Shown here in pieces: positions 1 to 56,206 of a stretch of 56,206 bases of DNA (within the stretch, counting starts at the first letter, position 1; every line of letters starts with the position of its first letter). The notes below the pieces were generated by a model. The model had not been told where the DNA came from and ran no database searches. It saw nothing but the letters and a program-made list of their open reading frames with translations. Origin of the DNA: Longimicrobiales bacterium (GTDB lineage Bacteria > Gemmatimonadota > Gemmatimonadetes > Longimicrobiales > Gaopeijiaceae); assembly GCA_028278645.1 (NCBI GenBank), contig JANQDZ010000059.1, positions 1-56,206 on the forward strand, given 5' to 3'. The translations under genes and the position numbers were made by a program.

Positions 1-467
1 AGGGCTATCCGCGGCCGAGAGGTCTGGTGAGTAGTTACCAGGACTTCGAGGGGAACGGACGACTGATGAACGTCTCAGACCTCACGATCCATTCCGCCGC
101 GCTTTTCTCGGGGAACGCCGGGATCATTGGGACGTCAATCGATTTCGCGACCTTCCTTGAGGGGCTAATGGCAGGCCGCCTCGTCAACCGGGAAACCCTC
201 CGCTGGATGTTGGATACGGAGGATTCCGGTCCATTTGGTCTCGGATTGACCTTCAAGAATACTCCCTTCGGGGAAGCAGTTGGACACAGCGGAGCCGACA
301 CAGGGGTACTGAGCGAGGTGCGCTTCTGGCCGGAAGGGTCTGTCACAATGGTCCTCCTCAGCAACGGTGGGGACTCTGGACTTCCAGAAAAGCTATTTCT
401 CGAACTCTGGGAAGAGTTGATGAGTGTGGTTTGGGGAGAAGCCGATACGAGGTCGGGATCGGCCTGA
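1..467 (+). CDS. Serine hydrolase, beta-lactamase family (3' end only)
   Basis: This is the C-terminal ~155 residues of a beta-lactamase / D-alanyl-D-alanine carboxypeptidase-like serine hydrolase. The reading frame is open to the left edge of the window, so the gene starts upstream and the GTG at position 27 is probably internal. The visible part has the family's late hallmarks: a YxxxFEGNG-type stretch after the domain core, and GHSGADTG near residue 93 from that GTG. The latter sits where the family's HxG/KTG beta-strand motif falls. The SxxK and YxN motifs would lie outside the window, so activity cannot be judged. It faces away from the minus-strand genes that follow. Family assignment is fairly sure; substrate is unknown. 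Confidence 0.75.
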   Translation, partial: GYPRPRGLVSSYQDFEGNGRLMNVSDLTIHSAALFSGNAGIIGTSIDFATFLEGLMAGRLVNRETLRWMLDTEDSGPFGLGLTFKNTPFGEAVGHSGADTGVLSEVRFWPEGSVTMVLLSNGGDSGLPEKLFLELWEELMSVVWGEADTRSGSA

Positions 468-1178
468 TCACACCTCTCATTCTTGAGGTGAGGGGGGCTG
501 AAGTCACGCCGACTTCCGGTACTGGTTTGGTCGGGGCGCAGCGGGGCTGTCAGAAAGGGGCCCGTACATGTTGGGGGTACTCCGGAGGTCGTGGTTTCGG
601 CACAACCCCTTTGTTCCTATTGATCCGCCGTGGTCTGCAATCCTGCTGGAGGTTTTTTGCAGTGCTCTCTGGCCCAGGATGAGGACCTTTCAGAGTCTGC
701 AGCCTCAAAAACGCTGGGTTTAGTCGGATCGCTTCTTCGGGGGAGGTCAGCGATAGGGAGGTTGCATGCGGAAGGAAGGCTCACCCGGCTTGCCTCAGCG
801 ATTGACCCAGGGTGACCGTGCTCCGCGCCTGAGACTCCCACTCAGACACCGCCACAGAGAAGCTTGGCCGTGGATCGTTGCAGATCTCGTCGGCTCTTTG
901 GTCCTTTCGAGACCGGGCTACTTCTGAGGAGAAGAGGAGATCGGGGGCTTCCAGGACTCCCTCTTCCACTCCGCTGCCAAGATCCCCAGTATGTCCCGCA
1001 ACCCTGTCCCTCTTTGATCATCTTCCTACCATCCGAGGAGAGGGGGTCGGTTGTCAACCGGGATTAGATTGGGGGTGGACTGCCTCGCCTTTTTCTCAGA
1101 CGTCCCTGGGTCGGGGGCGGCGATGAATAACCGATGGCTACGGCCAACCTTGGGCCGGCCCCGGAGCGCTCTCGGGGT
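468..1178. other. Long spacer without a recognisable gene
   Basis: About 710 bases lie between the serine hydrolase fragment and the beta-propeller lipoprotein gene. Only short overlapping frames occur on both strands, and none has a believable start or family motif. A plus-strand stretch near 798-932 reads as a plausible short membrane segment ending at a TGA, but it has no start. I read the region as eroded intergenic DNA. Confidence 0.5.
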
Positions 1179-2102
1179 TCATTCCCTTCCCTCACCGATT
1201 ACCGTGGCATCGACCCAGTAGGGCTGGGAGTCCCCTTCCCGAGTGCTGATGAAAAAGAGAAACCGCCCGTCTTCTGTTACGATTGGGCAAAGTTCGTGCG
1301 AAGGGGAATTTAGCGGCTCCAGTGGCCGCGCTGTGGTCCAAGATCCGTCCGTTTCACGAAAACTCACCAAGAGATCAGCATAGGGCGAAACGGTGTAGTT
1401 GACACGAGAGAAAAGTAGGTAGCTTTCGTCAGGCGCAATAAAGGGTGTGAGCTCTTTGACCTCTACAGAAGGATCATTGATCACTTCACCCATCGGAGTC
1501 GGATCTGAGTATCCGTCGGCTGTCTTCTTAGCGAAGAAAATGTCACCCACATCTCCGGTCTCATCCAACCATCCAAAATAGAGTGTTCCCGCGTCGGATA
1601 TTGAAAATTGCCAATGCATGTTGTGGCGGTTGATGCTCGGCGGAAGGGGCTCAGGATTTGACCACCCCTTCCCAACTCGATCCACGTACCAAATGCTCTC
1701 TTGGATCCTTTTTTCAACTCCTGCAGGGCTCCGGTTCTCGGTGAAGAATAAGCGATCTCCGGTCGGGCCAAAGAACGGGTTGTCCGAACCGTTTGAACTT
1801 CCGAAGGCTACCGTCCGGGGTTCAGTCCAACGCCCGCCGATCTGTTTGGAGGTGAAAAGGTCTCTCATGTCGGCACCCATCTGTTTCCAGAACACCTCCG
1901 ATCCGTCCGGGGAGAATACCATAGAGCTGTGGAGTTCCCCTTGAATGATACCGGGGGAAAAACGTTGTGGCGACCGGCCAGGTTTGGGTTGGCCTAAGTA
2001 CTCTCCTGACAAGTCTGAGAAGGGTGGGTCATCTTCGGGAGAGGTTGTTCCCCGCCCGCAGGAAAGCACGACGCAAGCCAGAAAGATCGCTAAGAACCTC
2101 AT
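1179..2102 (-). CDS. Lipoprotein with PD40-type beta-propeller repeats
   Basis: About 307 residues. The N-terminus is a lipoprotein signal (MRFLAIFLACVVLSCG) with Cys as the likely lipidated residue. The ATG at 2102 is chosen because a GGAGAA Shine-Dalgarno lies about 7 bases upstream; a start 8 codons earlier would bury it. The body repeats the pattern 'F-S-P-D-G-x-x-V-F', 'F-x-G-P-T-G-D-R-L-F-F', 'I-S-D-A-G-T-L-Y-F', 'I-A-P-D-E-S-Y-L-L-F' and 'V-T-E-D-G-R-F-L-F-F'. Those are PD40/TolB-like propeller blades, roughly five or six of them. Such proteins are usually periplasmic or surface scaffolds. No enzymatic motif is visible. The gene stands alone, with 580 bases of spacer upstream. Confidence 0.7.
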   Translation of the reverse strand: MRFLAIFLACVVLSCGRGTTSPEDDPPFSDLSGEYLGQPKPGRSPQRFSPGIIQGELHSSMVFSPDGSEVFWKQMGADMRDLFTSKQIGGRWTEPRTVAFGSSNGSDNPFFGPTGDRLFFTENRSPAGVEKRIQESIWYVDRVGKGWSNPEPLPPSINRHNMHWQFSISDAGTLYFGWLDETGDVGDIFFAKKTADGYSDPTPMGEVINDPSVEVKELTPFIAPDESYLLFSRVNYTVSPYADLLVSFRETDGSWTTARPLEPLNSPSHELCPIVTEDGRFLFFISTREGDSQPYWVDATVIGEGRE

Positions 2103-2683
2103 TATCTTTTTCTCCAAGCCGGGCACCAGGCATTTGGCTCTTCCGGGTCACACTGGCCTGCGAGGTCGACCGCCATTTTCTCGGGCCCGCGATCAAAATG
2201 TCATTGGGGGGCCGAACCAACGCCGAACATCTCACACCGATTTCTAGAACGGTTTAGGGTCTCCGGCCTACCATTGGGAGGTTTCCGCTAGATCGACGTG
2301 GCGCCGGTTTCTCTGGGAACACGGTTCGGTTACCGGCCCTGAAGGGATCGTTTTCCGAGAGGAGCGGCTGGGTCCGGTCCTCACAAGCGCATCCGACGAA
2401 TGAAGGACCCGTCGTTCAGCCAGGTCCTGCCCCGTCTCGGCGGCTGCTTCGGCCGCTTCTGGCCCTGCCTCCGCCAGATCCGTTCCACTCGCCTACGGTT
2501 CACCCGGCATCCATACCTCCCTGGTCTGCCTTCGATTGGCCAATACCTACGGCTCGGTCCGGTCTCGTTTCAGTGCGTCAGGTCAGGTGTCCTCATAGTC
2601 CCACGGGCAACGGATATCGACGCCATTCCCACCCTTCCCATTCTCCGGCTCCCACTTCGGCTGTACCTGAGCTTGCCGTGCTC
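2103..2683. other. Spacer holding an insertion-sequence remnant
   Basis: This 580-base stretch separates two minus-strand genes. Apart from the IS3-type transposase fragment at 2381-2516 I see no intact gene. The rest gives only short unrelated frames. Confidence 0.5.
2381..2516 (-). pseudogene. IS3-family transposase (OrfB) fragment
   Basis: Read on the minus strand, this piece encodes VNRRRVERIWRRQG, then PKQPPRRGRTWLNDGSFIR, and ends at a TGA at 2381-2383. That matches the conserved segment of IS3-family OrfB (IS407-like groups), normally '...VNHKRVERIWRREGLKVPQ...RLWLNDGSCIR', which lies just before the DDE domain. About 45 residues remain. The preceding 'RYGYRR' region is shortened to RYG, and the catalytic core downstream is frameshifted and lost. 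No terminal inverted repeats were found. This is a dead relic, recognised by eye from family knowledge. Confidence 0.6.
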
Positions 2684-3775
2684 TTATCCTCCGTTCCCCC
2701 CGGCAGAGACCAAACGCTCCAGTAGACCCTCATACTCCTTCCATGAGACAGGCTTCTCAGGGGGGCCATACCAACCGGCGAAGACTTGATGGGCAACCAC
2801 CATCTCCATCTTTGGGAGGACGGTGAGGTACTGTCCGTATGCACCTCGGTACGTGAAGGCCCCAGCGAACGGTCCGTCGGTGGCGGGATCTTCCCAGGTC
2901 CACCAGTAGTAACCGAAGCCAACAAGTCCTTCCCTCAAGGACTCAGGGTGGAGTTGCCTCCGAGGAGTTCTGATTCTTGTGACCCGATCAACCCAACCGA
3001 CGGGAAGAACCTGTTGGCCTTCCCACTGACCATCCTGCAGCATTAGCTGGCCAATGCGAGCAACGTCCCGGGTGGAGAGATAGACCTCATACTTTGGGAA
3101 GCCGGATCTCGTGGGGTCTCCATCCTTCTTGTGTCTTTTCCATCTGAAGTCTTGGAAACCTATAGGTCCGCCAAGGTCTTCGTGCAAAGCTTGGTAGAAA
3201 CCCCTTCCGGTAAGGAGTTCGAATACGCCGCAGGCGGCGAGTGACCCCCACGAATGGAGAGAAAAACGGGTCCCCGGCGTCACCGACCCCCGTGGGGGAT
3301 GGTCCGGTGAGTCCCAAAGGAAGACGGATGGATGGTACACACCGGAACGCCCGCTCAACAAGTCCCCTACCGTGGCCGTCTTTTCAAGGGCCAACAGCCC
3401 CGCACGATCATCGATCCCCAATGACCCGATGGTTTGCCCGAGGTTGATGGATCCCTCGGAAACGGGCGTACCGAACAGCAGAGCGAGAATCGCGGTTCTG
3501 GCTTCCCCAAGGTACCCCCTGGCGGTGATGTCCCCATATTCGAAAAGGACCTTCCCGCCCACCAGGACAATGAGGCCGGTGGTGCCGAGAGTCTCCAGGA
3601 GGGCGCTTAGGTCCGCGAGGGTGGCTTCCTCGAATCCGATCTCAGTCGGGTGATGCCATCGGTCCAGACGGTCTCCTGGTAAAGGGTTAAGCGCAGGAAT
3701 ACCCTTGACCAGCGCTGACGAAACGAGCCCCGCGGCGAGAAGAGCAAAGAGCAAGGTGGGTTTCTTTGGTTTCAT
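2684..3775 (-). CDS. Beta-lactamase-fold protein with degenerate active site
   Basis: A 363-residue exported protein (N-terminal hydrophobic segment, residues 7-24) of the class C beta-lactamase / serine hydrolase family. ATVGDLLSGRSGVYHP (134-149), PGTRFSLHSW (167-176) and the RGAYGQY segment fit that family. The positions usually occupied by catalytic residues look changed. Where SVRKS (SxxK) is expected there is EARTA at residues 91-95. Where YxN is expected there is Leu173-His-Ser175. If the alignment holds, acylation chemistry is lost. The start has a GGAGGG site directly upstream. It is the last gene of a minus-strand set with an ADOP permease and a SUMF1-like protein, 61 bases from the permease. 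A binding or scaffolding role is inferred. Confidence 0.7.
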   Translation of the reverse strand: MKPKKPTLLFALLAAGLVSSALVKGIPALNPLPGDRLDRWHHPTEIGFEEATLADLSALLETLGTTGLIVLVGGKVLFEYGDITARGYLGEARTAILALLFGTPVSEGSINLGQTIGSLGIDDRAGLLALEKTATVGDLLSGRSGVYHPSVFLWDSPDHPPRGSVTPGTRFSLHSWGSLAACGVFELLTGRGFYQALHEDLGGPIGFQDFRWKRHKKDGDPTRSGFPKYEVYLSTRDVARIGQLMLQDGQWEGQQVLPVGWVDRVTRIRTPRRQLHPESLREGLVGFGYYWWTWEDPATDGPFAGAFTYRGAYGQYLTVLPKMEMVVAHQVFAGWYGPPEKPVSWKEYEGLLERLVSAGGNGG

Positions 3776-3836
3776 CTACCCTCCATCGCTAGTTAAACTA
3801 GGGTCCGTGAAATGAGCCACAGTCGCGGCTCCGGGT

Positions 3837-6275
3837 TCAGTTCTCCTTAAGAACCTGGACCGGATCCATTAGAATGGCTCGCCGGGCTGGTATGTTGGAT
3901 ACGACGGCACCGATCGTGAGAAAAAGGCCGGCTATCATCCCAAGTAGGGACGGATCGATGGGATCGGCGCCGTAGAGGAAGCTCCGGATCAGAGAACAGG
4001 CGACGACAGCCAACGGAATGCCCAGTCCGAGCCCGACGACCACCGGAATCAATCCAGACTTGATGATGGAAGCCCGGACCTTCGCGGGTGGTGCTCCCAG
4101 GGCTCCGCGGATGGCGTATTCCTTCCATCGCTGAGCCACTGAGATGGAGAGGCCCCCCACCAGCCCGACGGAGGCCAGGAACAATCCGATAAAGCCCAAT
4201 CCGCCGGCGAACGCAGCTGCAAACCGACGAGGGAGGAGATGGGCACCAATGAGTTGAGCATAGTGTGCGTTGATGGTAAGAGGGATATCAGCATCCAGCA
4301 CCCTCACGAACTCACCAACCTCTCGCTGGCTCAGGCCGCAGTCGTCAGTCGCCCTCAAGATGAGGGAAGCCGTCGGGTTGAAGTATTGGGCTCTGGGGAG
4401 GTAGACGGCAGCGAGGGGGGATTCACCAAGCGAAATGTACTTCCCGTTTTGGGCCACTCCGATGACCTCGAAAACCGAGTCCCCTTGACGGAGACTCTGG
4501 CCGATGACTCCCCCCCTGGGCCAGAGGATGCTGGCGACTGTTTGATTGACGATGGCCACCGGCGCGGAGTTCGGACCATCACCTGAAGTGAACTCACGTC
4601 CCTCCAGGATCCGGATTCCCAATGTCTCGAAGAACCCGGGGGACACGCCTAAAATCCCCGCTTGGACTCCACCGGACCTCTGAGTTGAAGCGAAACTCTC
4701 CGCCCGTTCAGGAGGTGAGACGAGGGGGAGGAAATCTGCGAGGGCAGCCGACGCGACCTCTGGATGGCGCCGACTCAAGTCCAGGAGTCGATCGAAGAAT
4801 ACCTTCCCCTCCTCCCCTCCGTATTCCTGGATTCCCAAGTCAATTGTGGCCACTTGAACTCCGGTTGGCACAAAGCCCAGGTCGATCGAGCTGGCTCTTT
4901 CCAAAGCCGTGGCCAGGGACCCGCTTCCGGTGAGGAGGACAACAGCACCTGCTACCTGGGTAGCGACCAGCAGTTTCCGGACCGTTGTCCCCATTCCCCT
5001 CTGGAGGCGTCTGTGTTTTAGAAAGGGATTATCCCCGCCGCGGATGAGAAGGAAACCCGGGCCCAGACCGACGATCAGACCCGAGAAGAGGGTCACCATC
5101 AGGGATAGTGCAAGGACTCTCAGATCCGGTGTGAAGTTCCCGATGAGAGGGATCCCTACAGGGAACTCCACCTTCCCCAGGGCCTGGGTCCCCAAAACCG
5201 CGAGACAAGTCCCACACAACCAGCTTAGAAAGAAAAGGAGGATACTCTCAATGAGGATGTGGAAAAAAACCCGCCGCCTGCTTCCTCCCACCGCCATCCG
5301 TATCGCCATTTCGCCAGCCCTACCGAGTGTTCTGGAAAGCAGGAATCCAGCCGTGTTTGAGCAACTGACGAGGAGGATGGCCGCTGAGAGGGCGAGCAAA
5401 AAACCCAAATAGATGGATACGGGCCCTCTGAATTCTTCGAAACTTCGCTCCTGAGGTTCGACGATGAGGACCTCTGAAGCCCAGTCAACCGGGTTGGTTT
5501 GTCGTAGGGTCGCGACCGTCCGTCCGGCCGCCGCCCGGACCGTTTCAAGCGATGCTCCGTGGGATAGACGACCGATCGCGAGCACTTCGGGCTCCTTCGA
5601 CCCGCTGCTGGCGGTCGGCCCTTGTTCGTCGAGGCGGATCCAGAGGCTGATTCTGTAAAGCGGGAGATGGCCGTTAAATCCTTCTTCGGCGACCCCAATG
5701 ATCGTGAAACTCCTTCGGTTTAAGGAGATCGATCTACCAAGGACTGAGCGGTCCCCGCGGAAACGGGTCCTCCAGAGCCGATGGCTCAGGACCACGGACC
5801 CGGACGGGAGAGCGCCTTGGCTGAAACCGGGATCGAACAGGAGTCCAGCCGCCGGCTTTGTGCCCAGGACAGAGAAGTACTGGTCAGACACGGCCATGGC
5901 AGCGACGATCTCGGGCTTCCCCCCGGAGGAAGCTGATAGGCCTACCTTCGAAAGCGTTGCTGCGGCGATTGCCTCCAACCCGGTGTCCGTTCCCTGAAGA
6001 GCAGAAAAGGCCTCCAGCGGCATTGGACGGCCAGACCTCCCCGATCGGTCACCCACCCTCAGAGCCACTAGGTCTTTCGGTTTCTGGACCCCGGGAAGGG
6101 GGCGGACCAGGACGGAATCGGCAATACTCACTGCCGCCGTCGCTGACCCAATTCCAATCCCGAGGGTCACAACGCTGGTGGCCACAAAAACAGGGGACCG
6201 GCTCCAGGATCTAAGGACCGACGAAATGTCTTGAAGAATCGCAACAACCAAAACGGGCCTATCCAATCTGACCAA
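3837..6275 (-). CDS. ADOP/MacB-type ABC permease protein
   Basis: An 812-residue inner-membrane protein with the duplicated FtsX/MacB arrangement. It has an N-terminal transmembrane helix (residues ~28-50, ...TLGIGIGSATAAVSI), a periplasmic MacB_PCD-like domain and three helices near 285-420. A second helix-plus-domain unit follows, and a final three-helix bundle ends in PARRAILMDPVQVLKEN. This is the acidobacterial duplicated orphan permease layout. The start is a TTG at 6275 with a strong GGGGGAGAA Shine-Dalgarno. Unlike the two other ADOPs here it lacks the short cytoplasmic N-terminal domain. No ATP-binding subunit is encoded nearby. The gene lies 42 bases behind the SUMF1-like gene, so it is likely co-transcribed. 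The cargo is unknown. Confidence 0.85.
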   Translation of the reverse strand: MVRLDRPVLVVAILQDISSVLRSWSRSPVFVATSVVTLGIGIGSATAAVSIADSVLVRPLPGVQKPKDLVALRVGDRSGRSGRPMPLEAFSALQGTDTGLEAIAAATLSKVGLSASSGGKPEIVAAMAVSDQYFSVLGTKPAAGLLFDPGFSQGALPSGSVVLSHRLWRTRFRGDRSVLGRSISLNRRSFTIIGVAEEGFNGHLPLYRISLWIRLDEQGPTASSGSKEPEVLAIGRLSHGASLETVRAAAGRTVATLRQTNPVDWASEVLIVEPQERSFEEFRGPVSIYLGFLLALSAAILLVSCSNTAGFLLSRTLGRAGEMAIRMAVGGSRRRVFFHILIESILLFFLSWLCGTCLAVLGTQALGKVEFPVGIPLIGNFTPDLRVLALSLMVTLFSGLIVGLGPGFLLIRGGDNPFLKHRRLQRGMGTTVRKLLVATQVAGAVVLLTGSGSLATALERASSIDLGFVPTGVQVATIDLGIQEYGGEEGKVFFDRLLDLSRRHPEVASAALADFLPLVSPPERAESFASTQRSGGVQAGILGVSPGFFETLGIRILEGREFTSGDGPNSAPVAIVNQTVASILWPRGGVIGQSLRQGDSVFEVIGVAQNGKYISLGESPLAAVYLPRAQYFNPTASLILRATDDCGLSQREVGEFVRVLDADIPLTINAHYAQLIGAHLLPRRFAAAFAGGLGFIGLFLASVGLVGGLSISVAQRWKEYAIRGALGAPPAKVRASIIKSGLIPVVVGLGLGIPLAVVACSLIRSFLYGADPIDPSLLGMIAGLFLTIGAVVSNIPARRAILMDPVQVLKEN

Positions 6276-6317
6276 GTTTAATTCTCCCCCGGTCCAGCCT
6301 CACGCCGGGCCCCGGGT

Positions 6318-7418
6318 TCAGGCCCCCGGGTGTCCGCTCGGATTTGATCTCGCCAACCTGAAACCACTTGCATTGCACCGGTTGTTGGCTTGCCAGGAGA
6401 GCCGCTTCGTAGCTCGCATCTCCTCGGCGTCCCCACCCCAACGCCCTCCACGAACCACACGGCCTCTTCCATCGGACTGGATCGGGTTGACTCTTTCCAG
6501 TTCTGGGTATGGAGAAAAGGTATCGTGTACCCACTCCCAGGCGTTTCCGGCCATGTCGAACAAGCCCAAGGCGTTGGCGGGAAACGCACCAACGGGAGTC
6601 GGTCCCGCCCGTTCCGGCCCGGGTATGAGGTAAGAATACTCCCCCGATGCTGCGTCGAAGGATGCGGTCCTAGCGCTTGCCGTTTCTAGTCCGTTCCCGA
6701 AGCGGACCTCATTCCCCCCCTCGCGGGCGGAAAACTCCCATTCAGCTTCCGTCGGGAGTCGGTAACCCATCACCGAGGTGATGTCGGAGGTCGGCCTCCC
6801 AGTGGAGTCAAGCAGGGCACCGGCCCCGACGTCGTACGCTTCCGGTAGGCCTTCGATTCTACTCAGCCAGTTCACGTAGTGTGCGGCATCTTCCCAAGAA
6901 AGGCAGACTGCCGGATGGAGGTCTTCCAGATCGAAACCAGGGGCCTTCCATGAGAGATTCTCGTCGAACCCAAAACGCCCCGCCGACCGATCCCACCAGT
7001 TGCAGCCGCCAAAGAGGAGCGTCTCATCCACTAGGGCCCGCCGAGCTTGGAAGGAAAGGCCCTCCCCCCTGGCGGCCAGTTGAAGGAGGCTGTCTTGGGC
7101 CTGCCGGTTCACGGGCAATTCGGCGGAGGTTGTATACCCGGTCTCTGTGACGAACCGGCGGAACTGCGAAACGGTCACCTCATGCTTGGCGATCCAAAAG
7201 CCGGTCAACTGGACCGAATGCGTCGGTTGCTCCTCCTCGCCCCCCTCTCCCTTGGTATCTCCCATCAGGAAAGATCCGCCGTTGACGTACACCAACTCTG
7301 TTCCGTCCGCGGCAAGCTGGCCCTGGCCGAATGTCTGACCAGGAAGGCAGGTCATCCAACAGACCAACCAAAGCAGGGTGGATATGAGGTCTGAAGGGAT
7401 CGTTCGGCACGCCGTCAT
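6318..7418 (-). CDS. Exported SUMF1 (formylglycine-generating enzyme-like) protein
   Basis: 366 residues with an N-terminal signal segment (to about residue 32, ...GQTFGQG). A SUMF1/FGE-sulfatase fold follows: VYVNGGSFLMGD near 44-55, FWIAKHEVTVSQF near 73-85, GYRLPTEAEWEFSAR near 218-232, GLFDMAGNAWEWVHD near 287-301, and RVVRGGRWGG near 321. Copper-dependent formylglycine enzymes need two Cys shortly after that last RGGSW motif. Here the stretch reads WGGDAEEMRATKR, with none. The protein is therefore probably not a sulfatase activator but one of the many binding or non-canonical SUMF1 proteins. A GGAGGAG site precedes the start. It is first gene after the operator-bearing promoter and likely leads a transcript with the permease and the lactamase-fold gene. 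Confidence 0.8.
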   Translation of the reverse strand: MTACRTIPSDLISTLLWLVCWMTCLPGQTFGQGQLAADGTELVYVNGGSFLMGDTKGEGGEEEQPTHSVQLTGFWIAKHEVTVSQFRRFVTETGYTTSAELPVNRQAQDSLLQLAARGEGLSFQARRALVDETLLFGGCNWWDRSAGRFGFDENLSWKAPGFDLEDLHPAVCLSWEDAAHYVNWLSRIEGLPEAYDVGAGALLDSTGRPTSDITSVMGYRLPTEAEWEFSAREGGNEVRFGNGLETASARTASFDAASGEYSYLIPGPERAGPTPVGAFPANALGLFDMAGNAWEWVHDTFSPYPELERVNPIQSDGRGRVVRGGRWGGDAEEMRATKRLSWQANNRCNASGFRLARSNPSGHPGA

Positions 7419-7482
7419 TTCGTCTCCTCCAAGTCGGGTCGCTGTGGGTCTTGTCTAGTTCTAGGCTAAGCGTAGATCTTCG

Positions 7483-7513
7483 ATATATAGACACTCTATA
7501 TATAAGTTGTCAA
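7483..7513 (-). promoter_or_regulatory. Sigma-70-like promoter overlaid by a perfect inverted repeat
   Basis: Read on the minus strand: -35 TTGACA (7513-7508), an 18-base spacer, and -10 TATATA (7489-7484), placing transcription start near 7477, about 60 bases before the SUMF1-like start codon. An exact 8-base inverted repeat with a 5-base spacer, ATATATAG / CTATATAT at 7483-7490 and 7496-7503, covers the -10 box and much of the spacer. Its position suits a repressor, and the PadR gene just upstream is the obvious candidate. PadR binding itself is inferred. Confidence 0.7.
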
Positions 7514-7556
7514 TAGAATCCTGCGGGCTCGGTGCTGGTTGCCAGGCCGGTTGACC

Positions 7557-7916
7557 TTAGGGGCGCGAATCGGTGGGTTCAGGCCCTGTGTTTTCCAAGA
7601 GTCCTGCCGCGATTCCCTGCCGGACCAATGTGGCCCAGGAACTCAACTCTTCCCGGGCGAGGATTCGGCCTTTTGGTGTTATCGAGAAGAAACGACGAGG
7701 TCGGTTGTCCGAGGGGACCCATTGGGGCGGCTCCTCTATTTCTTTGATCAATCCAGCGCCCGTCAGGGCTCTGAGGCAGGGGTATACCGTTCCCAACGAG
7801 GGCTGGATCCGATCTTCCGTTCTCTCCTTGATCACTCGAAGGATCCCATATCCGTGGAGGGGGCCATCCACCAAAGCCAGAAGGATCAGAAGGGAAACTC
7901 GGGTCATCGGGCCCAT
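7557..7916 (-). CDS. PadR-family transcriptional regulator
   Basis: 119 residues, mostly the PadR winged helix: LLILLALVDGPLHGYGIL (residues 9-26), the recognition part SLGTVYPCLRALTGAGLI (40-57), and the wing ending in RRFFSITPKGR. The protein is short, lacking the long dimerising C-terminal helix bundle of classical PadR, as is usual for regulators paired with ADOP permeases. It is transcribed in the same direction as the SUMF1-like/ADOP/lactamase-fold set, 138 bases upstream of it. The gap holds a promoter covered by a perfect palindrome, so local repression is likely. Start at 7916 or 7907 (both ATG) cannot be settled. Confidence 0.88.
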   Translation of the reverse strand: MGPMTRVSLLILLALVDGPLHGYGILRVIKERTEDRIQPSLGTVYPCLRALTGAGLIKEIEEPPQWVPSDNRPRRFFSITPKGRILAREELSSWATLVRQGIAAGLLENTGPEPTDSRP

Positions 7917-8433
7917 CTCTTGGAGTCTGCTGGTGGCGCGACAGTTTCACCAATATCTGAAACGCAGTCGTCCTCTTCCTCTACCAACCCTGCTCCAACA
8001 GGCATCACTTCGACGTTTTGGTATCCTTTCCGAAAACGAGTCTATCCAGACTTCCTGAAGCTGGATTTGGGGCTAGATGGAGGGCCCCGGTGAGGACAAA
8101 GAAGAGGCTCAGGATCGGAGATAAAGTGGGGGGATGACCGCGACGATGGCAGACGCGGCCGAAGCTATGGGCCATAACGCCAGCCTACACCGGAGCTGTT
8201 TTCCTATCCACCGCAAGCCCAGAAGGCCCCGAATCTGAAGTTCGGACTAGACTCGCCTTAAGGACGCGGGCCGGACCTAGATCGAGGAGACTGGTGGCGG
8301 TCTCCTCTCAAGCGGGTAACCTTACCCCGGCCCCTCCCCCGGACTTGAAGCCCCCAAAACGCTTGACACCGTGGAGATCAGTTTCTAATGTGTGCCAGAT
8401 ATTAATTACACTTTGCAGAAAAAATAGAGGACG
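7917..8433. other. Spacer between divergent PadR genes
   Basis: Roughly 515 bases separate the minus-strand PadR gene from the plus-strand PadR gene. The right end carries a good promoter (8363-8391). Elsewhere I see no gene. A minus-strand frame around 8030-8150 gives a short hydrophobic stretch (LSPILSLFFVLTGALHLA), which may be a permease relic, but it has no start and is not called. Confidence 0.5.
8363..8391 (+). promoter_or_regulatory. Sigma-70-like promoter of PadR-ADOP pair 2
   Basis: TTGACA at 8363-8368, a 17-base spacer and TAATGT at 8386-8391. The start codon of the PadR gene lies about 35 bases past the expected transcription start. A loose dyad GTGT...ACAC (8390-8411) straddles the start point and could be an operator, but it is too short to rely on. 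Confidence 0.6.
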
Positions 8434-8769
8434 ATGTCACCGAGAGATTATCCGGGGGAATTCGAACAGGCGGTTTTGCTCACGGTAGTCCGGTTGAAAG
8501 ACGCCGCCTACGGTATGGCTATCCTGCAGGAGATCGTCGACCGAACCGGCCGCGAGGTCGGAATCGGGTCAGTGTATTCGGCTTTGGATCGGATGGAGGC
8601 GAAGGGATTCCTCTCCTCCACCTTGGGGGACCCTACACCGGAGAGGGGAGGAAAAGCCAAACGGTACTACCGCATTGAAGAGGCGGGCGTCGCGGCCCTC
8701 CTCAAGGCCCGTTCGATGTATTCCGCCCTCTGGGAGGACCTGACATTGGGTGGGGAGGGGATGGAATGA
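8434..8769 (+). CDS. PadR-family transcriptional regulator
   Basis: 111 residues of PadR winged helix: FEQAVLLTVVRLKDAAYGMA (residues 9-28), VGIGSVYSALDRMEAKGFL (42-60), and the wing KAKRYYRIEEAGVAAL. This is the short ADOP-associated type, with the GSVYSALDRME core typical of PadR proteins placed ahead of large permeases. AGAGGACG upstream of the ATG serves as Shine-Dalgarno. The stop overlaps the start of the ADOP gene by four bases (ATGA), so the two are translationally coupled. It probably represses its own promoter at 8363-8391; the ligand is unknown. Confidence 0.9.
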   Translation: MSPRDYPGEFEQAVLLTVVRLKDAAYGMAILQEIVDRTGREVGIGSVYSALDRMEAKGFLSSTLGDPTPERGGKAKRYYRIEEAGVAALLKARSMYSALWEDLTLGGEGME

Positions 8770-11474
8770 AACCAGCGAAGGGAGGTGATGGGAAGAGATC
8801 TGTCCCCCTCCCTCCTCCTCGCTGGGCGGAGCATCTCCTCCGCCTCCTCACTCCCGCTCGATATCGGGACGAGATCTTGGGGGATTTGCGGGAGGGGTTT
8901 GGCGTCCGCAGGGAAACAGACGGGCGAGGCAATGCCGTTCGTTGGTATCTCCTTCAGATTCTGATGTCCCTTGGCCCTTGCCTCGCTTTTCGAATCAGGG
9001 CTCCACGAAGCTCCCGCCGGGACCTGACACAAACGGGGAACACCATGATCGGTATCTTTGGGCAGGACTTCCGGTATGCAGCCAAGTCGTTTGGGAGGCG
9101 GAGGACGTTTTTGGGATTGGCAGCTTCAACGCTCGGACTCGGGATCGGACTCTCGACCGCCATGTATAGCGTGGTTCACGCAGTCTTGGGGACGGCCCCG
9201 GACTACCAGGACCCAGAGAGGGTGGTGTCGATCTGGCAACGTGTTGAAGGAAGGGCCGGACAAACGAGGACCGGAGAAACCAGGCTGCAATTCCCGCAGT
9301 ACGTCGCACTTCGTGATAATTGTCCGGCCTTCAGCGGTGTGGCTCTTTACGCCGCCGATTGGGGAGAGAGCGCACTGGCCGGTCCTGACGGGCCCGTTCC
9401 GGTCCGGGTGGGCGCCGCCACGGCCTCCCTTCTTCCGACCCTCGGGATTTCGCCTCCTCTCGGTCGTTGGTTCCTGCCAGAGGAAGAAGGTGACCGGGCG
9501 GGGCCTTTATCTCAAGTCGTCGTCCTGAGCCATAGCACCTGGGCAGTCCGTTTCGGGGGGGATCCAGAGCTTCTCGGACGACCGGTCGTACTCAACGGCA
9601 TCTCGTACACGGTTGTTGGGGTCCTCCCTCCGGGATTCCGGATGCAGTGGTTGAGCAATTCCGTCAATCGAGCTGCTGATCCGGGTCCGAGGGATTTTTG
9701 GGTACCCATCGGGGCTCCCGGCTGGAATGAAAGACCAGGATCGACCATGTGGGAGGCCGTAGCTCGTCTGGCTGAGGGCGTCACAATCGAACAAGCACGA
9801 GTTGAGGCTGGACCGATTTTAGCTGCGGTTTGGGACCGACCGGCCGAGGCGGTGGTGATCCCCCGCACCACGGACGAAGCGAGAGGGATCCGGTCGCCGA
9901 TCCTCCTCCTCTTTGGTGCAAGCGGCATCCTGCTCTTGATCGCATGCGGGAACGTAGCCTTGCTGTCTTTCGCAGAGACCGCGAACAGAGGCGAGGAACT
10001 CGGGATCAAGACGGCAATCGGGGCGGGCCCCGGCCGGATCCTCCGTCAGGCTCTCGCAGAAAGCCTGATTCTTGGCGCCTGTGGGAGCGCCATCGGAGCA
10101 CTCGTCGCGATGTGGGCCACGCCCGTGCTGGTCTCCATGGCACCAGCGATTCCCAGACTCGATGACGTTGGAATCGACGGTTGGGTCCTCGGATTCGCTA
10201 CGGGCCTCGGAGTCCTGACCGGCCTGGTTTCCGGCGTGGGGCCAGCCCTGCTGCATTCGCGGGACTCGGCCTCTCCCTTATTTTTGGCCCGTGGTTGGAA
10301 GACGCCTTCTCCAAGCCAGAAGATTGGGAAAGCAGTACTCTCCGCGGAAGTCGCGCTGACATTCATACTGTTGGTTGGAAGTGGTCTATTTGTCGAGAGC
10401 GTGCGCCGGGTCGGGGAAGTAAGCCCAGGGTTCGACGCGGAGGACCTCGTAGGTCTGAAAGTGGTTCTGCCAAGGGGGCAGTACCCATACAAAGACCAGG
10501 CGGCGACGGTTTTCATGGAAAGGGTCCTGTCTGAAATCAGGGCCGCTCCGGGCGTCGGTTCGGCTTCGGCGGTGAACGAACTCCCTTTCCCCGGCCGAGT
10601 CTCAAGATGGGCCGGCCGATCGGATCCGAATGATAGTTCTTCTCTCATGCCCAAAGTTTATCATGTCGCGCCCGGCTACTTCGACCTCATGGGGATTCCA
10701 ATGGTCGAGGGCCGGGATTTCTCCTCCGATGACAACCTTGACTCACCCCCGGTCGCGGTGGTTGGCGAGTCTCTCGCGCGGGCTTTGTGGGGAAACGCGT
10801 CACCTATAGGCAGGCTTCTTTACTATCCGATCGAGGCGGTTCGGGTAGTGGGAGTCGTCCGAGACGTCCGCCAGGTCGTCCTGGGTGAAGCGCCCCCTCT
10901 GACTTTTTATGTTCCGCATGCCCAGCACAACCGCCCAGAACTCACCTTTGTCGCCCGCACTCACGTGGAGGCCTCGGGTATCCTGCCCGCACTTCGAAGC
11001 GCAGTGTGGGCGGTGGACGGTGGGATCGTAGTGAGTGAGGGAGGTAGCCTGGAGGACGCGGTGGCCCGCTCCACTGCCGGGCTGCAATTCAGGACGGTCC
11101 TTATGGTGATCTTCGCCGCCCTGGCGGCCTTGCTGGCTTCGGTGGGCATCACGGGGTTGACTGCGAGGAGCGTGGGTATGCGCTCCAGGGAGCTGGCGAT
11201 CCGCCAGGCCCTCGGAGCCGAGGACCGGCCGTTGGTCGCCGGGATGGTAGGGGAGATCCTTCTTATCGCGGGCATCGGCATCGGCCTGGGGGTGCCAGGA
11301 GCCCTGATCTTCGGTTCTGCAATGGCATCGCTTCTCGTGGGTGTAGACACCTTCGACCTGACCGTGATGGGGATCGTGGTCTCATTGACCTTCTTCGGTT
11401 GCGCCTTGGCGAGTTTCATACCAGCCAGGAGGATCGTGAGGCTGGACACGATGAGCGTACTGAAGCGGGAGTAG
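8766..11474 (+). CDS. ADOP-type ABC permease with N-terminal ADOP domain
   Basis: 902 residues. Residues ~18-48 (PRWAEHLLRLLTPARYRDEI, LGDLREGF) form the cytoplasmic N-terminal ADOP domain. A first transmembrane helix follows at about 118-138 (LAASTLGLGIGLSTAMYSVV), then a MacB_PCD-like periplasmic domain, helices near 375-490, a second helix/periplasmic unit from about 515, and a C-terminal bundle ending in PARRIVRLDTMSVLKRE. The gene is translationally coupled to its PadR regulator. No ATPase gene is adjacent. ADOP proteins are usually suspected of macrolide or lipoprotein export or mechanotransmission by analogy with MacB; nothing here identifies the substrate. Confidence 0.88.
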   Translation: MKPAKGGDGKRSVPLPPPRWAEHLLRLLTPARYRDEILGDLREGFGVRRETDGRGNAVRWYLLQILMSLGPCLAFRIRAPRSSRRDLTQTGNTMIGIFGQDFRYAAKSFGRRRTFLGLAASTLGLGIGLSTAMYSVVHAVLGTAPDYQDPERVVSIWQRVEGRAGQTRTGETRLQFPQYVALRDNCPAFSGVALYAADWGESALAGPDGPVPVRVGAATASLLPTLGISPPLGRWFLPEEEGDRAGPLSQVVVLSHSTWAVRFGGDPELLGRPVVLNGISYTVVGVLPPGFRMQWLSNSVNRAADPGPRDFWVPIGAPGWNERPGSTMWEAVARLAEGVTIEQARVEAGPILAAVWDRPAEAVVIPRTTDEARGIRSPILLLFGASGILLLIACGNVALLSFAETANRGEELGIKTAIGAGPGRILRQALAESLILGACGSAIGALVAMWATPVLVSMAPAIPRLDDVGIDGWVLGFATGLGVLTGLVSGVGPALLHSRDSASPLFLARGWKTPSPSQKIGKAVLSAEVALTFILLVGSGLFVESVRRVGEVSPGFDAEDLVGLKVVLPRGQYPYKDQAATVFMERVLSEIRAAPGVGSASAVNELPFPGRVSRWAGRSDPNDSSSLMPKVYHVAPGYFDLMGIPMVEGRDFSSDDNLDSPPVAVVGESLARALWGNASPIGRLLYYPIEAVRVVGVVRDVRQVVLGEAPPLTFYVPHAQHNRPELTFVARTHVEASGILPALRSAVWAVDGGIVVSEGGSLEDAVARSTAGLQFRTVLMVIFAALAALLASVGITGLTARSVGMRSRELAIRQALGAEDRPLVAGMVGEILLIAGIGIGLGVPGALIFGSAMASLLVGVDTFDLTVMGIVVSLTFFGCALASFIPARRIVRLDTMSVLKRE

Positions 11475-12161
11475 CATCGACGACGAGGTGGGGACTTGTG
11501 ACGAGCCCGTGGAGTCCTGCACCAGGCTGGCTTCCCGGCGATGAAACCTATTTTGTGGGGGCTCCGCTGAAAATCCGAATATTGGATCCCGGGCGCAAGC
11601 TGCGGTCACGGTAGGTCCTTCCAGGTTGTCTAGCACGCTCCGCACCGACTCGATCACGGTTGGAATCAGAGGTGCACGGACCTGGGGTTTCGTATGCTCG
11701 AGGGACTCCATGATGGCTCGGCAACTGACACTGCCCCCCAAAGCAGCTCTCAGGTCAGCCCAAAAGGTACCTCAATACGACAGTCCCGCTGGATCAGAAA
11801 ACGGGGGGGAAGAGCCCTCAGAATGGCCAAGCTGCTCCTCTTTCGTCGTCTCGGTGTCGAGGTACTCCAGGCGCACACCGTACATGGGAGGCCGGTCCAG
11901 TTCGGAGGTTCTGCGTTCAAGGTGGAGCACCTCACAACGAGCCGGTCGTGACCCCGCGGTCCTCGACGTCCTTCAGGAATACTCACCTGCGCTTGCCCTC
12001 CTCGCGCCACTCGAGCCAGAGCTTGGCGTCACGCCCGTCCTCGAAGGTGCGGACCCAGGTCCTGACACCAGCGGCGATTGGCGGCCGCTCGTGGCTTGAC
12101 TTCCTAGACAATGCCGACAAAGTTATGTTGAACCCCATTATGTAGACAAAAGGAGATCGCG
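11475..12161. other. Eroded spacer with minus-strand coding fragments
   Basis: About 690 bases without an intact gene. On the minus strand, 11983-12081 reads VRTWVRTFEDGRDAKLWLEW and then REEGKRR before a stop, resembling the N-terminal arm-binding region of tyrosine integrases. 11772-11934 reads a coding-like stretch containing RPPMYGVRLEYLDTET and ends at TGA, family unknown. Neither has a start, and both are interrupted. At the right edge TATGTAGACA (12139-12148) precedes the next PadR gene and partly recalls ATATAGACAC of the operator at 7483-7503. Confidence 0.4.
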
Positions 12162-12491
12162 GTGACCAATCGAGCGGCCCTGGGTGAATTCGAACACCTT
12201 GTTCTTGCGACGGCGCTGCGGGTCAAGGATGCCTACGGTGCCGAGCTGATGCGCGAGCTAGAGGAGCGTACAGGAAGACAGGTGCAGGGCGGATCACTCT
12301 ACGTGACGATCGACAGGCTGGAACGAAAGGGATTCGTTGTCACACGACTTGAAGACCCCAATGGTAGGCGAGCTGGACGACCAAAGCGGTATGTCGAAGT
12401 GACCGCAGCGGGCGTTCGGGCGCTGGCAGAGCAGCGTGACGCCCTGCTGCGGGCCTGGCAAGATATAGAACAAACGCTGGACCGAGCATGA
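12162..12491 (+). CDS. PadR-family transcriptional regulator
   Basis: 109 residues: FEHLVLATALRVKDAYGAEL (residues 8-27), QGGSLYVTIDRLERKGFV (41-58) and GRPKRYVEVTAAGVRAL (71-87) define the short PadR winged helix. The start is GTG at 12162 with AAAGGAG eight bases upstream. The stop overlaps the ADOP gene start (ATGA). Base usage changes here compared with the preceding pair: third positions favour GCG, CGC and GTC. That, with flanking debris, suggests the pair arrived as a unit. It likely controls its own operon; no clear -35/-10 pair was found upstream. Confidence 0.9.
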   Translation: MTNRAALGEFEHLVLATALRVKDAYGAELMRELEERTGRQVQGGSLYVTIDRLERKGFVVTRLEDPNGRRAGRPKRYVEVTAAGVRALAEQRDALLRAWQDIEQTLDRA

Positions 12492-15235
12492 GCACCCGGC
12501 CCCCAGCGTTCCTGCGCCGCCTATTAGAGTCGATCCTTCCGCCCGGACCGATACGCGAAGGCCTCGTTGGCGACTTGGATGAACTCTATGCAGAGCGAAC
12601 GGCCCAGGGCCGTCGCCTGACGGGCGCCTGGTACTTGCGGCAAGTTGCCTCCGCAGCGGTACGATACCGCGGCGGTCGCAGGGGCAACGCCCGCAAGGGT
12701 GGGAGCTGGTTCGACGGCCTGTTTTTCGACCTGAGGGTCGGAGGCAGGATGTTAGTGAAATTTCCCGGACTCACGATTGTCGGCGGTATCTCGATGGCGT
12801 TCGCAATCTGTGCCGGCATTGTCATCTTCGAGCTCGTCACGGCTTTTGGATACCCCACGCTTCCGGTGCCCGCGGGTGAGCGCGTTGTCCAGATCCGGAG
12901 TTGGGACCTTGTCGCGGGTCGGCCGGAGGAGCGGGTCCTATACGACTTCGTCGTATGGCGCGATGAACTCAGGTCGGTCATCGAGCTCGGCGCGTGGCGT
13001 GACGTCACACGGACGATGATCGATGCCGGGGGTGAGGGGCGCGCTGTCCACGCAGCGGAAATCACGGCCTCAGGTTTCCGAGTCGCGGGAGCTGCACCAC
13101 TCTTGGGCCGCGTCCTCGCTTTGACTGACGAACGGCCAGGTGCGGCGCCCGTAGCTGTCCTCGGCTACGAACTATGGCGCAGTCGGTTCGGCGGCGATCC
13201 AGAGGTCGTGGGTCGGAGCGTTGAGCTTGGGGGTCAACGGACAACAATCGTGGGAGTCATGGACGATGGCTTTGGCTTCCCGGTCTCCCACCAGCTCTGG
13301 ATGCCGCTCCGGGTCCCGACCGGGAACCAGGAGCCGCGTTCGGGCCCCCCGATCAGGGTATTCGGCGAACTCGCCCCCGGCGCTACCCTCGAGACCGCCC
13401 AGGCGGAACTGACCGCGCTCGGGGGGCGAGCAGCGGTCAACTCCCCTGCCACGCATGAGTTCTTACAACCGCGCGTATTGTCTTATTTGAAAGGGTTCTA
13501 CGAGCCGTCAGCGACGGATCTGGTCCTGGCGTACTCGATCTTCTTCTTCGCGCTCATGCTGGTCGTTGTCATCTGCGGGAATGTCGCCCTCCTTCTGTTC
13601 GCGCGAGCGGCGACGCGCGAGAGCGAACTCGTAGTGCGGAGTGCCCTCGGAGCGGGTCGCGGCCGAATCGTGGCCCAGATGTTCGCTGAAGCTCTCGTGC
13701 TCGGTGGCGTGGCCGCGGTTGTCGGGCTGCTGGCCGCGCGCTCAGTTCTCGCGATGTGGGGCGTCGATTTCCTGGAGGGTAACATGGGCCGGCTCCCTTT
13801 CTGGATCGACGTCGGCCTTTCACCCGCGACGGTCCTTGTCGCCATCGGGCTCGCCGTCCTCGGGTCGGCGGTCGCAGGGATCTTGCCCGGTATCACGGTG
13901 ACGCGTGGGATGGGATCTCGCTTGAGACGTGCGGCGGCCGGGGCGGGCGGGGTGCAGTTCGGTGGGATCTGGAGCGCGGTGATTGTCGTACAGGTGGCGG
14001 TCACGGTGGCGTTCCCGTCGATTGCCTACGTGCAGTTCTGGCAAGTACGCCACACCCAGACGTTCGAGGCCGGATTCGCCGCAGAGGAGTACTTGACGGT
14101 ACGTATCGAGCAGGATGCTCCAATCCTTTCGGGGTCGGAGGCCGATTCGGCTCGTCAAGTCCCGGCGGTTTCGCTTGCTCTCACTATCGACGAGCTGCGT
14201 CGGCGCCTGGAGGCTGAGCCCGGAGTAGGCGGAGTGACATATATCGATCGCCTGCCGCGCACCGGCCACCGCGACTACGAAATCGAACTGTCTGATGCTC
14301 CGCTCGTGACGGCTCAGGCCCTCGGTGGCTCGAGCCCGCTTCCGCCACTTCGGGAAGCGGATGTCGCCCTCATCGATCCAACTTATTTCCATGTACTGGG
14401 GAAGGATGTGGTCGCCGGCCGCGCGTTCAACGGGAACGACCTTGCTCCTGGGACAAGGGTCGTGATCGTCGACCATGGCTTTGTGGACCAGGTGCTTCAG
14501 GGACGAAATGCCCTCGGCCAACAAGTCCGTTTCGTGGATGATGTCCCGTTTGAAGCCGCTGAGGGCCCTGGCTCGTGGTACGAGGTGGTGGGTGTCGTGG
14601 AGGAACTCGGGATGGGTGCCCCCTGGAAGCGGGGACGCGCCGCCGGGCTCTATCTCCCCGCTACTCCCGACCGACTTGAAACGCTTCACATGATGGTACA
14701 CGTGCGCGGCGATCCGATGGCTCTCGTACCGCGGGTGCGGGAGGTCGCAGCCGCGGTGGACGCGACACTTGGATTGACGGATTTCCAGCGCGCAGATGAC
14801 ATCCTGAAGGTGTGGGGCAGCGCGTTGTGGTTGGTAGTTGCGAGCTTGTTCGCCGCGATCGCACTGCTGCTGTCGCTGGCCGGGATCTATGCGGTACTGT
14901 CTTTCACCGTGACCCGACGAACGCGTGAGGTCGGGGTGCGAGTGGCACTAGGCGCGGGGCGGGCGCGGGTCTTCCGGGAGATCTTTCGTCGCCCCCTTTC
15001 CTGGGTCGGAATTGGCGTGCTCTCCGGCAGTCTACTCATTGCAGTCCTAGCTGCCTTGGCGCGCGGCACGAACTTTTCCTGGGCCGATAGTCTCCCCAGT
15101 CGGTTCTCGCTCATGCACCTCGCGACGCTCATGGGATACGCGACCGTGATGCTGGGGATCTGTCTCCTCGCTTGCGTGGTGCCGACACGCCGAGCACTTG
15201 GCGTCGAGCCGACTGAGGCGCTGGGGACCGACTAG
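12488..15235 (+). CDS. ADOP-type ABC permease with N-terminal ADOP domain
   Basis: 915 residues. The N-terminus (PAFLRRLLESILPPGPIREG, LVGDLDELY) is the cytoplasmic ADOP domain. A helix at about 92-118 (LTIVGGISMAFAICAGIVIF) leads into a periplasmic MacB_PCD-like domain. Helices near 350-470 follow, then a second unit from ~495 (VIVVQVAVTVAFPSIAYV), a periplasmic domain, and a C-terminal bundle with VGVRVALGAGRARVF and final PTRRALGVEPTEAL. It is translationally coupled to the PadR gene. No nucleotide-binding subunit is present. Its 3' end lies about 50 bases before a comM relic, and its codon preferences differ from those of the neighbouring ADOPs, so lateral acquisition is plausible. Confidence 0.88.
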   Translation: MSTRPPAFLRRLLESILPPGPIREGLVGDLDELYAERTAQGRRLTGAWYLRQVASAAVRYRGGRRGNARKGGSWFDGLFFDLRVGGRMLVKFPGLTIVGGISMAFAICAGIVIFELVTAFGYPTLPVPAGERVVQIRSWDLVAGRPEERVLYDFVVWRDELRSVIELGAWRDVTRTMIDAGGEGRAVHAAEITASGFRVAGAAPLLGRVLALTDERPGAAPVAVLGYELWRSRFGGDPEVVGRSVELGGQRTTIVGVMDDGFGFPVSHQLWMPLRVPTGNQEPRSGPPIRVFGELAPGATLETAQAELTALGGRAAVNSPATHEFLQPRVLSYLKGFYEPSATDLVLAYSIFFFALMLVVVICGNVALLLFARAATRESELVVRSALGAGRGRIVAQMFAEALVLGGVAAVVGLLAARSVLAMWGVDFLEGNMGRLPFWIDVGLSPATVLVAIGLAVLGSAVAGILPGITVTRGMGSRLRRAAAGAGGVQFGGIWSAVIVVQVAVTVAFPSIAYVQFWQVRHTQTFEAGFAAEEYLTVRIEQDAPILSGSEADSARQVPAVSLALTIDELRRRLEAEPGVGGVTYIDRLPRTGHRDYEIELSDAPLVTAQALGGSSPLPPLREADVALIDPTYFHVLGKDVVAGRAFNGNDLAPGTRVVIVDHGFVDQVLQGRNALGQQVRFVDDVPFEAAEGPGSWYEVVGVVEELGMGAPWKRGRAAGLYLPATPDRLETLHMMVHVRGDPMALVPRVREVAAAVDATLGLTDFQRADDILKVWGSALWLVVASLFAAIALLLSLAGIYAVLSFTVTRRTREVGVRVALGAGRARVFREIFRRPLSWVGIGVLSGSLLIAVLAALARGTNFSWADSLPSRFSLMHLATLMGYATVMLGICLLACVVPTRRALGVEPTEALGTD

Positions 15236-15287
15236 TATCCGGGAGTATCGGTTTCAAGCTCGGCCGCGGGAGTCGATGACGGGGGGA

Positions 15288-15521
15288 GCATGTCACGTTA
15301 AGGCGCGTTGCCGACCCTTCGGTTCGCCTTGCGACAAACTTCCGTTCCAATTCGCGAATCCTTCCCGTCTCCTCCAGAGGGCTCTGGACCGGTTGGGCCT
15401 CTCGGCCCGTGCCTACCACCGGATTCTGAAGGTGGCTCGGACTGTGGCGGATCTGGATGCCTCCCGCGAGATTGCACCGGCCCATGTAGCCGAGACCATC
15501 CAGTATCGGACCATGGACCGA
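15288..15521 (+). pseudogene. C-terminal remnant of ComM/YifB Mg-chelatase-like ATPase
   Basis: The plus frame here encodes LGLSARAYHRILKVARTVAD, followed by LDASREIAPAHVAETIQYR and TMDR. That is the characteristic C-terminal end of ComM/YifB proteins, which end 'LGLSARAYDRILKVARTIADL...EHVAEAIQYRSLDR'. Roughly 55-75 residues of a ~500-residue protein remain. Nothing upstream encodes the AAA+ or Lon-like parts; the ADOP permease gene ends 52 bases earlier. The frame stays open downstream only because it shadows the EamA gene. I read it as a relic left after the 5' part was deleted or displaced. Confidence 0.7.
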
Positions 15522-15582
15522 GCCTCCCCCTTCTGGACCTGTTCCGCCTCCTGGAGGACCAGAGAGCACAGAGGAGAACTGC

Positions 15583-16581
15583 ATGCAGGCTCTTTCCCTC
15601 CCCGGGAGGGGCTGGAGACTCGTTCTGGCCTTGGGGGCGGTCTACTTCATTTGGGGATCGACCTACCTGGCCATACGGATCGCCATCGATACCCTCCCTC
15701 CTTTTCTCATGGCCGGGGTTCGGTTCCTGATAGCTGGGGGGATCCTTCTGGTCTGGGCGAAAGGGCGGGGGGCGCCCCTTCCCAGCGGTCCGGTTTGGAA
15801 AACCAGCGTGATCTCCGGGATCCTGATGTTCCTCGGTGGAAATGGCGCCGTGGTTTGGGCGGAACAGTTCGTACCCACGGGTCTGGTAGCCCTGCTCGTG
15901 GCCACGGTGCCGCTTTGGATCGTACTGCAGGACTGGTTATTCGGGAAAGGCGGGGCTCCCGGGTTCGGTTTGAGCTTCGGGATCATCTGGGGGTTTGTGG
16001 GGGTCGGGATCCTGGTCACCGGAGGGGAGATCGGCCTGGCCGGTACCGCCGACCTCCTGGGAGGGTTGCTGGTGCTACTGGGTGCCGCCTGCTGGTCTGC
16101 GGGCTCCCTTATTGCCCGATACGGCCCGAGGCCTTCCTCCGCGGCGGTTGGGATCGGCGTTCAGAAGCTGGCAGGGGGAGGGGCTCTTCTCCTCCTCGGG
16201 CTGGTGAGGGCCGAGCTCGGCGGTGTAGATCCGTCCGGGTTCTCGTCGGCCTCTCTGCTGGCCTTCGGCTACCTCGTCGTTTTTGGGTCCCTGATAGGGT
16301 TCACCTCCTACATTTGGCTTCTCAGGAATACCACGCCTGCGGTTGCGTCCACCTATGCCTATGTAAACCCAGCTGTCGCCTTGCTGCTGGGGTGGGCCTT
16401 GGCCAGTGAGCCCATGTCTCTCCGGACAGGTCTTGCCGCGTTTATTATTCTGTCTGCGGTGGTCGTGATCACTACACAGCGGACCCGCGGTGCCCCGCTG
16501 CGCAGGGAGAGCCGGCTGGTTGGTCGGCGGGAAGAGGACGGCGCTCCTCCAACTCCGCCCGGCTCCAGGGACCGGAGATGA
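15583..16581 (+). CDS. EamA/DMT-superfamily exporter
   Basis: 332 residues with about ten hydrophobic helices arranged as two EamA repeats. The first opens with AVYFIWGSTYLAIRIAID (residues 19-36); the second includes GYLVVFGSLIGFTSYIWLL and ends in PAVALLLGWALASEPMS. This is the drug/metabolite transporter superfamily, nearest in feel to YedA/RhtA-like exporters of amino acids or small metabolites. GAGGAGAA precedes the ATG. The C-terminal 40 residues are charged and cytoplasmic. It stands between the comM relic and the MscS gene, with no operon partner that hints at a substrate. Confidence 0.85.
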   Translation: MQALSLPGRGWRLVLALGAVYFIWGSTYLAIRIAIDTLPPFLMAGVRFLIAGGILLVWAKGRGAPLPSGPVWKTSVISGILMFLGGNGAVVWAEQFVPTGLVALLVATVPLWIVLQDWLFGKGGAPGFGLSFGIIWGFVGVGILVTGGEIGLAGTADLLGGLLVLLGAACWSAGSLIARYGPRPSSAAVGIGVQKLAGGGALLLLGLVRAELGGVDPSGFSSASLLAFGYLVVFGSLIGFTSYIWLLRNTTPAVASTYAYVNPAVALLLGWALASEPMSLRTGLAAFIILSAVVVITTQRTRGAPLRRESRLVGRREEDGAPPTPPGSRDRR

Positions 16582-16598
16582 CGACAGGAGTGTAAGAG

Positions 16599-17648
16599 GT
16601 GGGACGGCCGGAGTCCGTTTCCCCGGGAGGACACCTGACATTGGGCACATTTCCGTATCAAGAGGCCGACACGGTGCAATCGCAGGTGGGCGAAGGAGCG
16701 ATCGGGAACTTCGAGGCCGGAGTCCGTGGATGGGTTGAGAGCGTGACCGGGATGGGCCCCACGGTTCAGAACAACGTCCTCTTTTCCGTGTTGGCGGTGG
16801 TTGTGATCTACGGCCTTCGCCGGATCATCCTGAGGGTGGTGGATCGCAGGGTGGAAGACCCCAGGGTGGTCTACCAGTGGTCGAAGAGTTCCTCATACGT
16901 CGCACTGTTCGTATCCGTAGTCTTCGTTGGAAGCATATGGCTGGAGGGACTTCGATCTCTCGGAACATTCCTGGGACTGCTTTCGGCGGGTGTCGCCATC
17001 GCGTTAAAAGACCTCATCGCCAGCATGGCCGGGTGGGTCTTTATCCTCTGGCGGCGGCCCTTCCAGATGGGGGACAGGATTCAGATCGGGGACCGGGCCG
17101 GTGACGTCGTGGATCTCCGCCTCTTCCAATTCACCCTTCTCGAGATCGGGAACTGGGTAGATGCCGACCAGAGCACGGGGAGGATCATCCACCTTCCGAA
17201 CCTCCTCGTTTTCACCGAACCCTTATACAACTACACGGCGCAGTTCGAGTTCATTTGGAACGAGCTTCAGGTCCTGGTGACCTTCGAGAGTGATTGGAGG
17301 AAGGGGAAAGAGGTCCTCCAGACCCTATTGGATCAACACGTCGGGGATTCGGCCAAAGAAGCCGAAAGGGCAATGAGGACAGCCACCAAGAAGTTCCTCA
17401 TCCACTTCCAGAAGCTCACTCCCAAAGTCTACACTTCGGTGGAAGATTCGGGGGTCCTCCTGACCCTCCGCTTCATTTGTCGAGCGAGGGAACGGAGGGG
17501 ACGAGCCGAAGAGCTCTGGGAAGCCATCCTCGACGCCTTCACAGACCATCATGAGCTGGACTTTGCTTATCCCACCACCAGAATGTACCACAACATGGTG
17601 GAGGGAAAAAAAGGCATCAGGGCCGACCTGCCTCCGGGTTGGAAGTGA
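16599..17648 (+). CDS. MscS-family mechanosensitive channel
   Basis: 349 residues. Helices near 60-78, 99-117 and the pore helix ~122-142 (LGLLSAGVAIALKDLIASMA) lead into the MscS beta domain (GWVFILWRRPFQMGDRIQIG, 143-162). A C-terminal alpha/beta domain follows. The pore-lining helix keeps the Gly/Ala-rich packing of MscS. The GTG at 16599 has AGGAG eight bases upstream; about 55 N-terminal residues before the first helix have no recognised domain. The channel presumably opens on membrane tension to release osmolytes. It follows the exporter gene by 17 bases, so co-transcription is possible. Confidence 0.85.
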   Translation: MGRPESVSPGGHLTLGTFPYQEADTVQSQVGEGAIGNFEAGVRGWVESVTGMGPTVQNNVLFSVLAVVVIYGLRRIILRVVDRRVEDPRVVYQWSKSSSYVALFVSVVFVGSIWLEGLRSLGTFLGLLSAGVAIALKDLIASMAGWVFILWRRPFQMGDRIQIGDRAGDVVDLRLFQFTLLEIGNWVDADQSTGRIIHLPNLLVFTEPLYNYTAQFEFIWNELQVLVTFESDWRKGKEVLQTLLDQHVGDSAKEAERAMRTATKKFLIHFQKLTPKVYTSVEDSGVLLTLRFICRARERRGRAEELWEAILDAFTDHHELDFAYPTTRMYHNMVEGKKGIRADLPPGWK

Positions 17649-17768
17649 CGGGGCCCGCCCCTCGGCTTGACCGAATGGGCCGGTGTGGGGAGGTTCAACA
17701 GAGCGTATGGGGGCACGAGCGGTCAGAAGGCCAGGCCTCGGATCAGGAAGACAGGATGCGGGAGATCC

Positions 17769-18338
17769 ATGCGACTCTTCATCGCAATCAATATTCCGAA
17801 AAAAGAGCGGCAGAAGATTCACCGGTCAGCCAGAGCCCTTCGCGAACGGGATTATCCTGTCCGATGGGTCGGCCCGGACCTGTTCCACCTCACGCTGAAG
17901 TTCCTCGGTGAAGTACGGCCCGAGGCCGCCGGCGGGATCGAGAAGGTTCTCGAGCGTGTCGCCGGCACCACGGAAGCGTTCCCCATGGACATCGGTGGAT
18001 TCGGCGCTTTTCCCACCATCCGGAGACCGAGGGTCATCTGGGTCGGGGTGGAACCCTCCCCTGCTTTGAGGTGCCTGAAACAGGACCTGGAATGGGCACT
18101 TTCCGAGAAAGGGTTCGACCGAGAGACCAGAGCGTTCCATCCGCACTTCACCCTGGGCAGGGCCAAGGCCGAGGACGGCGCGGGGGCTTTCAGAGGCCTC
18201 GATACGCTGGCCTCCGAACTGAACTACGGGAGCGAGGTCACGGTCAGGCGGTTCGACTTGATGGAGAGTCATCTCTCGTCTTCGGGCCCCCGATATGAGG
18301 TCCTCTCAAGCTTTCCTCTGAAAACCTCCAAAGGCTAG
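17769..18338 (+). CDS. thpR: RNA 2',3'-cyclic phosphodiesterase (LigT/ThpR family)
   Basis: 190 residues, the usual length. It has both HxTx motifs of the 2H phosphoesterase fold: HLTLKFLGEV near residues 42-51 and HFTLGRAKAED near 124-134. N-terminal MRLFIAINIP is the typical opening. The ATG at 17769 follows a GGGAG site; the frame continues upstream but without family similarity, so the longer start was rejected. The enzyme hydrolyses 2',3'-cyclic phosphate ends of RNA or nucleotides and can ligate tRNA halves in reverse. The next gene starts 4 bases downstream, so they are likely one transcript. Confidence 0.9.
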   Translation: MRLFIAINIPKKERQKIHRSARALRERDYPVRWVGPDLFHLTLKFLGEVRPEAAGGIEKVLERVAGTTEAFPMDIGGFGAFPTIRRPRVIWVGVEPSPALRCLKQDLEWALSEKGFDRETRAFHPHFTLGRAKAEDGAGAFRGLDTLASELNYGSEVTVRRFDLMESHLSSSGPRYEVLSSFPLKTSKG

Positions 18339-18342
18339 GCCC

Positions 18343-19002
18343 GTGTTCGCGTGGCTCAAGAAGCTCTTCAGGAACCTGGTCCTCCTGGTCCTGTTGGCGG
18401 CCGCGGCGTGGGCCGGTTGGCGGTGGGGACCGCAAGTCTTTCCACAAGTCCACGAGTGGCTCGGACTGAAGGCTCGGGAAACGCCCGAGGAGATCTTCTT
18501 CTCTCAGGAGTTGGCGGACTCGGTGATGGCCGATGTTCAGGTCTTTAGGAGGGGAGAAGGCCCTGATCAGCTCTCGTTGGATGGAGAAGAGCTCACCTCC
18601 GTGCTTCGATTCTCCATTCCCGACCTCATTCCCGCAGGGGTGGCTGACCCTGAAATCGCCCTGGAGGACGGTCGCGTCCGTTTTCGGTCACGGGTGGCCT
18701 TGACGGCCTTCCCCGAGCTTCCTGATCTGGGTCCGGTTCTCGGCATACTCCCCGACACTCTCGATGTTGAGCTGGAAGCCACCCTGATGCCCTTCGCCGA
18801 CGGGGAAGCAGCCCTCTTAGTTCACCGCGTCGAAGCGGCCAGGATCCCTCTCCCGGGGCGGTTGATCCCTGAAATCCTGGATGCCATGGGAAAAGAACCC
18901 CGGCCGGGACTGCCACCGGAAGCCCTCCTCTTTCCGCTACCACGGGGGATGGGCTCGGCCTACATTCTGACGGACAGCCTCATCATATCCCGCAACCCCT
19001 GA
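18343..19002 (+). CDS. Unrecognised membrane-anchored extracytoplasmic protein
   Basis: 219 residues from a GTG start. Residues 1-28 form a basic N-terminus and one transmembrane anchor (NLVLLVLLAAAAWAGWRWG). The rest is a soluble, beta-rich domain with regularly alternating strands (LSLDGEELTSVLRFSIP, GRVRFRSRVALTAF, DTLDVELEATLMPF). The strand pattern recalls lipid-binding DUF2140/DUF2993-type domains, but I cannot assign it to a family. It sits between thpR (4 bases upstream) and a sigma-54 regulator gene (13 bases downstream), pointing to a shared transcript without clarifying its role. Confidence 0.6.
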   Translation: MFAWLKKLFRNLVLLVLLAAAAWAGWRWGPQVFPQVHEWLGLKARETPEEIFFSQELADSVMADVQVFRRGEGPDQLSLDGEELTSVLRFSIPDLIPAGVADPEIALEDGRVRFRSRVALTAFPELPDLGPVLGILPDTLDVELEATLMPFADGEAALLVHRVEAARIPLPGRLIPEILDAMGKEPRPGLPPEALLFPLPRGMGSAYILTDSLIISRNP

Positions 19003-19015
19003 CGGTCGGGTCCTT

Positions 19016-20377
19016 ATGGCTGAAATCCTAATCGTCGACGACGAAGAATCCATCGGCGACGCCCTCAAGCAGGTATTCGAGTATGAAGGCCACGAGGTTC
19101 GGGTGGCCCGGAACGGCCCCGACGCTTTGGCCATGGTGGAGGATACCCCCTCTGACGTGACCTTCCTGGACGTGAAGATGCCCGGCATGGATGGTCTGGA
19201 AGTCCTCGATCGAATCCGCTCCGAGGACCCCCAGGCTTTGATCATCATGATTAGTGGCCACGGCACCATCGACACGGCTGTGGATGCGACGCGGAAGGGC
19301 GCCTACGACTTCCTCGAGAAACCCCTCGATACGGACCGCCTCCTCGTCACCCTCCGGAACGCCCTGGAGGTCAAAGGCCTTTCCGCAAGCGTGGAACGCC
19401 TCCTCAGTCAGGTGGAGAGCCGGCACGAGATCGTGGGGTCGTCCTTCCAGATTCGGCAGGTCCTGGAAAGAACCGAGCGGGTCGGAAACACAGATGCCCG
19501 GGTATTGATCACCGGGGAGAACGGCACCGGGAAGGAGCTCGTGGCGAGGGCTATTCATCGCCTTTCCAGCCGGGTCGACGAACCGTTCGTGGAGGTGAAC
19601 TGTGCGGCCATTCCCTCGGAGCTCATCGAGTCGGAGCTCTTCGGCCACATGAAAGGTTCGTTCACAGGGGCCGTGGCTGACCGAGCAGGAAAGTTCGAAC
19701 AGGCCCACTCCGGGACCCTCTTCTTGGACGAGGTGGGGGATATGTCCCTTGCCGCCCAGGCCAAAGTCCTGCGGGCCCTGGAGCAAGGGGTCGTGACCCG
19801 GGTCGGAAGCTCGAAGCCGATCCAGGTGGACGTCCGGGTGGTGGCTGCCACCAACAAGGATCTGGAGGAGGAGATCCGAGAGGGCCGATTCCGGGAGGAT
19901 CTGTACTACCGGCTAAACGTCGTTCCCATCGAGATCCCACCTCTGAGGGAGAGGCGGGAGGACATTCCCATGTTGGTTCGGCATTTCGTGAACCTCTTGG
20001 AAGAGACCGATAGGGTGACGCCCAGGGAGATCACGTCGGCCGCTCTGGACTACCTCCAATCCCTCGAGTGGCCGGGGAACGTCAGAGAACTCAGGAATAC
20101 GGTGGAGAGGCTGATGATCCTATCGACCGGGACCAACGTCGGCGCCGAAGACGTGGAGCTGTTGGTTTCGGGGGGTGAGCCCGGCGGTGGGCTGGGTTCG
20201 GAGCTTCTCCAAGCAGCAAGCTTCGCTGAGTTCAAGGAACAGGCGGAGCGGGCCTACCTGCTTCAGAAGCTCCGGGAACACGACTGGAACGTGTCCGAGA
20301 CAGCGCGAAGCGTGGACATGCCCCGATCGAATCTCTACAAGAAGATCGAACGGTACGGACTGGTTCGAGAAGACTGA
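19016..20377 (+). CDS. Sigma-54-dependent response regulator (NtrC family)
   Basis: 453 residues in three parts. The receiver (1-120) has DDE at 8-10 and phospho-acceptor Asp52 in FLDVKMPGMDG. The AAA+ sigma-54 interaction domain (~140-370) has Walker A GENGTGKE, the sigma-54 loop ESELFGHMKGSFTGA (GAFTGA with Ala to Ser, a known tolerated variant), Walker B GTLFLDEVGDM and the R-finger region. A Fis-type helix-turn-helix closes it (WNVSETARSVDMPRSNLYKK, 422-441). It would activate RpoN promoters on phosphorylation. No histidine kinase is adjacent; the kinase at 37406-38584 is a distant candidate. It appears to be the last gene of the thpR transcript. Confidence 0.93.
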   Translation: MAEILIVDDEESIGDALKQVFEYEGHEVRVARNGPDALAMVEDTPSDVTFLDVKMPGMDGLEVLDRIRSEDPQALIIMISGHGTIDTAVDATRKGAYDFLEKPLDTDRLLVTLRNALEVKGLSASVERLLSQVESRHEIVGSSFQIRQVLERTERVGNTDARVLITGENGTGKELVARAIHRLSSRVDEPFVEVNCAAIPSELIESELFGHMKGSFTGAVADRAGKFEQAHSGTLFLDEVGDMSLAAQAKVLRALEQGVVTRVGSSKPIQVDVRVVAATNKDLEEEIREGRFREDLYYRLNVVPIEIPPLRERREDIPMLVRHFVNLLEETDRVTPREITSAALDYLQSLEWPGNVRELRNTVERLMILSTGTNVGAEDVELLVSGGEPGGGLGSELLQAASFAEFKEQAERAYLLQKLREHDWNVSETARSVDMPRSNLYKKIERYGLVRED

Positions 20378-20410
20378 CCCGGGATGCGGACGGTTAGGGG
20401 GGCCTGGACC

Positions 20411-21202
20411 TTACTTCAGGATCTCGGCTCCGTTGGGTAGGGAGTAGAGAGCATCCAGGGTCCTGTAATCTCTTGATGTGAGCCGAGTCGCCGTGTTCGT
20501 GGGGAACATCACGTCCCTGGCGTCGTCGCTGTGGGGTAACCCCAGGGCGTGCCCCATCTCATGGGCGGCCACCAGGGCGACCTGATCGGGAGTCAGAGGG
20601 ATGCCGTTCCTCCCGGGAGCGTGGGTGGCGATGGCGAAACCCACCACCTTTACCCGGACGTCGGCACCGGCCCGAGACCACTGGACCTCCGCCCTCCCGA
20701 GTCTCCCGTCATCCACCGTCCGCTGCCACTGAATGGTTATGTCCGGCTCTCCCCCGGCGATCCTCGTACGGATCGAGAGCGGAATCGGGTGGCCATGCCA
20801 TGCTCGGATGCCGCGTACTGCCGCGTTCTGGAGTTCCCGAGCCAATGACCGGTCCACCCCAGAGGGTTCCGGAATCCAGACTTCGATGAGGGTTGTCTCC
20901 TGAGGCCACCGGAGGAGCCGGAGGCTACCGCTGGCTTCCACCTCAGCGCAAAGATAGCCCACATCGAAACATACTTCGCCGGCTGCCAGGATAACGGACC
21001 CCGTTCCGGCGGCGCCTGAGGCAGCTGTTCCCTCCATGAGGGCTTGGCACTCCGCTGGGGAGAGGCCCTCACACTGGGGTGGGAGGAGAGGGATCGGATC
21101 CGACCCACTCGAGCTCCGGGAGCTGATGCCGATGGCAACCGCCGCCAGCACGGCAAGAACCAATACGGAGAGAGGTGACCTGAAAAGGGGTCTGGATGGC
21201 AT
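20411..21202 (-). CDS. Secreted matrixin-type zinc metalloprotease
   Basis: 263 residues. An N-terminal hydrophobic segment (residues ~10-27) acts as signal or anchor. The catalytic site HEMGHALGLPH (214-224) is the HExxHxxGxxH zinc signature of metzincins, followed by the Met-turn DVMFPTN (231-237), which fits matrixins (M10/M12-like). The N-terminal half is a pro-region or spacer with several Cys (ECQALMEG, EVCFDVGYLC) that might form disulfides. It is convergent with the sigma-54 regulator and stands alone on the minus strand. Expected to be exported and to cut proteins outside the cytoplasm; targets unknown. Confidence 0.87.
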   Translation of the reverse strand: MPSRPLFRSPLSVLVLAVLAAVAIGISSRSSSGSDPIPLLPPQCEGLSPAECQALMEGTAASGAAGTGSVILAAGEVCFDVGYLCAEVEASGSLRLLRWPQETTLIEVWIPEPSGVDRSLARELQNAAVRGIRAWHGHPIPLSIRTRIAGGEPDITIQWQRTVDDGRLGRAEVQWSRAGADVRVKVVGFAIATHAPGRNGIPLTPDQVALVAAHEMGHALGLPHSDDARDVMFPTNTATRLTSRDYRTLDALYSLPNGAEILK

Positions 21203-21326
21203 CGAACCGTCCTGGGACAGGATCCGGACTTCTCGGCCCGAGGATTGTCAACCGAGGGCCTCTATTCCAACGTTATGTCCCTCGCTCTGCGAGGGGAACC
21301 CAAATCAGCTAAAGGCCTCGGGGCGA

Positions 21327-21512
21327 ATGGAACCGACCACATACATCGTGTTGTCCATCGTTTGGGTGGCGGCCTCATCGGGCACCGGCTTCCTTTTGGC
21401 TGTCCTGGCCAAGCGAATCCACCCGAGTCTGAGCCTGGTGAGGCTTTGGTTGGTTTATACCATCCTCATGGCCTTCTTGGTGGCCGTGGTCTTCCTGATT
21501 GGGTGGTTTTGA
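21327..21512 (+). CDS. Small two-helix membrane protein
   Basis: A 61-residue frame, MEPTTYIVLSIVWVAASSGT onward, with two hydrophobic segments (about 5-27 and 38-60) separated by a basic loop AKRIHPSLS. The upstream extension of the frame shadows the protease gene and is not credible. The Shine-Dalgarno is weak (GGGGCGA). The amphipathic ordering and length look like a genuine small membrane protein. I do not recognise the family. It lies 133 bases before lepB. Confidence 0.5.
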   Translation: MEPTTYIVLSIVWVAASSGTGFLLAVLAKRIHPSLSLVRLWLVYTILMAFLVAVVFLIGWF

Positions 21513-21645
21513 CGGCTCGACGTACCCGGGGGGGAACGGAAGGCCAGGTCCGCGTGTACGTTTCCTCCGGTTCGACGCACCACTGGTAACCACCAGCCCA
21601 TTGGACATGGAAATCCCTCAAACCTGGTCCGGTTCAATCGACTAG

Positions 21646-22344
21646 ATGCAGATCCTCTTTTCTGCCGTTCGGCTTGCCAAGGAATGGCTCCGCTTCGCCC
21701 TCTTCACCCTACTCCTCTTTCTCCTTGTCCGGGGGCTATTGCTGGAGGCCTTCACGATCCCCACATCGTCCATGGAAGGGACCCTCTTAGTCGGGGATTT
21801 CCTCTTCGTGAACAAGGCTCTGTACGGGGCGGAGATCCCCGGGACCGGGACGCGCCTACTGGCCTTTCGCGATCCCGCTCGGGGAGACGTGGTCGTCTTT
21901 CGGCCTCCTCACGATCGTGAGCGAGTTTACGTAAAACGGGTGGTGGGGGTCCCTGGGGACACCCTGGAGATGAAGCACAAAACACTGTTCTTGAATGGGG
22001 ATCCTCAGGAAGAGGGGTATGCCAGGCATTCGGATAAGAGGGGGGATGCGGTTCACCCCAAGATGAAATGGCAGTCCGATTTTCTCGCGGCTGCCGAGAG
22101 TTGGGGCCGGTACGCTCCGTCCCGGGACACCTGGGGGCCCATCGTGGTTCCCAGCGGCCGTTTTTTTGTGCTGGGAGACAACAGGGACAACAGCGAGGAT
22201 TCCCGGTACTGGGGTTTTATCGGGAGGGATGACATCAAAGGTCACCCCTGGTTGGTCTACCTCTCTTTGGAAGCTGAAGACGGAGGTTCGGAGGGGTGGT
22301 TGAAGCGCGTACGGTGGGACCGGGTCGGGCGACGAGTTCGATGA
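21646..22344 (+). CDS. lepB: Signal peptidase I
   Basis: 232 residues. A membrane anchor (residues 16-35) precedes the catalytic Ser42 in IPTSSMEGTL (consensus SxMxPTL, with Gly for Pro). The general base is Lys97 in RERVYVKRVVGVPGD, and the C-terminal signature is GDNRDNSEDSRYWGFI. This S26 peptidase removes Sec and Tat signal peptides at the outer face of the inner membrane. It processes the many exported proteins in this window except lipoproteins. A single N-terminal helix is visible, as in Bacillus-type SipS rather than the two-helix E. coli enzyme. No strong Shine-Dalgarno is visible at the ATG. Confidence 0.95.
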   Translation: MQILFSAVRLAKEWLRFALFTLLLFLLVRGLLLEAFTIPTSSMEGTLLVGDFLFVNKALYGAEIPGTGTRLLAFRDPARGDVVVFRPPHDRERVYVKRVVGVPGDTLEMKHKTLFLNGDPQEEGYARHSDKRGDAVHPKMKWQSDFLAAAESWGRYAPSRDTWGPIVVPSGRFFVLGDNRDNSEDSRYWGFIGRDDIKGHPWLVYLSLEAEDGGSEGWLKRVRWDRVGRRVR

Positions 22345-22398
22345 CTTTCCAGGAGAATCCTGGCTTGGAGTTGCGCCGACACTCCGGTTCCAGTTTTA

Positions 22399-22415
22399 TT
22401 TCGCAACACCCTTCT
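22399..22415 (-). repeat. Half-copy of the GAAGGGTGTTGCGAAA repeat
   Basis: On the minus strand these bases read AGAAGGGTGTTGCGAAA, identical to the outer 17 bases of the palindromic element at 38583-38949. It lies between lepB and the sigma factor gene. No intact inverted partner is nearby, though GTTGCG occurs at 22371-22376. It is likely a decayed or partial copy. Confidence 0.6.
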
Positions 22416-22458
22416 AACTGAGGCTCCACTTGCCCAATCGCCGAAAAGGTTCGAGAGA

Positions 22459-23313
22459 ATGAAATTCCCCTCCAAACGCGGACAATTCCGAGAGGGGTCT
22501 CTGGACCAGTATCTGAAGGAGATCAGCGCCTATCCTCTCATCGATCGCGATGAGGAGGTCAGGCTGGCGAAAGAGATCAGGAAGGGTGAGGAAGCGGCCC
22601 TGAACAAGTTGGTCCGCTCCAACCTCCGATTTGTGGTCTCTGTGGCGAAAAAGTACCAGAACCAAGGGGTCCCCCTTCCTGACCTCATCAACGAAGGGAA
22701 TCTGGGGCTTATCCGGGCCGCCCATAAGTTCGACGAGACGAAGGGAATCAAATTCATCAGCTATGCGGTATGGTGGATCCGCCAGGCGATCCTCCAAGCC
22801 CTTGCTGAACAAAGCCGCATTGTTCGGGTGCCGTTGAACCGTGCCGGAGCCCTCCACAGAATCGGCCGCCGGAGCTCCACTCTGCTTCAGGAGCTGGGTA
22901 GGGAGCCCACGGTGGAGGAGATTGCCGAGGAGCTGGAGATCTCCAGGGAGGAAGTCGAGCGGACGCTGGCAATCTCCCAATCCCACCTTTCCCTGGATGC
23001 CCCCGTCACCCCCGGCGAGGACAACCGGCTCCTGGATTACCTCCCGGACCAATACTCCCCGGGTCCCGAGGACGAAGCCTATCAACACGCTTTGAAGGAG
23101 ACCGTGGAGGACGCTCTCTCCACCCTAAAAGAGAGGGAAGCGAAGATCCTGCGGCTCTACTTCGGGTTGGACGATCAGGAGCCCATGACGCTGGAAGAGA
23201 TCGGCTCACTCCTGGGCATTACCAGGGAGCGGGTTCGCCAGATCAAGGAAAAGGCGCTTCTCCGCTTGCGGCACGCGTCCAGGGCTCGGTTCCTCGAGAC
23301 CTTCATGCAATAA
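22459..23313 (+). CDS. rpoD: Primary-type RNA polymerase sigma factor
   Basis: 284 residues of the sigma-70 family. Region 1.2 opens with SLDQYLKEISAYPLIDRDEE (residues 14-33). Region 2 has NLRFVVSVAKKYQNQG, DLINEGNLGLIRAAHKFD and FISYAVWWIRQAI. Region 3 follows, and region 4 has TLKEREAKILRLYFGLD and ITRERVRQIKEKALLRLR. Region 1.1 and the non-conserved insert are absent, as in the short primary sigma factors of Bacteroidota and relatives. It would direct transcription from the TTGACA/TATAAT-like promoters seen here. Whether it is the housekeeping sigma or a close paralogue cannot be proven; its setting before ribosomal protein genes supports housekeeping. Confidence 0.9.
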   Translation: MKFPSKRGQFREGSLDQYLKEISAYPLIDRDEEVRLAKEIRKGEEAALNKLVRSNLRFVVSVAKKYQNQGVPLPDLINEGNLGLIRAAHKFDETKGIKFISYAVWWIRQAILQALAEQSRIVRVPLNRAGALHRIGRRSSTLLQELGREPTVEEIAEELEISREEVERTLAISQSHLSLDAPVTPGEDNRLLDYLPDQYSPGPEDEAYQHALKETVEDALSTLKEREAKILRLYFGLDDQEPMTLEEIGSLLGITRERVRQIKEKALLRLRHASRARFLETFMQ

Positions 23314-23331
23314 GAAGTACCCCGCCACCCG

Positions 23332-23360
23332 TTGACACTTTCGTACCCCAGAAATAGCTT
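23332..23360 (+). promoter_or_regulatory. Sigma-70-like promoter of the rplM operon
   Basis: TTGACA at 23332-23337, a 17-base spacer, TAGCTT at 23355-23360. It lies in the only sizeable gap between the sigma gene and rplM, leaving a leader of about 33 bases before the rplM ATG. Confidence 0.6.
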
Positions 23361-23399
23361 AGAAAGCTCTGTTTTGAACTAGCATTTTCGGGTTTACGG

Positions 23400-23834
23400 A
23401 TGACGACGCTTACTCCGAAAAAGAATGAGATCGAACGCCAGTGGTGGCTGGTGGACGCCGAAGGCATGCGCCTCGGCCGTTTGGCCACCGAAGTGGCGCG
23501 GATCCTCCGTGGAAAACACAAGCCCATTTTCACCCCTCACCTGGACACGGGAGACCACGTGGTGGTCCTCAATGCGTCCAAAGTGGTGTTGAGTGGAAAC
23601 AAGGCCGAACAAAAGACTTACTTCCGGCACTCGGGCTATATGGGGAACGAAAAGCACATCCCCTTCAAACGGATGCTGGAAAACCACCCAGAACGAGTGA
23701 TCGAGCTCGCCGTCAAGGGGATGTTGCCGAAAAACTCCCTGGGGCGGCGGATGAAAGAGAAGCTCAAAGTTTATGCTGGGGCTGAGCATCCTCATCAGGG
23801 ACAACACCCTCAGCCCCTAAAGATCGAAGGGTAG
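23400..23834 (+). CDS. rplM: 50S ribosomal protein L13
   Basis: 144 residues, full length for bacterial L13. [20 protein letters not shown] (residues 14-33), [17 protein letters not shown] and the C-terminal [18 protein letters not shown] are typical. L13 binds 23S rRNA early in large-subunit assembly. It is the first gene after a promoter and is followed 12 bases on by rpsI, the universal L13-S9 pairing. The Shine-Dalgarno is poor, as often seen for this gene where translation is autoregulated. Confidence 0.97.
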
Positions 23835-23846
23835 GCAGGATACTCC

Positions 23847-24248
23847 ATGGTTGCTGAGGAGCTCCAGACGATTCAGACCGTTGGCCGGCGGAAGACCGCC
23901 GTAGCCCGGGTCCTCCTTCGCCCCGGTGAGGGAGAGTGGACCATCAACGGTCGGCCCATGGCCGAATACTTCCCCAGGAAAGCCCACCAGATCCGGGTGG
24001 AAGAGCCCCTTCAGGTGACAGAGTTGGGGGGGCGTTTCGACATCCAGATTCGCGTACGAGGTGGAGGCCTGACCGGCCAAGCCGATGCGATCCGTATGGG
24101 TGTATCGAGAGCCCTGGTGGCCTTCGACGAAGAACAGCGGCCCGCCCTGCGGTCCAAGGGACTGCTGACCCGTGACCCCCGCAAAGTTGAGCGGAAGAAG
24201 CCCGGTCGCCCCAAGGCCCGGAAGCGCTTCCAGTTCAGCAAGCGGTAA
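23847..24248 (+). CDS. rpsI: 30S ribosomal protein S9
   Basis: 133 residues. TVGRRKTAVARVLLRPGEG near the N-terminus, VRGGGLTGQADAIRMGVSRA in the middle and the basic tail RKKPGRPKARKRFQFSKR match S9. The final Lys-Arg reaches the P-site tRNA. It follows rplM and precedes rpsB by 19 bases, in one operon. Confidence 0.97.
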   Translation: MVAEELQTIQTVGRRKTAVARVLLRPGEGEWTINGRPMAEYFPRKAHQIRVEEPLQVTELGGRFDIQIRVRGGGLTGQADAIRMGVSRALVAFDEEQRPALRSKGLLTRDPRKVERKKPGRPKARKRFQFSKR

Positions 24249-24267
24249 TCTCTACTCCGGCTCCGAT

Positions 24268-25350
24268 ATGCAGCAGGTTGAACTAAACGAATTGCTCGAG
24301 GCAGGCGTCCACTTCGGACACCAGACCCGCCGTTGGAACCCGAAGATGAAGGGTTTCATCTTCACAGAACGAAACGGTATCCACATCATCGACCTCCGGA
24401 AGACCCTGGACCGGCTCAATCGAGCCCAACAGGCGGTTCGGGAGGTGGTGCTGAAAGGGGAGCGGGTCCTCTTCGTCTGCACCAAGCGCCAGCTTCGGAG
24501 CATCATCGAGCAGGAAGCGGAGCGGTCCGGCTCCTTCTATGTGACCGAACGGTGGCTGGGCGGCATGCTCACCAACTTCCAGACGATCCGGAATCAGATC
24601 CGGCGGCTGAAGGAGTTGGAGCGGGGTCAGGAAGAGAACGCGTTCGAGTTCTACACCAAGAAAGAGCGCCTCCTCCTGGACCGGGAGCGGATGAAGCTCG
24701 ACAAGTACTTCAGCGGTGTGAAGGACATGACCCGGGTTCCCGGGGCCGTCTTTGTGGTGGACGCCCGCAGGGAGTCCATTGCGGTCAAAGAGGCGCACCG
24801 CCTCGGGATCCCGGTGATCGCCATCACGGACACCAACGCTGATCCGGACCTTATCGATTACCCCATCCCGGGTAATGACGACGCGATGCGTGCCGTCGGC
24901 CTGATTACGAAGGCCATCGGGGACGCTGTTGAATCGGCCCGTCAGGAGGTGCCTGAAGGCGAGCGTCGGCGTGTGGAAGAGATGGAAGCTACCACGTACT
25001 CCACAGAGACCGGCGAGACCACCGAAGTCGAGAAAGTGCCGGCCCGTCGCCGTCCCAGAAGGAAGCGGCGCCCCAGGCCGGAAGTCATTGCCCAGCATAG
25101 AAAGACGGGCCAGGCGGACGCTGAGGTAGCCGGGGACGAAACCCCTGAGGAAAGCGGGACCGAGGAGGCTCCGACCGAAGAGGCTCCGACCGAGGCGGCG
25201 CCGGAGGCCGAGGCCGCTGACACAGCGGGTGCCGAGGTCGAGGCTAAGGACGCCGAGGTAGAGGCAGCCACGGACGTAACTGAGCCCGAAAGCTCGGATG
25301 CGGAGGCTTCGGCCGAGGACGTGGCCGAGGCGGAGGGGGAAAAGGAGTAA
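24268..25350 (+). CDS. rpsB: 30S ribosomal protein S2 with long acidic tail
   Basis: 360 residues. The S2 core runs from MQQVELNELLEAGVHFGHQT to about residue 232, with RNGIHIIDLRKT, FYVTERWLGGMLTNFQT and VIAITDTNADPDLIDYPIPG. E. coli S2 is 241 residues. Here a further ~120 residues follow: first a basic patch ARRRPRRKRRPRP, then a low-complexity Glu/Ala/Thr tail with short repeats such as EEAPTEEAPTEAAP. The ATG at 24268 is chosen because S2 similarity begins there; the longer in-frame start overlaps rpsI out of register. Acidic tails also occur on NusA and IF2 in this window. Confidence 0.95.
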   Translation: MQQVELNELLEAGVHFGHQTRRWNPKMKGFIFTERNGIHIIDLRKTLDRLNRAQQAVREVVLKGERVLFVCTKRQLRSIIEQEAERSGSFYVTERWLGGMLTNFQTIRNQIRRLKELERGQEENAFEFYTKKERLLLDRERMKLDKYFSGVKDMTRVPGAVFVVDARRESIAVKEAHRLGIPVIAITDTNADPDLIDYPIPGNDDAMRAVGLITKAIGDAVESARQEVPEGERRRVEEMEATTYSTETGETTEVEKVPARRRPRRKRRPRPEVIAQHRKTGQADAEVAGDETPEESGTEEAPTEEAPTEAAPEAEAADTAGAEVEAKDAEVEAATDVTEPESSDAEASAEDVAEAEGEKE

Positions 25351-25512
25351 TCCCCCTGGCCTTCTCCCAAGGGAGAGGGCTGATCCCCGGACATACCCGG
25401 GGACCGGAGGCGGCAGCAGGAGGGTGTCGAGCGAGGGGTTTTACCCGCCGGCTCCCCATCTTGGCTCCCGCCTCTTTTTCATAGCGAGTGTTCAAGGAAC
25501 AAACGAGAAGGA

Positions 25513-26115
25513 ATGATGACTATTTCCGCCCAAGACGTAAAAGTTCTCCGGGACCGGACCGGTGCCGGGATGATGGATTGCAAGAAGGCCCTGCAGGAAA
25601 CCGACGGCGACATGGAAGCCGCTATCGACTTCCTACGCGCCAAAGGAGCCGCGAAGGCGGCGAAACGGGCCGAGAAATCAGCCAACGAAGGCACCATCGG
25701 TAGCTACCTTCACTTCGGTGGGAAGATCGGCGTGATGGTGGAGCTGAACTGCGAAACCGATTTCGTAGCAAAAACCGATGACTTCACCGGCTTGGCCAAA
25801 GACCTGGCCATGCATGTTGCGGCTGCTGCTCCCTTGTCCGTGAGCCCTGACGACATTGATCTCCAGGTTGTTGAGCGGGAGCGAGGCGTTTTCCTCGAGC
25901 AGGTCAAGAATGAAGGGAAACCCGAGCATATCGCCGAAAAGATCGTCGAAGGGAAGCTTCGGAAGTTCTTCGAGGAGAACTCCCTGTTGAAGCAGCCTTT
26001 CGTGAAGGACCCTCAGAAGTCGGTCGAACAGCTTATCACCGAGGTTTCCGCAAAAACCGGTGAAAGGATCGAAGTCGCGCGGTTCACTAGACTCCAGGTG
26101 GGAGGGGAGGGCTGA
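25513..26115 (+). CDS. tsf: Elongation factor Ts
   Basis: 200 residues, the short form with a single core unit as in many non-enterobacteria. The N-terminal UBA-like domain has [20 protein letters not shown] (9-28), the contact motif is [15 protein letters not shown], and the C-terminal helix has [13 protein letters not shown]-Ts exchanges GDP for GTP on EF-Tu. A gap of 162 bases separates it from rpsB, and a strong terminator follows, so it closes this operon. ATG at 25513 or 25516. Confidence 0.96.
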
Positions 26116-26163
26116 CCCTGCATCCCCGGCCCCTCACGGGAGTTGGTGTTCCTTTGAACCGAA

Positions 26164-26200
26164 AGGCCCGCTGCCACCTCGCGCAGCGGGCCTTTTTTTT
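26164..26200 (+). terminator. Rho-independent terminator after tsf
   Basis: A perfect 11-base stem AGGCCCGCTGC / GCAGCGGGCCT (26164-26174 and 26183-26193), an 8-base loop and a run of eight T (26193-26200). This is the clearest intrinsic terminator in the window and ends the rplM-rpsI-rpsB-tsf unit ahead of pyrH. Confidence 0.93.
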
Positions 26201-26236
26201 GCTACCTTCCAAGTGGATCCGAAACCGAGGAGCGGT

Positions 26237-26959
26237 ATGAGCGGTCAGATGGAAGTGAAATACCCGAAGGTACTTCTGAAACTGTCCGGGGAGGCACTGG
26301 CCGGTGGTCAGGGATTCGGCATCGACCCTCCGGTGGTTGAACGGCTCACCGAAGAGGTTCTGGCCGTCCATGGTATGGGCGTAGCCCTCGGGATGGTGAT
26401 CGGGGGTGGGAACATCGTCAGGGGCGCCGCTGCAAGCCAGCAGGGGATGGATCGGGTTTCAGCAGACTACATGGGTATGTTGGCCACCATCATCAATGCC
26501 CTGGCGATCCAGGACTTGCTGGAAAAGAAGGGGATCGATACCCGGGTGATGACCGCAATCAGGATGGACGAACTCGCCGAACCTTACATCAGGCGTCGGG
26601 CAGTCCGGCATCTGGAAAAGGGAAGGGTTGTGATCTTCGCCGGCGGGACCGGGAACCCCTACTTCTCGACGGACACCGCGGCCGCTCTGCGAGCTATAGA
26701 GATCGAGGCCGATGTGGTGATCAAGGCCACCAAAGTAAAAGGCGTCTACACGGCGGATCCGGTCACCGACCCGTCAGCTGAATTCATCCCGAACATCAGC
26801 TTCCGGGAAGTCGTGGCCCAAGAGCTGGGGGTCATGGACGCCCCGGCCGTTTCCCTTTGTAGAGAAAACGGGTTACCTATCATCGTCCTGGATCTCGAGG
26901 ACCAAGGTTCGGTTTCCGCAGCGATCCGCGGAGAGCAGGTAGGGACACTCGTATCCTGA
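26237..26959 (+). CDS. pyrH: Uridylate kinase
   Basis: 240 residues of the amino-acid-kinase-fold UMP kinase: [11 protein letters not shown] (residues 11-21), [44 protein letters not shown] and [15 protein letters not shown]. It phosphorylates UMP to UDP and is allosterically tuned by GTP and UTP in this family. The ATG at 26237, with GGAGCGG upstream, is preferred; the frame is open earlier but runs through the terminator. It opens the pyrH-frr-uppS-cdsA-dxr-rseP set. Confidence 0.97.
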
Positions 26960-27003
26960 CAACCCTCACAGGTCAGCAAGACACAACCTTCGGAGGTGAC
27001 CCC

Positions 27004-27555
27004 ATGCCCACGCTGAAAGAGGCCGAACAGGCCATGAAAGCCGCGGTGGAAGCGACTCGGAGGGAGTTCGCCACCGTTCGGACTGGGAAGGCCACTCCTG
27101 CCCTCCTCGATACCGTAAAGGTCGAGGCCTACGGGACTCAGATGCCTCTCAATCAGGTCGCCACGGTAAACACGCCCGAGGCCACCCTGCTGGTGGTCCA
27201 GCCATTTGACCAAACTCTGATCGGCGCTATTGAAAAGGCCATCCTGGTGGCGGATTTGGGGTTAAACCCGGCCAATGACGGGAGCGTGATCAGGGTCCCC
27301 GTGCCGCCTCTGAACGAGGAGCGGAGAAAAGAGTACGTAAAGCTTCTGCACAAGCTTGCCGAAGAGGGGAAGATCTCCATACGGCATGCCAGGCACAAAG
27401 CCCGGGATACGATCCAGGAGCTCATAAAGGCCCACGAGATGGGGGAGGACGACGGACACCGTCAGATGGACGAGGTGGAGAAGCTCACACACGAGCACTC
27501 CGACGCGATCGACGATCTCCTGAAAAAGAAGGAGGAGGAGGTCATGTCCATCTAG
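27004..27555 (+). CDS. frr: Ribosome recycling factor
   Basis: 183 residues, standard length. EFATVRTGKATPALLDTVKV (residues ~20-39), YGTQMPLNQVATV, LNEERRKEYVKLLHKLAEEG and RHARHKARDTIQELI are family hallmarks. RRF splits post-termination ribosomes together with EF-G. A near-ideal GGAGGTGA site precedes the ATG. It follows pyrH by 44 bases, the conserved order. Confidence 0.97.
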   Translation: MPTLKEAEQAMKAAVEATRREFATVRTGKATPALLDTVKVEAYGTQMPLNQVATVNTPEATLLVVQPFDQTLIGAIEKAILVADLGLNPANDGSVIRVPVPPLNEERRKEYVKLLHKLAEEGKISIRHARHKARDTIQELIKAHEMGEDDGHRQMDEVEKLTHEHSDAIDDLLKKKEEEVMSI

Positions 27556-27624
27556 CTCGTCGGCGCCTCCGACCTGTCGTCGGCGGCTAACCGGCAAAGC
27601 CAGAGGACGACGCCGTCTCTTCCC

Positions 27625-28368
27625 ATGACTCCTGATTTCCTCAAGCAGGTCCGGGCGGGGGGGAATATCCCCAATCACGTCGCCGTAATCATGGACGGGA
27701 ATGGCCGATGGGCCCGGTCCAGAGGTTTGCCTCGGCATGCCGGCCATAGGGAAGGGATGAAAGCCGTTCGGGAGGCGCTGGCGGGATCAATCGAGGTGGG
27801 GATCGAGGTCCTCACCCTTTTTGCGTTTTCCACCGAGAACTGGAACCGCCCCCCCCGAGAGATCTCAGCCCTCATGGGGCTCCTCGAGCTCTACGCCAAG
27901 AAAGAGAAGGCCGACCTCATCAACCAAGGGGTCCAGGTCCATGTCCTTGGGGAGTTGGACCGCCTTTCTGGCCGCACCCGTAGGGCAGTTGACGGGATCA
28001 TGGAGGCCACCTCCGGTGGGGAAAACCTCCGCCTGAACCTCATGATCTCCTACTCGGGCCGGAAGGAGATTCTGGAGGCGGTCCGCAACCTCGCCCGGGA
28101 CGTGGCCAAGGGTGAGCTCGAACCCTCGGATATCGACGACGAGGTCCTCCAAGGGGCGCTTTTCACTCGCGGGCTTCCGGACCCGGACCTCCTGGTAAGA
28201 ACCTCAGGGGAATTCAGGATCAGCAACTTCATGCTCTGGCAGTTGGCCTACACCGAAATCCACATCACGCCGGTGCTGTGGCCTGATTTCACCAGACAGG
28301 ACCTGTTCGCTGCGGTATTGGACTACCAACAGAGGGACCGACGATTCGGACGGGTGAAAACGCCGTGA
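27625..28368 (+). CDS. uppS: Undecaprenyl diphosphate synthase
   Basis: 247 residues of the cis-prenyltransferase family. HVAVIMDGNGRWARSRGLPR carries the catalytic Asp and P-loop-like phosphate site; ENWNRPPREISALM and RTSGEFRISNFMLWQLAYTE are the substrate-binding motifs. It condenses isopentenyl diphosphate units into the C55 carrier for peptidoglycan and other glycans. It sits with cdsA and dxr, which supply phospholipid and isoprenoid precursors. The Shine-Dalgarno is weak; the ATG is fixed by similarity. Confidence 0.96.
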   Translation: MTPDFLKQVRAGGNIPNHVAVIMDGNGRWARSRGLPRHAGHREGMKAVREALAGSIEVGIEVLTLFAFSTENWNRPPREISALMGLLELYAKKEKADLINQGVQVHVLGELDRLSGRTRRAVDGIMEATSGGENLRLNLMISYSGRKEILEAVRNLARDVAKGELEPSDIDDEVLQGALFTRGLPDPDLLVRTSGEFRISNFMLWQLAYTEIHITPVLWPDFTRQDLFAAVLDYQQRDRRFGRVKTP

Positions 28369-28395
28369 CCGCCCTTGCCGGTGAGGCGTCCTAGG

Positions 28396-29277
28396 ATGCA
28401 GAAAGGAGACTTCCTTCGGCGCCTCGCGGTGGCGGCCATCGGGATCCCGCTGGCCCTGTTCGTCTTGGTCCGCGGCGGATGGCTATTGGCGGTTTTTGTG
28501 GCCCTTTTGGCCGGTATCGCCGCTCGGGAGATGAACGCACTGGCGGCGGCGCGAGGGATCCGGGTCTTTGGTTGGATGGGAATCGTGGGGACCGCCGCCA
28601 TGGTTCTCCTGGCCGGGTGGACCCGAGCTTTCACTCTCTGGGCACCCTGGGCCATTGGCCTTCTTCTCACCGTGTTCTTCTTGGCATCGGCCGCCGCGCT
28701 CAAACGCCGGCGACCGGAGGACCGTCCTCTCTTGGCGTCGTCCCTTACAGTCGTGGGGGTCCTGTACTGGGGAGGGTGTTTCTCATTCGCGATCTTCCTG
28801 CAAAACTTCCCGGTGGGCCAGGAGTGGCCCCAGCCGGACCTTCCCTATCGCGGTGCGGTTTTGTTGGCTTTCCCGCTGGCAATTACCTGGACCGCCGACA
28901 CTGCGGCCTACCTCATCGGCAGCTTGTTCGGAAAGCGGAAGATGATGCCCGACGTAAGCCCGGGGAAGACGGTAGAAGGGGGAGTGGCGGGCCTCTCCGT
29001 CGCTTTCCTGGTCGGGGCTTTTATGGGTTGGGTCTTCCTGCGAATCCACCCCGATCCGGTTCGGGCAGCCCTCCTTGGCGGGTTCTTGGGCCTGATCATG
29101 GGTTTCATCACACAGCTCGGGGACCTCATCGAATCCCTGTTCAAAAGGGAAGCTGGGGTGAAGGATTCAGGCTCCCTACTCCCCGGCCACGGGGGCATTC
29201 TCGACCGCTTTGACGCTCTGATCTTCACACTCCCCGTTACCTACGGCTTGATGTACCTGGTGGGGCTGATCCTATGA
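28396..29277 (+). CDS. cdsA: Phosphatidate cytidylyltransferase
   Basis: 293 residues with seven or eight membrane helices and the C-terminal CDP-diglyceride synthase signature KDSGSLLPGHGGILDRFD (residues ~256-273). ADTAAYLIGSLFGKRKM and SPGKTVEGG are further family motifs. The enzyme makes CDP-diacylglycerol, the precursor of all phospholipids. The ATG at 28396 is preferred to a TTG seven codons earlier. Its stop overlaps the dxr start (ATGA). Confidence 0.96.
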   Translation: MQKGDFLRRLAVAAIGIPLALFVLVRGGWLLAVFVALLAGIAAREMNALAAARGIRVFGWMGIVGTAAMVLLAGWTRAFTLWAPWAIGLLLTVFFLASAAALKRRRPEDRPLLASSLTVVGVLYWGGCFSFAIFLQNFPVGQEWPQPDLPYRGAVLLAFPLAITWTADTAAYLIGSLFGKRKMMPDVSPGKTVEGGVAGLSVAFLVGAFMGWVFLRIHPDPVRAALLGGFLGLIMGFITQLGDLIESLFKREAGVKDSGSLLPGHGGILDRFDALIFTLPVTYGLMYLVGLIL

Positions 29278-30434
29278 TCAGGGTGGCGGTCCTCGGATCG
29301 ACGGGGTCGATCGGGCGCAGCACCCTCGACGTGATCCGTCGCCATCCCGACCGCTTCGAAGTGGTGGCCTTGGCGGCGAACCGGGCCCTCGGGCTCCTGG
29401 CAGAGCAGGTACAGCACCACCAGCCGGAAATCGCGGTCCTGGGTCAGGATAACGGGCTCGGGAGCCGAAACGACCTGCCACCCGCCCGCTGGTCGGTGGG
29501 ACGGGACGCCATCCTCGAGCTCACTGAGCTTCCCCAAGTGGATGTGGTTGTGAATGCCATGGTTGGCTCCGCCGGCCTCGAGCCAACTCTCAGGACGCTT
29601 GCAGCAGGGAAGAGGCTGGCTTTGGCCAACAAGGAGAGCCTGGTGGCGGGCGGGAGTTTGGTGGTGGAGGCGGCCGAAGAGGGTGGTGGGGAGCTCATAC
29701 CGGTGGATAGCGAACACAGTGCCATCCTCCAGTGCCTCGAAGGCTATGAGATGTCCTCAGTTTCGCGCTTGGTCCTCACGGCCTCCGGGGGTCCTTTCCG
29801 GGGCTGGACCCGGGCACAACTCCGTGACGTTCCGCCATCGAGGGCTCTCGACCACCCCACATGGTCCATGGGGGCGAAGATCACGGTGGACTCAGCGACG
29901 CTGGCGAACAAAGCCCTCGAAGTCATCGAAGCCCACTTCCTTTACGGGATCGATTATGATTCTCTAGGGGTAGTGGTTCATCCCCAGTCGATCGTCCACT
30001 CCTTCGTGGAGTTTGTGGACGGATCCGTTCTGGCCCAGTTGGGGTTCCCCACAATGGAGCTCCCAATCCTGTACGCCATGAGCTATCCGGAGCGGGTGGA
30101 GGATGGTTCCCTCCAGACCTTCGACCCTGTGAAGGCCTCTCCGCTGGTCTTCGAGGAGGTGGACCGGAACACATTCACGCTGTTCTCTTTAGGGGAACGG
30201 GCGGGGCGGGAAGGAGGAACCTCGCCGGCCGTCTATAACGCCTCGAATGAGGTGGCTGTAGAAGCGTTCCTGAAAGAGGAATTGCGATTTCCGGGAATGG
30301 GTGAGGTGGTTTCCGAGGCCCTGGATCGGCTCGGTGGAGAGCCGGTGTCGGATCTCGAGCACGTATTGGCCGTGGACCAAGAGGCGAGGGTGGTCAGTCG
30401 CGAGTTGATCGACCGTCGCCGAGGGAAGGTATAG
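29274..30434 (+). CDS. dxr: 1-deoxy-D-xylulose-5-phosphate reductoisomerase
   Basis: 386 residues. The N-terminal Rossmann motif GSTGSIGRSTLDVIRRHP binds NADPH; LALANKESLVAGG and PVDSEHSAILQCLEG contain metal and substrate ligands; TASGGPFRG and HPTWSMGAKITVDSATLANK are catalytic-domain signatures. It makes MEP, committing flux to the non-mevalonate isoprenoid pathway used by UppS. It is translationally coupled to cdsA. This enzyme is the fosmidomycin target. Confidence 0.97.
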   Translation: MIRVAVLGSTGSIGRSTLDVIRRHPDRFEVVALAANRALGLLAEQVQHHQPEIAVLGQDNGLGSRNDLPPARWSVGRDAILELTELPQVDVVVNAMVGSAGLEPTLRTLAAGKRLALANKESLVAGGSLVVEAAEEGGGELIPVDSEHSAILQCLEGYEMSSVSRLVLTASGGPFRGWTRAQLRDVPPSRALDHPTWSMGAKITVDSATLANKALEVIEAHFLYGIDYDSLGVVVHPQSIVHSFVEFVDGSVLAQLGFPTMELPILYAMSYPERVEDGSLQTFDPVKASPLVFEEVDRNTFTLFSLGERAGREGGTSPAVYNASNEVAVEAFLKEELRFPGMGEVVSEALDRLGGEPVSDLEHVLAVDQEARVVSRELIDRRRGKV

Positions 30435-30445
30435 ATCAAGAAGTC

Positions 30446-31807
30446 ATGACCATTCTAGCTACCGTAATTGTTCTGGGCGTTCTGATCTTCGTCCATGAGT
30501 TGGGCCATTTCTGGGCTGCAAAACTCGTGGGCGTTGAAGTTCAGCGGTTCTCCATCGGCCTCGGGCCCCGGGTGTGGGGGATCAAGTGGGGTGAGACCGA
30601 GTACGTCTTCAGCGCCATCCCGCTGGGAGGGTACGTGAAGATGGGCGGGATGGAGGACGAAGTCCTGGACAAGGTGGAGGGTGGCTCAGCGAAGGAGCCG
30701 AGGGTCCCTGGTCCCAGGGACTTCGACGGAAAGCCCATTTGGGCCAGGACCATGGTGATTTCCGCCGGCGTGATCATGAACATGGTCTTCGCCTTCGTCG
30801 TTTATGCCACCATTGCCGGCGTGTGGGGAGTCCCGCATTACGCCACGACCAAAGTGGGGAAGGTCTACGAGCGGTTCCTTCCCCAGGGTACCGAGGCCCT
30901 GGCCCAGATCCCGACCGGTGCGGACATCACCCTCGTGGGGGACCGAGCCGTGGAGCACTGGGGGGATTTCCAGGGTGGAATCGTGGAAGCCACCCCGGGG
31001 CCTCTGACGGTCCAGTACCTGAACCCAGCGGGCCGGGTCCAGATCGAGGTTCCAACGGAGGAAGGGGACCGGAGGCGGGCGGCTGGGGCCGTAGCGTGGT
31101 GGACCGACTCAAAAGCTGGAACGGTGGAATCCGGGTCACCGGCCGATAAGGCGGGAATCGAGGAGGGGGATGAGATCCTCTCGGTGGATGGGGTCCCGGT
31201 GGCCGGGTGGCACGGCTTCCTGGACGCCATCAAACCCAGGCCCGACGAGCGGGTGGAACTCCAGATCCTCCGGGATGGGAGGGAGCTGACAAGGACGGTC
31301 ACCCTGGAATCCCAGAGGGAGGAGAGCCTCGATACAGGGGAGATGGTCACTGCCGGGAAGATCGGCATCTGGCAACCGGCCGACGAAGTGGTCTATACGC
31401 CGGTGTCCCCGACCGAGGCCGTGGTTGCCGGCTACCGCGACACGGTGGCGGTCACCGGCATGATCCTGGGTTTCCTGAAGGACCTGGTGACGGGGAACGT
31501 CGATCCCTCCTCCGTAGGGAGCATCGTCACCATTGGCCAAGCTTCAGGCCAGGCTGCAGCCCGGGGGTTGGAATATTTCCTGGGCTTCATGGCCCTCTTC
31601 AGCGTGAACCTGGCTATCCTGAACCTCCTGCCCATTCCCGTCCTGGATGGAGGCCACCTGGTCTTTCTGGCCATCGAGGCGATCCGGGGAGGGAACCCCC
31701 TTTCGGTGGAGCAGCGCCTTCGGTGGAGCCAGGTGGGTTTTGTCGTTCTCCTGGGCATCATGGTGTGGGCCCTTTCCAACGACTTCATGAGGCTTTTCGG
31801 AAGGTAG
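30446..31807 (+). CDS. rseP: Site-2 intramembrane metalloprotease RseP
   Basis: 453 residues. The first helix carries the zinc motif HELGH (residues 17-21) and is followed by the conserved GLGPRVWG and GGYVKMGG. The last helices carry NLLPIPVLDGGHL with the third metal ligand. Between them are two PDZ-like segments; the second is clear (GSPADKAGIEEGDEILSVDG). S2P proteases cut anti-sigma factors and leftover signal peptides within the membrane. The position directly after dxr is widely conserved. A possible weak hairpin overlaps the convergent gene ends just downstream (31827-31853). Confidence 0.95.
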   Translation: MTILATVIVLGVLIFVHELGHFWAAKLVGVEVQRFSIGLGPRVWGIKWGETEYVFSAIPLGGYVKMGGMEDEVLDKVEGGSAKEPRVPGPRDFDGKPIWARTMVISAGVIMNMVFAFVVYATIAGVWGVPHYATTKVGKVYERFLPQGTEALAQIPTGADITLVGDRAVEHWGDFQGGIVEATPGPLTVQYLNPAGRVQIEVPTEEGDRRRAAGAVAWWTDSKAGTVESGSPADKAGIEEGDEILSVDGVPVAGWHGFLDAIKPRPDERVELQILRDGRELTRTVTLESQREESLDTGEMVTAGKIGIWQPADEVVYTPVSPTEAVVAGYRDTVAVTGMILGFLKDLVTGNVDPSSVGSIVTIGQASGQAAARGLEYFLGFMALFSVNLAILNLLPIPVLDGGHLVFLAIEAIRGGNPLSVEQRLRWSQVGFVVLLGIMVWALSNDFMRLFGR

Positions 31808-31830
31808 CCGTTCGGGGGGCCCGACGCGGA

Positions 31831-32652
31831 TCAGATGAGGGGTAGCTGATCCGGGCCCAGGCGCTTCTGGAGCTCGGCCACGTCCATGAGTTGGGTAGGG
31901 GTATCCTGCTCGGCGACCTTCAGAAGGCCCTCGTACCCTACGTCTCGAAGGGCTTCCCCTACCACGGCCTCCGCCAGCCCCGGCCTGTTACACTCAGCCG
32001 ACAAATGAGCCAAAACCACCGCAGCCAGCCGTGGATGGAAGAGCTCCACGGCAAATTGGGCCGCGGCCTCGTTGGATAGGTGTCCGTGGCTGGATGCGAT
32101 CCGGGATCGAACCGAGGCGGGGTAGGGCCCCTGGTGAAGGAGTCCTTGATCGTGGTTGGCTTCCAGGATCAGGACGTCGCATTCGGACAGGGCGTGGCGG
32201 ACCTGTGAGGTGGGTCGCCCCAGGTCGGTGGCGATGCCCAGCTTGAATCCCGACCCGGGCTCCGTGATGGAAACGGCTACCGGGTCCCGGGCGTCGTGGG
32301 CCGTCAGGAAGGGATGGACCGTGAGCGACCCGATGGAGAAGGGAAATCCGGCCCTGTAGGATTCGAGGCGCTCCTTACCTCGGAAGAGGGAGGTACATGC
32401 CTCTCTGGTGGGGTCCGTCAGATAGACTGGCGTTCCGTGGCGACGGGCGAACACGCCAACACCCCGCGTGTGGTCCCCGTGGTCATGGGTGACCACGATT
32501 GCGTCGATCTCCTCGGGAAGAATCCCAAGGCTTCCGAGGCGGTCTTCGATGGCTTTGGCGCTGAAGCCTGCGTCCACCAACACCCGCGTCACTCCGCCGG
32601 CGACAAGTACGGAGTTGCCGCGACTCCCGCTGCCCAGGACAGAAACTTTCAC
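31831..32652 (-). CDS. Metallo-beta-lactamase-fold hydrolase (YycJ/WalJ-like)
   Basis: 273 residues from a GTG start. SVLGSGSRGNSVLVAGG, the zinc motif VVTHDHGDHTRGV (HxHxDH), LTAHDARDP, GIATDLGR and LILEANHD follow the order of YycJ/WalJ exonuclease-like proteins. Members are linked to cell-wall two-component systems or DNA repair nuclease activity; the exact substrate is open. It follows the GlmU-like gene by 20 bases. The long open frame upstream shadows that gene, so the GTG at 32652 was chosen where similarity begins. Confidence 0.85.
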   Translation of the reverse strand: MKVSVLGSGSRGNSVLVAGGVTRVLVDAGFSAKAIEDRLGSLGILPEEIDAIVVTHDHGDHTRGVGVFARRHGTPVYLTDPTREACTSLFRGKERLESYRAGFPFSIGSLTVHPFLTAHDARDPVAVSITEPGSGFKLGIATDLGRPTSQVRHALSECDVLILEANHDQGLLHQGPYPASVRSRIASSHGHLSNEAAAQFAVELFHPRLAAVVLAHLSAECNRPGLAEAVVGEALRDVGYEGLLKVAEQDTPTQLMDVAELQKRLGPDQLPLI

Positions 32653-32672
32653 GAAGAGTCTTGGTGGGAACC

Positions 32673-33902
32673 CTAAGGGCTGTTTTCCGGGAGTCTCTGA
32701 GGACGTGTGTCTTCCCAGGCCCGCTTCAGGACGCCCGTCATGGCCTCGTCGAGAACGATCCCTCGGCGGCCCATGGCCCGGATCGCCACTTCGAGGAACT
32801 TGTCCAAACGGAATTCGGTGAGCTGAGCCCCTGCCCCCCAGGAGAAAGGCGGGACGTAGGTTGGGGGCATCTCCCCCCCGAAGATGTTGCTTCCGGCGCC
32901 GACGGTTGTCCCAGTGTTCAGAAGGGTGCCGATCCCGGTTTTTACATGGTCCCCCAGAAAGCAACCGACCTTCATCAACCCGGTTTCCCGGGGCCCATCC
33001 TTCCCTCCGGCCCGGACCGGACCGTAGTTGTTCTTGAGATCCGAATTGGTGGTGAACGCACCCAGATTCACCCAGCGGCCCACATAGGAATGCCCCAGGA
33101 AGCCGTCATGGGCCTTGTTGGTGAACCCCGAGACCACCGAGGTTTCTACCTCTCCGCGAATCTTGCAGGCCGGCCCGATTGAGGCTTCCGAGAGCGATCC
33201 TCCCAGGATCGCGCTCCCCGGGCCCACATAGGCCGGCCCCGCGAGACGGGTGTGGGACCGAACCACGACGTTGTCCGAGAGCCGGATGGGACCCCCTGAT
33301 ACATCAAAAACCGATCCAGGCTCCACGGTCACATCGGACCCCAGCGAGACCAGGCCGTCCCCCAGAATATGGCAGCCCGGGAGCTCGTCCGCCGCGTATC
33401 CCGGGAACCACCGGGGGATATCGTCCTGGAGTTGGTCGGCATTGAGGGCCATGAGATCCCAGGGTGCATCCAGGACCGTTCCTTCCAGATCCAGGCGTTC
33501 CGAGCCGGACAGACTCGCGGGATTCAAGAGGAACTCCGACGACGGACTTGGGGCCCCCGCCGGCAGAATCCAACCCATGACCGCTCCATCGACAAAAAGA
33601 GAGGTGGGGCGGTCCAACGATTTCGGCCGGGAGCCCGAGAAGGTTACTCGTGAACTTACGATTATCCGAGCACCGTCGGAGGGGGCATCGGCGGAATCCA
33701 GCACCGGCGGGGATCCGGGCTCCGAGAACCCGCGAAGGTGATCTGCGGTAAAATGACCCTGGCATTTGGTGGCCCAGAAACGTTCCGCTCGCTCCCGAAG
33801 CAAGGAGGCTCCGAAAAGCAGCTCACCCACGGGACGCGTGAGAGCGAAGGGGTCCCAGGCTCTTGCCGTCTGGTCGTCGAAGAGGAATAGAGAGAGGGTC
33901 AT
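32673..33902 (-). CDS. GlmU-like sugar-1-phosphate nucleotidyltransferase/acyltransferase
   Basis: 409 residues. The N-terminal half (LFLFDDQTARAWDPFALTRP, VGELLFGASLLRER) is the divergent nucleotidyltransferase of the 'alternative bacterial GlmU' type found in Bacteroidota. The C-terminal half has left-handed beta-helix hexapeptide turns (VTVEPGSVFDVSG, VGPGSAILGGSLSEASIGP, GSNIFGGEMPPTYVPPFSW). It probably joins acetylation and uridylylation of glucosamine-1-phosphate to give UDP-GlcNAc, feeding MurA. The start overlaps the upstream guanylyltransferase gene by four bases. Substrate assignment is by family only. Confidence 0.82.
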   Translation of the reverse strand: MTLSLFLFDDQTARAWDPFALTRPVGELLFGASLLRERAERFWATKCQGHFTADHLRGFSEPGSPPVLDSADAPSDGARIIVSSRVTFSGSRPKSLDRPTSLFVDGAVMGWILPAGAPSPSSEFLLNPASLSGSERLDLEGTVLDAPWDLMALNADQLQDDIPRWFPGYAADELPGCHILGDGLVSLGSDVTVEPGSVFDVSGGPIRLSDNVVVRSHTRLAGPAYVGPGSAILGGSLSEASIGPACKIRGEVETSVVSGFTNKAHDGFLGHSYVGRWVNLGAFTTNSDLKNNYGPVRAGGKDGPRETGLMKVGCFLGDHVKTGIGTLLNTGTTVGAGSNIFGGEMPPTYVPPFSWGAGAQLTEFRLDKFLEVAIRAMGRRGIVLDEAMTGVLKRAWEDTRPQRLPENSP

Positions 33903-34987
33903 GAGCGATCCGGATCTCTTAAGTGGGGCGGAAGCGCGTCCAAGAGTGTTTTGAGGTCCGGTGTCTTTTTCCTGTCAGCGACCAGAACGATGTCCCCGCT
34001 TCGGACCACGGCCAGTCCTTTTACCCCGAACAATACAACGGATCCTTCTTCGGCCATCACTATGTTTTCGCCCGAATCGACCGTATGCACTGAACCAAGG
34101 AGGACGTTCCCATCCTCGTCCGAGGCCTGGGTCCGGGTCAACGCTTCCCAGGCCCCCACGTCGTCCCAGCTGAAGGTGGCGCGGACGCTGGCGACCTTCG
34201 AGCTCCGCTCGAGGACTGCCTCGTCCACCGAGATTTTTGGGGCTTGTTGGAAAAAGCCGTCCACATCGCCGGCCTCCAGGAGAGGGAGGAGGCTTCCCAA
34301 CTCCGGGGCCACGGCCTTCACTTCCTCCAAGAACACCCCCGCCGGCCAAACGAAGATTCCGCTGTTCCACAGGTACCCGGAGGCCACGTATTCCCTGGCG
34401 GTTTCCAGGTCGGGTTTTTCCACGAACGTTTCCACCCGAAACCCCTCAGCTTCCCCCGGGAGGTCCAGAGCGCTACCCGGCCGGATGTACCCGTAGCCGG
34501 TTTCGGGCCTCGTCGGCGGAATCGCCACGGTGAATAGAGCTTTACGGTCTCCGGCGGCTCGGGCTGCGGCCCGGATGGTTTCGAGGAATGCGTCCAGCGG
34601 ATCGATGGTGTGATCGGCGTGGAGGGACACAATCACTCCGGCCGGATCGGATTTGATGATCTCCCAGGCTGCCCACACCAGGACCGGCCCGGTGCCTCTG
34701 GCCTCGGGTTCCACCAGATAGGTTCCCCGGTCCAACTCCCCCAATGCCTCCCTGAAAGGATCCAGGAGGTGGGCACCCGTGAGGATCTTGATTCGGTCCT
34801 CCGAGCCGAGGGCCCGTGCTCGATCCAGGGTTTCTCTTATGAGGGGTCGGTCCCCTACCAGGGGGAGAAGCTGTTTGGGGCGGGTCGGGGTACTGGCCGG
34901 CCAGAAGCGGGTCCCGGAGCCTCCGGCGAGAATGGTAACCCAGAGTGTCGGGTCAGGAGATTCCGATGAGGTCGTGGATTCGGGCAA
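33899..34987 (-). CDS. manC: Mannose-1-phosphate guanylyltransferase
   Basis: 362 residues. VTILAGGSGTRFWPAS is the nucleotide-binding signature, PTRPKQLLPLVGDRPLI carries the catalytic Lys, and VSLHADHTI, FVEKPDLETAREYV, YLWNSGIFVW and TFSWDDVGAWEAL are typical of GDP-mannose pyrophosphorylases. It makes GDP-mannose for glycans. The best start is TTG at 34987, inside the end of the response regulator gene (35-base overlap); no ATG or GTG lies before the signature. The C-terminus lacks the phosphomannose isomerase domain of bifunctional ManC/AlgA. Confidence 0.88.
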   Translation of the reverse strand: MPESTTSSESPDPTLWVTILAGGSGTRFWPASTPTRPKQLLPLVGDRPLIRETLDRARALGSEDRIKILTGAHLLDPFREALGELDRGTYLVEPEARGTGPVLVWAAWEIIKSDPAGVIVSLHADHTIDPLDAFLETIRAAARAAGDRKALFTVAIPPTRPETGYGYIRPGSALDLPGEAEGFRVETFVEKPDLETAREYVASGYLWNSGIFVWPAGVFLEEVKAVAPELGSLLPLLEAGDVDGFFQQAPKISVDEAVLERSSKVASVRATFSWDDVGAWEALTRTQASDEDGNVLLGSVHTVDSGENIVMAEEGSVVLFGVKGLAVVRSGDIVLVADRKKTPDLKTLLDALPPHLRDPDRS

Positions 34988-35354
34988 GGAGCTTCTTGGG
35001 GCTGAAGGGTTTGGTGAGGAAGTCGTTTGCTCCCAGTCGAAAAGCTGCTTCCCGGTCAGCGTCTTGCCCTTTGGCGGTAAGGATCACGACCGGCAATCCC
35101 TTACGATGTGTCAGCCCCCTGACAAAATCCAGAACCTCGAGACCGGTGTGCTCCGGCATCATGATGTCGAGAAGCGCCAGATCGTAGTGGGAAGTGTCCT
35201 GAAGCTGATCCATGGCCGCGGCCCCATCCACTACTTCCACCACGTCAAACCCGGAGGCCTCCAGGAACGTGGCAAGAATCCGTCGAATGTGGGGTTCGTC
35301 GTCGGCCACCAGGATCCGTTTTTGGGGGGGACTTTGGTGGTCCTGACCCGACAT
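34953..35354 (-). CDS. Stand-alone response regulator receiver
   Basis: 133 residues: ILVADDEPHIRRIL (acidic pair 18-20), phospho-acceptor Asp63 in LALLDIMMPEHTG, Thr in VVILTAKGQD, Lys in FLTKPFSPKKLL. No output domain is present, so it acts by protein contact, as CheY/DivK-like receivers do. It is the first gene of a minus-strand set leading into guanylyltransferase and GlmU-like enzymes, with a 35-base overlap to the former, suggesting coupled translation. The partner kinase is not identified. Confidence 0.9.
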   Translation of the reverse strand: MSGQDHQSPPQKRILVADDEPHIRRILATFLEASGFDVVEVVDGAAAMDQLQDTSHYDLALLDIMMPEHTGLEVLDFVRGLTHRKGLPVVILTAKGQDADREAAFRLGANDFLTKPFSPKKLLARIHDLIGIS

Positions 35355-35444
35355 GCCACTCCCTCCTCTGATCCTGGGGAATCTGCGGGGCGGAACCTAC
35401 CCGGCGGGTGGTGTAAAGTCAAGAAACTCCTTGTCTTCTCAGGG

Positions 35445-35474
35445 TTGACACCCCAGCCGGTTTTCAGGTAGTCT
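35445..35474 (+). promoter_or_regulatory. Sigma-70-like promoter before lipoprotein-serS
   Basis: TTGACA at 35445-35450, an 18-base spacer, and TAGTCT at 35469-35474. It lies between the divergent receiver gene and the lipoprotein gene, about 20 bases before the ATG at 35500. The -10 resembles the TAGCTT of the rplM promoter. Confidence 0.55.
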
Positions 35475-35499
35475 GTTCGGTCAAAAGAGCCCTAGTTAC

Positions 35500-36123
35500 A
35501 TGAAGAATACAGCCATGCATTCCGACAAAACCGGAAAACGGACCCGGGCCTCCCGAGGCTTCTCTTTGGTTGCCTCCGTCTTCGTGGTCCTCGTCCCCCT
35601 CCTGGGGCTCATCACCGCTTGTGATGATGATCTCTTCCAGGTGAACTGGGAGGAGAACCCGGACACGGCTTTCCTGTTCTCCCTGGCCCGACCCGAGCTT
35701 AACCTCCTCTCGGGTTTCGACTTCATTGGAAGGGATCCTGTCAGGATCGAGTCCCCGAATGCCACTGGGAAGTGGGACATGGTGTTGGATACCCATGACG
35801 GGAGCCTCGTTCTGCTCCTGCCCACCGCCTTGGGGATTTTCGGAGACAAAGCCCGCATCATTCCCATGGGCGATGTGGAGTTCGATGCGGTCAGGCGAGC
35901 TCCCTCCGATACCACCCTGTACATCGGTAACGAGCCGGTTCCGGTTCAGATCGGTCATGTGTACATCGTCCGAACGCGGCAGCAGGCCGGGTTCTACGGT
36001 CGGCAGTGCGTCTATTATGGCAAGTTCGAACCGCTTGAACAGGATCCGGTGGCCGGGACGTTGTCCTTCATGTACGATGTCAGCCCCGTCTGCAACTCGC
36101 GGAAGCTCTATCCTCCTAAATAG
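35500..36123 (+). CDS. Predicted lipoprotein of unknown function
   Basis: 207 residues. A basic N-terminus and hydrophobic stretch end in the lipobox LITAC, so Cys at about residue 42 should be lipidated; Asp-Asp-Asp follows, which in E. coli would retain it in the inner membrane. The mature part is beta-rich (WDMVLDTHDGSLVLLLPTAL, ARIIPMGDVEFDAV, VQIGHVYIVRTRQQ) with two Cys near the C-terminus. I do not recognise the family. It lies 8 bases before serS and shares the promoter at 35445-35474. ATG at 35500 or 35515. Confidence 0.65.
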   Translation: MKNTAMHSDKTGKRTRASRGFSLVASVFVVLVPLLGLITACDDDLFQVNWEENPDTAFLFSLARPELNLLSGFDFIGRDPVRIESPNATGKWDMVLDTHDGSLVLLLPTALGIFGDKARIIPMGDVEFDAVRRAPSDTTLYIGNEPVPVQIGHVYIVRTRQQAGFYGRQCVYYGKFEPLEQDPVAGTLSFMYDVSPVCNSRKLYPPK

Positions 36124-36131
36124 CTGAGCCT

Positions 36132-37409
36132 ATGCTCGCCCTCCAATCGCTGCGGCATGACCCCGAATCGGCAAAGGCCGCCTTGGCAAAACGGGCCGAT
36201 GAGGGTTATTCGGCTGCAGTGGACGAAGTCCTTTCGGTCGATGAAACCCGTCGCCGAGCCATCGCGGAGGTGGAGGAGCTAAAACGCCGCCGGAACGAAG
36301 TTTCCAAGGAGGTCGGCAGGCTGAAGCGGGAGGGAGAGCCCGCCGAAGAGCTGATCGTCGAGATGAGGTCGGTGGGAGACAAGATCTCCCAGTTGGATGC
36401 CGTCATCTCTTCTTCCGATGAAAAGATCCGCGCGATCCTCCTTGGTCTGCCGAATCTCCCCCTTTCCGAAGTACCACCGGGGGGGGAGGAGGAAAACGTG
36501 CTGGTCAGAGAGTGGGGTGATCCGGTTTCTTTCCCTTTCTCGCCCCGACCCCACTGGGAACTCGGGGAGGGGCTTGGAATCCTCGATCTTCCACGGGGGG
36601 CCAAGGTGTCCGGCTCAGGCTTCCCGTTGTTGCGACGGGAGGGCGCCCGGCTCCAGCGAGGCTTGGTGGATTTCATGATCGATCTCCACACAAAGGAGCA
36701 CGGGTACGAAGAGCTTCGCATACCCTACCTCGTGACTGAAGAGTCCATGGTCGGAACGGGGCAGCTTCCGAAGTTTGCCGAGGAGTCCTACCTGACCCGC
36801 CGGGACGCATTGTGGCTGGTCCCGACGGCGGAAGTGCCGGTCACGAATCTCTACCGGGACGAGCTCCTGGCGGCAGATGATCTTCCCATGCGGTTCACGG
36901 CGTATTCGCCCTGTTTCCGGCGGGAGGCTGGTGCTGCCGGAAAGGACACGAGGGGTCTCCTTCGAGTGCACCAGTTCGACAAGGTCGAGTTGGTACGGTA
37001 CGAGACTCCGGAGCGTAGCCGGGAGGCTCTGGAAGAGCTGACTCGGGAAGCGGAGGTCGTCCTCCAGCGCCTGGGCCTGCACTACCGAGTGGTTATTCTC
37101 GCCGCAGGCGACCTGGGCTTTTCCAGCGCCATGACCTACGACCTCGAAGTCTGGGCACCCGGGGTGGAGAAGTGGCTGGAGGTTTCCAGTTGTTCGGTGT
37201 TCACCGATTATCAGGCCAGGCGGGCGAACCTGAGGTTCCGGCGTGCCCCGGGTAAAAAGCCCGAGTTCCTCCACACATTGAATGGATCGGGGCTAGCTCT
37301 CCCCCGCCTCATGGTGGCCCTCCTCGAAACCTACCAGGATGAGTCTGCGGCCGTGTCTCTCCCCGAGCCGTTGCACGCATATACCGGGTTCTCCCGGCTG
37401 GAACCTTGA
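36132..37409 (+). CDS. serS: Seryl-tRNA synthetase
   Basis: 425 residues, full length. The N-terminal coiled-coil arm (~residues 30-105) reaches the tRNA. The class II catalytic domain has VPTAEVPVTNLYRDE, motif 2 FRREAGAAGKDTRGLLRVHQ and motif 3 TLNGSGLALPRLMVALLETY. It charges tRNA-Ser and tRNA-Sec. Between motifs 2 and 3 is FDKVELVRYETPE, usual for SerRS. The stop overlaps the TTG start of the downstream kinase gene, an uncommon partner. Confidence 0.97.
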   Translation: MLALQSLRHDPESAKAALAKRADEGYSAAVDEVLSVDETRRRAIAEVEELKRRRNEVSKEVGRLKREGEPAEELIVEMRSVGDKISQLDAVISSSDEKIRAILLGLPNLPLSEVPPGGEEENVLVREWGDPVSFPFSPRPHWELGEGLGILDLPRGAKVSGSGFPLLRREGARLQRGLVDFMIDLHTKEHGYEELRIPYLVTEESMVGTGQLPKFAEESYLTRRDALWLVPTAEVPVTNLYRDELLAADDLPMRFTAYSPCFRREAGAAGKDTRGLLRVHQFDKVELVRYETPERSREALEELTREAEVVLQRLGLHYRVVILAAGDLGFSSAMTYDLEVWAPGVEKWLEVSSCSVFTDYQARRANLRFRRAPGKKPEFLHTLNGSGLALPRLMVALLETYQDESAAVSLPEPLHAYTGFSRLEP

Positions 37410-38584
37410 GGCGTCGCAACTGGCCCATCGCTCTGGCGATTCTCTTCGTCGCCCAGCTGGTATGGTATCTCTGGTACACACAGCGGATCGTCGAAGCACT
37501 GGAGGACAACGCCGAGGGGCTCTCCCAGATCTACGCTTATGTCCAGGAAAGCCTCCTCGGTGTGGAGGCTCCCCCGGCCGACGATATCCTCATGAACCTC
37601 CAGACCATCCTCAGGGGGTCCGAGGTTCCGCTGGTTCTTTCCGGTGTCGGCGACACGATCCTGTCGGTGGCCAATCTTCCGTTCGAGGCCGATCTAGCCA
37701 TACCCGAAGGCCAGGCCCGAGTGCGAGATTACGCCCGGGAGTTGGATCTCCGGCGACCGCCCCTCGGGGACCCCGAGGTCCAGCTCGTGCATTTTGGCGA
37801 CCCGCCTGAGGTTCGTTCGCTCCGGTGGATCCCGCTTTTTCAGGTGGTAGGCCTCCTGATCACGGGCTTTCTGGGTATCCTCTCCATTAGGGTCCAACGC
37901 CGGTCGGAAGCCGAAAGAGCCTGGACCTCCATGGCGCGAGAACTGGCCCACCAGCTTGGGACGCCTATCTCCTCCCTCCAGGGGTGGTTGGAGCTGTTGC
38001 GGTTGGAGCCAGGCGAGAGACCCAAAGAGATGGAAGAGGGAGAGATCGCTGGGGAGCTCGCAGCCGATTTGAGCCGGTTGGAGAAGATCAGCCATCGATT
38101 CGAGCTTATCGGGATGGATCCAAAACTGGAGGACGTGAGCCTCCTAGGGATCTTGGAAGGTCTCCAGAGATATCTGAAGGTTCGGATTCCCCGGGGTGTG
38201 AAGCTGGGATTGGACCTCCCCTCCGATCTCCCACCGATTCGGGGTAACGCCACCCTCCTCACTTGGGCCTTCGAGAACGTTCTCAAGAACGCACTGGACG
38301 CTTTGGGAGGCACCGGCGGCGCCATTCAGATCCGGTGCACCCGGGAAACCAGAAAGCAGGTCCTGGTATCCATCAGTGACACCGGGCCGGGGGTGCCTTA
38401 CGAGGTTCGCCGGGGCCTCTTCGAGCCGGGGGTTACTACAAAAGAACGAGGGTGGGGTGTGGGTTTAGCCCTCTCCAGGAGGATCGTGGAGGGAGTGCAC
38501 GGCGGAAGAATCGAGTTGGGAGACGAGGGATCGGGGGGAGCCACCTTCCACATTCGTCTCCCGATTCAGCAGACGAGTGAGTAG
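37406..38584 (+). CDS. Membrane sensor histidine kinase
   Basis: 392 residues starting at TTG inside the serS stop (TTGA). Two helices (about 7-24 and 141-160) enclose a ~115-residue periplasmic sensor domain. The H-box RELAHQLGTPISSLQGW has phospho-acceptor His182. The catalytic domain has WAFENVLKNALDA (N-box), SDTGPGVP (G1) and TKERGWGVGLALSRRIV (G2, where GxGLGL becomes GWGVGLAL). The NtrY/NtrB-like H-box and ATP lid make it a possible partner for the sigma-54 regulator at 19016-20377, but they are 17 kb apart. The stop codon touches the palindromic element. Confidence 0.9.
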   Translation: MRRRNWPIALAILFVAQLVWYLWYTQRIVEALEDNAEGLSQIYAYVQESLLGVEAPPADDILMNLQTILRGSEVPLVLSGVGDTILSVANLPFEADLAIPEGQARVRDYARELDLRRPPLGDPEVQLVHFGDPPEVRSLRWIPLFQVVGLLITGFLGILSIRVQRRSEAERAWTSMARELAHQLGTPISSLQGWLELLRLEPGERPKEMEEGEIAGELAADLSRLEKISHRFELIGMDPKLEDVSLLGILEGLQRYLKVRIPRGVKLGLDLPSDLPPIRGNATLLTWAFENVLKNALDALGGTGGAIQIRCTRETRKQVLVSISDTGPGVPYEVRRGLFEPGVTTKERGWGVGLALSRRIVEGVHGGRIELGDEGSGGATFHIRLPIQQTSE

Positions 38585-38949
38585 AAGGGTGTTGCGAAAA
38601 GGGGGCGAGCCCCGTTACGAACGCCACGGGGCCATATGCGAGACGGGGCTTCGCTGGCATAGCCATGCGCTACGTCGAGAAGGCCCAACGAAGCAGATGG
38701 CCCCGTGCCGTCGAGCCGAGCGGCCTGCCCGCTGGCAGGTTCGCGGGGATCTTCCGCGAGACCGCCAAGCGAAGCGCAGGCGTAACCCGAAGGGCATAGG
38801 GAGGTTGCGGACGGGCACCGCCGCGGTAGCGGTGGTCGCCGCGTCAAAACTCCTCCCCGATGCTTCAGCATCGCATTCGTCGTCCTTCCTTGTCTAGCAA
38901 CCGCAAGCTCCCTATGCGGGACCGCACCCCCTTTTCGCAACACCCTTCT
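38583..38949. repeat. 367-base palindromic element with 23-base terminal inverted repeats
   Basis: The ends 38583-38605 and 38927-38949 are exact reverse complements over 23 bases (outer part AGAAGGGTGTTGCGAAAA, then a run of G). Inside are further inverted pairs: CACGGGGCCAT 38625-38635 with 38697-38707; a 16-base pair 38795-38810 with 38901-38916 (one mismatch); CACCGC/GCGGTG at 38816-38834; and a GATGC-TTCA-GCATC hairpin at 38859-38872. It fills the whole kinase-to-helicase gap, starting on the kinase stop codon. No transposase is encoded. It looks like a non-autonomous, MITE-like element or a compound palindromic repeat. Confidence 0.8.
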
Positions 38950-38952
38950 CGG

Positions 38953-41250
38953 GTGCCCCACGATTCTCACTCACCCCCCCAGGCCCACTCACACCTTCCC
39001 GAACTGAATCCGCAACAGAGGGAAGCAGTGGAGCATTTCCAGGGGCCGCTCCTCGTGTTGGCCGGCGCGGGGTCCGGGAAGACCCGAGTTCTGACAGCCC
39101 GGATTTGCCACCTGATCCGCCACCACGGAGTACCTCCCTATCGCATTCTCTCCGTCACCTTCACCAACAAGGCGGCGGGGGAAATGAAAGAGCGGATCCG
39201 GCAGCAGCTCGGGGAAGAGCCAACCGGACTCTGGGCGGGGACATTCCATTCCACCGGAGCAAGGATCCTTCGCCGTTTTGCGTCGCTACTCGGATGGTCA
39301 CCGACCTTCACTATCTATGACCAGGAACAGACTCTTCGGCAGATCAAACGAGCCCAAGAGGAGGTCGGAATCGATCCCAAACGATGGAGCCCGAAGGTTT
39401 TCCGATCCCATATCAGCGGCGCGAAGAACCAACTGATCTCGCCGCAGGAGTTCGTCGAGGAAAACGGGGACAGCTTTGACATCATCCAGCGGCACGTGGC
39501 TCGGATCTACCCTGTCTTCCAGGAGGCCCTTAAGAACCACGATGCGTTCGACTTCGATGACCTCCTCGTGAAACCGGTGGAGCTCTTTGAAAGTCGACCC
39601 GAGATCCTGGAGGAGTATCGGTCCCGGTTCTCCTTCCTTTTGGTGGACGAGTACCAGGACACAAACCGGGCCCAATTCCGATTCCTCGAGCTCCTTGCCG
39701 GAGAGGCCGCCAATCTCATGGTGGTGGGTGACGACGACCAGAGCATTTATGCGTGGCGGGGAGCGGACATCAGAAACATCCTCGACTTTGAAGCGGCGTT
39801 CCCTCGTGCGGCGGTCGTCCGCTTGGAGGAGAATTACAGGTCCACTGAAAAAATCCTGGACGCTGCCAACCAGGTGATCCGCCACAACGTAGACAGGAAG
39901 GGGAAGGACCTCAGGACCCGGCGGAAGGGCGGGGACACCATCTCGATCACGGAGACCCTGGACGAGACCGATGAGGCACGGTGGATCGCAGGGGAGATCG
40001 AAGCGACAATTGGTCAAGTGCCGGACCGGGATTACCGATCATACTCGGTTTTGTACCGCACCAACACCCAGGCGAGAGCCTTGGAAGACGCGTTCCGGGT
40101 AAAAGGCCTCCCCTACCAGGTCGTGGGCGGAGTCGGCTTCTATGAACGGAGGGAGATTCAGGACGTTCTCGGATATCTACGGTTGATATCGAATCCCAGG
40201 GACGGAGGGGCCTTCGACCGGGTGGTGGGGTATCCCCGCCGGGGAGTCGGATCCACCACCGTGGCGCGCCTGCGAGAATGGTCCCAGGAAACGGGCCTTA
40301 CTCTCCTGGAAGCCGCTTCGAAGGCCGTCGAGATCCCGACCCTCCCCAAAAGCGGCGTAAGGGGGCTGACCGAGTTCGCCGACCTGATCCAGCGGTACTC
40401 CGCGAGAGCTTCCCAGGTGGAGGTTGGCGTAGCCTTAGAAGAGCTGGTTGAAGAGCTGGACCTCCTCAGGCTCCTCAGGGAAGAGGGCCCCGATGGGGAC
40501 GATCGTGCAGAGAACGTAAAGGAGCTCATTGCGGCAGCCATGGACTTCGAGGCCGAGCTCCTGGAGGAAGACGACCTCCCCCGGGATCGATTCACGGACC
40601 TGGACTTCTTCCTCCAACGGGTTTCCCTGGTTGCCGACGTGGACCTCCACGATCCGGATGCCGATAGCGTCACGCTGATGACCCTCCATAACGCCAAGGG
40701 GCTCGAGTTCCCGGTGGTCTTCATCTCGGGATTGGAGGACGGACTCTTCCCGCTGAGCCGGGCCTATGACGACCCGGCCTCCCTCGAGGAGGAGCGGCGG
40801 TTGTTCTATGTGGGTCTCACCAGGGCCGAGGACAAGCTCTACCTGACCCATGCTCGTCAGCGGAGAAGGGCAGGCGAATACATGTACGGCCGACTATCCC
40901 CCTTCGTGGAAGCCATCGACGAGGCCCTGGTGGATGAAAGGACCTCCAGCCGCCTACGACGCAGCTTCGAAACGGGGTTCGGAATCGGGTTCGGTGGCAC
41001 CTCGTCCCGGAGGAGGAGGCAGGAGAGGGTCCAGGAGGAGTGGGAAAACTCGTTCGCCGACGAGGACCTCAACCAGGACCTACCGAGGTTCGTGAAAGGG
41101 GAGAGGGTATCTCACTCCACTTTCGGTTCGGGCACGGTAATGGAGGTCTCTGGCTTCGGCCCGGACTTGAAGGTCACAGTGAAGTTCGATTCGGTGGGAG
41201 TGAAGAAGCTCCTGGCCCGATACGCCGATCTGGAGAAGGACTACTTTTAA
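38953..41250 (+). CDS. pcrA: ATP-dependent DNA helicase PcrA/UvrD
   Basis: About 766 residues of superfamily 1A helicase. Motif I is LAGAGSGKT; Ia is VTFTNKAAGEMKERI; II is LLVDEYQDTN; III is VVGDDDQSIYAWRGADI; IV is VVRLEENYRST; V is TLMTLHNAKGLEFPVVF; VI is RRLFYVGLTRAEDKL. The C-terminus ends in VKKLLARYADLEKDYF, the RNA-polymerase-binding Tudor-like part typical of PcrA. It acts in nucleotide excision and replication repair. The start is uncertain: GTG at 38953 is the only start outside the palindromic element, while ATGs at 38860 and 38914 lie inside it. No good Shine-Dalgarno exists for any. Confidence 0.93.
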   Translation: MPHDSHSPPQAHSHLPELNPQQREAVEHFQGPLLVLAGAGSGKTRVLTARICHLIRHHGVPPYRILSVTFTNKAAGEMKERIRQQLGEEPTGLWAGTFHSTGARILRRFASLLGWSPTFTIYDQEQTLRQIKRAQEEVGIDPKRWSPKVFRSHISGAKNQLISPQEFVEENGDSFDIIQRHVARIYPVFQEALKNHDAFDFDDLLVKPVELFESRPEILEEYRSRFSFLLVDEYQDTNRAQFRFLELLAGEAANLMVVGDDDQSIYAWRGADIRNILDFEAAFPRAAVVRLEENYRSTEKILDAANQVIRHNVDRKGKDLRTRRKGGDTISITETLDETDEARWIAGEIEATIGQVPDRDYRSYSVLYRTNTQARALEDAFRVKGLPYQVVGGVGFYERREIQDVLGYLRLISNPRDGGAFDRVVGYPRRGVGSTTVARLREWSQETGLTLLEAASKAVEIPTLPKSGVRGLTEFADLIQRYSARASQVEVGVALEELVEELDLLRLLREEGPDGDDRAENVKELIAAAMDFEAELLEEDDLPRDRFTDLDFFLQRVSLVADVDLHDPDADSVTLMTLHNAKGLEFPVVFISGLEDGLFPLSRAYDDPASLEEERRLFYVGLTRAEDKLYLTHARQRRRAGEYMYGRLSPFVEAIDEALVDERTSSRLRRSFETGFGIGFGGTSSRRRRQERVQEEWENSFADEDLNQDLPRFVKGERVSHSTFGSGTVMEVSGFGPDLKVTVKFDSVGVKKLLARYADLEKDYF

Positions 41251-41293
41251 AAGCCCACCCCACTCTCCGGATACCGAGAATTTACGGTTTTCT

Positions 41294-42250
41294 TCAATCG
41301 CCGGATTTTGATGTTTTACCTGAGGTAAGACGTCGTTTCCTCTTGGAAACATTGGCTTTAGGCCAATAGAGAAGTGGGCCTGTGGGGAGAGGGAAGAACC
41401 GATCTGCCAACTCGTCGAGGATCCGTGGATCTTGATTTCCCCCTTCGGCTTTTCCCGCCCGCCTCAGTTTCTTTGCGATTCGGAGATTCAGAGCTCCCAC
41501 GGGATCCAGCTCCCGGGCCCGGGATTCGTGACCTGATCGGAAGTATTCGACAATGAAGTCGAATGAATACCCCAAATAGAGTTGCACTCTGGCGTCTGGG
41601 AGGTCGTAGCGGGAACTCCGGAGGACCTTGTCGAAGACCTGCTTCCACCGGTCGGTGTCCTGGGCCTGGATCATCCCCCTGAAAATCCGGCGGTTGGTTC
41701 TGAAGCTGAAGATGGTTCTGCTCAGAACGGTGTCAAAGAGCTCGTCCGCAGCGGCATGGTCATAGTTCATGACCAGGCGCCGGGCTTTTCCCAGGTACTC
41801 CTCCCCCACATGGAGGTCCATCCGGTGTTCCCAGTAGGTGTGTCCGTGGGGCTTCCCGGTTCGGGTGAGGAACAGCTTTCTGGGTATGAACGTATTGTGG
41901 GCGAGCGTGTCGGCTGCGAGGTGGGCCAGATACCCGTATCCGGCGGATCGAAGGGGATCGTTCGGCGCGGAATTGAGAATCTCCTCCCCCACCTTCCAGA
42001 AATGGCTATGCCGCCCTTCGGGAACGTACTTCTTGCCGAAAGAGATGTCGGCGGCCACGGATCCGTAGAGGAACTCGATGGGGTGTGTCTCAAGGAGGAG
42101 GCGTATGGCTGGCGGGAGTAGAAAGAGGGAGTTGAGTAGGACTTCCCCTAGGGCCACGTGGGTAGCGGGTCCCCAAGCTGCCAGCGGTTCCGGGACCAGG
42201 AGCAGCCAGGCAAATGCCAACCCCACGACTGTTACAGGAAGTCCTCGCAT
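41294..42250 (-). CDS. Exported zinc-dependent phospholipase C-like protein
   Basis: 318 residues. The signal peptide (to about residue 24, ...LLLVPEPLA) leaves Trp near the mature N-terminus in AAWGPATHVALGE. GSVAADISFGK, HFWKVGEEIL, GYLAHLAADTLAHNTFIPR and the following His/Asp residues match the zinc-dependent phospholipase C / S1-P1 nuclease-like fold (Zn_dep_PLPC), where the N-terminal Trp and several His bind zinc. A lipase or nuclease role outside the cytoplasm is likely. The C-terminal 40 residues are strongly basic. Last gene of the minus-strand operon, 10 bases after the DUF948-like gene. Confidence 0.75.
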   Translation of the reverse strand: MRGLPVTVVGLAFAWLLLVPEPLAAWGPATHVALGEVLLNSLFLLPPAIRLLLETHPIEFLYGSVAADISFGKKYVPEGRHSHFWKVGEEILNSAPNDPLRSAGYGYLAHLAADTLAHNTFIPRKLFLTRTGKPHGHTYWEHRMDLHVGEEYLGKARRLVMNYDHAAADELFDTVLSRTIFSFRTNRRIFRGMIQAQDTDRWKQVFDKVLRSSRYDLPDARVQLYLGYSFDFIVEYFRSGHESRARELDPVGALNLRIAKKLRRAGKAEGGNQDPRILDELADRFFPLPTGPLLYWPKANVSKRKRRLTSGKTSKSGD

Positions 42251-42260
42251 GGAGGTACGG

Positions 42261-42818
42261 TTATTCCTCTGCTTCGTCAGCCTCCGAAGAGGACGGGAAC
42301 ACATATGGTTCTTCGTGTTCTTCCGCGGCGAGACTCTTCGTCCCGGCCCTGACCCCACGAACCGCCGCCGCCGTATCCAGGGCCAGGTCCTCGGCTTCGT
42401 TCTGAAGCACCTCGACCAAGGCGGTGAAGTCCTGGATCCGTTCTTCCATCCTGACGGAGGCTTCCTTCAGTCGGTCATTCAGACTGGAAACGGAAGCGTT
42501 CAGCTTTTGGACGTCGGTCCGGATGGCCATGGTAATAAAATCGACGTTTTCGGCGACGCTCCGGGCCCTATCCATCACCGGGGCAGCGTCTTTCTCCATT
42601 CGTTTCGCCACGGCGCCCACCGAGCGGGCCAGTTTCCGGAGCTGAAGGAGGACGGCGAGGAGAGCCACCAAGACGCCCAGGACCGCCACCCCCAACACGA
42701 TCGTGGAGATGGCTTCCGCCATGGAGAGAAAGTCGGACGTGGCCGGGCCGCCTCCCGACTCCTGGGCGGCGGTCATCCACAGAGGGGCGGCTGTTGTAAG
42801 AAGAATCGTCATAGTCAT
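42261..42818 (-). CDS. DUF948-like membrane protein with coiled coil
   Basis: 185 residues. The N-terminal ~30 residues are probably exported. One strong helix follows (~36-60, ISTIVLGVAVLGVLVALLAV), then a long heptad-rich region (LARSVGAVAKRMEKDAAP, LNASVSSLNDRLKEASVRM) and an acidic C-terminus (EADEAEE). This arrangement recalls DUF948/YtxG-type general stress or structural proteins. It lies 81 bases after the antiporter gene in the same direction. No catalytic motif is present; a scaffold role is inferred. Confidence 0.6.
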   Translation of the reverse strand: MTMTILLTTAAPLWMTAAQESGGGPATSDFLSMAEAISTIVLGVAVLGVLVALLAVLLQLRKLARSVGAVAKRMEKDAAPVMDRARSVAENVDFITMAIRTDVQKLNASVSSLNDRLKEASVRMEERIQDFTALVEVLQNEAEDLALDTAAAVRGVRAGTKSLAAEEHEEPYVFPSSSEADEAEE

Positions 42819-42899
42819 GTGTAACCGGGTGTCGGCTCAGGGATCCAAAAGGGGCCGCCAGCACTCCTGAATATTAATCTTCTGCCGGCCGCTCGACAG

Positions 42900-44141
42900 C
42901 TACGAGTTCCGCGGAGAGATCTCACCCGCCCTTTGGAGGACCCGGCGGGTGAAGAATGGTCCTGCGAGCTCGGAGAGAACCACGCCCAGTACGACCACAG
43001 CGAAGAGCAGGTCCGCCGCATTCACCTCCCCCATCCGGCGTTCCCCGTACGTGAGGACGAAAGAGATAGCCATGGCCAGGGAAATCCCTCCCTGGGGAAT
43101 CAGCCCCAGGCCAAACCCTTTCGGGGTTTCAAAAGGGAAGGGAAGTGCTTTGACCACGAACAGGTTCCCCAGCACCTTTCCTGCTCCCCGAACCACCGCG
43201 TATAGGACGGCCAGGAAGGGCACTAGCAGTGTCGAGAAACTCAACAAAGCCCCCGCCAGCATCAAGAAGACCACATAGATGGGCTTCTCCCACTCGTTCA
43301 GGACCTTGAATACCCTCTGTGGGTCAGGCGAGAAGTTCGCCACCACCGCCCCCATGACCACCGAAACAAAGAGAGGTGACAGCTGAAGCTGTAATGCCGC
43401 ACCGCTGGCGAACGCAGCGATCCCCAGAAGGAACAGGACCATCTCCTCGGCCCCAGGCCTAGGCCGGGTCAGCCAAAGGAACAGGATTCCACAGACCACT
43501 CCCAGCCCAACGGCCCCCACGATCCAGGTGAGCCGGGGAAGAAGAGCGAAGCCGATCCCCAGGTCCGCCGGGGGGAAAAGCACGTAGACGATCTGAAGGG
43601 CCGTAATGCCCACGAGTGCGTCCAGCGATGCGACCAGGAAAAGCAGGTCGCGGATCCTTCCTCGGACCAGGTAACTGGTCGATATCAGGGCGATCCCGGC
43701 GGGAGTGGAGATACAGGCTGTGGCCGCCCCGGCCATGAGAAGGAGTTGGGGAATCCTACCGGTTTGTCCCCAGGTCATAAGGACGATCCAACCAATTCCC
43801 AGGAACAAAAAGAACACGAAGATGGCCTGCCCAATGGCCAACAAGTGAAAGGCCGGGGGGAAGTGGCGAAGGTTCCGTCGATCGAGTTGGAGGCCAAAAA
43901 GGAAGCCGATCCATCCGAGACCCAACCCCAAAAGGGGGAAAAGCTGGCGGACGGCTTCCTGTGTCAGGAGGCCCAGGAGGTGAGGTCCCAGGAGGAAACC
44001 CAAGAACAGGAAGTGGGTCCCTGTCCGGAAAACCAGGCGAGGGCCCGGAGATACCTGGAGGGACGAGAACGAGAACCGGGCCCCGAGAAGGGCCAGGAGG
44101 ATTAGGATCAGAGTTGAGACGAAAGGGTCGTCCAATACCAT
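42900..44141 (-). CDS. Kef/NhaP-type monovalent cation:proton antiporter
   Basis: 413 residues with about 12 hydrophobic helices and no large cytoplasmic TrkA-N domain. Segments such as LFLGFLLGPHLLGLLTQEAV, GLGLGWIGFLFGLQLDRRNL and GAATACISTPAGIALISTSY correspond to the CPA family helices around the ion site; PQGGISLAMAISFVLTYGER is the conserved helix near the C-terminal core. It probably exchanges Na+ or K+ for H+ across the inner membrane. The PII-like gene 15 bases upstream and the PTS IIA-like gene before that suggest regulated activity. Confidence 0.78.
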   Translation of the reverse strand: MVLDDPFVSTLILILLALLGARFSFSSLQVSPGPRLVFRTGTHFLFLGFLLGPHLLGLLTQEAVRQLFPLLGLGLGWIGFLFGLQLDRRNLRHFPPAFHLLAIGQAIFVFFLFLGIGWIVLMTWGQTGRIPQLLLMAGAATACISTPAGIALISTSYLVRGRIRDLLFLVASLDALVGITALQIVYVLFPPADLGIGFALLPRLTWIVGAVGLGVVCGILFLWLTRPRPGAEEMVLFLLGIAAFASGAALQLQLSPLFVSVVMGAVVANFSPDPQRVFKVLNEWEKPIYVVFLMLAGALLSFSTLLVPFLAVLYAVVRGAGKVLGNLFVVKALPFPFETPKGFGLGLIPQGGISLAMAISFVLTYGERRMGEVNAADLLFAVVVLGVVLSELAGPFFTRRVLQRAGEISPRNS

Positions 44142-44156
44142 TGGCTCAGGGCCCCT

Positions 44157-44513
44157 CTAGAACCCTTCCTGGTCCTCTCCCAGCTCCGGCGCCAAACCCA
44201 CGACCCGATCCAGGGGGAGGGTGAAGGCAATCCCGGTGGCCGGGGCTGTCAGGTCCCCACAAACCTCTTGGAGCAGATCCAAAGCCGGATCGATTTTATC
44301 GTCTTCCACGACGCTGAAGATGGTCCGGTTTTGTGGGCGGGAGCGGGTAATGAGGGTCTGAAGGCCGGCAAAGATGGGAATGTCATGACTCAGCACCCTC
44401 CCCATTCCCTCACTGTTGATGATGGTGGCACCCGTGATGCCCAATTCCAGATACCCCGAGAGGATCTCGTCGATCTTCTCCGGGTCGTTCACCACCGCAA
44501 TCATTAGATGCAT
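44157..44513 (-). CDS. PII-like small regulatory protein
   Basis: 118 residues with a ferredoxin-like strand order. MHLMIAVVNDPEKIDEILSG opens like PII family proteins, GITGATIINSEGMGRVL corresponds to the second strand and start of the T-loop, and RTIFSVVEDDKIDPALDLL to the third helix region. The usual Tyr51 uridylylation site and the B-loop motif of GlnB are not recognisable, so it is better called PII-like. Such proteins bind nucleotides and act on transporters. It sits 9 bases after the PTS IIA-like gene and 15 before the antiporter, its likely target. Confidence 0.65.
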   Translation of the reverse strand: MHLMIAVVNDPEKIDEILSGYLELGITGATIINSEGMGRVLSHDIPIFAGLQTLITRSRPQNRTIFSVVEDDKIDPALDLLQEVCGDLTAPATGIAFTLPLDRVVGLAPELGEDQEGF

Positions 44514-44522
44514 CGAGAAGCC

Positions 44523-44987
44523 TCACACATGCCGAGAATCGGCTTTGCGGATTGCTTCGAAGAGGTTCTGCGCGTCGGGGGCGGATCGCATTTCCTCCAG
44601 GTCATCCGGGTGTTGAGCAAGGCGGCAAATCCGCGCCAGGAGCTTGATGTGCTCTCCCTCCCTCCCCGAAGGGGAGAGGAGAACGAAGAACAGGTCAACA
44701 GGATCCGATTCCGGTGGCCCGAACGGGATGGGTTGCACGGCCGTGGCCACAAGCAGGAGAGGAGCGGGGAGACCGGGCAGCGTGGCGTGGGGAACGGCCA
44801 CACCCCGCCCCAGGCACGTGGTGTGGGACTGCTCCCGGTCCTTCAGCGCCTGCGCCGCCCCTTCTCCGGAAGTGACATGCCCCCCTTTCTCGAAAAGGGC
44901 TCCAAAAGCGTCGAGGGCGTCCATGGTGCCCCCGGCTGCGAGATGGTGAAGGACAAGGTCCTCACGGAGGTAATCGCTGAGCCGCAT
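44523..44987 (-). CDS. PTS EIIA type-2 domain protein
   Basis: 154 residues of the fructose/nitrogen-type EIIA fold. MRLSDYLREDLVLHHL begins the domain, and GRGVAVPHATLPGL carries the phosphorylatable His67; VDLFFVLLSPSGREGEHIKL and LLARICRLAQHPDDLEEMRS are typical later segments. Single-domain EIIA proteins of this kind (PtsN-like) usually regulate potassium or stress systems rather than transport sugar. First gene of the operon, 42 bases downstream of the -10 at 45029-45034. No EI or HPr gene is in the window. Confidence 0.85.
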   Translation of the reverse strand: MRLSDYLREDLVLHHLAAGGTMDALDAFGALFEKGGHVTSGEGAAQALKDREQSHTTCLGRGVAVPHATLPGLPAPLLLVATAVQPIPFGPPESDPVDLFFVLLSPSGREGEHIKLLARICRLAQHPDDLEEMRSAPDAQNLFEAIRKADSRHV

Positions 44988-45028
44988 CGTAGGCCTCGGT
45001 CATGAATTGTGACGAGAGGATCTGTGCG

Positions 45029-45058
45029 ATTGTAGAAGTGCTGAAAGAAAAGTGTCAA
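45029..45058 (-). promoter_or_regulatory. Sigma-70-like promoter of the PTS-PII-antiporter operon
   Basis: Read on the minus strand: TTGACA (45058-45053), an 18-base spacer, TACAAT (45034-45029). It is the closest to consensus in the window and lies 35-40 bases before the EIIA start codon. The gap 44988-45303 otherwise holds only the start region of murA. Confidence 0.75.
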
Positions 45059-45303
45059 GCGTGGCTCCGCTTCGGACAGGATCGAGGTGGGGTCGGCACA
45101 CATCCTGCGCCAGTGGATGGAGAGAGATTCTCACCATTGCTCAGAACTCGAGAACGGGAGGTCCGATGGAACCCACCGGCCAAGGCGGGGATCGGTTGCT
45201 GGAAGTTGAGGCCGGCCGGTATGTTCCCGCCGTCCCGGTCTCCGTGAGTAGGATGAGATCCGGGAGTGTCGATCCCACTTTTCACCGGTACCGGGAAACA
45301 CCC

Positions 45304-46590
45304 ATGCCCCGCTTCGTCGTCGAAGGCGGCCGTCCCCTGGCAGGAGCTGTCCGGCCCGCGGGGAATAAGAACGCAGCCCTCCCGGCCATCGCCGCCACCC
45401 TCCTTACGTCCCAAGAGGTCGTCCTCCAGAACGTTCCGCGCATACGGGACGTGGAAACTCTTCTTGAACTCCTGAAATCCCTTGGTGCAGCGGTGGATTG
45501 GAGGGGGGAGAACGAGGTGGCCATCGTCGCGGGTGACCGTATCGATGCACCGCCCGATCCCGCCCTCGCCGAGAAGATAAGGGCCTCCATTCTCCTGGCC
45601 GGTCCCCTTCTCGGCCGGTTCCGTACCGTCGATCTCGGGCCCCCGGGGGGAGACGTCATCGGCCGGCGCAGGCTGGACACCCATTTTCTGGCCCTCGAGG
45701 CTCTTGGTGCGGTACGGAGGACGGCAGCGGGTTTCTCGATGGAAACCTCGGGACTGGTGGGGACCGACCTGTTTTTGGACGAACCTTCGGTTACCGGGAC
45801 TGAAAACGCGGTCATGGCGGCTGCTTTGGCTCGGGGCCGGACCGTGATCCGAAACGCTGCAGCGGAGCCCCATGTTCAGGATGTGTGTAACCTTTTGAAC
45901 CAGATGGGGGCGGGCATCCGTGGGATCGGCACCCACATGCTGGAGATCCAGGGTGTGGAGGAGCTCCACGGGACCACGTTCCGCCTTTCAGCCGATCATA
46001 TCGAGACGGGATCGTTCATCGGCCTGGCCGCGGTCACAGGGAGCGAGATCACCATCGAGGACGCACCGCTGGCCCACCTGGACTCGACCCTGCTGGGCTT
46101 TCGCCGGCTGGGCGTTGAGTGTTCCACAGAGGGGACGTCCCTCGTGGTCCATGGCGACCGGGACCGGGTGATCCGGCAGGACGCGTATGGGCACGTTCCA
46201 AAGATCGACGACGGCCCGTGGCCGGCGTTTCCCGCAGATCTCACTTCCATTGCGCTTGTGACGGCCACCCAGTGTCGTGGAACCATCCTGATTCATGAAA
46301 AAATGTTCGAATCGCGGATGTACTTCACCGACAAGCTGGTAGGGATGGGGGCCCAGATCATACTGTGCGACCCCCACCGGGCCGTGGTGGTAGGCCCCGC
46401 TCAGCTGCGGGGGAGCGTCCTGGAGAGCCCGGACATCAGGGCCGGGATGGCCATGCTCCTGGCTGCTCTGGCTGCGGACGGGGAGAGCGAGATCAAGAAC
46501 ATTGGCCAGATCGAGCGGGGGTACCAGCACATCGATGCTCGCTTGGGGGCCTTGGGGGCCCGGATCAGGAGGGTGGACGGGGAGGGTTGA
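45304..46590 (+). CDS. murA: UDP-N-acetylglucosamine 1-carboxyvinyltransferase, Cys-to-Asp form
   Basis: 428 residues. It transfers enolpyruvate to UDP-GlcNAc, the first committed step of peptidoglycan synthesis. GNKNAALP holds the substrate Lys22, RASILLAGPLLGRF and TGTENAVMAA are conserved, and DGPWPAFPADLTSI matches the C-terminal signature. The catalytic loop reads PPGGDVIGRRRLD, with Asp117 where most enzymes have Cys115; natural Asp forms (Mycobacterium, Chlamydia) work but resist fosfomycin. The ATG at 45304 matches the usual N-terminus. An in-frame ATG at 45166 has a stronger GGGAGG site and would add 46 residues. Confidence 0.95.
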   Translation: MPRFVVEGGRPLAGAVRPAGNKNAALPAIAATLLTSQEVVLQNVPRIRDVETLLELLKSLGAAVDWRGENEVAIVAGDRIDAPPDPALAEKIRASILLAGPLLGRFRTVDLGPPGGDVIGRRRLDTHFLALEALGAVRRTAAGFSMETSGLVGTDLFLDEPSVTGTENAVMAAALARGRTVIRNAAAEPHVQDVCNLLNQMGAGIRGIGTHMLEIQGVEELHGTTFRLSADHIETGSFIGLAAVTGSEITIEDAPLAHLDSTLLGFRRLGVECSTEGTSLVVHGDRDRVIRQDAYGHVPKIDDGPWPAFPADLTSIALVTATQCRGTILIHEKMFESRMYFTDKLVGMGAQIILCDPHRAVVVGPAQLRGSVLESPDIRAGMAMLLAALAADGESEIKNIGQIERGYQHIDARLGALGARIRRVDGEG

Positions 46591-46675
46591 GGACGGCTCG
46601 GGGAACCGGGCCGGGAACGGTGCCGGGAACCGGGGCTCCCCCTCGCTCCTCCGCTTCGCTACGGGCGGCGGGTCC

Positions 46676-46834
46676 GTTCGGCCCCTGACCGCCCGAGAGT
46701 CGCCAAGGGGGAACCCCGGTCCCCGGCCCCCAATCGGCAGGGGCTCCTTCCCCGGCACCTCGGCTCCGCGCGAACGCCCAAGTTCGTTCGATCCCTGACC
46801 GTCCGAGGATCGCTTTGGGGGAACCCCGGTCCCG
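46676..46834 (+). repeat. Degenerate direct repeat, period 110 bases
   Basis: About 48 bases beginning GTTCGGCCCCTGACCGCCCG (46676) recur at 46786 as GTTCGATCCCTGACCGTCCG. Both end in GGGGGAACCCCGGTCCC, which contains a small GGGG/CCCC dyad. Roughly 40 of 48 positions agree. They sit in the 535-base non-coding gap between murA and rimP. No reading frame is preserved between the copies. Confidence 0.65.
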
Positions 46835-46912
46835 GGTCCCGGCCCACGCCGGAACCCTTTCCAGCGCTGGTTCTAGGTTGGCTGAGCGGGGGCGGGCTTC
46901 GAATCGACTCTC

Positions 46913-46940
46913 GGACGCTGGGCCTTTGGGCCCAGCGTCC
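46913..46940. other. Perfect 12-base-pair hairpin in the murA-rimP spacer
   Basis: GGACGCTGGGCC (46913-46924), loop TTTG, and GGCCCAGCGTCC (46929-46940). The stem is exact and GC-rich but has no T-run on either side, so it is not a standard intrinsic terminator. It could end murA transcripts with another factor or protect a 3' end. Confidence 0.6.
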
Positions 46941-46987
46941 GTGCAAAGCGGAGGAGAGAGAGGCCCGGGCCCGCGATAGCTCCTGCC

Positions 46988-47016
46988 TTGAGATCAGCAG
47001 CTGTTTCCACTATCTT
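46988..47016 (+). promoter_or_regulatory. Sigma-70-like promoter of the rimP-nusA-infB operon
   Basis: TTGAGA at 46988-46993, exactly 17 bases, TATCTT at 47011-47016. Transcription would start near 47023, about 100 bases before the rimP ATG, with two hairpins in between. Confidence 0.55.
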
Positions 47017-47026
47017 CTTTCCCTGA

Positions 47027-47084
47027 GCCGCCCCCGGTGGGGCGGCCCTTTTTGTGTGGGGGTGCTGGCGGCCCCCGCTTTTTT
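47027..47084 (+). terminator. Tandem terminator-like hairpins in the rimP leader
   Basis: Hairpin A: GCCGCCCC (47027-47034), loop CGGT, GGGGCGGC (47039-47046), then CC and five T (47049-47053). Hairpin B: GGGGG (47058-47062) paired with CCCCC (47072-47076), followed by six T (47079-47084). Both lie downstream of the promoter at 46988-47016 and upstream of rimP, so they may work as attenuators as well as stopping read-through from murA. Confidence 0.65.
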
Positions 47085-47125
47085 ATTCCAGTCAGCTCCG
47101 GCAGGTCCGGGAAGGAGAAGAAGCT

Positions 47126-47623
47126 ATGGCGATTCCCCTCCCAGACCTCGTGGAAGAGATTGAGGCCCGTCTGGAGCGGATGGGTTTCGAGTTGGTGGAG
47201 GCGAGATGGGTGGGCAGCCCGCGACGGCCCATCCTCAGAATCCGCATGGACCTCCCCGACTCGGTACCGGGGCGGGGTGGGGTGGGTGTGGATCAGTGTG
47301 CCGAGGTCAGCAGAGAGCTGGAGCCTTGGCTCGATGCCCACCCCGAGATCCCTGAGCGGTACGTGCTGGAGGTTTCTTCACCTGGGGTGGAGCGGCCCCT
47401 CACCCGGCGGCGGGATTGGGAGAGGTTCAAGGGGAATCCGGTCCTGGTAAAAGGGCGGGATTTCCCGGGCGGTAGGGGGAATCGGGTCGAGGGTGACCTG
47501 TTGGGGCTGGAAGCAGGTGAGGACGGGGAGCCCAGCGTGGCTCTTCTCCTCGATGATGGAGAAAAGATCCGGATCCCTCTGGACCGGATTCAGAAGGCCC
47601 ATCTGGTTTATCGGTGGGATTGA
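47126..47623 (+). CDS. rimP: Ribosome maturation factor RimP
   Basis: 165 residues. VEEIEARLERMGFELVEARW opens the N-terminal domain; PILRIRMDLPDS and GVGVDQCAEVSRELEPWLDA lead to the conserved YVLEVSSPGVERPLTRRRDW (about residues 81-100). The C-terminal SH3-like domain ends in IPLDRIQKAHLVYRWD. RimP assists 30S maturation. The ATG at 47126 has AAGGAGAAG upstream. It leads the nusA-infB operon, as in most bacteria. Confidence 0.94.
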   Translation: MAIPLPDLVEEIEARLERMGFELVEARWVGSPRRPILRIRMDLPDSVPGRGGVGVDQCAEVSRELEPWLDAHPEIPERYVLEVSSPGVERPLTRRRDWERFKGNPVLVKGRDFPGGRGNRVEGDLLGLEAGEDGEPSVALLLDDGEKIRIPLDRIQKAHLVYRWD

Positions 47624-47687
47624 GGCGACCGGCCGAATACCCGGGGCAGAAGGCCCCTGGAATTCGGGCAGGACGAAGAGGACGAGA

Positions 47688-49244
47688 ATGACCAACGCTG
47701 GCCAGATTGTAGCGGCTTTCCGAGACATTGCCGCAACGAAAAGCCTCAATCAGGACGAGGTTTATGACCTCATTCGCGACGGGATCCTCGCCGGGTTGGT
47801 GAAGATCTACGGCCCGAATGTGGAAGCCGAGATCGAGATCGACGAGGGATCCGGCGACATCGAGATCATCGTGCTGAAGCGGGTGGTCGAGGAAGTGGAA
47901 GACGAGTCGTCTGAGATTGCCTTGGAAGAGGCCCGCTGGGATGACGATACCTACGAGGTAGGAGACGTCATGGAGATCCCCGTGGACTTCGCCGAGTTCG
48001 GTCGGAATGCGGTGATGGCCACCAAACAGCGAATCGTCCAGCGAGTCCGGGAGGGCGAGCGGCAAAGGATTCGAGAGGAGTTCGCGGACCGAGTCGGCGA
48101 GCTCCTTTCCGGGGAGGTCCAGCAGATCGAGCGCGGGAAGATCGTCGTCATGATGAACCGCTCGAAAGATGCCGAAGCCATCATCCCCTGGCGTGAACAG
48201 AACCCTCGCGAACGCTTCCGCCAAGGCGACCCCATCCGGGCCGTCTTGAAGAAGGTTGATGAAACACCCAAGGGTCCCAGACTCATCCTTTCCCGGGGAG
48301 ACCCACTTTTTGTCGCGTCCCTTTTCAAACTCGAAGTCCCAGAGATCTACCAAGGGATCGTGGAGATCCGGGAACTGGCCAGGGAGGTCGGAGGCCGGAC
48401 CAAGATCGCCGTATCCAGCCGGGACGATTCCATCGATCCGGTAGGCGCCTGCGTGGGTCTCAAGGGTTCACGGGTACAGGCCGTGGTGAACGAGCTGGGT
48501 GGGGAGCGGATCGACATCGTTCCCTGGCACCCGGATCCGGAAGTCTTCGCACGGAGGGCCTTGGCCCCGGCCAGAGTCGCAAAGGTCATCAGCGATTCCA
48601 ACCGCCAGGTGATCACCGCCATTGTGGACGAGGACCAGCTTTCGCTGGCCATTGGACGTAACGGTCAAAACGTCCGCTTGGCCTCCCAGCTCATCGGTTG
48701 GCAGATCGACCTCTACGGATCCAGAGAGTGGCTGGAACGGGGCGCCGACCTTTCCATCTTCGGGGAGCCCCCTCAAGGCGAGGTCTACGAGACTGCGGAC
48801 TTCCCTCTCTCGGAGCTGGCATTGGAAGAGAACACCCTAGCGGCCCTAGAAACCGCGGGATATCATACATTTCTTGACATAATCGACCTTGAGAAGAAGG
48901 ACTTCTTGGAGGTCCCAGAGCTCACCGAAGAGGATGCTGACCTCCTCCTGGGCATAATCGATGAGCTCACCGTGGTGGAGGGGGAGGTTCCAACTGAGGA
49001 GGAGCCGGCAGAGGGGACCCTTGACGGGTTGCTGGACGAAGACTCTGACGGGTTGCTGGACGAAGACTCTGAAGCCTCGGACGCCGAGCCTGAAGAGGGC
49101 GCCGAGGCTTCGGGTGATGGTGGGGGAGAAGCTGGGGATGAGGAGGATGGAGGTGAGGAAGAGGTAGTGAGCGAGGCATCTGAGGAGGCCGAGGAGTCTG
49201 CCGACTCGGAGCCGGAAGAGGATGGGGACGAGCCGCAAAGCTGA
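47688..49244 (+). CDS. nusA: Transcription termination/antitermination factor NusA
   Basis: 518 residues. The N-terminal RNAP-binding domain (1-~125), S1 domain (~130-200), and KH domains follow with DPVGACVGLKGSRVQAVVNE, LGGERIDIVPW and ISLAIGRNGQNVRLASQL-like ELSLAIGRNGQ. A helix-hairpin-helix type repeat (LAALETAGYHTFLDIIDLEK) comes next. The last ~75 residues are a very acidic tail containing an exact tandem octapeptide DGLLDEDS, encoded by a 24-base duplication at 49023-49070. NusA controls pausing, termination and antitermination, and in other bacteria represses its own operon. Start ATG at 47688 by similarity; GAGG lies upstream. Confidence 0.95.
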   Translation: MTNAGQIVAAFRDIAATKSLNQDEVYDLIRDGILAGLVKIYGPNVEAEIEIDEGSGDIEIIVLKRVVEEVEDESSEIALEEARWDDDTYEVGDVMEIPVDFAEFGRNAVMATKQRIVQRVREGERQRIREEFADRVGELLSGEVQQIERGKIVVMMNRSKDAEAIIPWREQNPRERFRQGDPIRAVLKKVDETPKGPRLILSRGDPLFVASLFKLEVPEIYQGIVEIRELAREVGGRTKIAVSSRDDSIDPVGACVGLKGSRVQAVVNELGGERIDIVPWHPDPEVFARRALAPARVAKVISDSNRQVITAIVDEDQLSLAIGRNGQNVRLASQLIGWQIDLYGSREWLERGADLSIFGEPPQGEVYETADFPLSELALEENTLAALETAGYHTFLDIIDLEKKDFLEVPELTEEDADLLLGIIDELTVVEGEVPTEEEPAEGTLDGLLDEDSDGLLDEDSEASDAEPEEGAEASGDGGGEAGDEEDGGEEEVVSEASEEAEESADSEPEEDGDEPQS

Positions 49245-49539
49245 AGCCCTTGCTCTCCTGGGAATCGCCCGGAGAGCCGGGGCTGTCGTTAAAGGTACCG
49301 ACGCCACCCGCCGTGGCCTTCGGCAACGGGAGGTTCGGCTGATGATCGTGGCCGTGGACGGGGCCGATGGCCAGGTCCGGAAGGTGGTTCCGCTGGCCCG
49401 GGCCCAGGAGGTGTTTTGGACCGCATTCGGCACCAGAGCCGAGCTGGGCTCGGCGGTAGGAGACGGACCATTGACGGCGGTGGGAGTGACCGGGGCGAGT
49501 TTCGCCAAACAACTCAAGCAGCTGATCGGGCGGGATTAA
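49222..49539 (+). CDS. L7Ae-family ribosomal-type protein (YlxQ-like)
   Basis: 105 residues. KAEALALLGIARRAGAVVKG (6-25) followed by a central strand-helix and C-terminal GASFAKQLKQLIG is the L7Ae/L30e/YlxQ fold that binds kink-turn RNA. The ATG overlaps the end of nusA by 23 bases and has GGAAGAGG just upstream. The position between nusA and infB is the usual one for YlxQ. YlxR, which normally precedes it, is missing here. Confidence 0.8.
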   Translation: MGTSRKAEALALLGIARRAGAVVKGTDATRRGLRQREVRLMIVAVDGADGQVRKVVPLARAQEVFWTAFGTRAELGSAVGDGPLTAVGVTGASFAKQLKQLIGRD

Positions 49540-49583
49540 AACGTACGGGCGGACGGGTCGCCCAGCGGAGGTAGTTCAAGCGC

Positions 49584-52340
49584 ATGCAGGTTATTGACCT
49601 AGCACAAGATCTCAACGTCGCACCCGAGGGGCTGGTTGTTCTCCTCCGGGAGCTTGGGATTCCTGTGGCCAATGCCAAGACCGTGGTGACAGAAGCCGAT
49701 GTCTCCCGGGTCCTCGCCCGGATCGAGCGGGAGAGAAGGGCCGGCCACAAGGAGGTCTCTGAAGCTTTAAACGCGGCCATCGAGGATGCCCAGGCTGCAC
49801 ATAAGCCCCGTCGGCGCCGTCGCAGGGTGGCCAAAAAGGAACCCGAGGTGGCGCCGGAAGAGGAAGCCGCCGCCGAAGAGTCCGAAGAGGGTTCTGAGGA
49901 GGTGACCGCCGAGGGCGCCGGAGAGGGCGATGAGGCCGAGGCCCCCGAGGCCGACACGGTGGAGGCCGAGTCTGCGGCGGGTGATGGAGAGGCCAGCGAA
50001 CCCCAACCAGCCGACGGACCCGAGGCTACGGATGCCGAGGCGGAAGCTCCGGTGTCAGAAGACGATATTGTGGAGGCTGCTGACGAGGTCGAGGACCCGG
50101 CCAACCTCGATGAAGGAGAGGTGTTGGACGAGGTGGCTGCGGAAGCGGTCGATGTGGAGTTCGAGGAATCGGAGGGGGGCGAACCCGAAAGCGAGGTTTC
50201 CGTCCAACCCGAGGAGGCGATGGAGCCGGCCGAACCGGCACCCAAGCCCGAGCCCGTTAGACGGTCGGGCCCCGAAGGGCCGGCAAGGGTCATCCGGAAG
50301 CCCGTGTCCTCCCCAGCCGCCTCGGCTGCGCCGGGTGGCCAGGTGAGGATCCAGGCCGAGGGTTATACCCAGGACGGTCGCAGGAAGAGCAGGAAGGAAA
50401 AAAAGGGCAAGAAACGTCAGCGGGTGGACCAGGAAGCCGTCCAGTCCAACATCCAGCGGGTGATGGCCGAGCTGAAGGGTGGGGGCGGGAAGAAGAGGAA
50501 GCGCGGCAAAGGATCCGCCCCGACCAAGGAAGAGATCGAGGCTCAGGAGGAGGAGGTCCGTCAGGAGGAAGAACGCGAGCGGACCACCGTTCGCGTCAAT
50601 GAGTTCCTGACTGTAGCGGAGCTCGCAGAGCTGATCGACATCTCGTCCACCGAGATCATTGGATCGGCGTTCAAGAACATGGGCTTGATGGTCACCATCA
50701 ACCAGCGCTTGGACTTCGACCAGATCGAGCTCCTCCTGGAGGAGTTTGGCTTCACCGCGGTTCGGGAAACCGAATACGCCGCGGAAGAAGTCACTACGAT
50801 GGAGGAAGACGACGAAGGCGATCTCCAACCTCGGCCCCCAGTTGTCACGGTCATGGGGCACGTCGACCACGGGAAGACCAAGCTCCTCGACCAGATCCGA
50901 AGCGCAAACGTGGTAGCCGGGGAAGCAGGGGGTATCACCCAGCACATCGGTGCGTATCACGTCGAGTTGGCTGATGGACGTGCCCTCACCTTCCTGGATA
51001 CTCCGGGACACGCCGCATTCACCGCCATGCGGGCTCGCGGGGCTGACGTGACGGATATCGTCGTCCTTATGGTGGCAGCCGATGACTCGGTCATGCCCCA
51101 GACCGTCGAGGCCATCAGCCACGCCAGGAACGCCGGCGTACCCATGGTTGTGGCGGTGAACAAGATCGACCTACCGACGGCCAACGCCGCCAAAGTGAAG
51201 CAGGAGCTTCTCCAGCACGACATCACGGTGGAGGAGTTCGGTGGAGAGGTCTTGGATGCTGAGATCAGCGCCAAGCAGAACATCGGCATCGACGATCTCC
51301 TCGAGAAGGTCCTGCTCCAAGCCGAGATGCTGGAACTCCAGGCAAATCCTGATCGTGACGCCTACGGCGCCGTGATCGAATCTCGGTTGGACGTCGGGAA
51401 GGGCCCCGTCATCACCGTCCTGGTTCAAAACGGAACTTTAAAAGTCGGGGACAGCTTCATCTGCGGGCTTTACGACGGCCGCGTCAGGGCCATGCTGGAC
51501 GAGAGAGGGAAGCCTGTGGAGGAAGCCGGACCCGGGATTCCGGTCCAGGTCCTCGGAGCCGCCGGTGTGCCACAGGCGGGGGAAGCCTTCGCTGTGCGTT
51601 CGCCTGAGATGGCGGCTGAGATCGCTGGAAACCGGCAGCGTTTGGAGCGGGAAAAACAGCTCCGAATCAAGGAACGTGGATTCAAGCTGGGAGACTTCTC
51701 ACAGCTTCTGGCAGCCGGTGAAGTCAGCACGTTGCCCCTTATCATCAAGGGTGACGTAGACGGATCGGTTCAAGCCCTTTCGGATTCCCTCGAACAGCTT
51801 GGCACCGAAGAGGTCAAGGTGGAGATCATCCACCGGGCCGTGGGAGCCATCAACGAGTCCGATGTCATCCTGGCCGGGCCGGCTGGGGCGGTCATCATGG
51901 GGTTCAGGGTGAGGCCCGATTCGAATGCCCGACAACTCGCGGAGCGGGACGGCGTGGACATCCACGTCTTCGACGTGATCTACGAGGCCGTCGATCAGGT
52001 CCGGGCGGCCTTGGAAGGGATGCTCGCCCCAGAACGGCGGGAGAGGATCATTGGTTCCGCTGAGGTACGGGACACCTTCAAGATCCAGAAGGTCGGGACC
52101 ATCGCCGGTTGTTATGTGACGGAAGGAATAATCGAGCGGAAGGCCAAGGCCCGCCTCATCCGAGACGGAATCGTTGTCTACGATGGAGAATTCTCCTCGT
52201 TGAAGCGTTTCAAGGACGACGTGAAGGAAGTCCGGGAAAGCTTCGAATGCGGGATCGGCATCGCCAACTTCAACGACGTGAAGATCGGCGACGTCATAGA
52301 GTGTTACCAGGTGGAGGAGGTAGCCCGGACCCTCTCGTAG
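49584..52340 (+). CDS. infB: Translation initiation factor IF-2
   Basis: 918 residues. An N-terminal IF2N-like unit ([20 protein letters not shown]) precedes a long acidic, low-complexity linker (~75-230). A basic segment ([14 protein letters not shown]) and a second IF2N unit ([19 protein letters not shown]) follow. The G domain starts near 424: [20 protein letters not shown]. Domains II-IV bind fMet-tRNA and the ribosome (C-terminal [20 protein letters not shown]). It positions initiator tRNA with GTP. GGAGG lies upstream of the ATG. Confidence 0.97.
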
Positions 52341-52406
52341 GTAGAGGTTTTTGGGTTATCCGAAAAGGAGAACCCGGCCTGCCAAGAGCGGAGCCGGTTC
52401 TCGGAG

Positions 52407-52697
52407 GTGACCACCGTGGTGATCGGCGTAGGTTCATGGGATCTCTCCCTTCCCGAGTGCAGATCTCTCAAAGAGAAGCGCAGGGTAGTGAAGTCGTTGA
52501 AAGAGCGACTTCAGCACCGGTTCCGTGTCTCAGTAGCTGAGACTCGCCATCAGGACACCTGGACCCGGGCTGAGCTCACGGCTGCCGTGGTTACGACGGA
52601 CCGGCGCCAAGCGGACGCGATTTTAGACAGCCTCGACCGATTTGTGGAGGGCGATGGCAGGGCTATCATCCTCGGCGTTGATCGGTCGTTCCGATGA
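52407..52697 (+). CDS. DUF503 protein (YlxP-like)
   Basis: 96 residues. VVIGVGSWDLSLPECRSLKE, KRRVVKSLKERLQHRFRVSV and AAVVTTDRRQADAILDSLD match the small DUF503/YlxP family located between infB and rbfA in many bacteria. Fold is ferredoxin-like; in Bacillus relatives it has been linked to ribosome assembly. GTG start at 52407 with GGAG immediately ahead; GTG codons at 52416 and 52419 are alternatives. Confidence 0.85.
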   Translation: MTTVVIGVGSWDLSLPECRSLKEKRRVVKSLKERLQHRFRVSVAETRHQDTWTRAELTAAVVTTDRRQADAILDSLDRFVEGDGRAIILGVDRSFR

Positions 52698-52731
52698 GAC
52701 CCTCAGCAGCTAGGCTGAAAAACGACACCAA

Positions 52732-53136
52732 ATGACTCATCACCGAAATGCGAGGCTGAACGAGCAGTTCAAGAGAGAGATTTCCCAGGTCCTTTCCCAG
52801 AAGGTTCGAGACCCGAGGATCGGGCGGGTCCTGGTCACGGAAGTCAGGGTGACCCCGGATCTCTGGTTGGCCCGGGTGTTTTTTCGGTCCCAGGACGAAG
52901 CGAACGGCCCGGAAACCACCAAAAAGGGTCTCGAAAAAGCCGCACCATTCATCCGCCGTGAACTTGGAAAAGTCCTCCGCCTTCGCCGGATCCCCGAGCT
53001 ACGATTTGTCCACGACACAACCCTGGATTCTGCTTCCCGTATTGAAGAGGTCCTGCGGGAAGTCCTCCCGAAAGAGGACCAGGGCGTAGGCGCCGGTGGA
53101 GACGAAGGTGCAGGCGCAGGGGAGGACCAAGGATGA
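52732..53136 (+). CDS. rbfA: Ribosome-binding factor A
   Basis: 134 residues. RLNEQFKREISQVLSQKVRD (8-27), VTEVRVTPDLWLARVFF and LRLRRIPELRFVHDTTLDSA (helix plus KH-like core) define RbfA, a 16S 5'-end maturation factor for cold and late 30S assembly. The last ~20 residues are a Gly/Glu/Asp-rich tail (GAGGDEGAGAGEDQG) beyond the usual end. The stop overlaps the truB start (ATGA). Confidence 0.94.
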   Translation: MTHHRNARLNEQFKREISQVLSQKVRDPRIGRVLVTEVRVTPDLWLARVFFRSQDEANGPETTKKGLEKAAPFIRRELGKVLRLRRIPELRFVHDTTLDSASRIEEVLREVLPKEDQGVGAGGDEGAGAGEDQG

Positions 53137-54014
53137 GCTCCTCCGGGGTCCTCCTCGTGGACAAGGCGCCGGGTCCCACCTCCCACGACGTCGTCGGAAA
53201 GGCCCGGAAGGCGGCCGGGATCCGACGTGTTGGGCACGCTGGAACCCTGGATCCTTTTGCCTCGGGCCTTCTCCTTCTCCTTCTTGGCTCGGCAACGCGC
53301 CTTTCCGAGTACTTCCTCGGGATGGACAAGGAGTACGAAGCCACCGTTCGCCTCGGGGTGGAAACCACCACGCACGACCTGGACGGTGAGATAGTATCCG
53401 AGGACGGAGACTGGAGCGGGATTTCGGAGAGTGACGTCATCGCCGCATTAATCCCTCTGACAGGGAAGGTCTCGCAGGTCCCTCCGGCATATTCGGCCAA
53501 AAAGGTCCAAGGGGTTTCCGCCCACCGTCGAGCCCGTCGGGGGGAGGCGGTTGAGTTGGAGCCTGCTGAGGTCGAGATCTACGGATTGGATCTCCTGGGC
53601 CACGATGGGCCCACTGTTCGACTCGGCGTGAGGTGTTCCTCGGGGACCTACGTCAGAGCGATCGCCCGTGACCTGGGGCGCGCCCTTGGAGTCGGGGGAC
53701 ACCTCACCGAGCTCCGTCGAACCAACATCGGCCCTTTCTCGGTCTCCTCGGCGTCTCCGATCGAGGAACTGGCCGATCAAGAATCCATTGCCGCCGCTCT
53801 CACCTCCCCAGCTGCCGCCCTGGGTCACCTTCCCGCCCTGGAGGTGGGCCCTGAAGACGCCGCCCGTATCCGCCACGGACAGTTCTTACCAGTGCAACAC
53901 GAGGACATCCCCTGTGGAAGCCCGGTGAGGATCCTACTGGGAGGAGATCTCATCGCCGTGGCTTCCAGGGACCGGAACCAGATCCGGCCCCGGAAGGTCT
54001 TTGCCAATGGTTGA
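53133..54014 (+). CDS. truB: tRNA pseudouridine-55 synthase
   Basis: 293 residues. GVLLVDKAPGPTSHDVVGKA opens, and GHAGTLDPFASGLLLLLLG holds the catalytic Asp. KVSQVPPAYSAKKVQGVSAH and VRCSSGTYVRAIARDLG are further TruB motifs. A C-terminal PUA-like region follows. It makes psi55 in the T-loop of tRNAs and helps tRNA folding. It overlaps rbfA by 4 bases and ribF by 8, so the group is tightly coupled. Confidence 0.96.
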   Translation: MSSSGVLLVDKAPGPTSHDVVGKARKAAGIRRVGHAGTLDPFASGLLLLLLGSATRLSEYFLGMDKEYEATVRLGVETTTHDLDGEIVSEDGDWSGISESDVIAALIPLTGKVSQVPPAYSAKKVQGVSAHRRARRGEAVELEPAEVEIYGLDLLGHDGPTVRLGVRCSSGTYVRAIARDLGRALGVGGHLTELRRTNIGPFSVSSASPIEELADQESIAAALTSPAAALGHLPALEVGPEDAARIRHGQFLPVQHEDIPCGSPVRILLGGDLIAVASRDRNQIRPRKVFANG

Positions 54015-54960
54015 CTACGCCATCGATCCCGCCCTCCCCTCGGGCTTACCCTCAGACGGAAGGGGAACCGTGATCACGGTGGGGACGTTCGACGGCGTCC
54101 ACCGTGGGCACTGGGCGGTGTTACAGGAAATCCGTCGGCGGGCCCGGGAGGCCAAGCGGAGAAGCGTCCTGGTGACCTTCCATCCGCATCCTCTGAAGAT
54201 CGTCCGCCCCGACCGCGCACCTCTCCTCCTCACCACGCCTGTCGAGAAGAAGGAGATCCTCGCAGAGACCGGTCTGGATTACGCCGTCTTCTTGTCGTTC
54301 AACCACGTCCTTGCTTCCTATTCTCCCAGGCGTTTCGTGGAAGAAATCCTGGTCAATCGCCTCGGCGTAGAGGAGTTGGTCATCGGATACGATCATGGGT
54401 TCGGACGTGGACGGTCGGGGGACGTCGATACCCTGGAAGAAATCGGCGACGAAATGGGGTTCGCCGTGGACGTGGTCTCACCCATCCGGGCCGGGGAGAC
54501 GGCCGTCTCTTCCTCCAAAATCCGAGCGGCCCTCTCCGAGGGAAATGTGGAAGAGGCCAGGGTGGGTTTAGGCCGGCCGTACTGCGTTCGCGGGCTCGTT
54601 GTCAGGGGTGACGGCCGAGGCCGCAAGTTGGGCTTTCCCACGGCGAACCTCTTCGTTCCCATGAACGGGAAACTGATTCCCCCCTCCGGAGTCTACGCCG
54701 TTCGAGGCTGTCTCAAGCGGGGAGTCTTTGACGGAGCCATCCATATCGGCCCCCGGCCCACCTTCACCGGGTCCCGCCCAACCATCGAGCTCCACCTTCT
54801 GGACTTCGACGGGGACATCTACGGGGAAGAAGTCCGAGTGGAGTTCATTCGCCACCTGAGGGAGGTCCGGCCTTTCGACTCAGTGTCGGCCCTGGTCGAG
54901 CAGCTTAAGTACGACGTCGAAGCGGCCCGGGCGGCTCTCGCCTACGATCGGAACCGCTGA
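54007..54960 (+). CDS. ribF: Bifunctional riboflavin kinase/FAD synthetase
   Basis: About 317 residues. The N-terminal nucleotidyltransferase has VGTFDGVHRGHWAVL, TFHPHPLKIV, YDHGFGRGRSGD and SSSKIRAALSEGNVEEA. The C-terminal flavokinase has GDGRGRKLGFPTANL, PPSGVYAV and NxGxRPTF-like IGPRPTFTGSRPT. It converts riboflavin to FMN and then FAD. ATG at 54007 is preferred over TTG at 54001 because GGAAGG lies at suitable spacing. It follows truB, a common order. Confidence 0.95.
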   Translation: MVDYAIDPALPSGLPSDGRGTVITVGTFDGVHRGHWAVLQEIRRRAREAKRRSVLVTFHPHPLKIVRPDRAPLLLTTPVEKKEILAETGLDYAVFLSFNHVLASYSPRRFVEEILVNRLGVEELVIGYDHGFGRGRSGDVDTLEEIGDEMGFAVDVVSPIRAGETAVSSSKIRAALSEGNVEEARVGLGRPYCVRGLVVRGDGRGRKLGFPTANLFVPMNGKLIPPSGVYAVRGCLKRGVFDGAIHIGPRPTFTGSRPTIELHLLDFDGDIYGEEVRVEFIRHLREVRPFDSVSALVEQLKYDVEAARAALAYDRNR

Positions 54961-55103
54961 CCTTTCCGAGTCCCGGTGTTGGGTGCGTTTTGGGGTTGAG
55001 GCGCTTCGGTGGTCTTGGTAGCTTTACAGGCTGAAACGTTGACGAAACCAATACGAGGAGGGGCTTCCCTCGCAGCATAAGCTCTTGCGGAGGCTCGAAC
55101 CAG

Positions 55104-55364
55104 ATGAGCATCAACAGAGAAGAAATCATCAAGAAGTATCAACTGCACGAAGAGGATCGAGGCAGCGCTCCTGTCCAGGTTGCCCTCCTGACGGCCCGGA
55201 TCAACGACCTCCGGACCCACTTCGACAGTCACAAGAAGGATCACCACAGCCGCCGAGGCCTGCTGAAGATGGTCGGCCGCCGCCGGCGCCTCCTGGAATA
55301 CCTCAAGCGAACTGACCTTGAAAGGTACCGGGGGCTCATCGCGGACTTGGGTCTCCGTCACTAG
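55104..55364 (+). CDS. rpsO: 30S ribosomal protein S15
   Basis: 86 residues, near the usual 88-89. [40 protein letters not shown] and [18 protein letters not shown] match S15, which binds 16S rRNA helices 20-22 and bridges subunits. GCGGAGG lies upstream of the ATG. A 143-base leader after ribF contains small dyads (for example GAGGGGCTTCCCTC) where S15 autoregulation might act. A hairpin follows before pnp. Confidence 0.96.
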
Positions 55365-55377
55365 CGAGATAGACATG

Positions 55378-55410
55378 AGCGGCGACAGTCACCCTCTGTC
55401 GCCGCTTTAT
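55378..55410 (+). terminator. Hairpin after rpsO
   Basis: AGCGGCGACAG (55378-55388), a 7-base loop, CTGTCGCCGCT (55396-55406): an exact 11-base-pair stem beginning 13 bases past the rpsO stop, followed by TTATT. The T-tract is short, so it may terminate only partly and let some transcripts reach pnp, as at the E. coli rpsO-pnp junction. Confidence 0.7.
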
Positions 55411-55527
55411 TCCATGTCTGAGACTCACGTCTCGCAGTGGAACCCGAGATCTCCCCTACGATGACAACCCTCCCAGTGATCGAGCACCGACGTCGATGCG
55501 GACGTCCGTCCTCGGGTCGTGGGGAAA

Positions 55528-55574
55528 GAAGGGTGTGGCGAATCGGGACTCGCCCCCGCTTCGCCACACCCTTC
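55528..55574. repeat. Palindromic repeat related to the 38.6-kb element
   Basis: GAAGGGTGTGGCGAA (55528-55542), a 17-base loop, and its exact complement TTCGCCACACCCTTC (55560-55574). The arm differs by one base from the outer arm of the element at 38583-38949 (GAAGGGTGTTGCGAA), and the changed base is matched on both arms. There is no T-run. In RNA it would form a strong stem-loop in the pnp leader. Confidence 0.75.
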
Positions 55575-55600
55575 AGGGTCGTGGGGCTGAGGTCCTGACC

Positions 55601-55679
55601 GCGCAAGAAGAAGAGTCGAAGAGAGAAGAGAAGAATAGAAATCGAAGCAGCAAAGAAGAGAAACGGAAGAGAAAAGAAG
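55601..55679 (+). other. Polypurine leader of pnp
   Basis: About 79 bases directly before the pnp ATG are roughly 90 percent A or G (repeats of GAAGAGAA and AAGAAGAG), unlike the GC-balanced surroundings. No single Shine-Dalgarno stands out, but any of several GAAGAG or GGAAGAG stretches could pair weakly. The tract is probably unstructured RNA. Confidence 0.6.
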
Positions 55680-56206
55680 ATGGTACAGAGAATCGAAAGG
55701 CAGTTCGCGGGCAGGAACCTCACGATTGAGAAGGGTCGGATGGCTCGGCAAGCGGCCGGGTCGTGTTTGATCCAGTTCGGGGAAACCGTGCTCCTGGTGG
55801 CTGCAACGGCCCAGGAAAATCCCACCCACCTCCCCTTCTTCCCCCTCACGGTGGAATATCGGGAAAAGAGTTATGCGGCCGGGAAAATCCCGGGCGGATT
55901 TTTTAAGCGAGAGGGCAGGCCCGGGGAGAAAGAGATTCTCTCGGCTCGCCTCATCGATCGGCCCCTCCGGCCCATGTTCCCCGACGGCTTCATGCACGAA
56001 ACGCAGGTTGCCTGCTTCCCCATGAGCGCGGACCAAGAGAACGACGCCGATGTGTGGGGTATCCTGGGTGCATCCCTCACCCTCAACATGTCGCCCATTC
56101 CCTTCAACACCCTCCTGGCCGGCGTCCGGATCGGGCGGATTCAGGGGAACTGGGTTCTGAATCCCACTTTCCAGCAGTTGGAATACTCCGACGTCGACAT
56201 CGTGGT
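55680..56206 (+). CDS. pnp: Polyribonucleotide nucleotidyltransferase (5' part)
   Basis: The first 175 codons of PNPase; the gene runs off the right edge. ATG at 55680 gives MVQRIERQFAGRNLTIEKGR, then GSCLIQFGETVLLVAATA, FFPLTVEYREKSYAAGKIPG, FFKREGRPGEKEILSARLID and RPLRPMFPDGF, the first RNase PH-like domain in order. It degrades RNA phosphorolytically from the 3' end. The rpsO-pnp order is widely conserved. The leader contains a stem-loop and a polypurine tract that may serve in autoregulation. Confidence 0.95.
   Translation, partial: MVQRIERQFAGRNLTIEKGRMARQAAGSCLIQFGETVLLVAATAQENPTHLPFFPLTVEYREKSYAAGKIPGGFFKREGRPGEKEILSARLIDRPLRPMFPDGFMHETQVACFPMSADQENDADVWGILGASLTLNMSPIPFNTLLAGVRIGRIQGNWVLNPTFQQLEYSDVDIV

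Follow-up and report, generated by a model that had tools for sequence, protein, structure and literature searches.

A PadR-associated gene cluster encoding a SUMF1-like protein, an ADOP-type permease and a candidate pseudo-hydrolase of the beta-lactamase fold in a Longimicrobiales bacterium

Gene content and layout of the cluster

The window analysed here, i.e. the whole stretch of DNA under study, spans an entire contig of 56,206 bases from a Longimicrobiales bacterium. A first-pass annotation had described four same-strand genes lying together in it, and all four reading frames were confirmed to be open, full length and on the minus strand. In the order of transcription they encode a PadR regulator, a SUMF1-like protein, an ADOP permease and a beta-lactamase-like protein, with gaps of 138 bp between the PadR and SUMF1-like genes, 42 bp between the SUMF1-like and ADOP genes, and 61 bp between the ADOP and beta-lactamase-like genes. 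The features are as follows:

7557..7916, minus strand: PadR-family transcriptional regulator, 119 amino acids (PF03551, 51.4 bits)
7484..7513, minus strand: putative promoter-like sequence TTGACA-N18-TATATA, read from the sequence
7483..7503, no strand: candidate PadR operator, a perfect 9+3+9 palindrome within the 138 bp that separate padR from the SUMF1-like gene
6318..7418, minus strand: SUMF1-like protein (FGE-sulfatase domain), probably exported, 366 amino acids (PF03781, 203 bits)
3837..6275, minus strand: ADOP-type permease, TTG start, 812 amino acids (MacB_PCD and FtsX; TIGR03434, 577 bits, cut-off 622)
2684..3775, minus strand: beta-lactamase-fold candidate pseudo-hydrolase, probably exported, 363 amino acids (PF00144, 40.2 bits)

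The beta-lactamase, MacB_PCD/FtsX, FGE-sulfatase and PadR matches all exceeded the Pfam gathering cut-offs (27 bits for PF00144, 23.3 bits for PF03781 and 27 bits for PF03551), which bore out the families that had been named. The hydrophobic N-termini of the SUMF1-like and beta-lactamase-fold proteins, as judged by eye, suggested that both are probably exported. Immediately downstream of the cluster, a PD40 beta-propeller lipoprotein-like protein is encoded at 1179-2126 on the minus strand, and at 1-467 there is a second beta-lactamase-fold gene, of which only the C-terminal part is present because the gene is truncated by the contig start. Ordinary housekeeping genes were found at 24172-31807 (ribosomal protein S2, an amino-acid-kinase-fold kinase, undecaprenyl diphosphate synthase, CTP_transf_1, DXP reductoisomerase and an M50 protease) and at 47493-54960 (NusA, IF-2, TruB and riboflavin kinase/FAD synthetase).

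ATPase-less ADOPs beside PadR regulators are a known and abundant arrangement. The permease of the cluster matched the TIGR03434 profile from end to end (residues 13-811 of 812 against positions 1-802 of 803), at a score under the curated cut-off. Two matched stretches each of MacB_PCD and FtsX were found and no ATPase in the permease itself, which is the domain set of an ADOP; no ABC ATPase was found among the larger window ORFs scanned either, in agreement with the first-pass description of a permease lacking an ATPase. No HAAS or permease-prefix domain was matched at its N-terminus, where the protein starts at profile position 1. The neighbouring ADOP at 8766-11474 scored 671 bits, over the cut-off, and carries permease prefix domain 2. 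The PadR protein, a member of PF03551, scored 57.6 bits against TIGR03433 (padR_acidobact), under the cut-off of 101.8 bits. Three PadR plus ADOP units are grouped in the window, at 7916-3837 (minus), 8434-11474 (plus) and 12162-15235 (plus); in the 4.9-Mb home genome, at least 67 ADOPs passed the curated cut-off.

The pairing of PadR with MacB/FtsX permeases is well established in envelope signalling (PMC11237479). The PadR (TIGR03433)/ADOP (TIGR03434) pairs and the HAAS-PadR-like wHTH systems with FtsX/MacB_PCD permeases (PMC11237479) combine, as here, a PadR-type regulator with an ATPase-less, duplicated MacB_PCD-FtsX permease. However, the unit in the window contains two additional genes for exported proteins, and its palindrome follows padR and precedes the SUMF1-like gene. 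The permease also scores under the ADOP cut-off and, in contrast to the HAAS-PadR-FtsX/MacB systems (PMC11237479), gave no match to a HAAS or permease-prefix domain; of the HAAS-PadR dyad only the PadR member was present.

The SUMF1-like gene is preceded by a GGAGGAG ribosome site, and its product contains the full PF03781 domain, as do FGE, PvdO, EgtB and GldK, yet scores far under the GldK, PvdO and EgtB equivalog cut-offs. The active-site cysteine pair of FGE lies in the motif SYMC...C. Unlike FGE, the SUMF1-like protein has no such pair: in the alignment it reads RWGGDAEEM where FGE has SYMC....C, as had been stated. The pair was also absent at this place from most aligned SUMF1-like proteins of the home genome and the phylum, so its absence is the ordinary state of these proteins and unremarkable. 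In a search of approximately 300 genomes of the phylum, only one close relative was found (57% identity), in genome G235 of another family; it adjoins a PF00756 esterase, with no beta-lactamase-like gene beside it, and the nearest ADOP and PadR relatives are several kb away. A plasmid search with the SUMF1-like protein returned distant SUMF1 homologues only, with less than 32% identity among the matches listed.

Active site of the beta-lactamase-fold protein

Beta-lactamase-like homologues were found in 42 of 118 related genomes at E <= 1e-20, and in 82 of 395 genomes from a wider draw of the phylum at E <= 1e-60. In the window protein the catalytic Ser and Lys of SxxK are replaced by Glu91 and Thr94, and the Tyr and Asn of YxN by Leu173 and Ser175. 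In the alignment with this protein, the same columns contained Ser, Lys, Tyr and Asn, each in 55 of 55 homologues. This invariance rules out misalignment and indicates that the catalytic loss is real, as had been proposed from the residues themselves. All four catalytic residues are retained in a paralogue on contig C39 of the home genome, and neither SxxK nor YxN was found at any other place in the window protein. The loss is thus private to the window copy, being found in none of the homologues aligned.

The changes were not confined to these four positions. Among 80 near-invariant columns, 26 were altered, comprising 12 of the 15 in two active-site segments versus 14 of the 65 elsewhere (Fisher p = 4e-5, to be read as indicative only, because the segments were set around known motifs after the list of changes had been seen). 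Outside the active site, 51 of the 65 near-invariant columns were retained, and the scaffold motifs RSG, ARxGQLML, WW and GxxGQ were kept. By phmmer, the protein matched 8rlj (PIB-1) with an E value of 5.5e-16 and 4gb7 with one of 1.6e-10. The AlphaFold models of the two exported proteins were too low in confidence (pLDDT of 54 and 31) to serve as an independent check on structure. A Foldseek search with the low-confidence model of the beta-lactamase-fold protein gave beta-lactamase/PBP-fold hydrolases as top matches (E down to 1e-8, TM <= 0.3); these matches may be taken only to repeat the family assignment.

Compared with the class C-like serine hydrolases of PF00144 (6-aminohexanoate-dimer hydrolase, PIB-1 and Lsa45 type), the protein shares the Pfam family and the scaffold motifs, but its active-site Ser, Lys, Tyr and Asn are all replaced. 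It belongs to the PF00144 fold and lacks the SxxK and YxN by which an active enzyme of this family is recognized. These comparisons support the reading that the protein is without conventional serine-hydrolase chemistry and mark it as a genuine candidate for a pseudoenzyme. The first-pass annotation had counted two 'enzymes' with missing chemistry in the cluster; this held for the hydrolase, which lost its catalytic set, but not as a distinguishing feature of the SUMF1-like protein, given how common the absence of its cysteine pair is.

Palindrome between padR and the SUMF1-like gene

The perfect palindrome at 7483-7503 reads ATATATAGA-CAC-TCTATATAT. It overlaps the promoter-like sequence TTGACA-N18-TATATA, which reads towards the SUMF1-like gene and was missed by the consensus promoter scan because that scan requires T at the last -10 position. 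The palindrome together with the overlapping promoter-like sequence is a new observation at this locus. In shuffles of the window the number of such palindromes expected by chance was 0. Over the whole 4.9-Mb genome, exact copies were found in the window and at C67:44844 only, and the reversed control pattern gave no matches.

The copy at C67:44844 (L112:6845-6865) lies between a padR gene and a divergently oriented gene that matches DUF5916, ∼40 bp from the padR start, and the flank CGnAGATCTAnG is common to both exact sites. A copy with 3 mismatches on contig C30 is located ∼34 bp before a padR frame, the product of which shares 61% identity with the C67 PadR. Another copy with 3 mismatches, on contig C86, was considered as the neighbour of an intact padR and rejected, as reading of the sequence revealed only degenerate padR/ADOP remnants adjoining it (L137:3588-3998); these remnants suggest turnover of PadR-ADOP units. 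Behind the padR genes of C67 and C30 there are a small membrane protein, HAAS-like by eye, and short putative ExbB/MotA-like proteins.

Since the palindrome is rare and its two exact copies in the genome are each beside a padR, it is a good candidate for a PadR operator. Its location before the SUMF1-like, ADOP and beta-lactamase-like genes accords with the PadR control that the first-pass annotation had assumed. At C67 and C30 the palindrome is ahead of padR, but in the window it comes after padR. Because the window PadR and the C67 PadR are only 33% identical, the protein that binds the palindrome may be the C67 PadR and not the window PadR.

Linkage in relatives and interpretation of the cluster

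The nearest relatives of each of the four genes were found in unrelated neighbourhoods, and a phylum-wide search of approximately 300 genomes gave no relative with the same gene set. In approximately 20 neighbourhoods, no SUMF1-like relative was found near the beta-lactamase homologues. A different PadR-ADOP pair is beside the homologue on a short contig (L078), and an ADOP fragment lies several kb from the homologue at two further loci (L005 and L084). The nearest ADOP relatives, with 40% and 39% identity, are in genomes G249 and G235, respectively, and no beta-lactamase or SUMF1 relative was observed within ∼8 kb of either; in G235, the ADOP relative and the SUMF1 relative are megabases apart. 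No paper was found in the literature on a set of SUMF1-like, ADOP, beta-lactamase-like and PadR genes.

In the home genome, 39 matches to PF00144 and only 4 to PF03781 were counted. With that many PF00144 matches and so many ADOPs, chance alone should place an ADOP beside a beta-lactamase-like gene, and the number of PF00144-ADOP pairs was indeed close to the uniform expectation, with 2 observed versus 2.4 expected within 500 bp, 3 versus 3.0 within 1 kb, and 7 versus 5.2 within 3 kb. The adjacency of ADOP and beta-lactamase-like genes in the home genome is thus at chance level. SxxK was retained in the four ADOP-near PF00144 genes that were checked there.

We favour, at about even confidence, a lineage-specific, PadR-controlled SUMF1-ADOP-pseudohydrolase operon that serves a non-catalytic envelope function. 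The PadR encoded upstream would most likely act as a repressor by binding the palindrome at 7483-7503, which overlaps the spacer and the -10 region of the putative promoter. Upon its release, the exported SUMF1-like protein, the ATPase-less MacB/FtsX-type permease and the exported beta-lactamase-fold protein would be produced, presumably from a single transcript. In this operon a serine hydrolase would have been converted to a non-catalytic protein, which may be in physical contact with the permease. Because the scaffold is kept while the catalytic residues are lost, this protein most likely binds a ligand or a partner. It counts against the operon that the same set is found in no relative, so that a joint function has no support from conservation, and also that ADOP/beta-lactamase adjacency is at chance level, that the palindrome may belong to the C67 PadR, and that it follows padR here but precedes it at C67 and C30.

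Alternatively, the cluster could be a chance assembly, in which two unrelated genes for exported proteins drifted into an ordinary PadR-ADOP unit and share its promoter with no joint function. The linkage is seen in none of the nearest relatives, the home genome is saturated with ADOPs, and the PF00144-ADOP proximity equals the uniform expectation. Nevertheless, the close spacing of the three genes on one strand (gaps of 42 and 61 bp) after one candidate operator/promoter argues against it, and both outer proteins look exported, which is consistent with the permease; we regard chance assembly as rather unlikely. The first-pass annotation had envisaged an envelope module that would recur together with its residue losses. 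The parts of such a module are present and co-oriented, but a second linked example was absent from the neighbourhoods examined and the beta-lactamase losses occurred in no homologue. The homologous loci showed no consistent linkage, the very outcome that the annotation had named as evidence against itself, and in the genomes searched the recurrent module is largely refuted and appears highly improbable.

The residue losses could also mean that the beta-lactamase-like gene has recently become a pseudogene, with the active site as the first part to go, and is now disappearing. That the losses are private to the window copy would fit such decay, as would the 26 altered near-invariant columns and a long terminal branch (1.07, the second longest among 56). 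However, the reading frame has 363 open codons and a GGAGG ribosome site, the root-to-tip distance is ordinary (1.84 versus a median of 1.68), and the concentration of losses at the catalytic motifs, with most near-invariant columns elsewhere kept, is unlike random decay. No close orthologue for gauging selection was found among the genomes searched. Decay is considered unlikely on this evidence. A rewired hydrolase, in which Glu91, Thr94, Ser175 or another residue supports new chemistry in the old pocket, would fit the remodelling of the entire pocket beyond a single residue, but no SxxK or YxN is available elsewhere in the protein, no precedent was found in the literature, and the confidence of the AlphaFold model was too low for use; such a conversion seems very improbable.

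The favoured operon is a single example from one genome. As neither the same loss nor the same gene set was found in any searched relative, the cluster looks less like a new conserved system than like a local variant of the common regulator-plus-permease arrangement. A more specific and doubtful version of the operon is that the pseudo-hydrolase, as a non-catalytic receptor for a ligand, performs gating or sensing for the ATPase-less ADOP, with the SUMF1-like protein as an exported partner and under PadR control. The function of ADOPs was unstated in the papers found, despite the dozens of copies in the home genome, and an operon tying an ADOP to a protein that keeps its scaffold without the usual catalysis would give a handle on ADOP ligands.

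Follow-up and report, generated by a model that had tools for sequence, protein, structure and literature searches.

The window, a 56,206-nucleotide stretch of DNA from a Longimicrobiales bacterium, contains on its forward strand a gene for a sensor histidine kinase (37406–38584), recognized by an HATPase_c match over the cut-off and a HisKA match just under it, and a gene for a PcrA/UvrD-type helicase (38953–41250), recognized by Pfam and NCBIfam. Between the two genes lies an element of 367 bp (38583–38949), which contains no transposase ORF and is bounded by exact terminal inverted repeats (TIRs) of 23 nt, at 38583–38605 on the top strand and 38927–38949 on the bottom strand, the two arms being 100% complementary. 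The kinase ORF ends with TAG at 38582–38584, across the left element junction, and its stop codon therefore includes the A and G with which the left repeat begins. The sole in-frame pcrA start outside the element is the GTG at 38953, 3 bases after 38949, and three in-frame start-like codons lie inside the element (ATG 38860, TTG 38890 and ATG 38914). The initial annotation of this DNA had described the 367-base span with its exact 23-base repeats, the lack of a transposase, the overlap of the left end with the kinase stop and the 3-base distance from the right end to the only outside pcrA start, all of which were borne out. It had also placed two pcrA starts inside the element; inner starts are present, and their number is three if TTG 38890 is counted.

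The interior of the element is highly paired. A repeat search yielded two inverted pairs within the TIRs, 38621–38639/38693–38711 at 89% and 38794–38810/38901–38917 at 94%, and one further pair outside the element, within the kinase gene; additional helices appear in the MFE fold, in agreement with the nested inner pairs described initially. The RNA fold of the element was calculated at −209.2 kcal/mol, compared with −154.6 ± 5.3 kcal/mol for shuffled sequences (z −10.3; 0 of 100 shuffles as good), and the DNA fold gave a z of −9.0. An Rfam search of the window returned nothing at the gathering score, and a relaxed search returned only chance-level matches (E 2–5).

Several parts can be distinguished along the element. 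The left TA of the target (38582–38583), placed from the sequence and from the TA/CTAG ends of other copies, forms the kinase stop TAG together with the next G. Inside the left TIR lies D1 (38610–38719), a structured domain of 110 nt folding on the top strand, which was delimited by a match of 101.1 bits to covariance model R1 (locus L001, 1528–1637), by covariation and by an excess of GU over AC. Module B (38714–38780) is an extra hairpin segment of the long copies that is missing from the 275-bp copies, many copies matching query segments 1–131 and 199–367 with a gap between. Domain D2 (38790–38920) is related to D1 and read on the bottom strand, as indicated by its outer helix (38794–38810/38901–38917), by opposite-strand matches to the D1 model in other copies and by the folded bottom strand. 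It contains a small G+C-rich hairpin, CGGGCACCGCCGCGGTAGCGGTGGTCGCCG (38812–38841), which in the comparison of element sequences is missing at this place from most copies. Since a C follows the right TIR, the target copy on that side reads TC instead of TA.

The kinase–pcrA element is an insertion at this site. Measured from the kinase stop to a conserved residue of PcrA, the gap is 413 bp here and 16–163 bp in all 27 scorable relatives (of 30 kinase loci fetched, 28 were scorable, namely our own and the 27, the two others being without a PcrA match or kinase end). The element is thus absent at this site from every relative scored, and removal of its 367 bp from the 413 bp leaves 46 bp, within the range of the relatives. 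A genome-wide search revealed not a unique element but many copies: in the source genome (4.9 Mb, 103 contigs), 58 segments match the element, and at least 16 copies with paired ends were found, of about 275–301 and 343–387 bp (15 by script and L006 by eye), plus fragments and several further copies interrupted by contig ends. Beyond this genome, a DNA search detected the element in 16 of 59 related genomes. The exact D1-hairpin pattern was found in 75 stretches among 84,980 species genomes, 74 of them labelled Gemmatimonadota or its orders and one labelled 'Proteobacteria', and had no match in viral contigs. The D1 covariance model matched 45 of 395 genomes sampled across Gemmatimonadota, in 28 of 138 genera, in a sample that includes members of the training set.

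Copies are bounded by TA, frequently in the form CTAG or CTAA; with a few bases of slack permitted at the boundary, CTAR was found at 120 of 244 ends and at 0 of 244 control windows. Copies such as L005 and L007 have TA/CTAG at either end, whereas the target pair of the kinase–pcrA copy is TA on the left and TC on the right, and the duplication is therefore imperfect there. A target duplication, which the initial annotation had raised as a check, is accordingly seen as a TA/CTAG-type sequence at the ends of other copies and in degraded form at this one. The copies fall into several TIR classes, and counterparts were seen on IS5/IS1182-type insertion sequences, most clearly in the genome of one relative, G031. 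There, a 1400-bp IS ends with CTAGCAGGTCGCTGAAAAAGTCCT on one side, and the element of the same genome starts with CTAGCAGGTCGCTGAAAAAGGGGGG; over its first 20 bases, the TIR of that element is the same as the IS end CTAGCAGGTCGCTGAAAAAG. The protein of this IS has 394 residues with DUF772 and DDE_Tnp_1 domains, and passes the NCBIfam cut-off for IS5_4 and not that for IS1182. The dispersed copies, the insertion at this site, the TA/CTAG-type target and the TIR shared with the G031 IS together indicate that the element is very likely a MITE, mobile through its TIRs and a transposase acting in trans; the initial reading as a non-autonomous mobile element is in line with the same copies, with the empty sites of the relatives and with the target at other copies. 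The mobilizing enzymes are probably of the IS5/IS1182 type. In the 103-contig draft of the source genome, searches with PF13751, PF05598 and the G031 transposase gave no match, and no pair of TIRs 1–2.5 kb apart was found among the end-like sites, so that an autonomous copy in this genome was rejected. From these sequences we infer that the element transposes and that its source-genome subfamily has a partner transposase. Among 24 loci obtained from the transposase searches, several with a whole IS, the D1 domain was found in none, and these transposases therefore seem not to need D1.

How do the ends of the element compare with its core? Comparison of left and right arms within each copy gave 97.8% agreement over 20 nt, with a minimum of 90% (34 aligned elements). 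Between copies, TIR identity has a mean of 0.70 and a minimum of 0.35 where the cores are at least 85% alike, and is about 0.4 otherwise, some of these comparisons being offset by one base. Two copies from the genome of a relative, isolate CSSed162cmB_561 (L100 and L150), differ at 4 of 110 D1 columns and at 10 of 22 TIR columns, and two copies from the source genome (L023 and L028) match at 94 of 111 positions in D1 and at 10 of 22 in the TIR. The interior is thus conserved while the TIRs change fast, always as matched pairs, which is unusual for a MITE. Both arms would change jointly if a whole end were exchanged or if one arm served as the template for the other.

Incomplete forms of the family were also observed. 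The source genome contains TIR-only palindromes of 26–59 bp without the core (L203, L204, L031–L034 and L038) and, elsewhere, about ten single element ends, which suggests that copies often lose their interior or one of their halves. Within the window, a lone TIR-like end of the same family, CGCAACACCCTTCTA, is located at 22400–22416 on the bottom strand, without partner or core and upstream of an ORF starting near 22459; it is probably a deletion remnant. Genome G029 (loci L246, L247 and L255) has numerous lone ends carrying the TIR AGAGGGTGTTTACATACTACG, some of which stop just inside the core.

Covariation was assessed in an alignment (A1) of 34 elements of 264–312 bp with the standard order of parts, 4 of the 38 listed having been dropped as wrong-strand or rearranged. 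Both sides changed in 61 of 85 pairs, and 95.5% of cells are paired, a figure inflated by derivation of the structure from the same alignment. None of 500 shuffles reached any of five measures, and sliding one side reduced the pairing to 39–43%. Many unpaired columns are invariant. In one of the analyses, locus L106 was entered twice, on opposite strands. The initial annotation had suggested a structured RNA, and the covariation supports the structured part of this suggestion; a transcription barrier, which it had also suggested, is a candidate role.

The D1 model was found to match D2 on the opposite strand, with up to 69.6 bits (L049), 63.4 bits (L238) and 61.8 bits (L127). Since D1 read backwards scores at most about 44 bits, D2 matches of 45–70 bits exceed the background, and many D2 matches do not. 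Local alignment of left against right halves gave a weak likeness (z −0.7 to 5.4 in 17 elements). On the basis of these model matches, the interior of the element is best described as two related domains on opposite strands, D1 on the top and D2 on the bottom. The bottom strand of D2 has covarying pairs separated by G·A and A·G oppositions; among 84 non-redundant sequences, 46 have every one of the six positions of these tandem oppositions filled, and 62 have Watson–Crick pairs at all three intervening places. These oppositions would be C·T on the other strand, indicating that the bottom strand is the folding strand of D2. On the top strand of D1, the ratio of GU to AC is 49:25 in the basal and 52:13 in the apical part, as counted in 97 distinct sequences from an alignment fitted to the model and with relatedness ignored. 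The TIR stem has a GU:AC ratio of 14:15, likewise ignoring relatedness, and this lack of a wobble preference makes at least the TIR stem look DNA-level. A wobble test on a smaller set, 40 distinct stem pairs of D1 of which 39 could be scored by length, fell short of significance, with p values of 0.07 against the TIR stem and 0.09 against the TIR plus basal stem; the excess in the 97 sequences is stronger. A single conserved non-coding RNA, to which the covariation had pointed, was rejected as a description of the element, given the opposite-strand match of D2 to the D1 model and the dispersal of the whole unit.

The position of the elements relative to genes was examined in 102 elements; 164 model hits were reduced by 20 without a TIR pair by script and by 22 duplicates to 122, and then by 10 with short flanks and 10 without a gene call. 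With genes called by an ORF and codon-position heuristic rather than from annotation, 98 genes were seen to run into an element; 66 of these terminate at the junction, and this junction stop is TAG in 48 of the 66, as against 7 of the 32 other incoming genes. In the same 102 elements, 49 lie between genes both running against the D1 strand and 13 between genes both running with it (p = 5e-6). The kinase–pcrA copy is one of the 13 and thus has the rarer orientation. The bias kept its direction in five settings of the heuristic, with ratios of 42:14 to 33:7 and 42:9 and p values of 3e-6 to 2e-4. Relative to GC skew, no clear bias was seen where the flanking genes converge or diverge (30 contexts, of which 14 were negative; p = 0.30), and none relative to net coding direction was detected in such contexts. 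As GC skew is only a proxy, this result argues against replication direction as the cause of the orientation bias, short of excluding it. Gene strand bias is reportedly the subject of one published study (PMC11237797).

The explanation towards which we lean, by a modest degree of confidence, is a MITE whose folded RNA tails make insertion at a stop codon tolerable. The TIRs would presumably be cut and joined in trans by a DDE transposase of the IS5/IS1182 type at CTAG/TA sites. The two related folded domains stand head to head, and with D1 on the top and D2 on the bottom strand, transcription from either side first meets a domain in its folding sense, just behind the incoming stop. The folded RNA tail may then shield the upstream message, so that insertion at the stop codon can be tolerated; tolerated insertion would in turn keep the folds under selection, with the TIRs following whichever transposase is at hand. 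Elements lying D1-first between co-directional genes seem to be at a disadvantage, and harm to the downstream gene is a plausible reason. A role in transcripts is favoured on two grounds, namely that the bias goes with the flanking genes and that the folding domain of each strand is nearest to the incoming gene, although both this RNA role and the reason for the bias are put forward here as presumptions. In most cases the strand on which D1 is preserved is not that of the mRNA, a poor fit to a plain mRNA-tail role for D1, and this in particular gives a DNA-level reading some plausibility. The preferred explanation is also weakened by the TIR stem without a wobble preference, by the source draft genome having yielded no match to a partner transposase, and by the imperfect TA/TC target and rarer orientation of the kinase–pcrA copy.

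At the DNA level, the folds may act as single-stranded hairpins or cruciforms in transposition or replication, each end being recognized by a transposase or host factor and RNA being irrelevant. The mirror symmetry of the two inward-facing domains, which resembles transposase-binding ends, and the TIR stem without an RNA-like wobble preference (14:15) are consistent with this, as is the fact that tandem G·A pairs and G·T wobbles are found in DNA too. However, the orientation bias tracks the directly flanking genes (49:13) with no bias detected relative to GC skew or net coding direction where those genes converge or diverge, and D1 is present in 0 of the 24 transposase-search loci; we regard such a DNA role as a genuine but rather unlikely prospect. 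Alternatively, pairing might be kept without selection in a decaying MITE, through hairpin-templated repair that copies one palindrome arm onto the other. The near-identity of the arms within a copy (97.8% over 20 nt) together with the wide differences of TIRs between copies would follow from such repair, as would the mostly two-sided changes of the TIR stem and its equal GU and AC mismatches. Repair of this kind would erase G·A mismatches, yet the tandem G·A positions of D2 are conserved; moreover, GU exceeds AC in D1 (basal 49:25, apical 52:13) and many unpaired columns are invariant, and the possibility is accordingly judged quite improbable. An ordinary, non-mobile regulatory RNA or terminator of a kinase–pcrA operon might have been suspected from the very stable fold that begins at a stop codon between co-directional genes. 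It is refuted by the dispersed copies in the same genome and by the gap comparison with the 27 of 27 scorable relatives, the sequence also having no Rfam match, and retains next to no probability.

A bolder reading is that the folded core is a persistent unit that has switched among the TIRs of several IS5/IS1182-type transposons within the Gemmatimonadota, like a bacterial SINE that changes its mobilizing partner, with one folded RNA domain per strand acting on transcripts from either side and recognized by a specific host or element factor. This is offered tentatively and is on balance doubtful. If the core truly outlives its transposases, MITEs would not necessarily be deletion derivatives of one IS, and a folded sequence could be a parasite in its own right, swapping its ends. 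The family provides many natural replicates for distinguishing RNA folding, DNA folding and palindrome repair as the maintainer of pairing, and the stop-codon overlap and orientation bias lead to specific, testable predictions on operon polarity.

MITE-like repeats with folded transcripts, stop-codon overlap and orientation effects are already known, as judged from the parts of the published accounts drawn on here for BOX, RUP, ERIC, Correia and bcr. BOX and RUP of Streptococcus pneumoniae are described as short, gene-less, intergenic and highly paired repeats, which the likeness of their TIRs connects with IS transposases (PMC3049150, PMC2229807); RUP inserts at TA, and in 36 cases a BOX copy provides an annotated gene with its stop codon (BOX count: PMC3049150). 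The present element is likewise short, gene-less, intergenic and highly paired, and shares TA insertion with RUP and stop-codon supply with BOX. In contrast to these repeats, as far as they are described there, it belongs to another phylum, has no sequence relation that was seen (the window having no Rfam match), swaps its TIR while keeping its core, and has related domains on opposite strands. The repeats bcr1–bcr18 of the Bacillus cereus group are MITE-like and intergenic, in UTRs and operon gaps, with conserved secondary structure in bcr10 and bcr18 (PMC3446304); they are reported there for one species group, whereas the Gemmatimonadota core spans several families of one phylum and has TA/CTAG ends. 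ERIC and Correia/NEMIS are palindromic MITE-like repeats that affect transcripts (PMC3049150, PMC2229807), in an orientation-dependent manner for ERIC (PMC3049150). They differ in phylum and sequence, and an opposite-strand domain pair and TIR turnover are not among the features given for them in those accounts. IS5/IS1182-type insertion sequences resemble the element in TIRs that begin with CTAG, with the first 20 bases matching in G031, but encode a transposase and are without the folded core. A search of a single literature library returned no paper on such elements in Gemmatimonadota and no report of this family. The new features are a core found across the phylum whose matched TIRs change fast, a pair of domains on opposite strands with tandem G·A pairs, and the orientation bias.

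Two variants of the element were also observed. Eight elements (L002, L006, L024, L064, L087, L112, L115 and L136) have a further small hairpin (GGGCACC...GGTGCCC/GGTGGTC type) inserted at varying places within them, resulting in hairpins nested in hairpins; this hairpin may be a separate repeat family. Finally, elements of 164–169 bp with a single hairpin domain and unrelated TIRs were found at L081, L101 and L122, of which L101 is labelled Proteobacteria.
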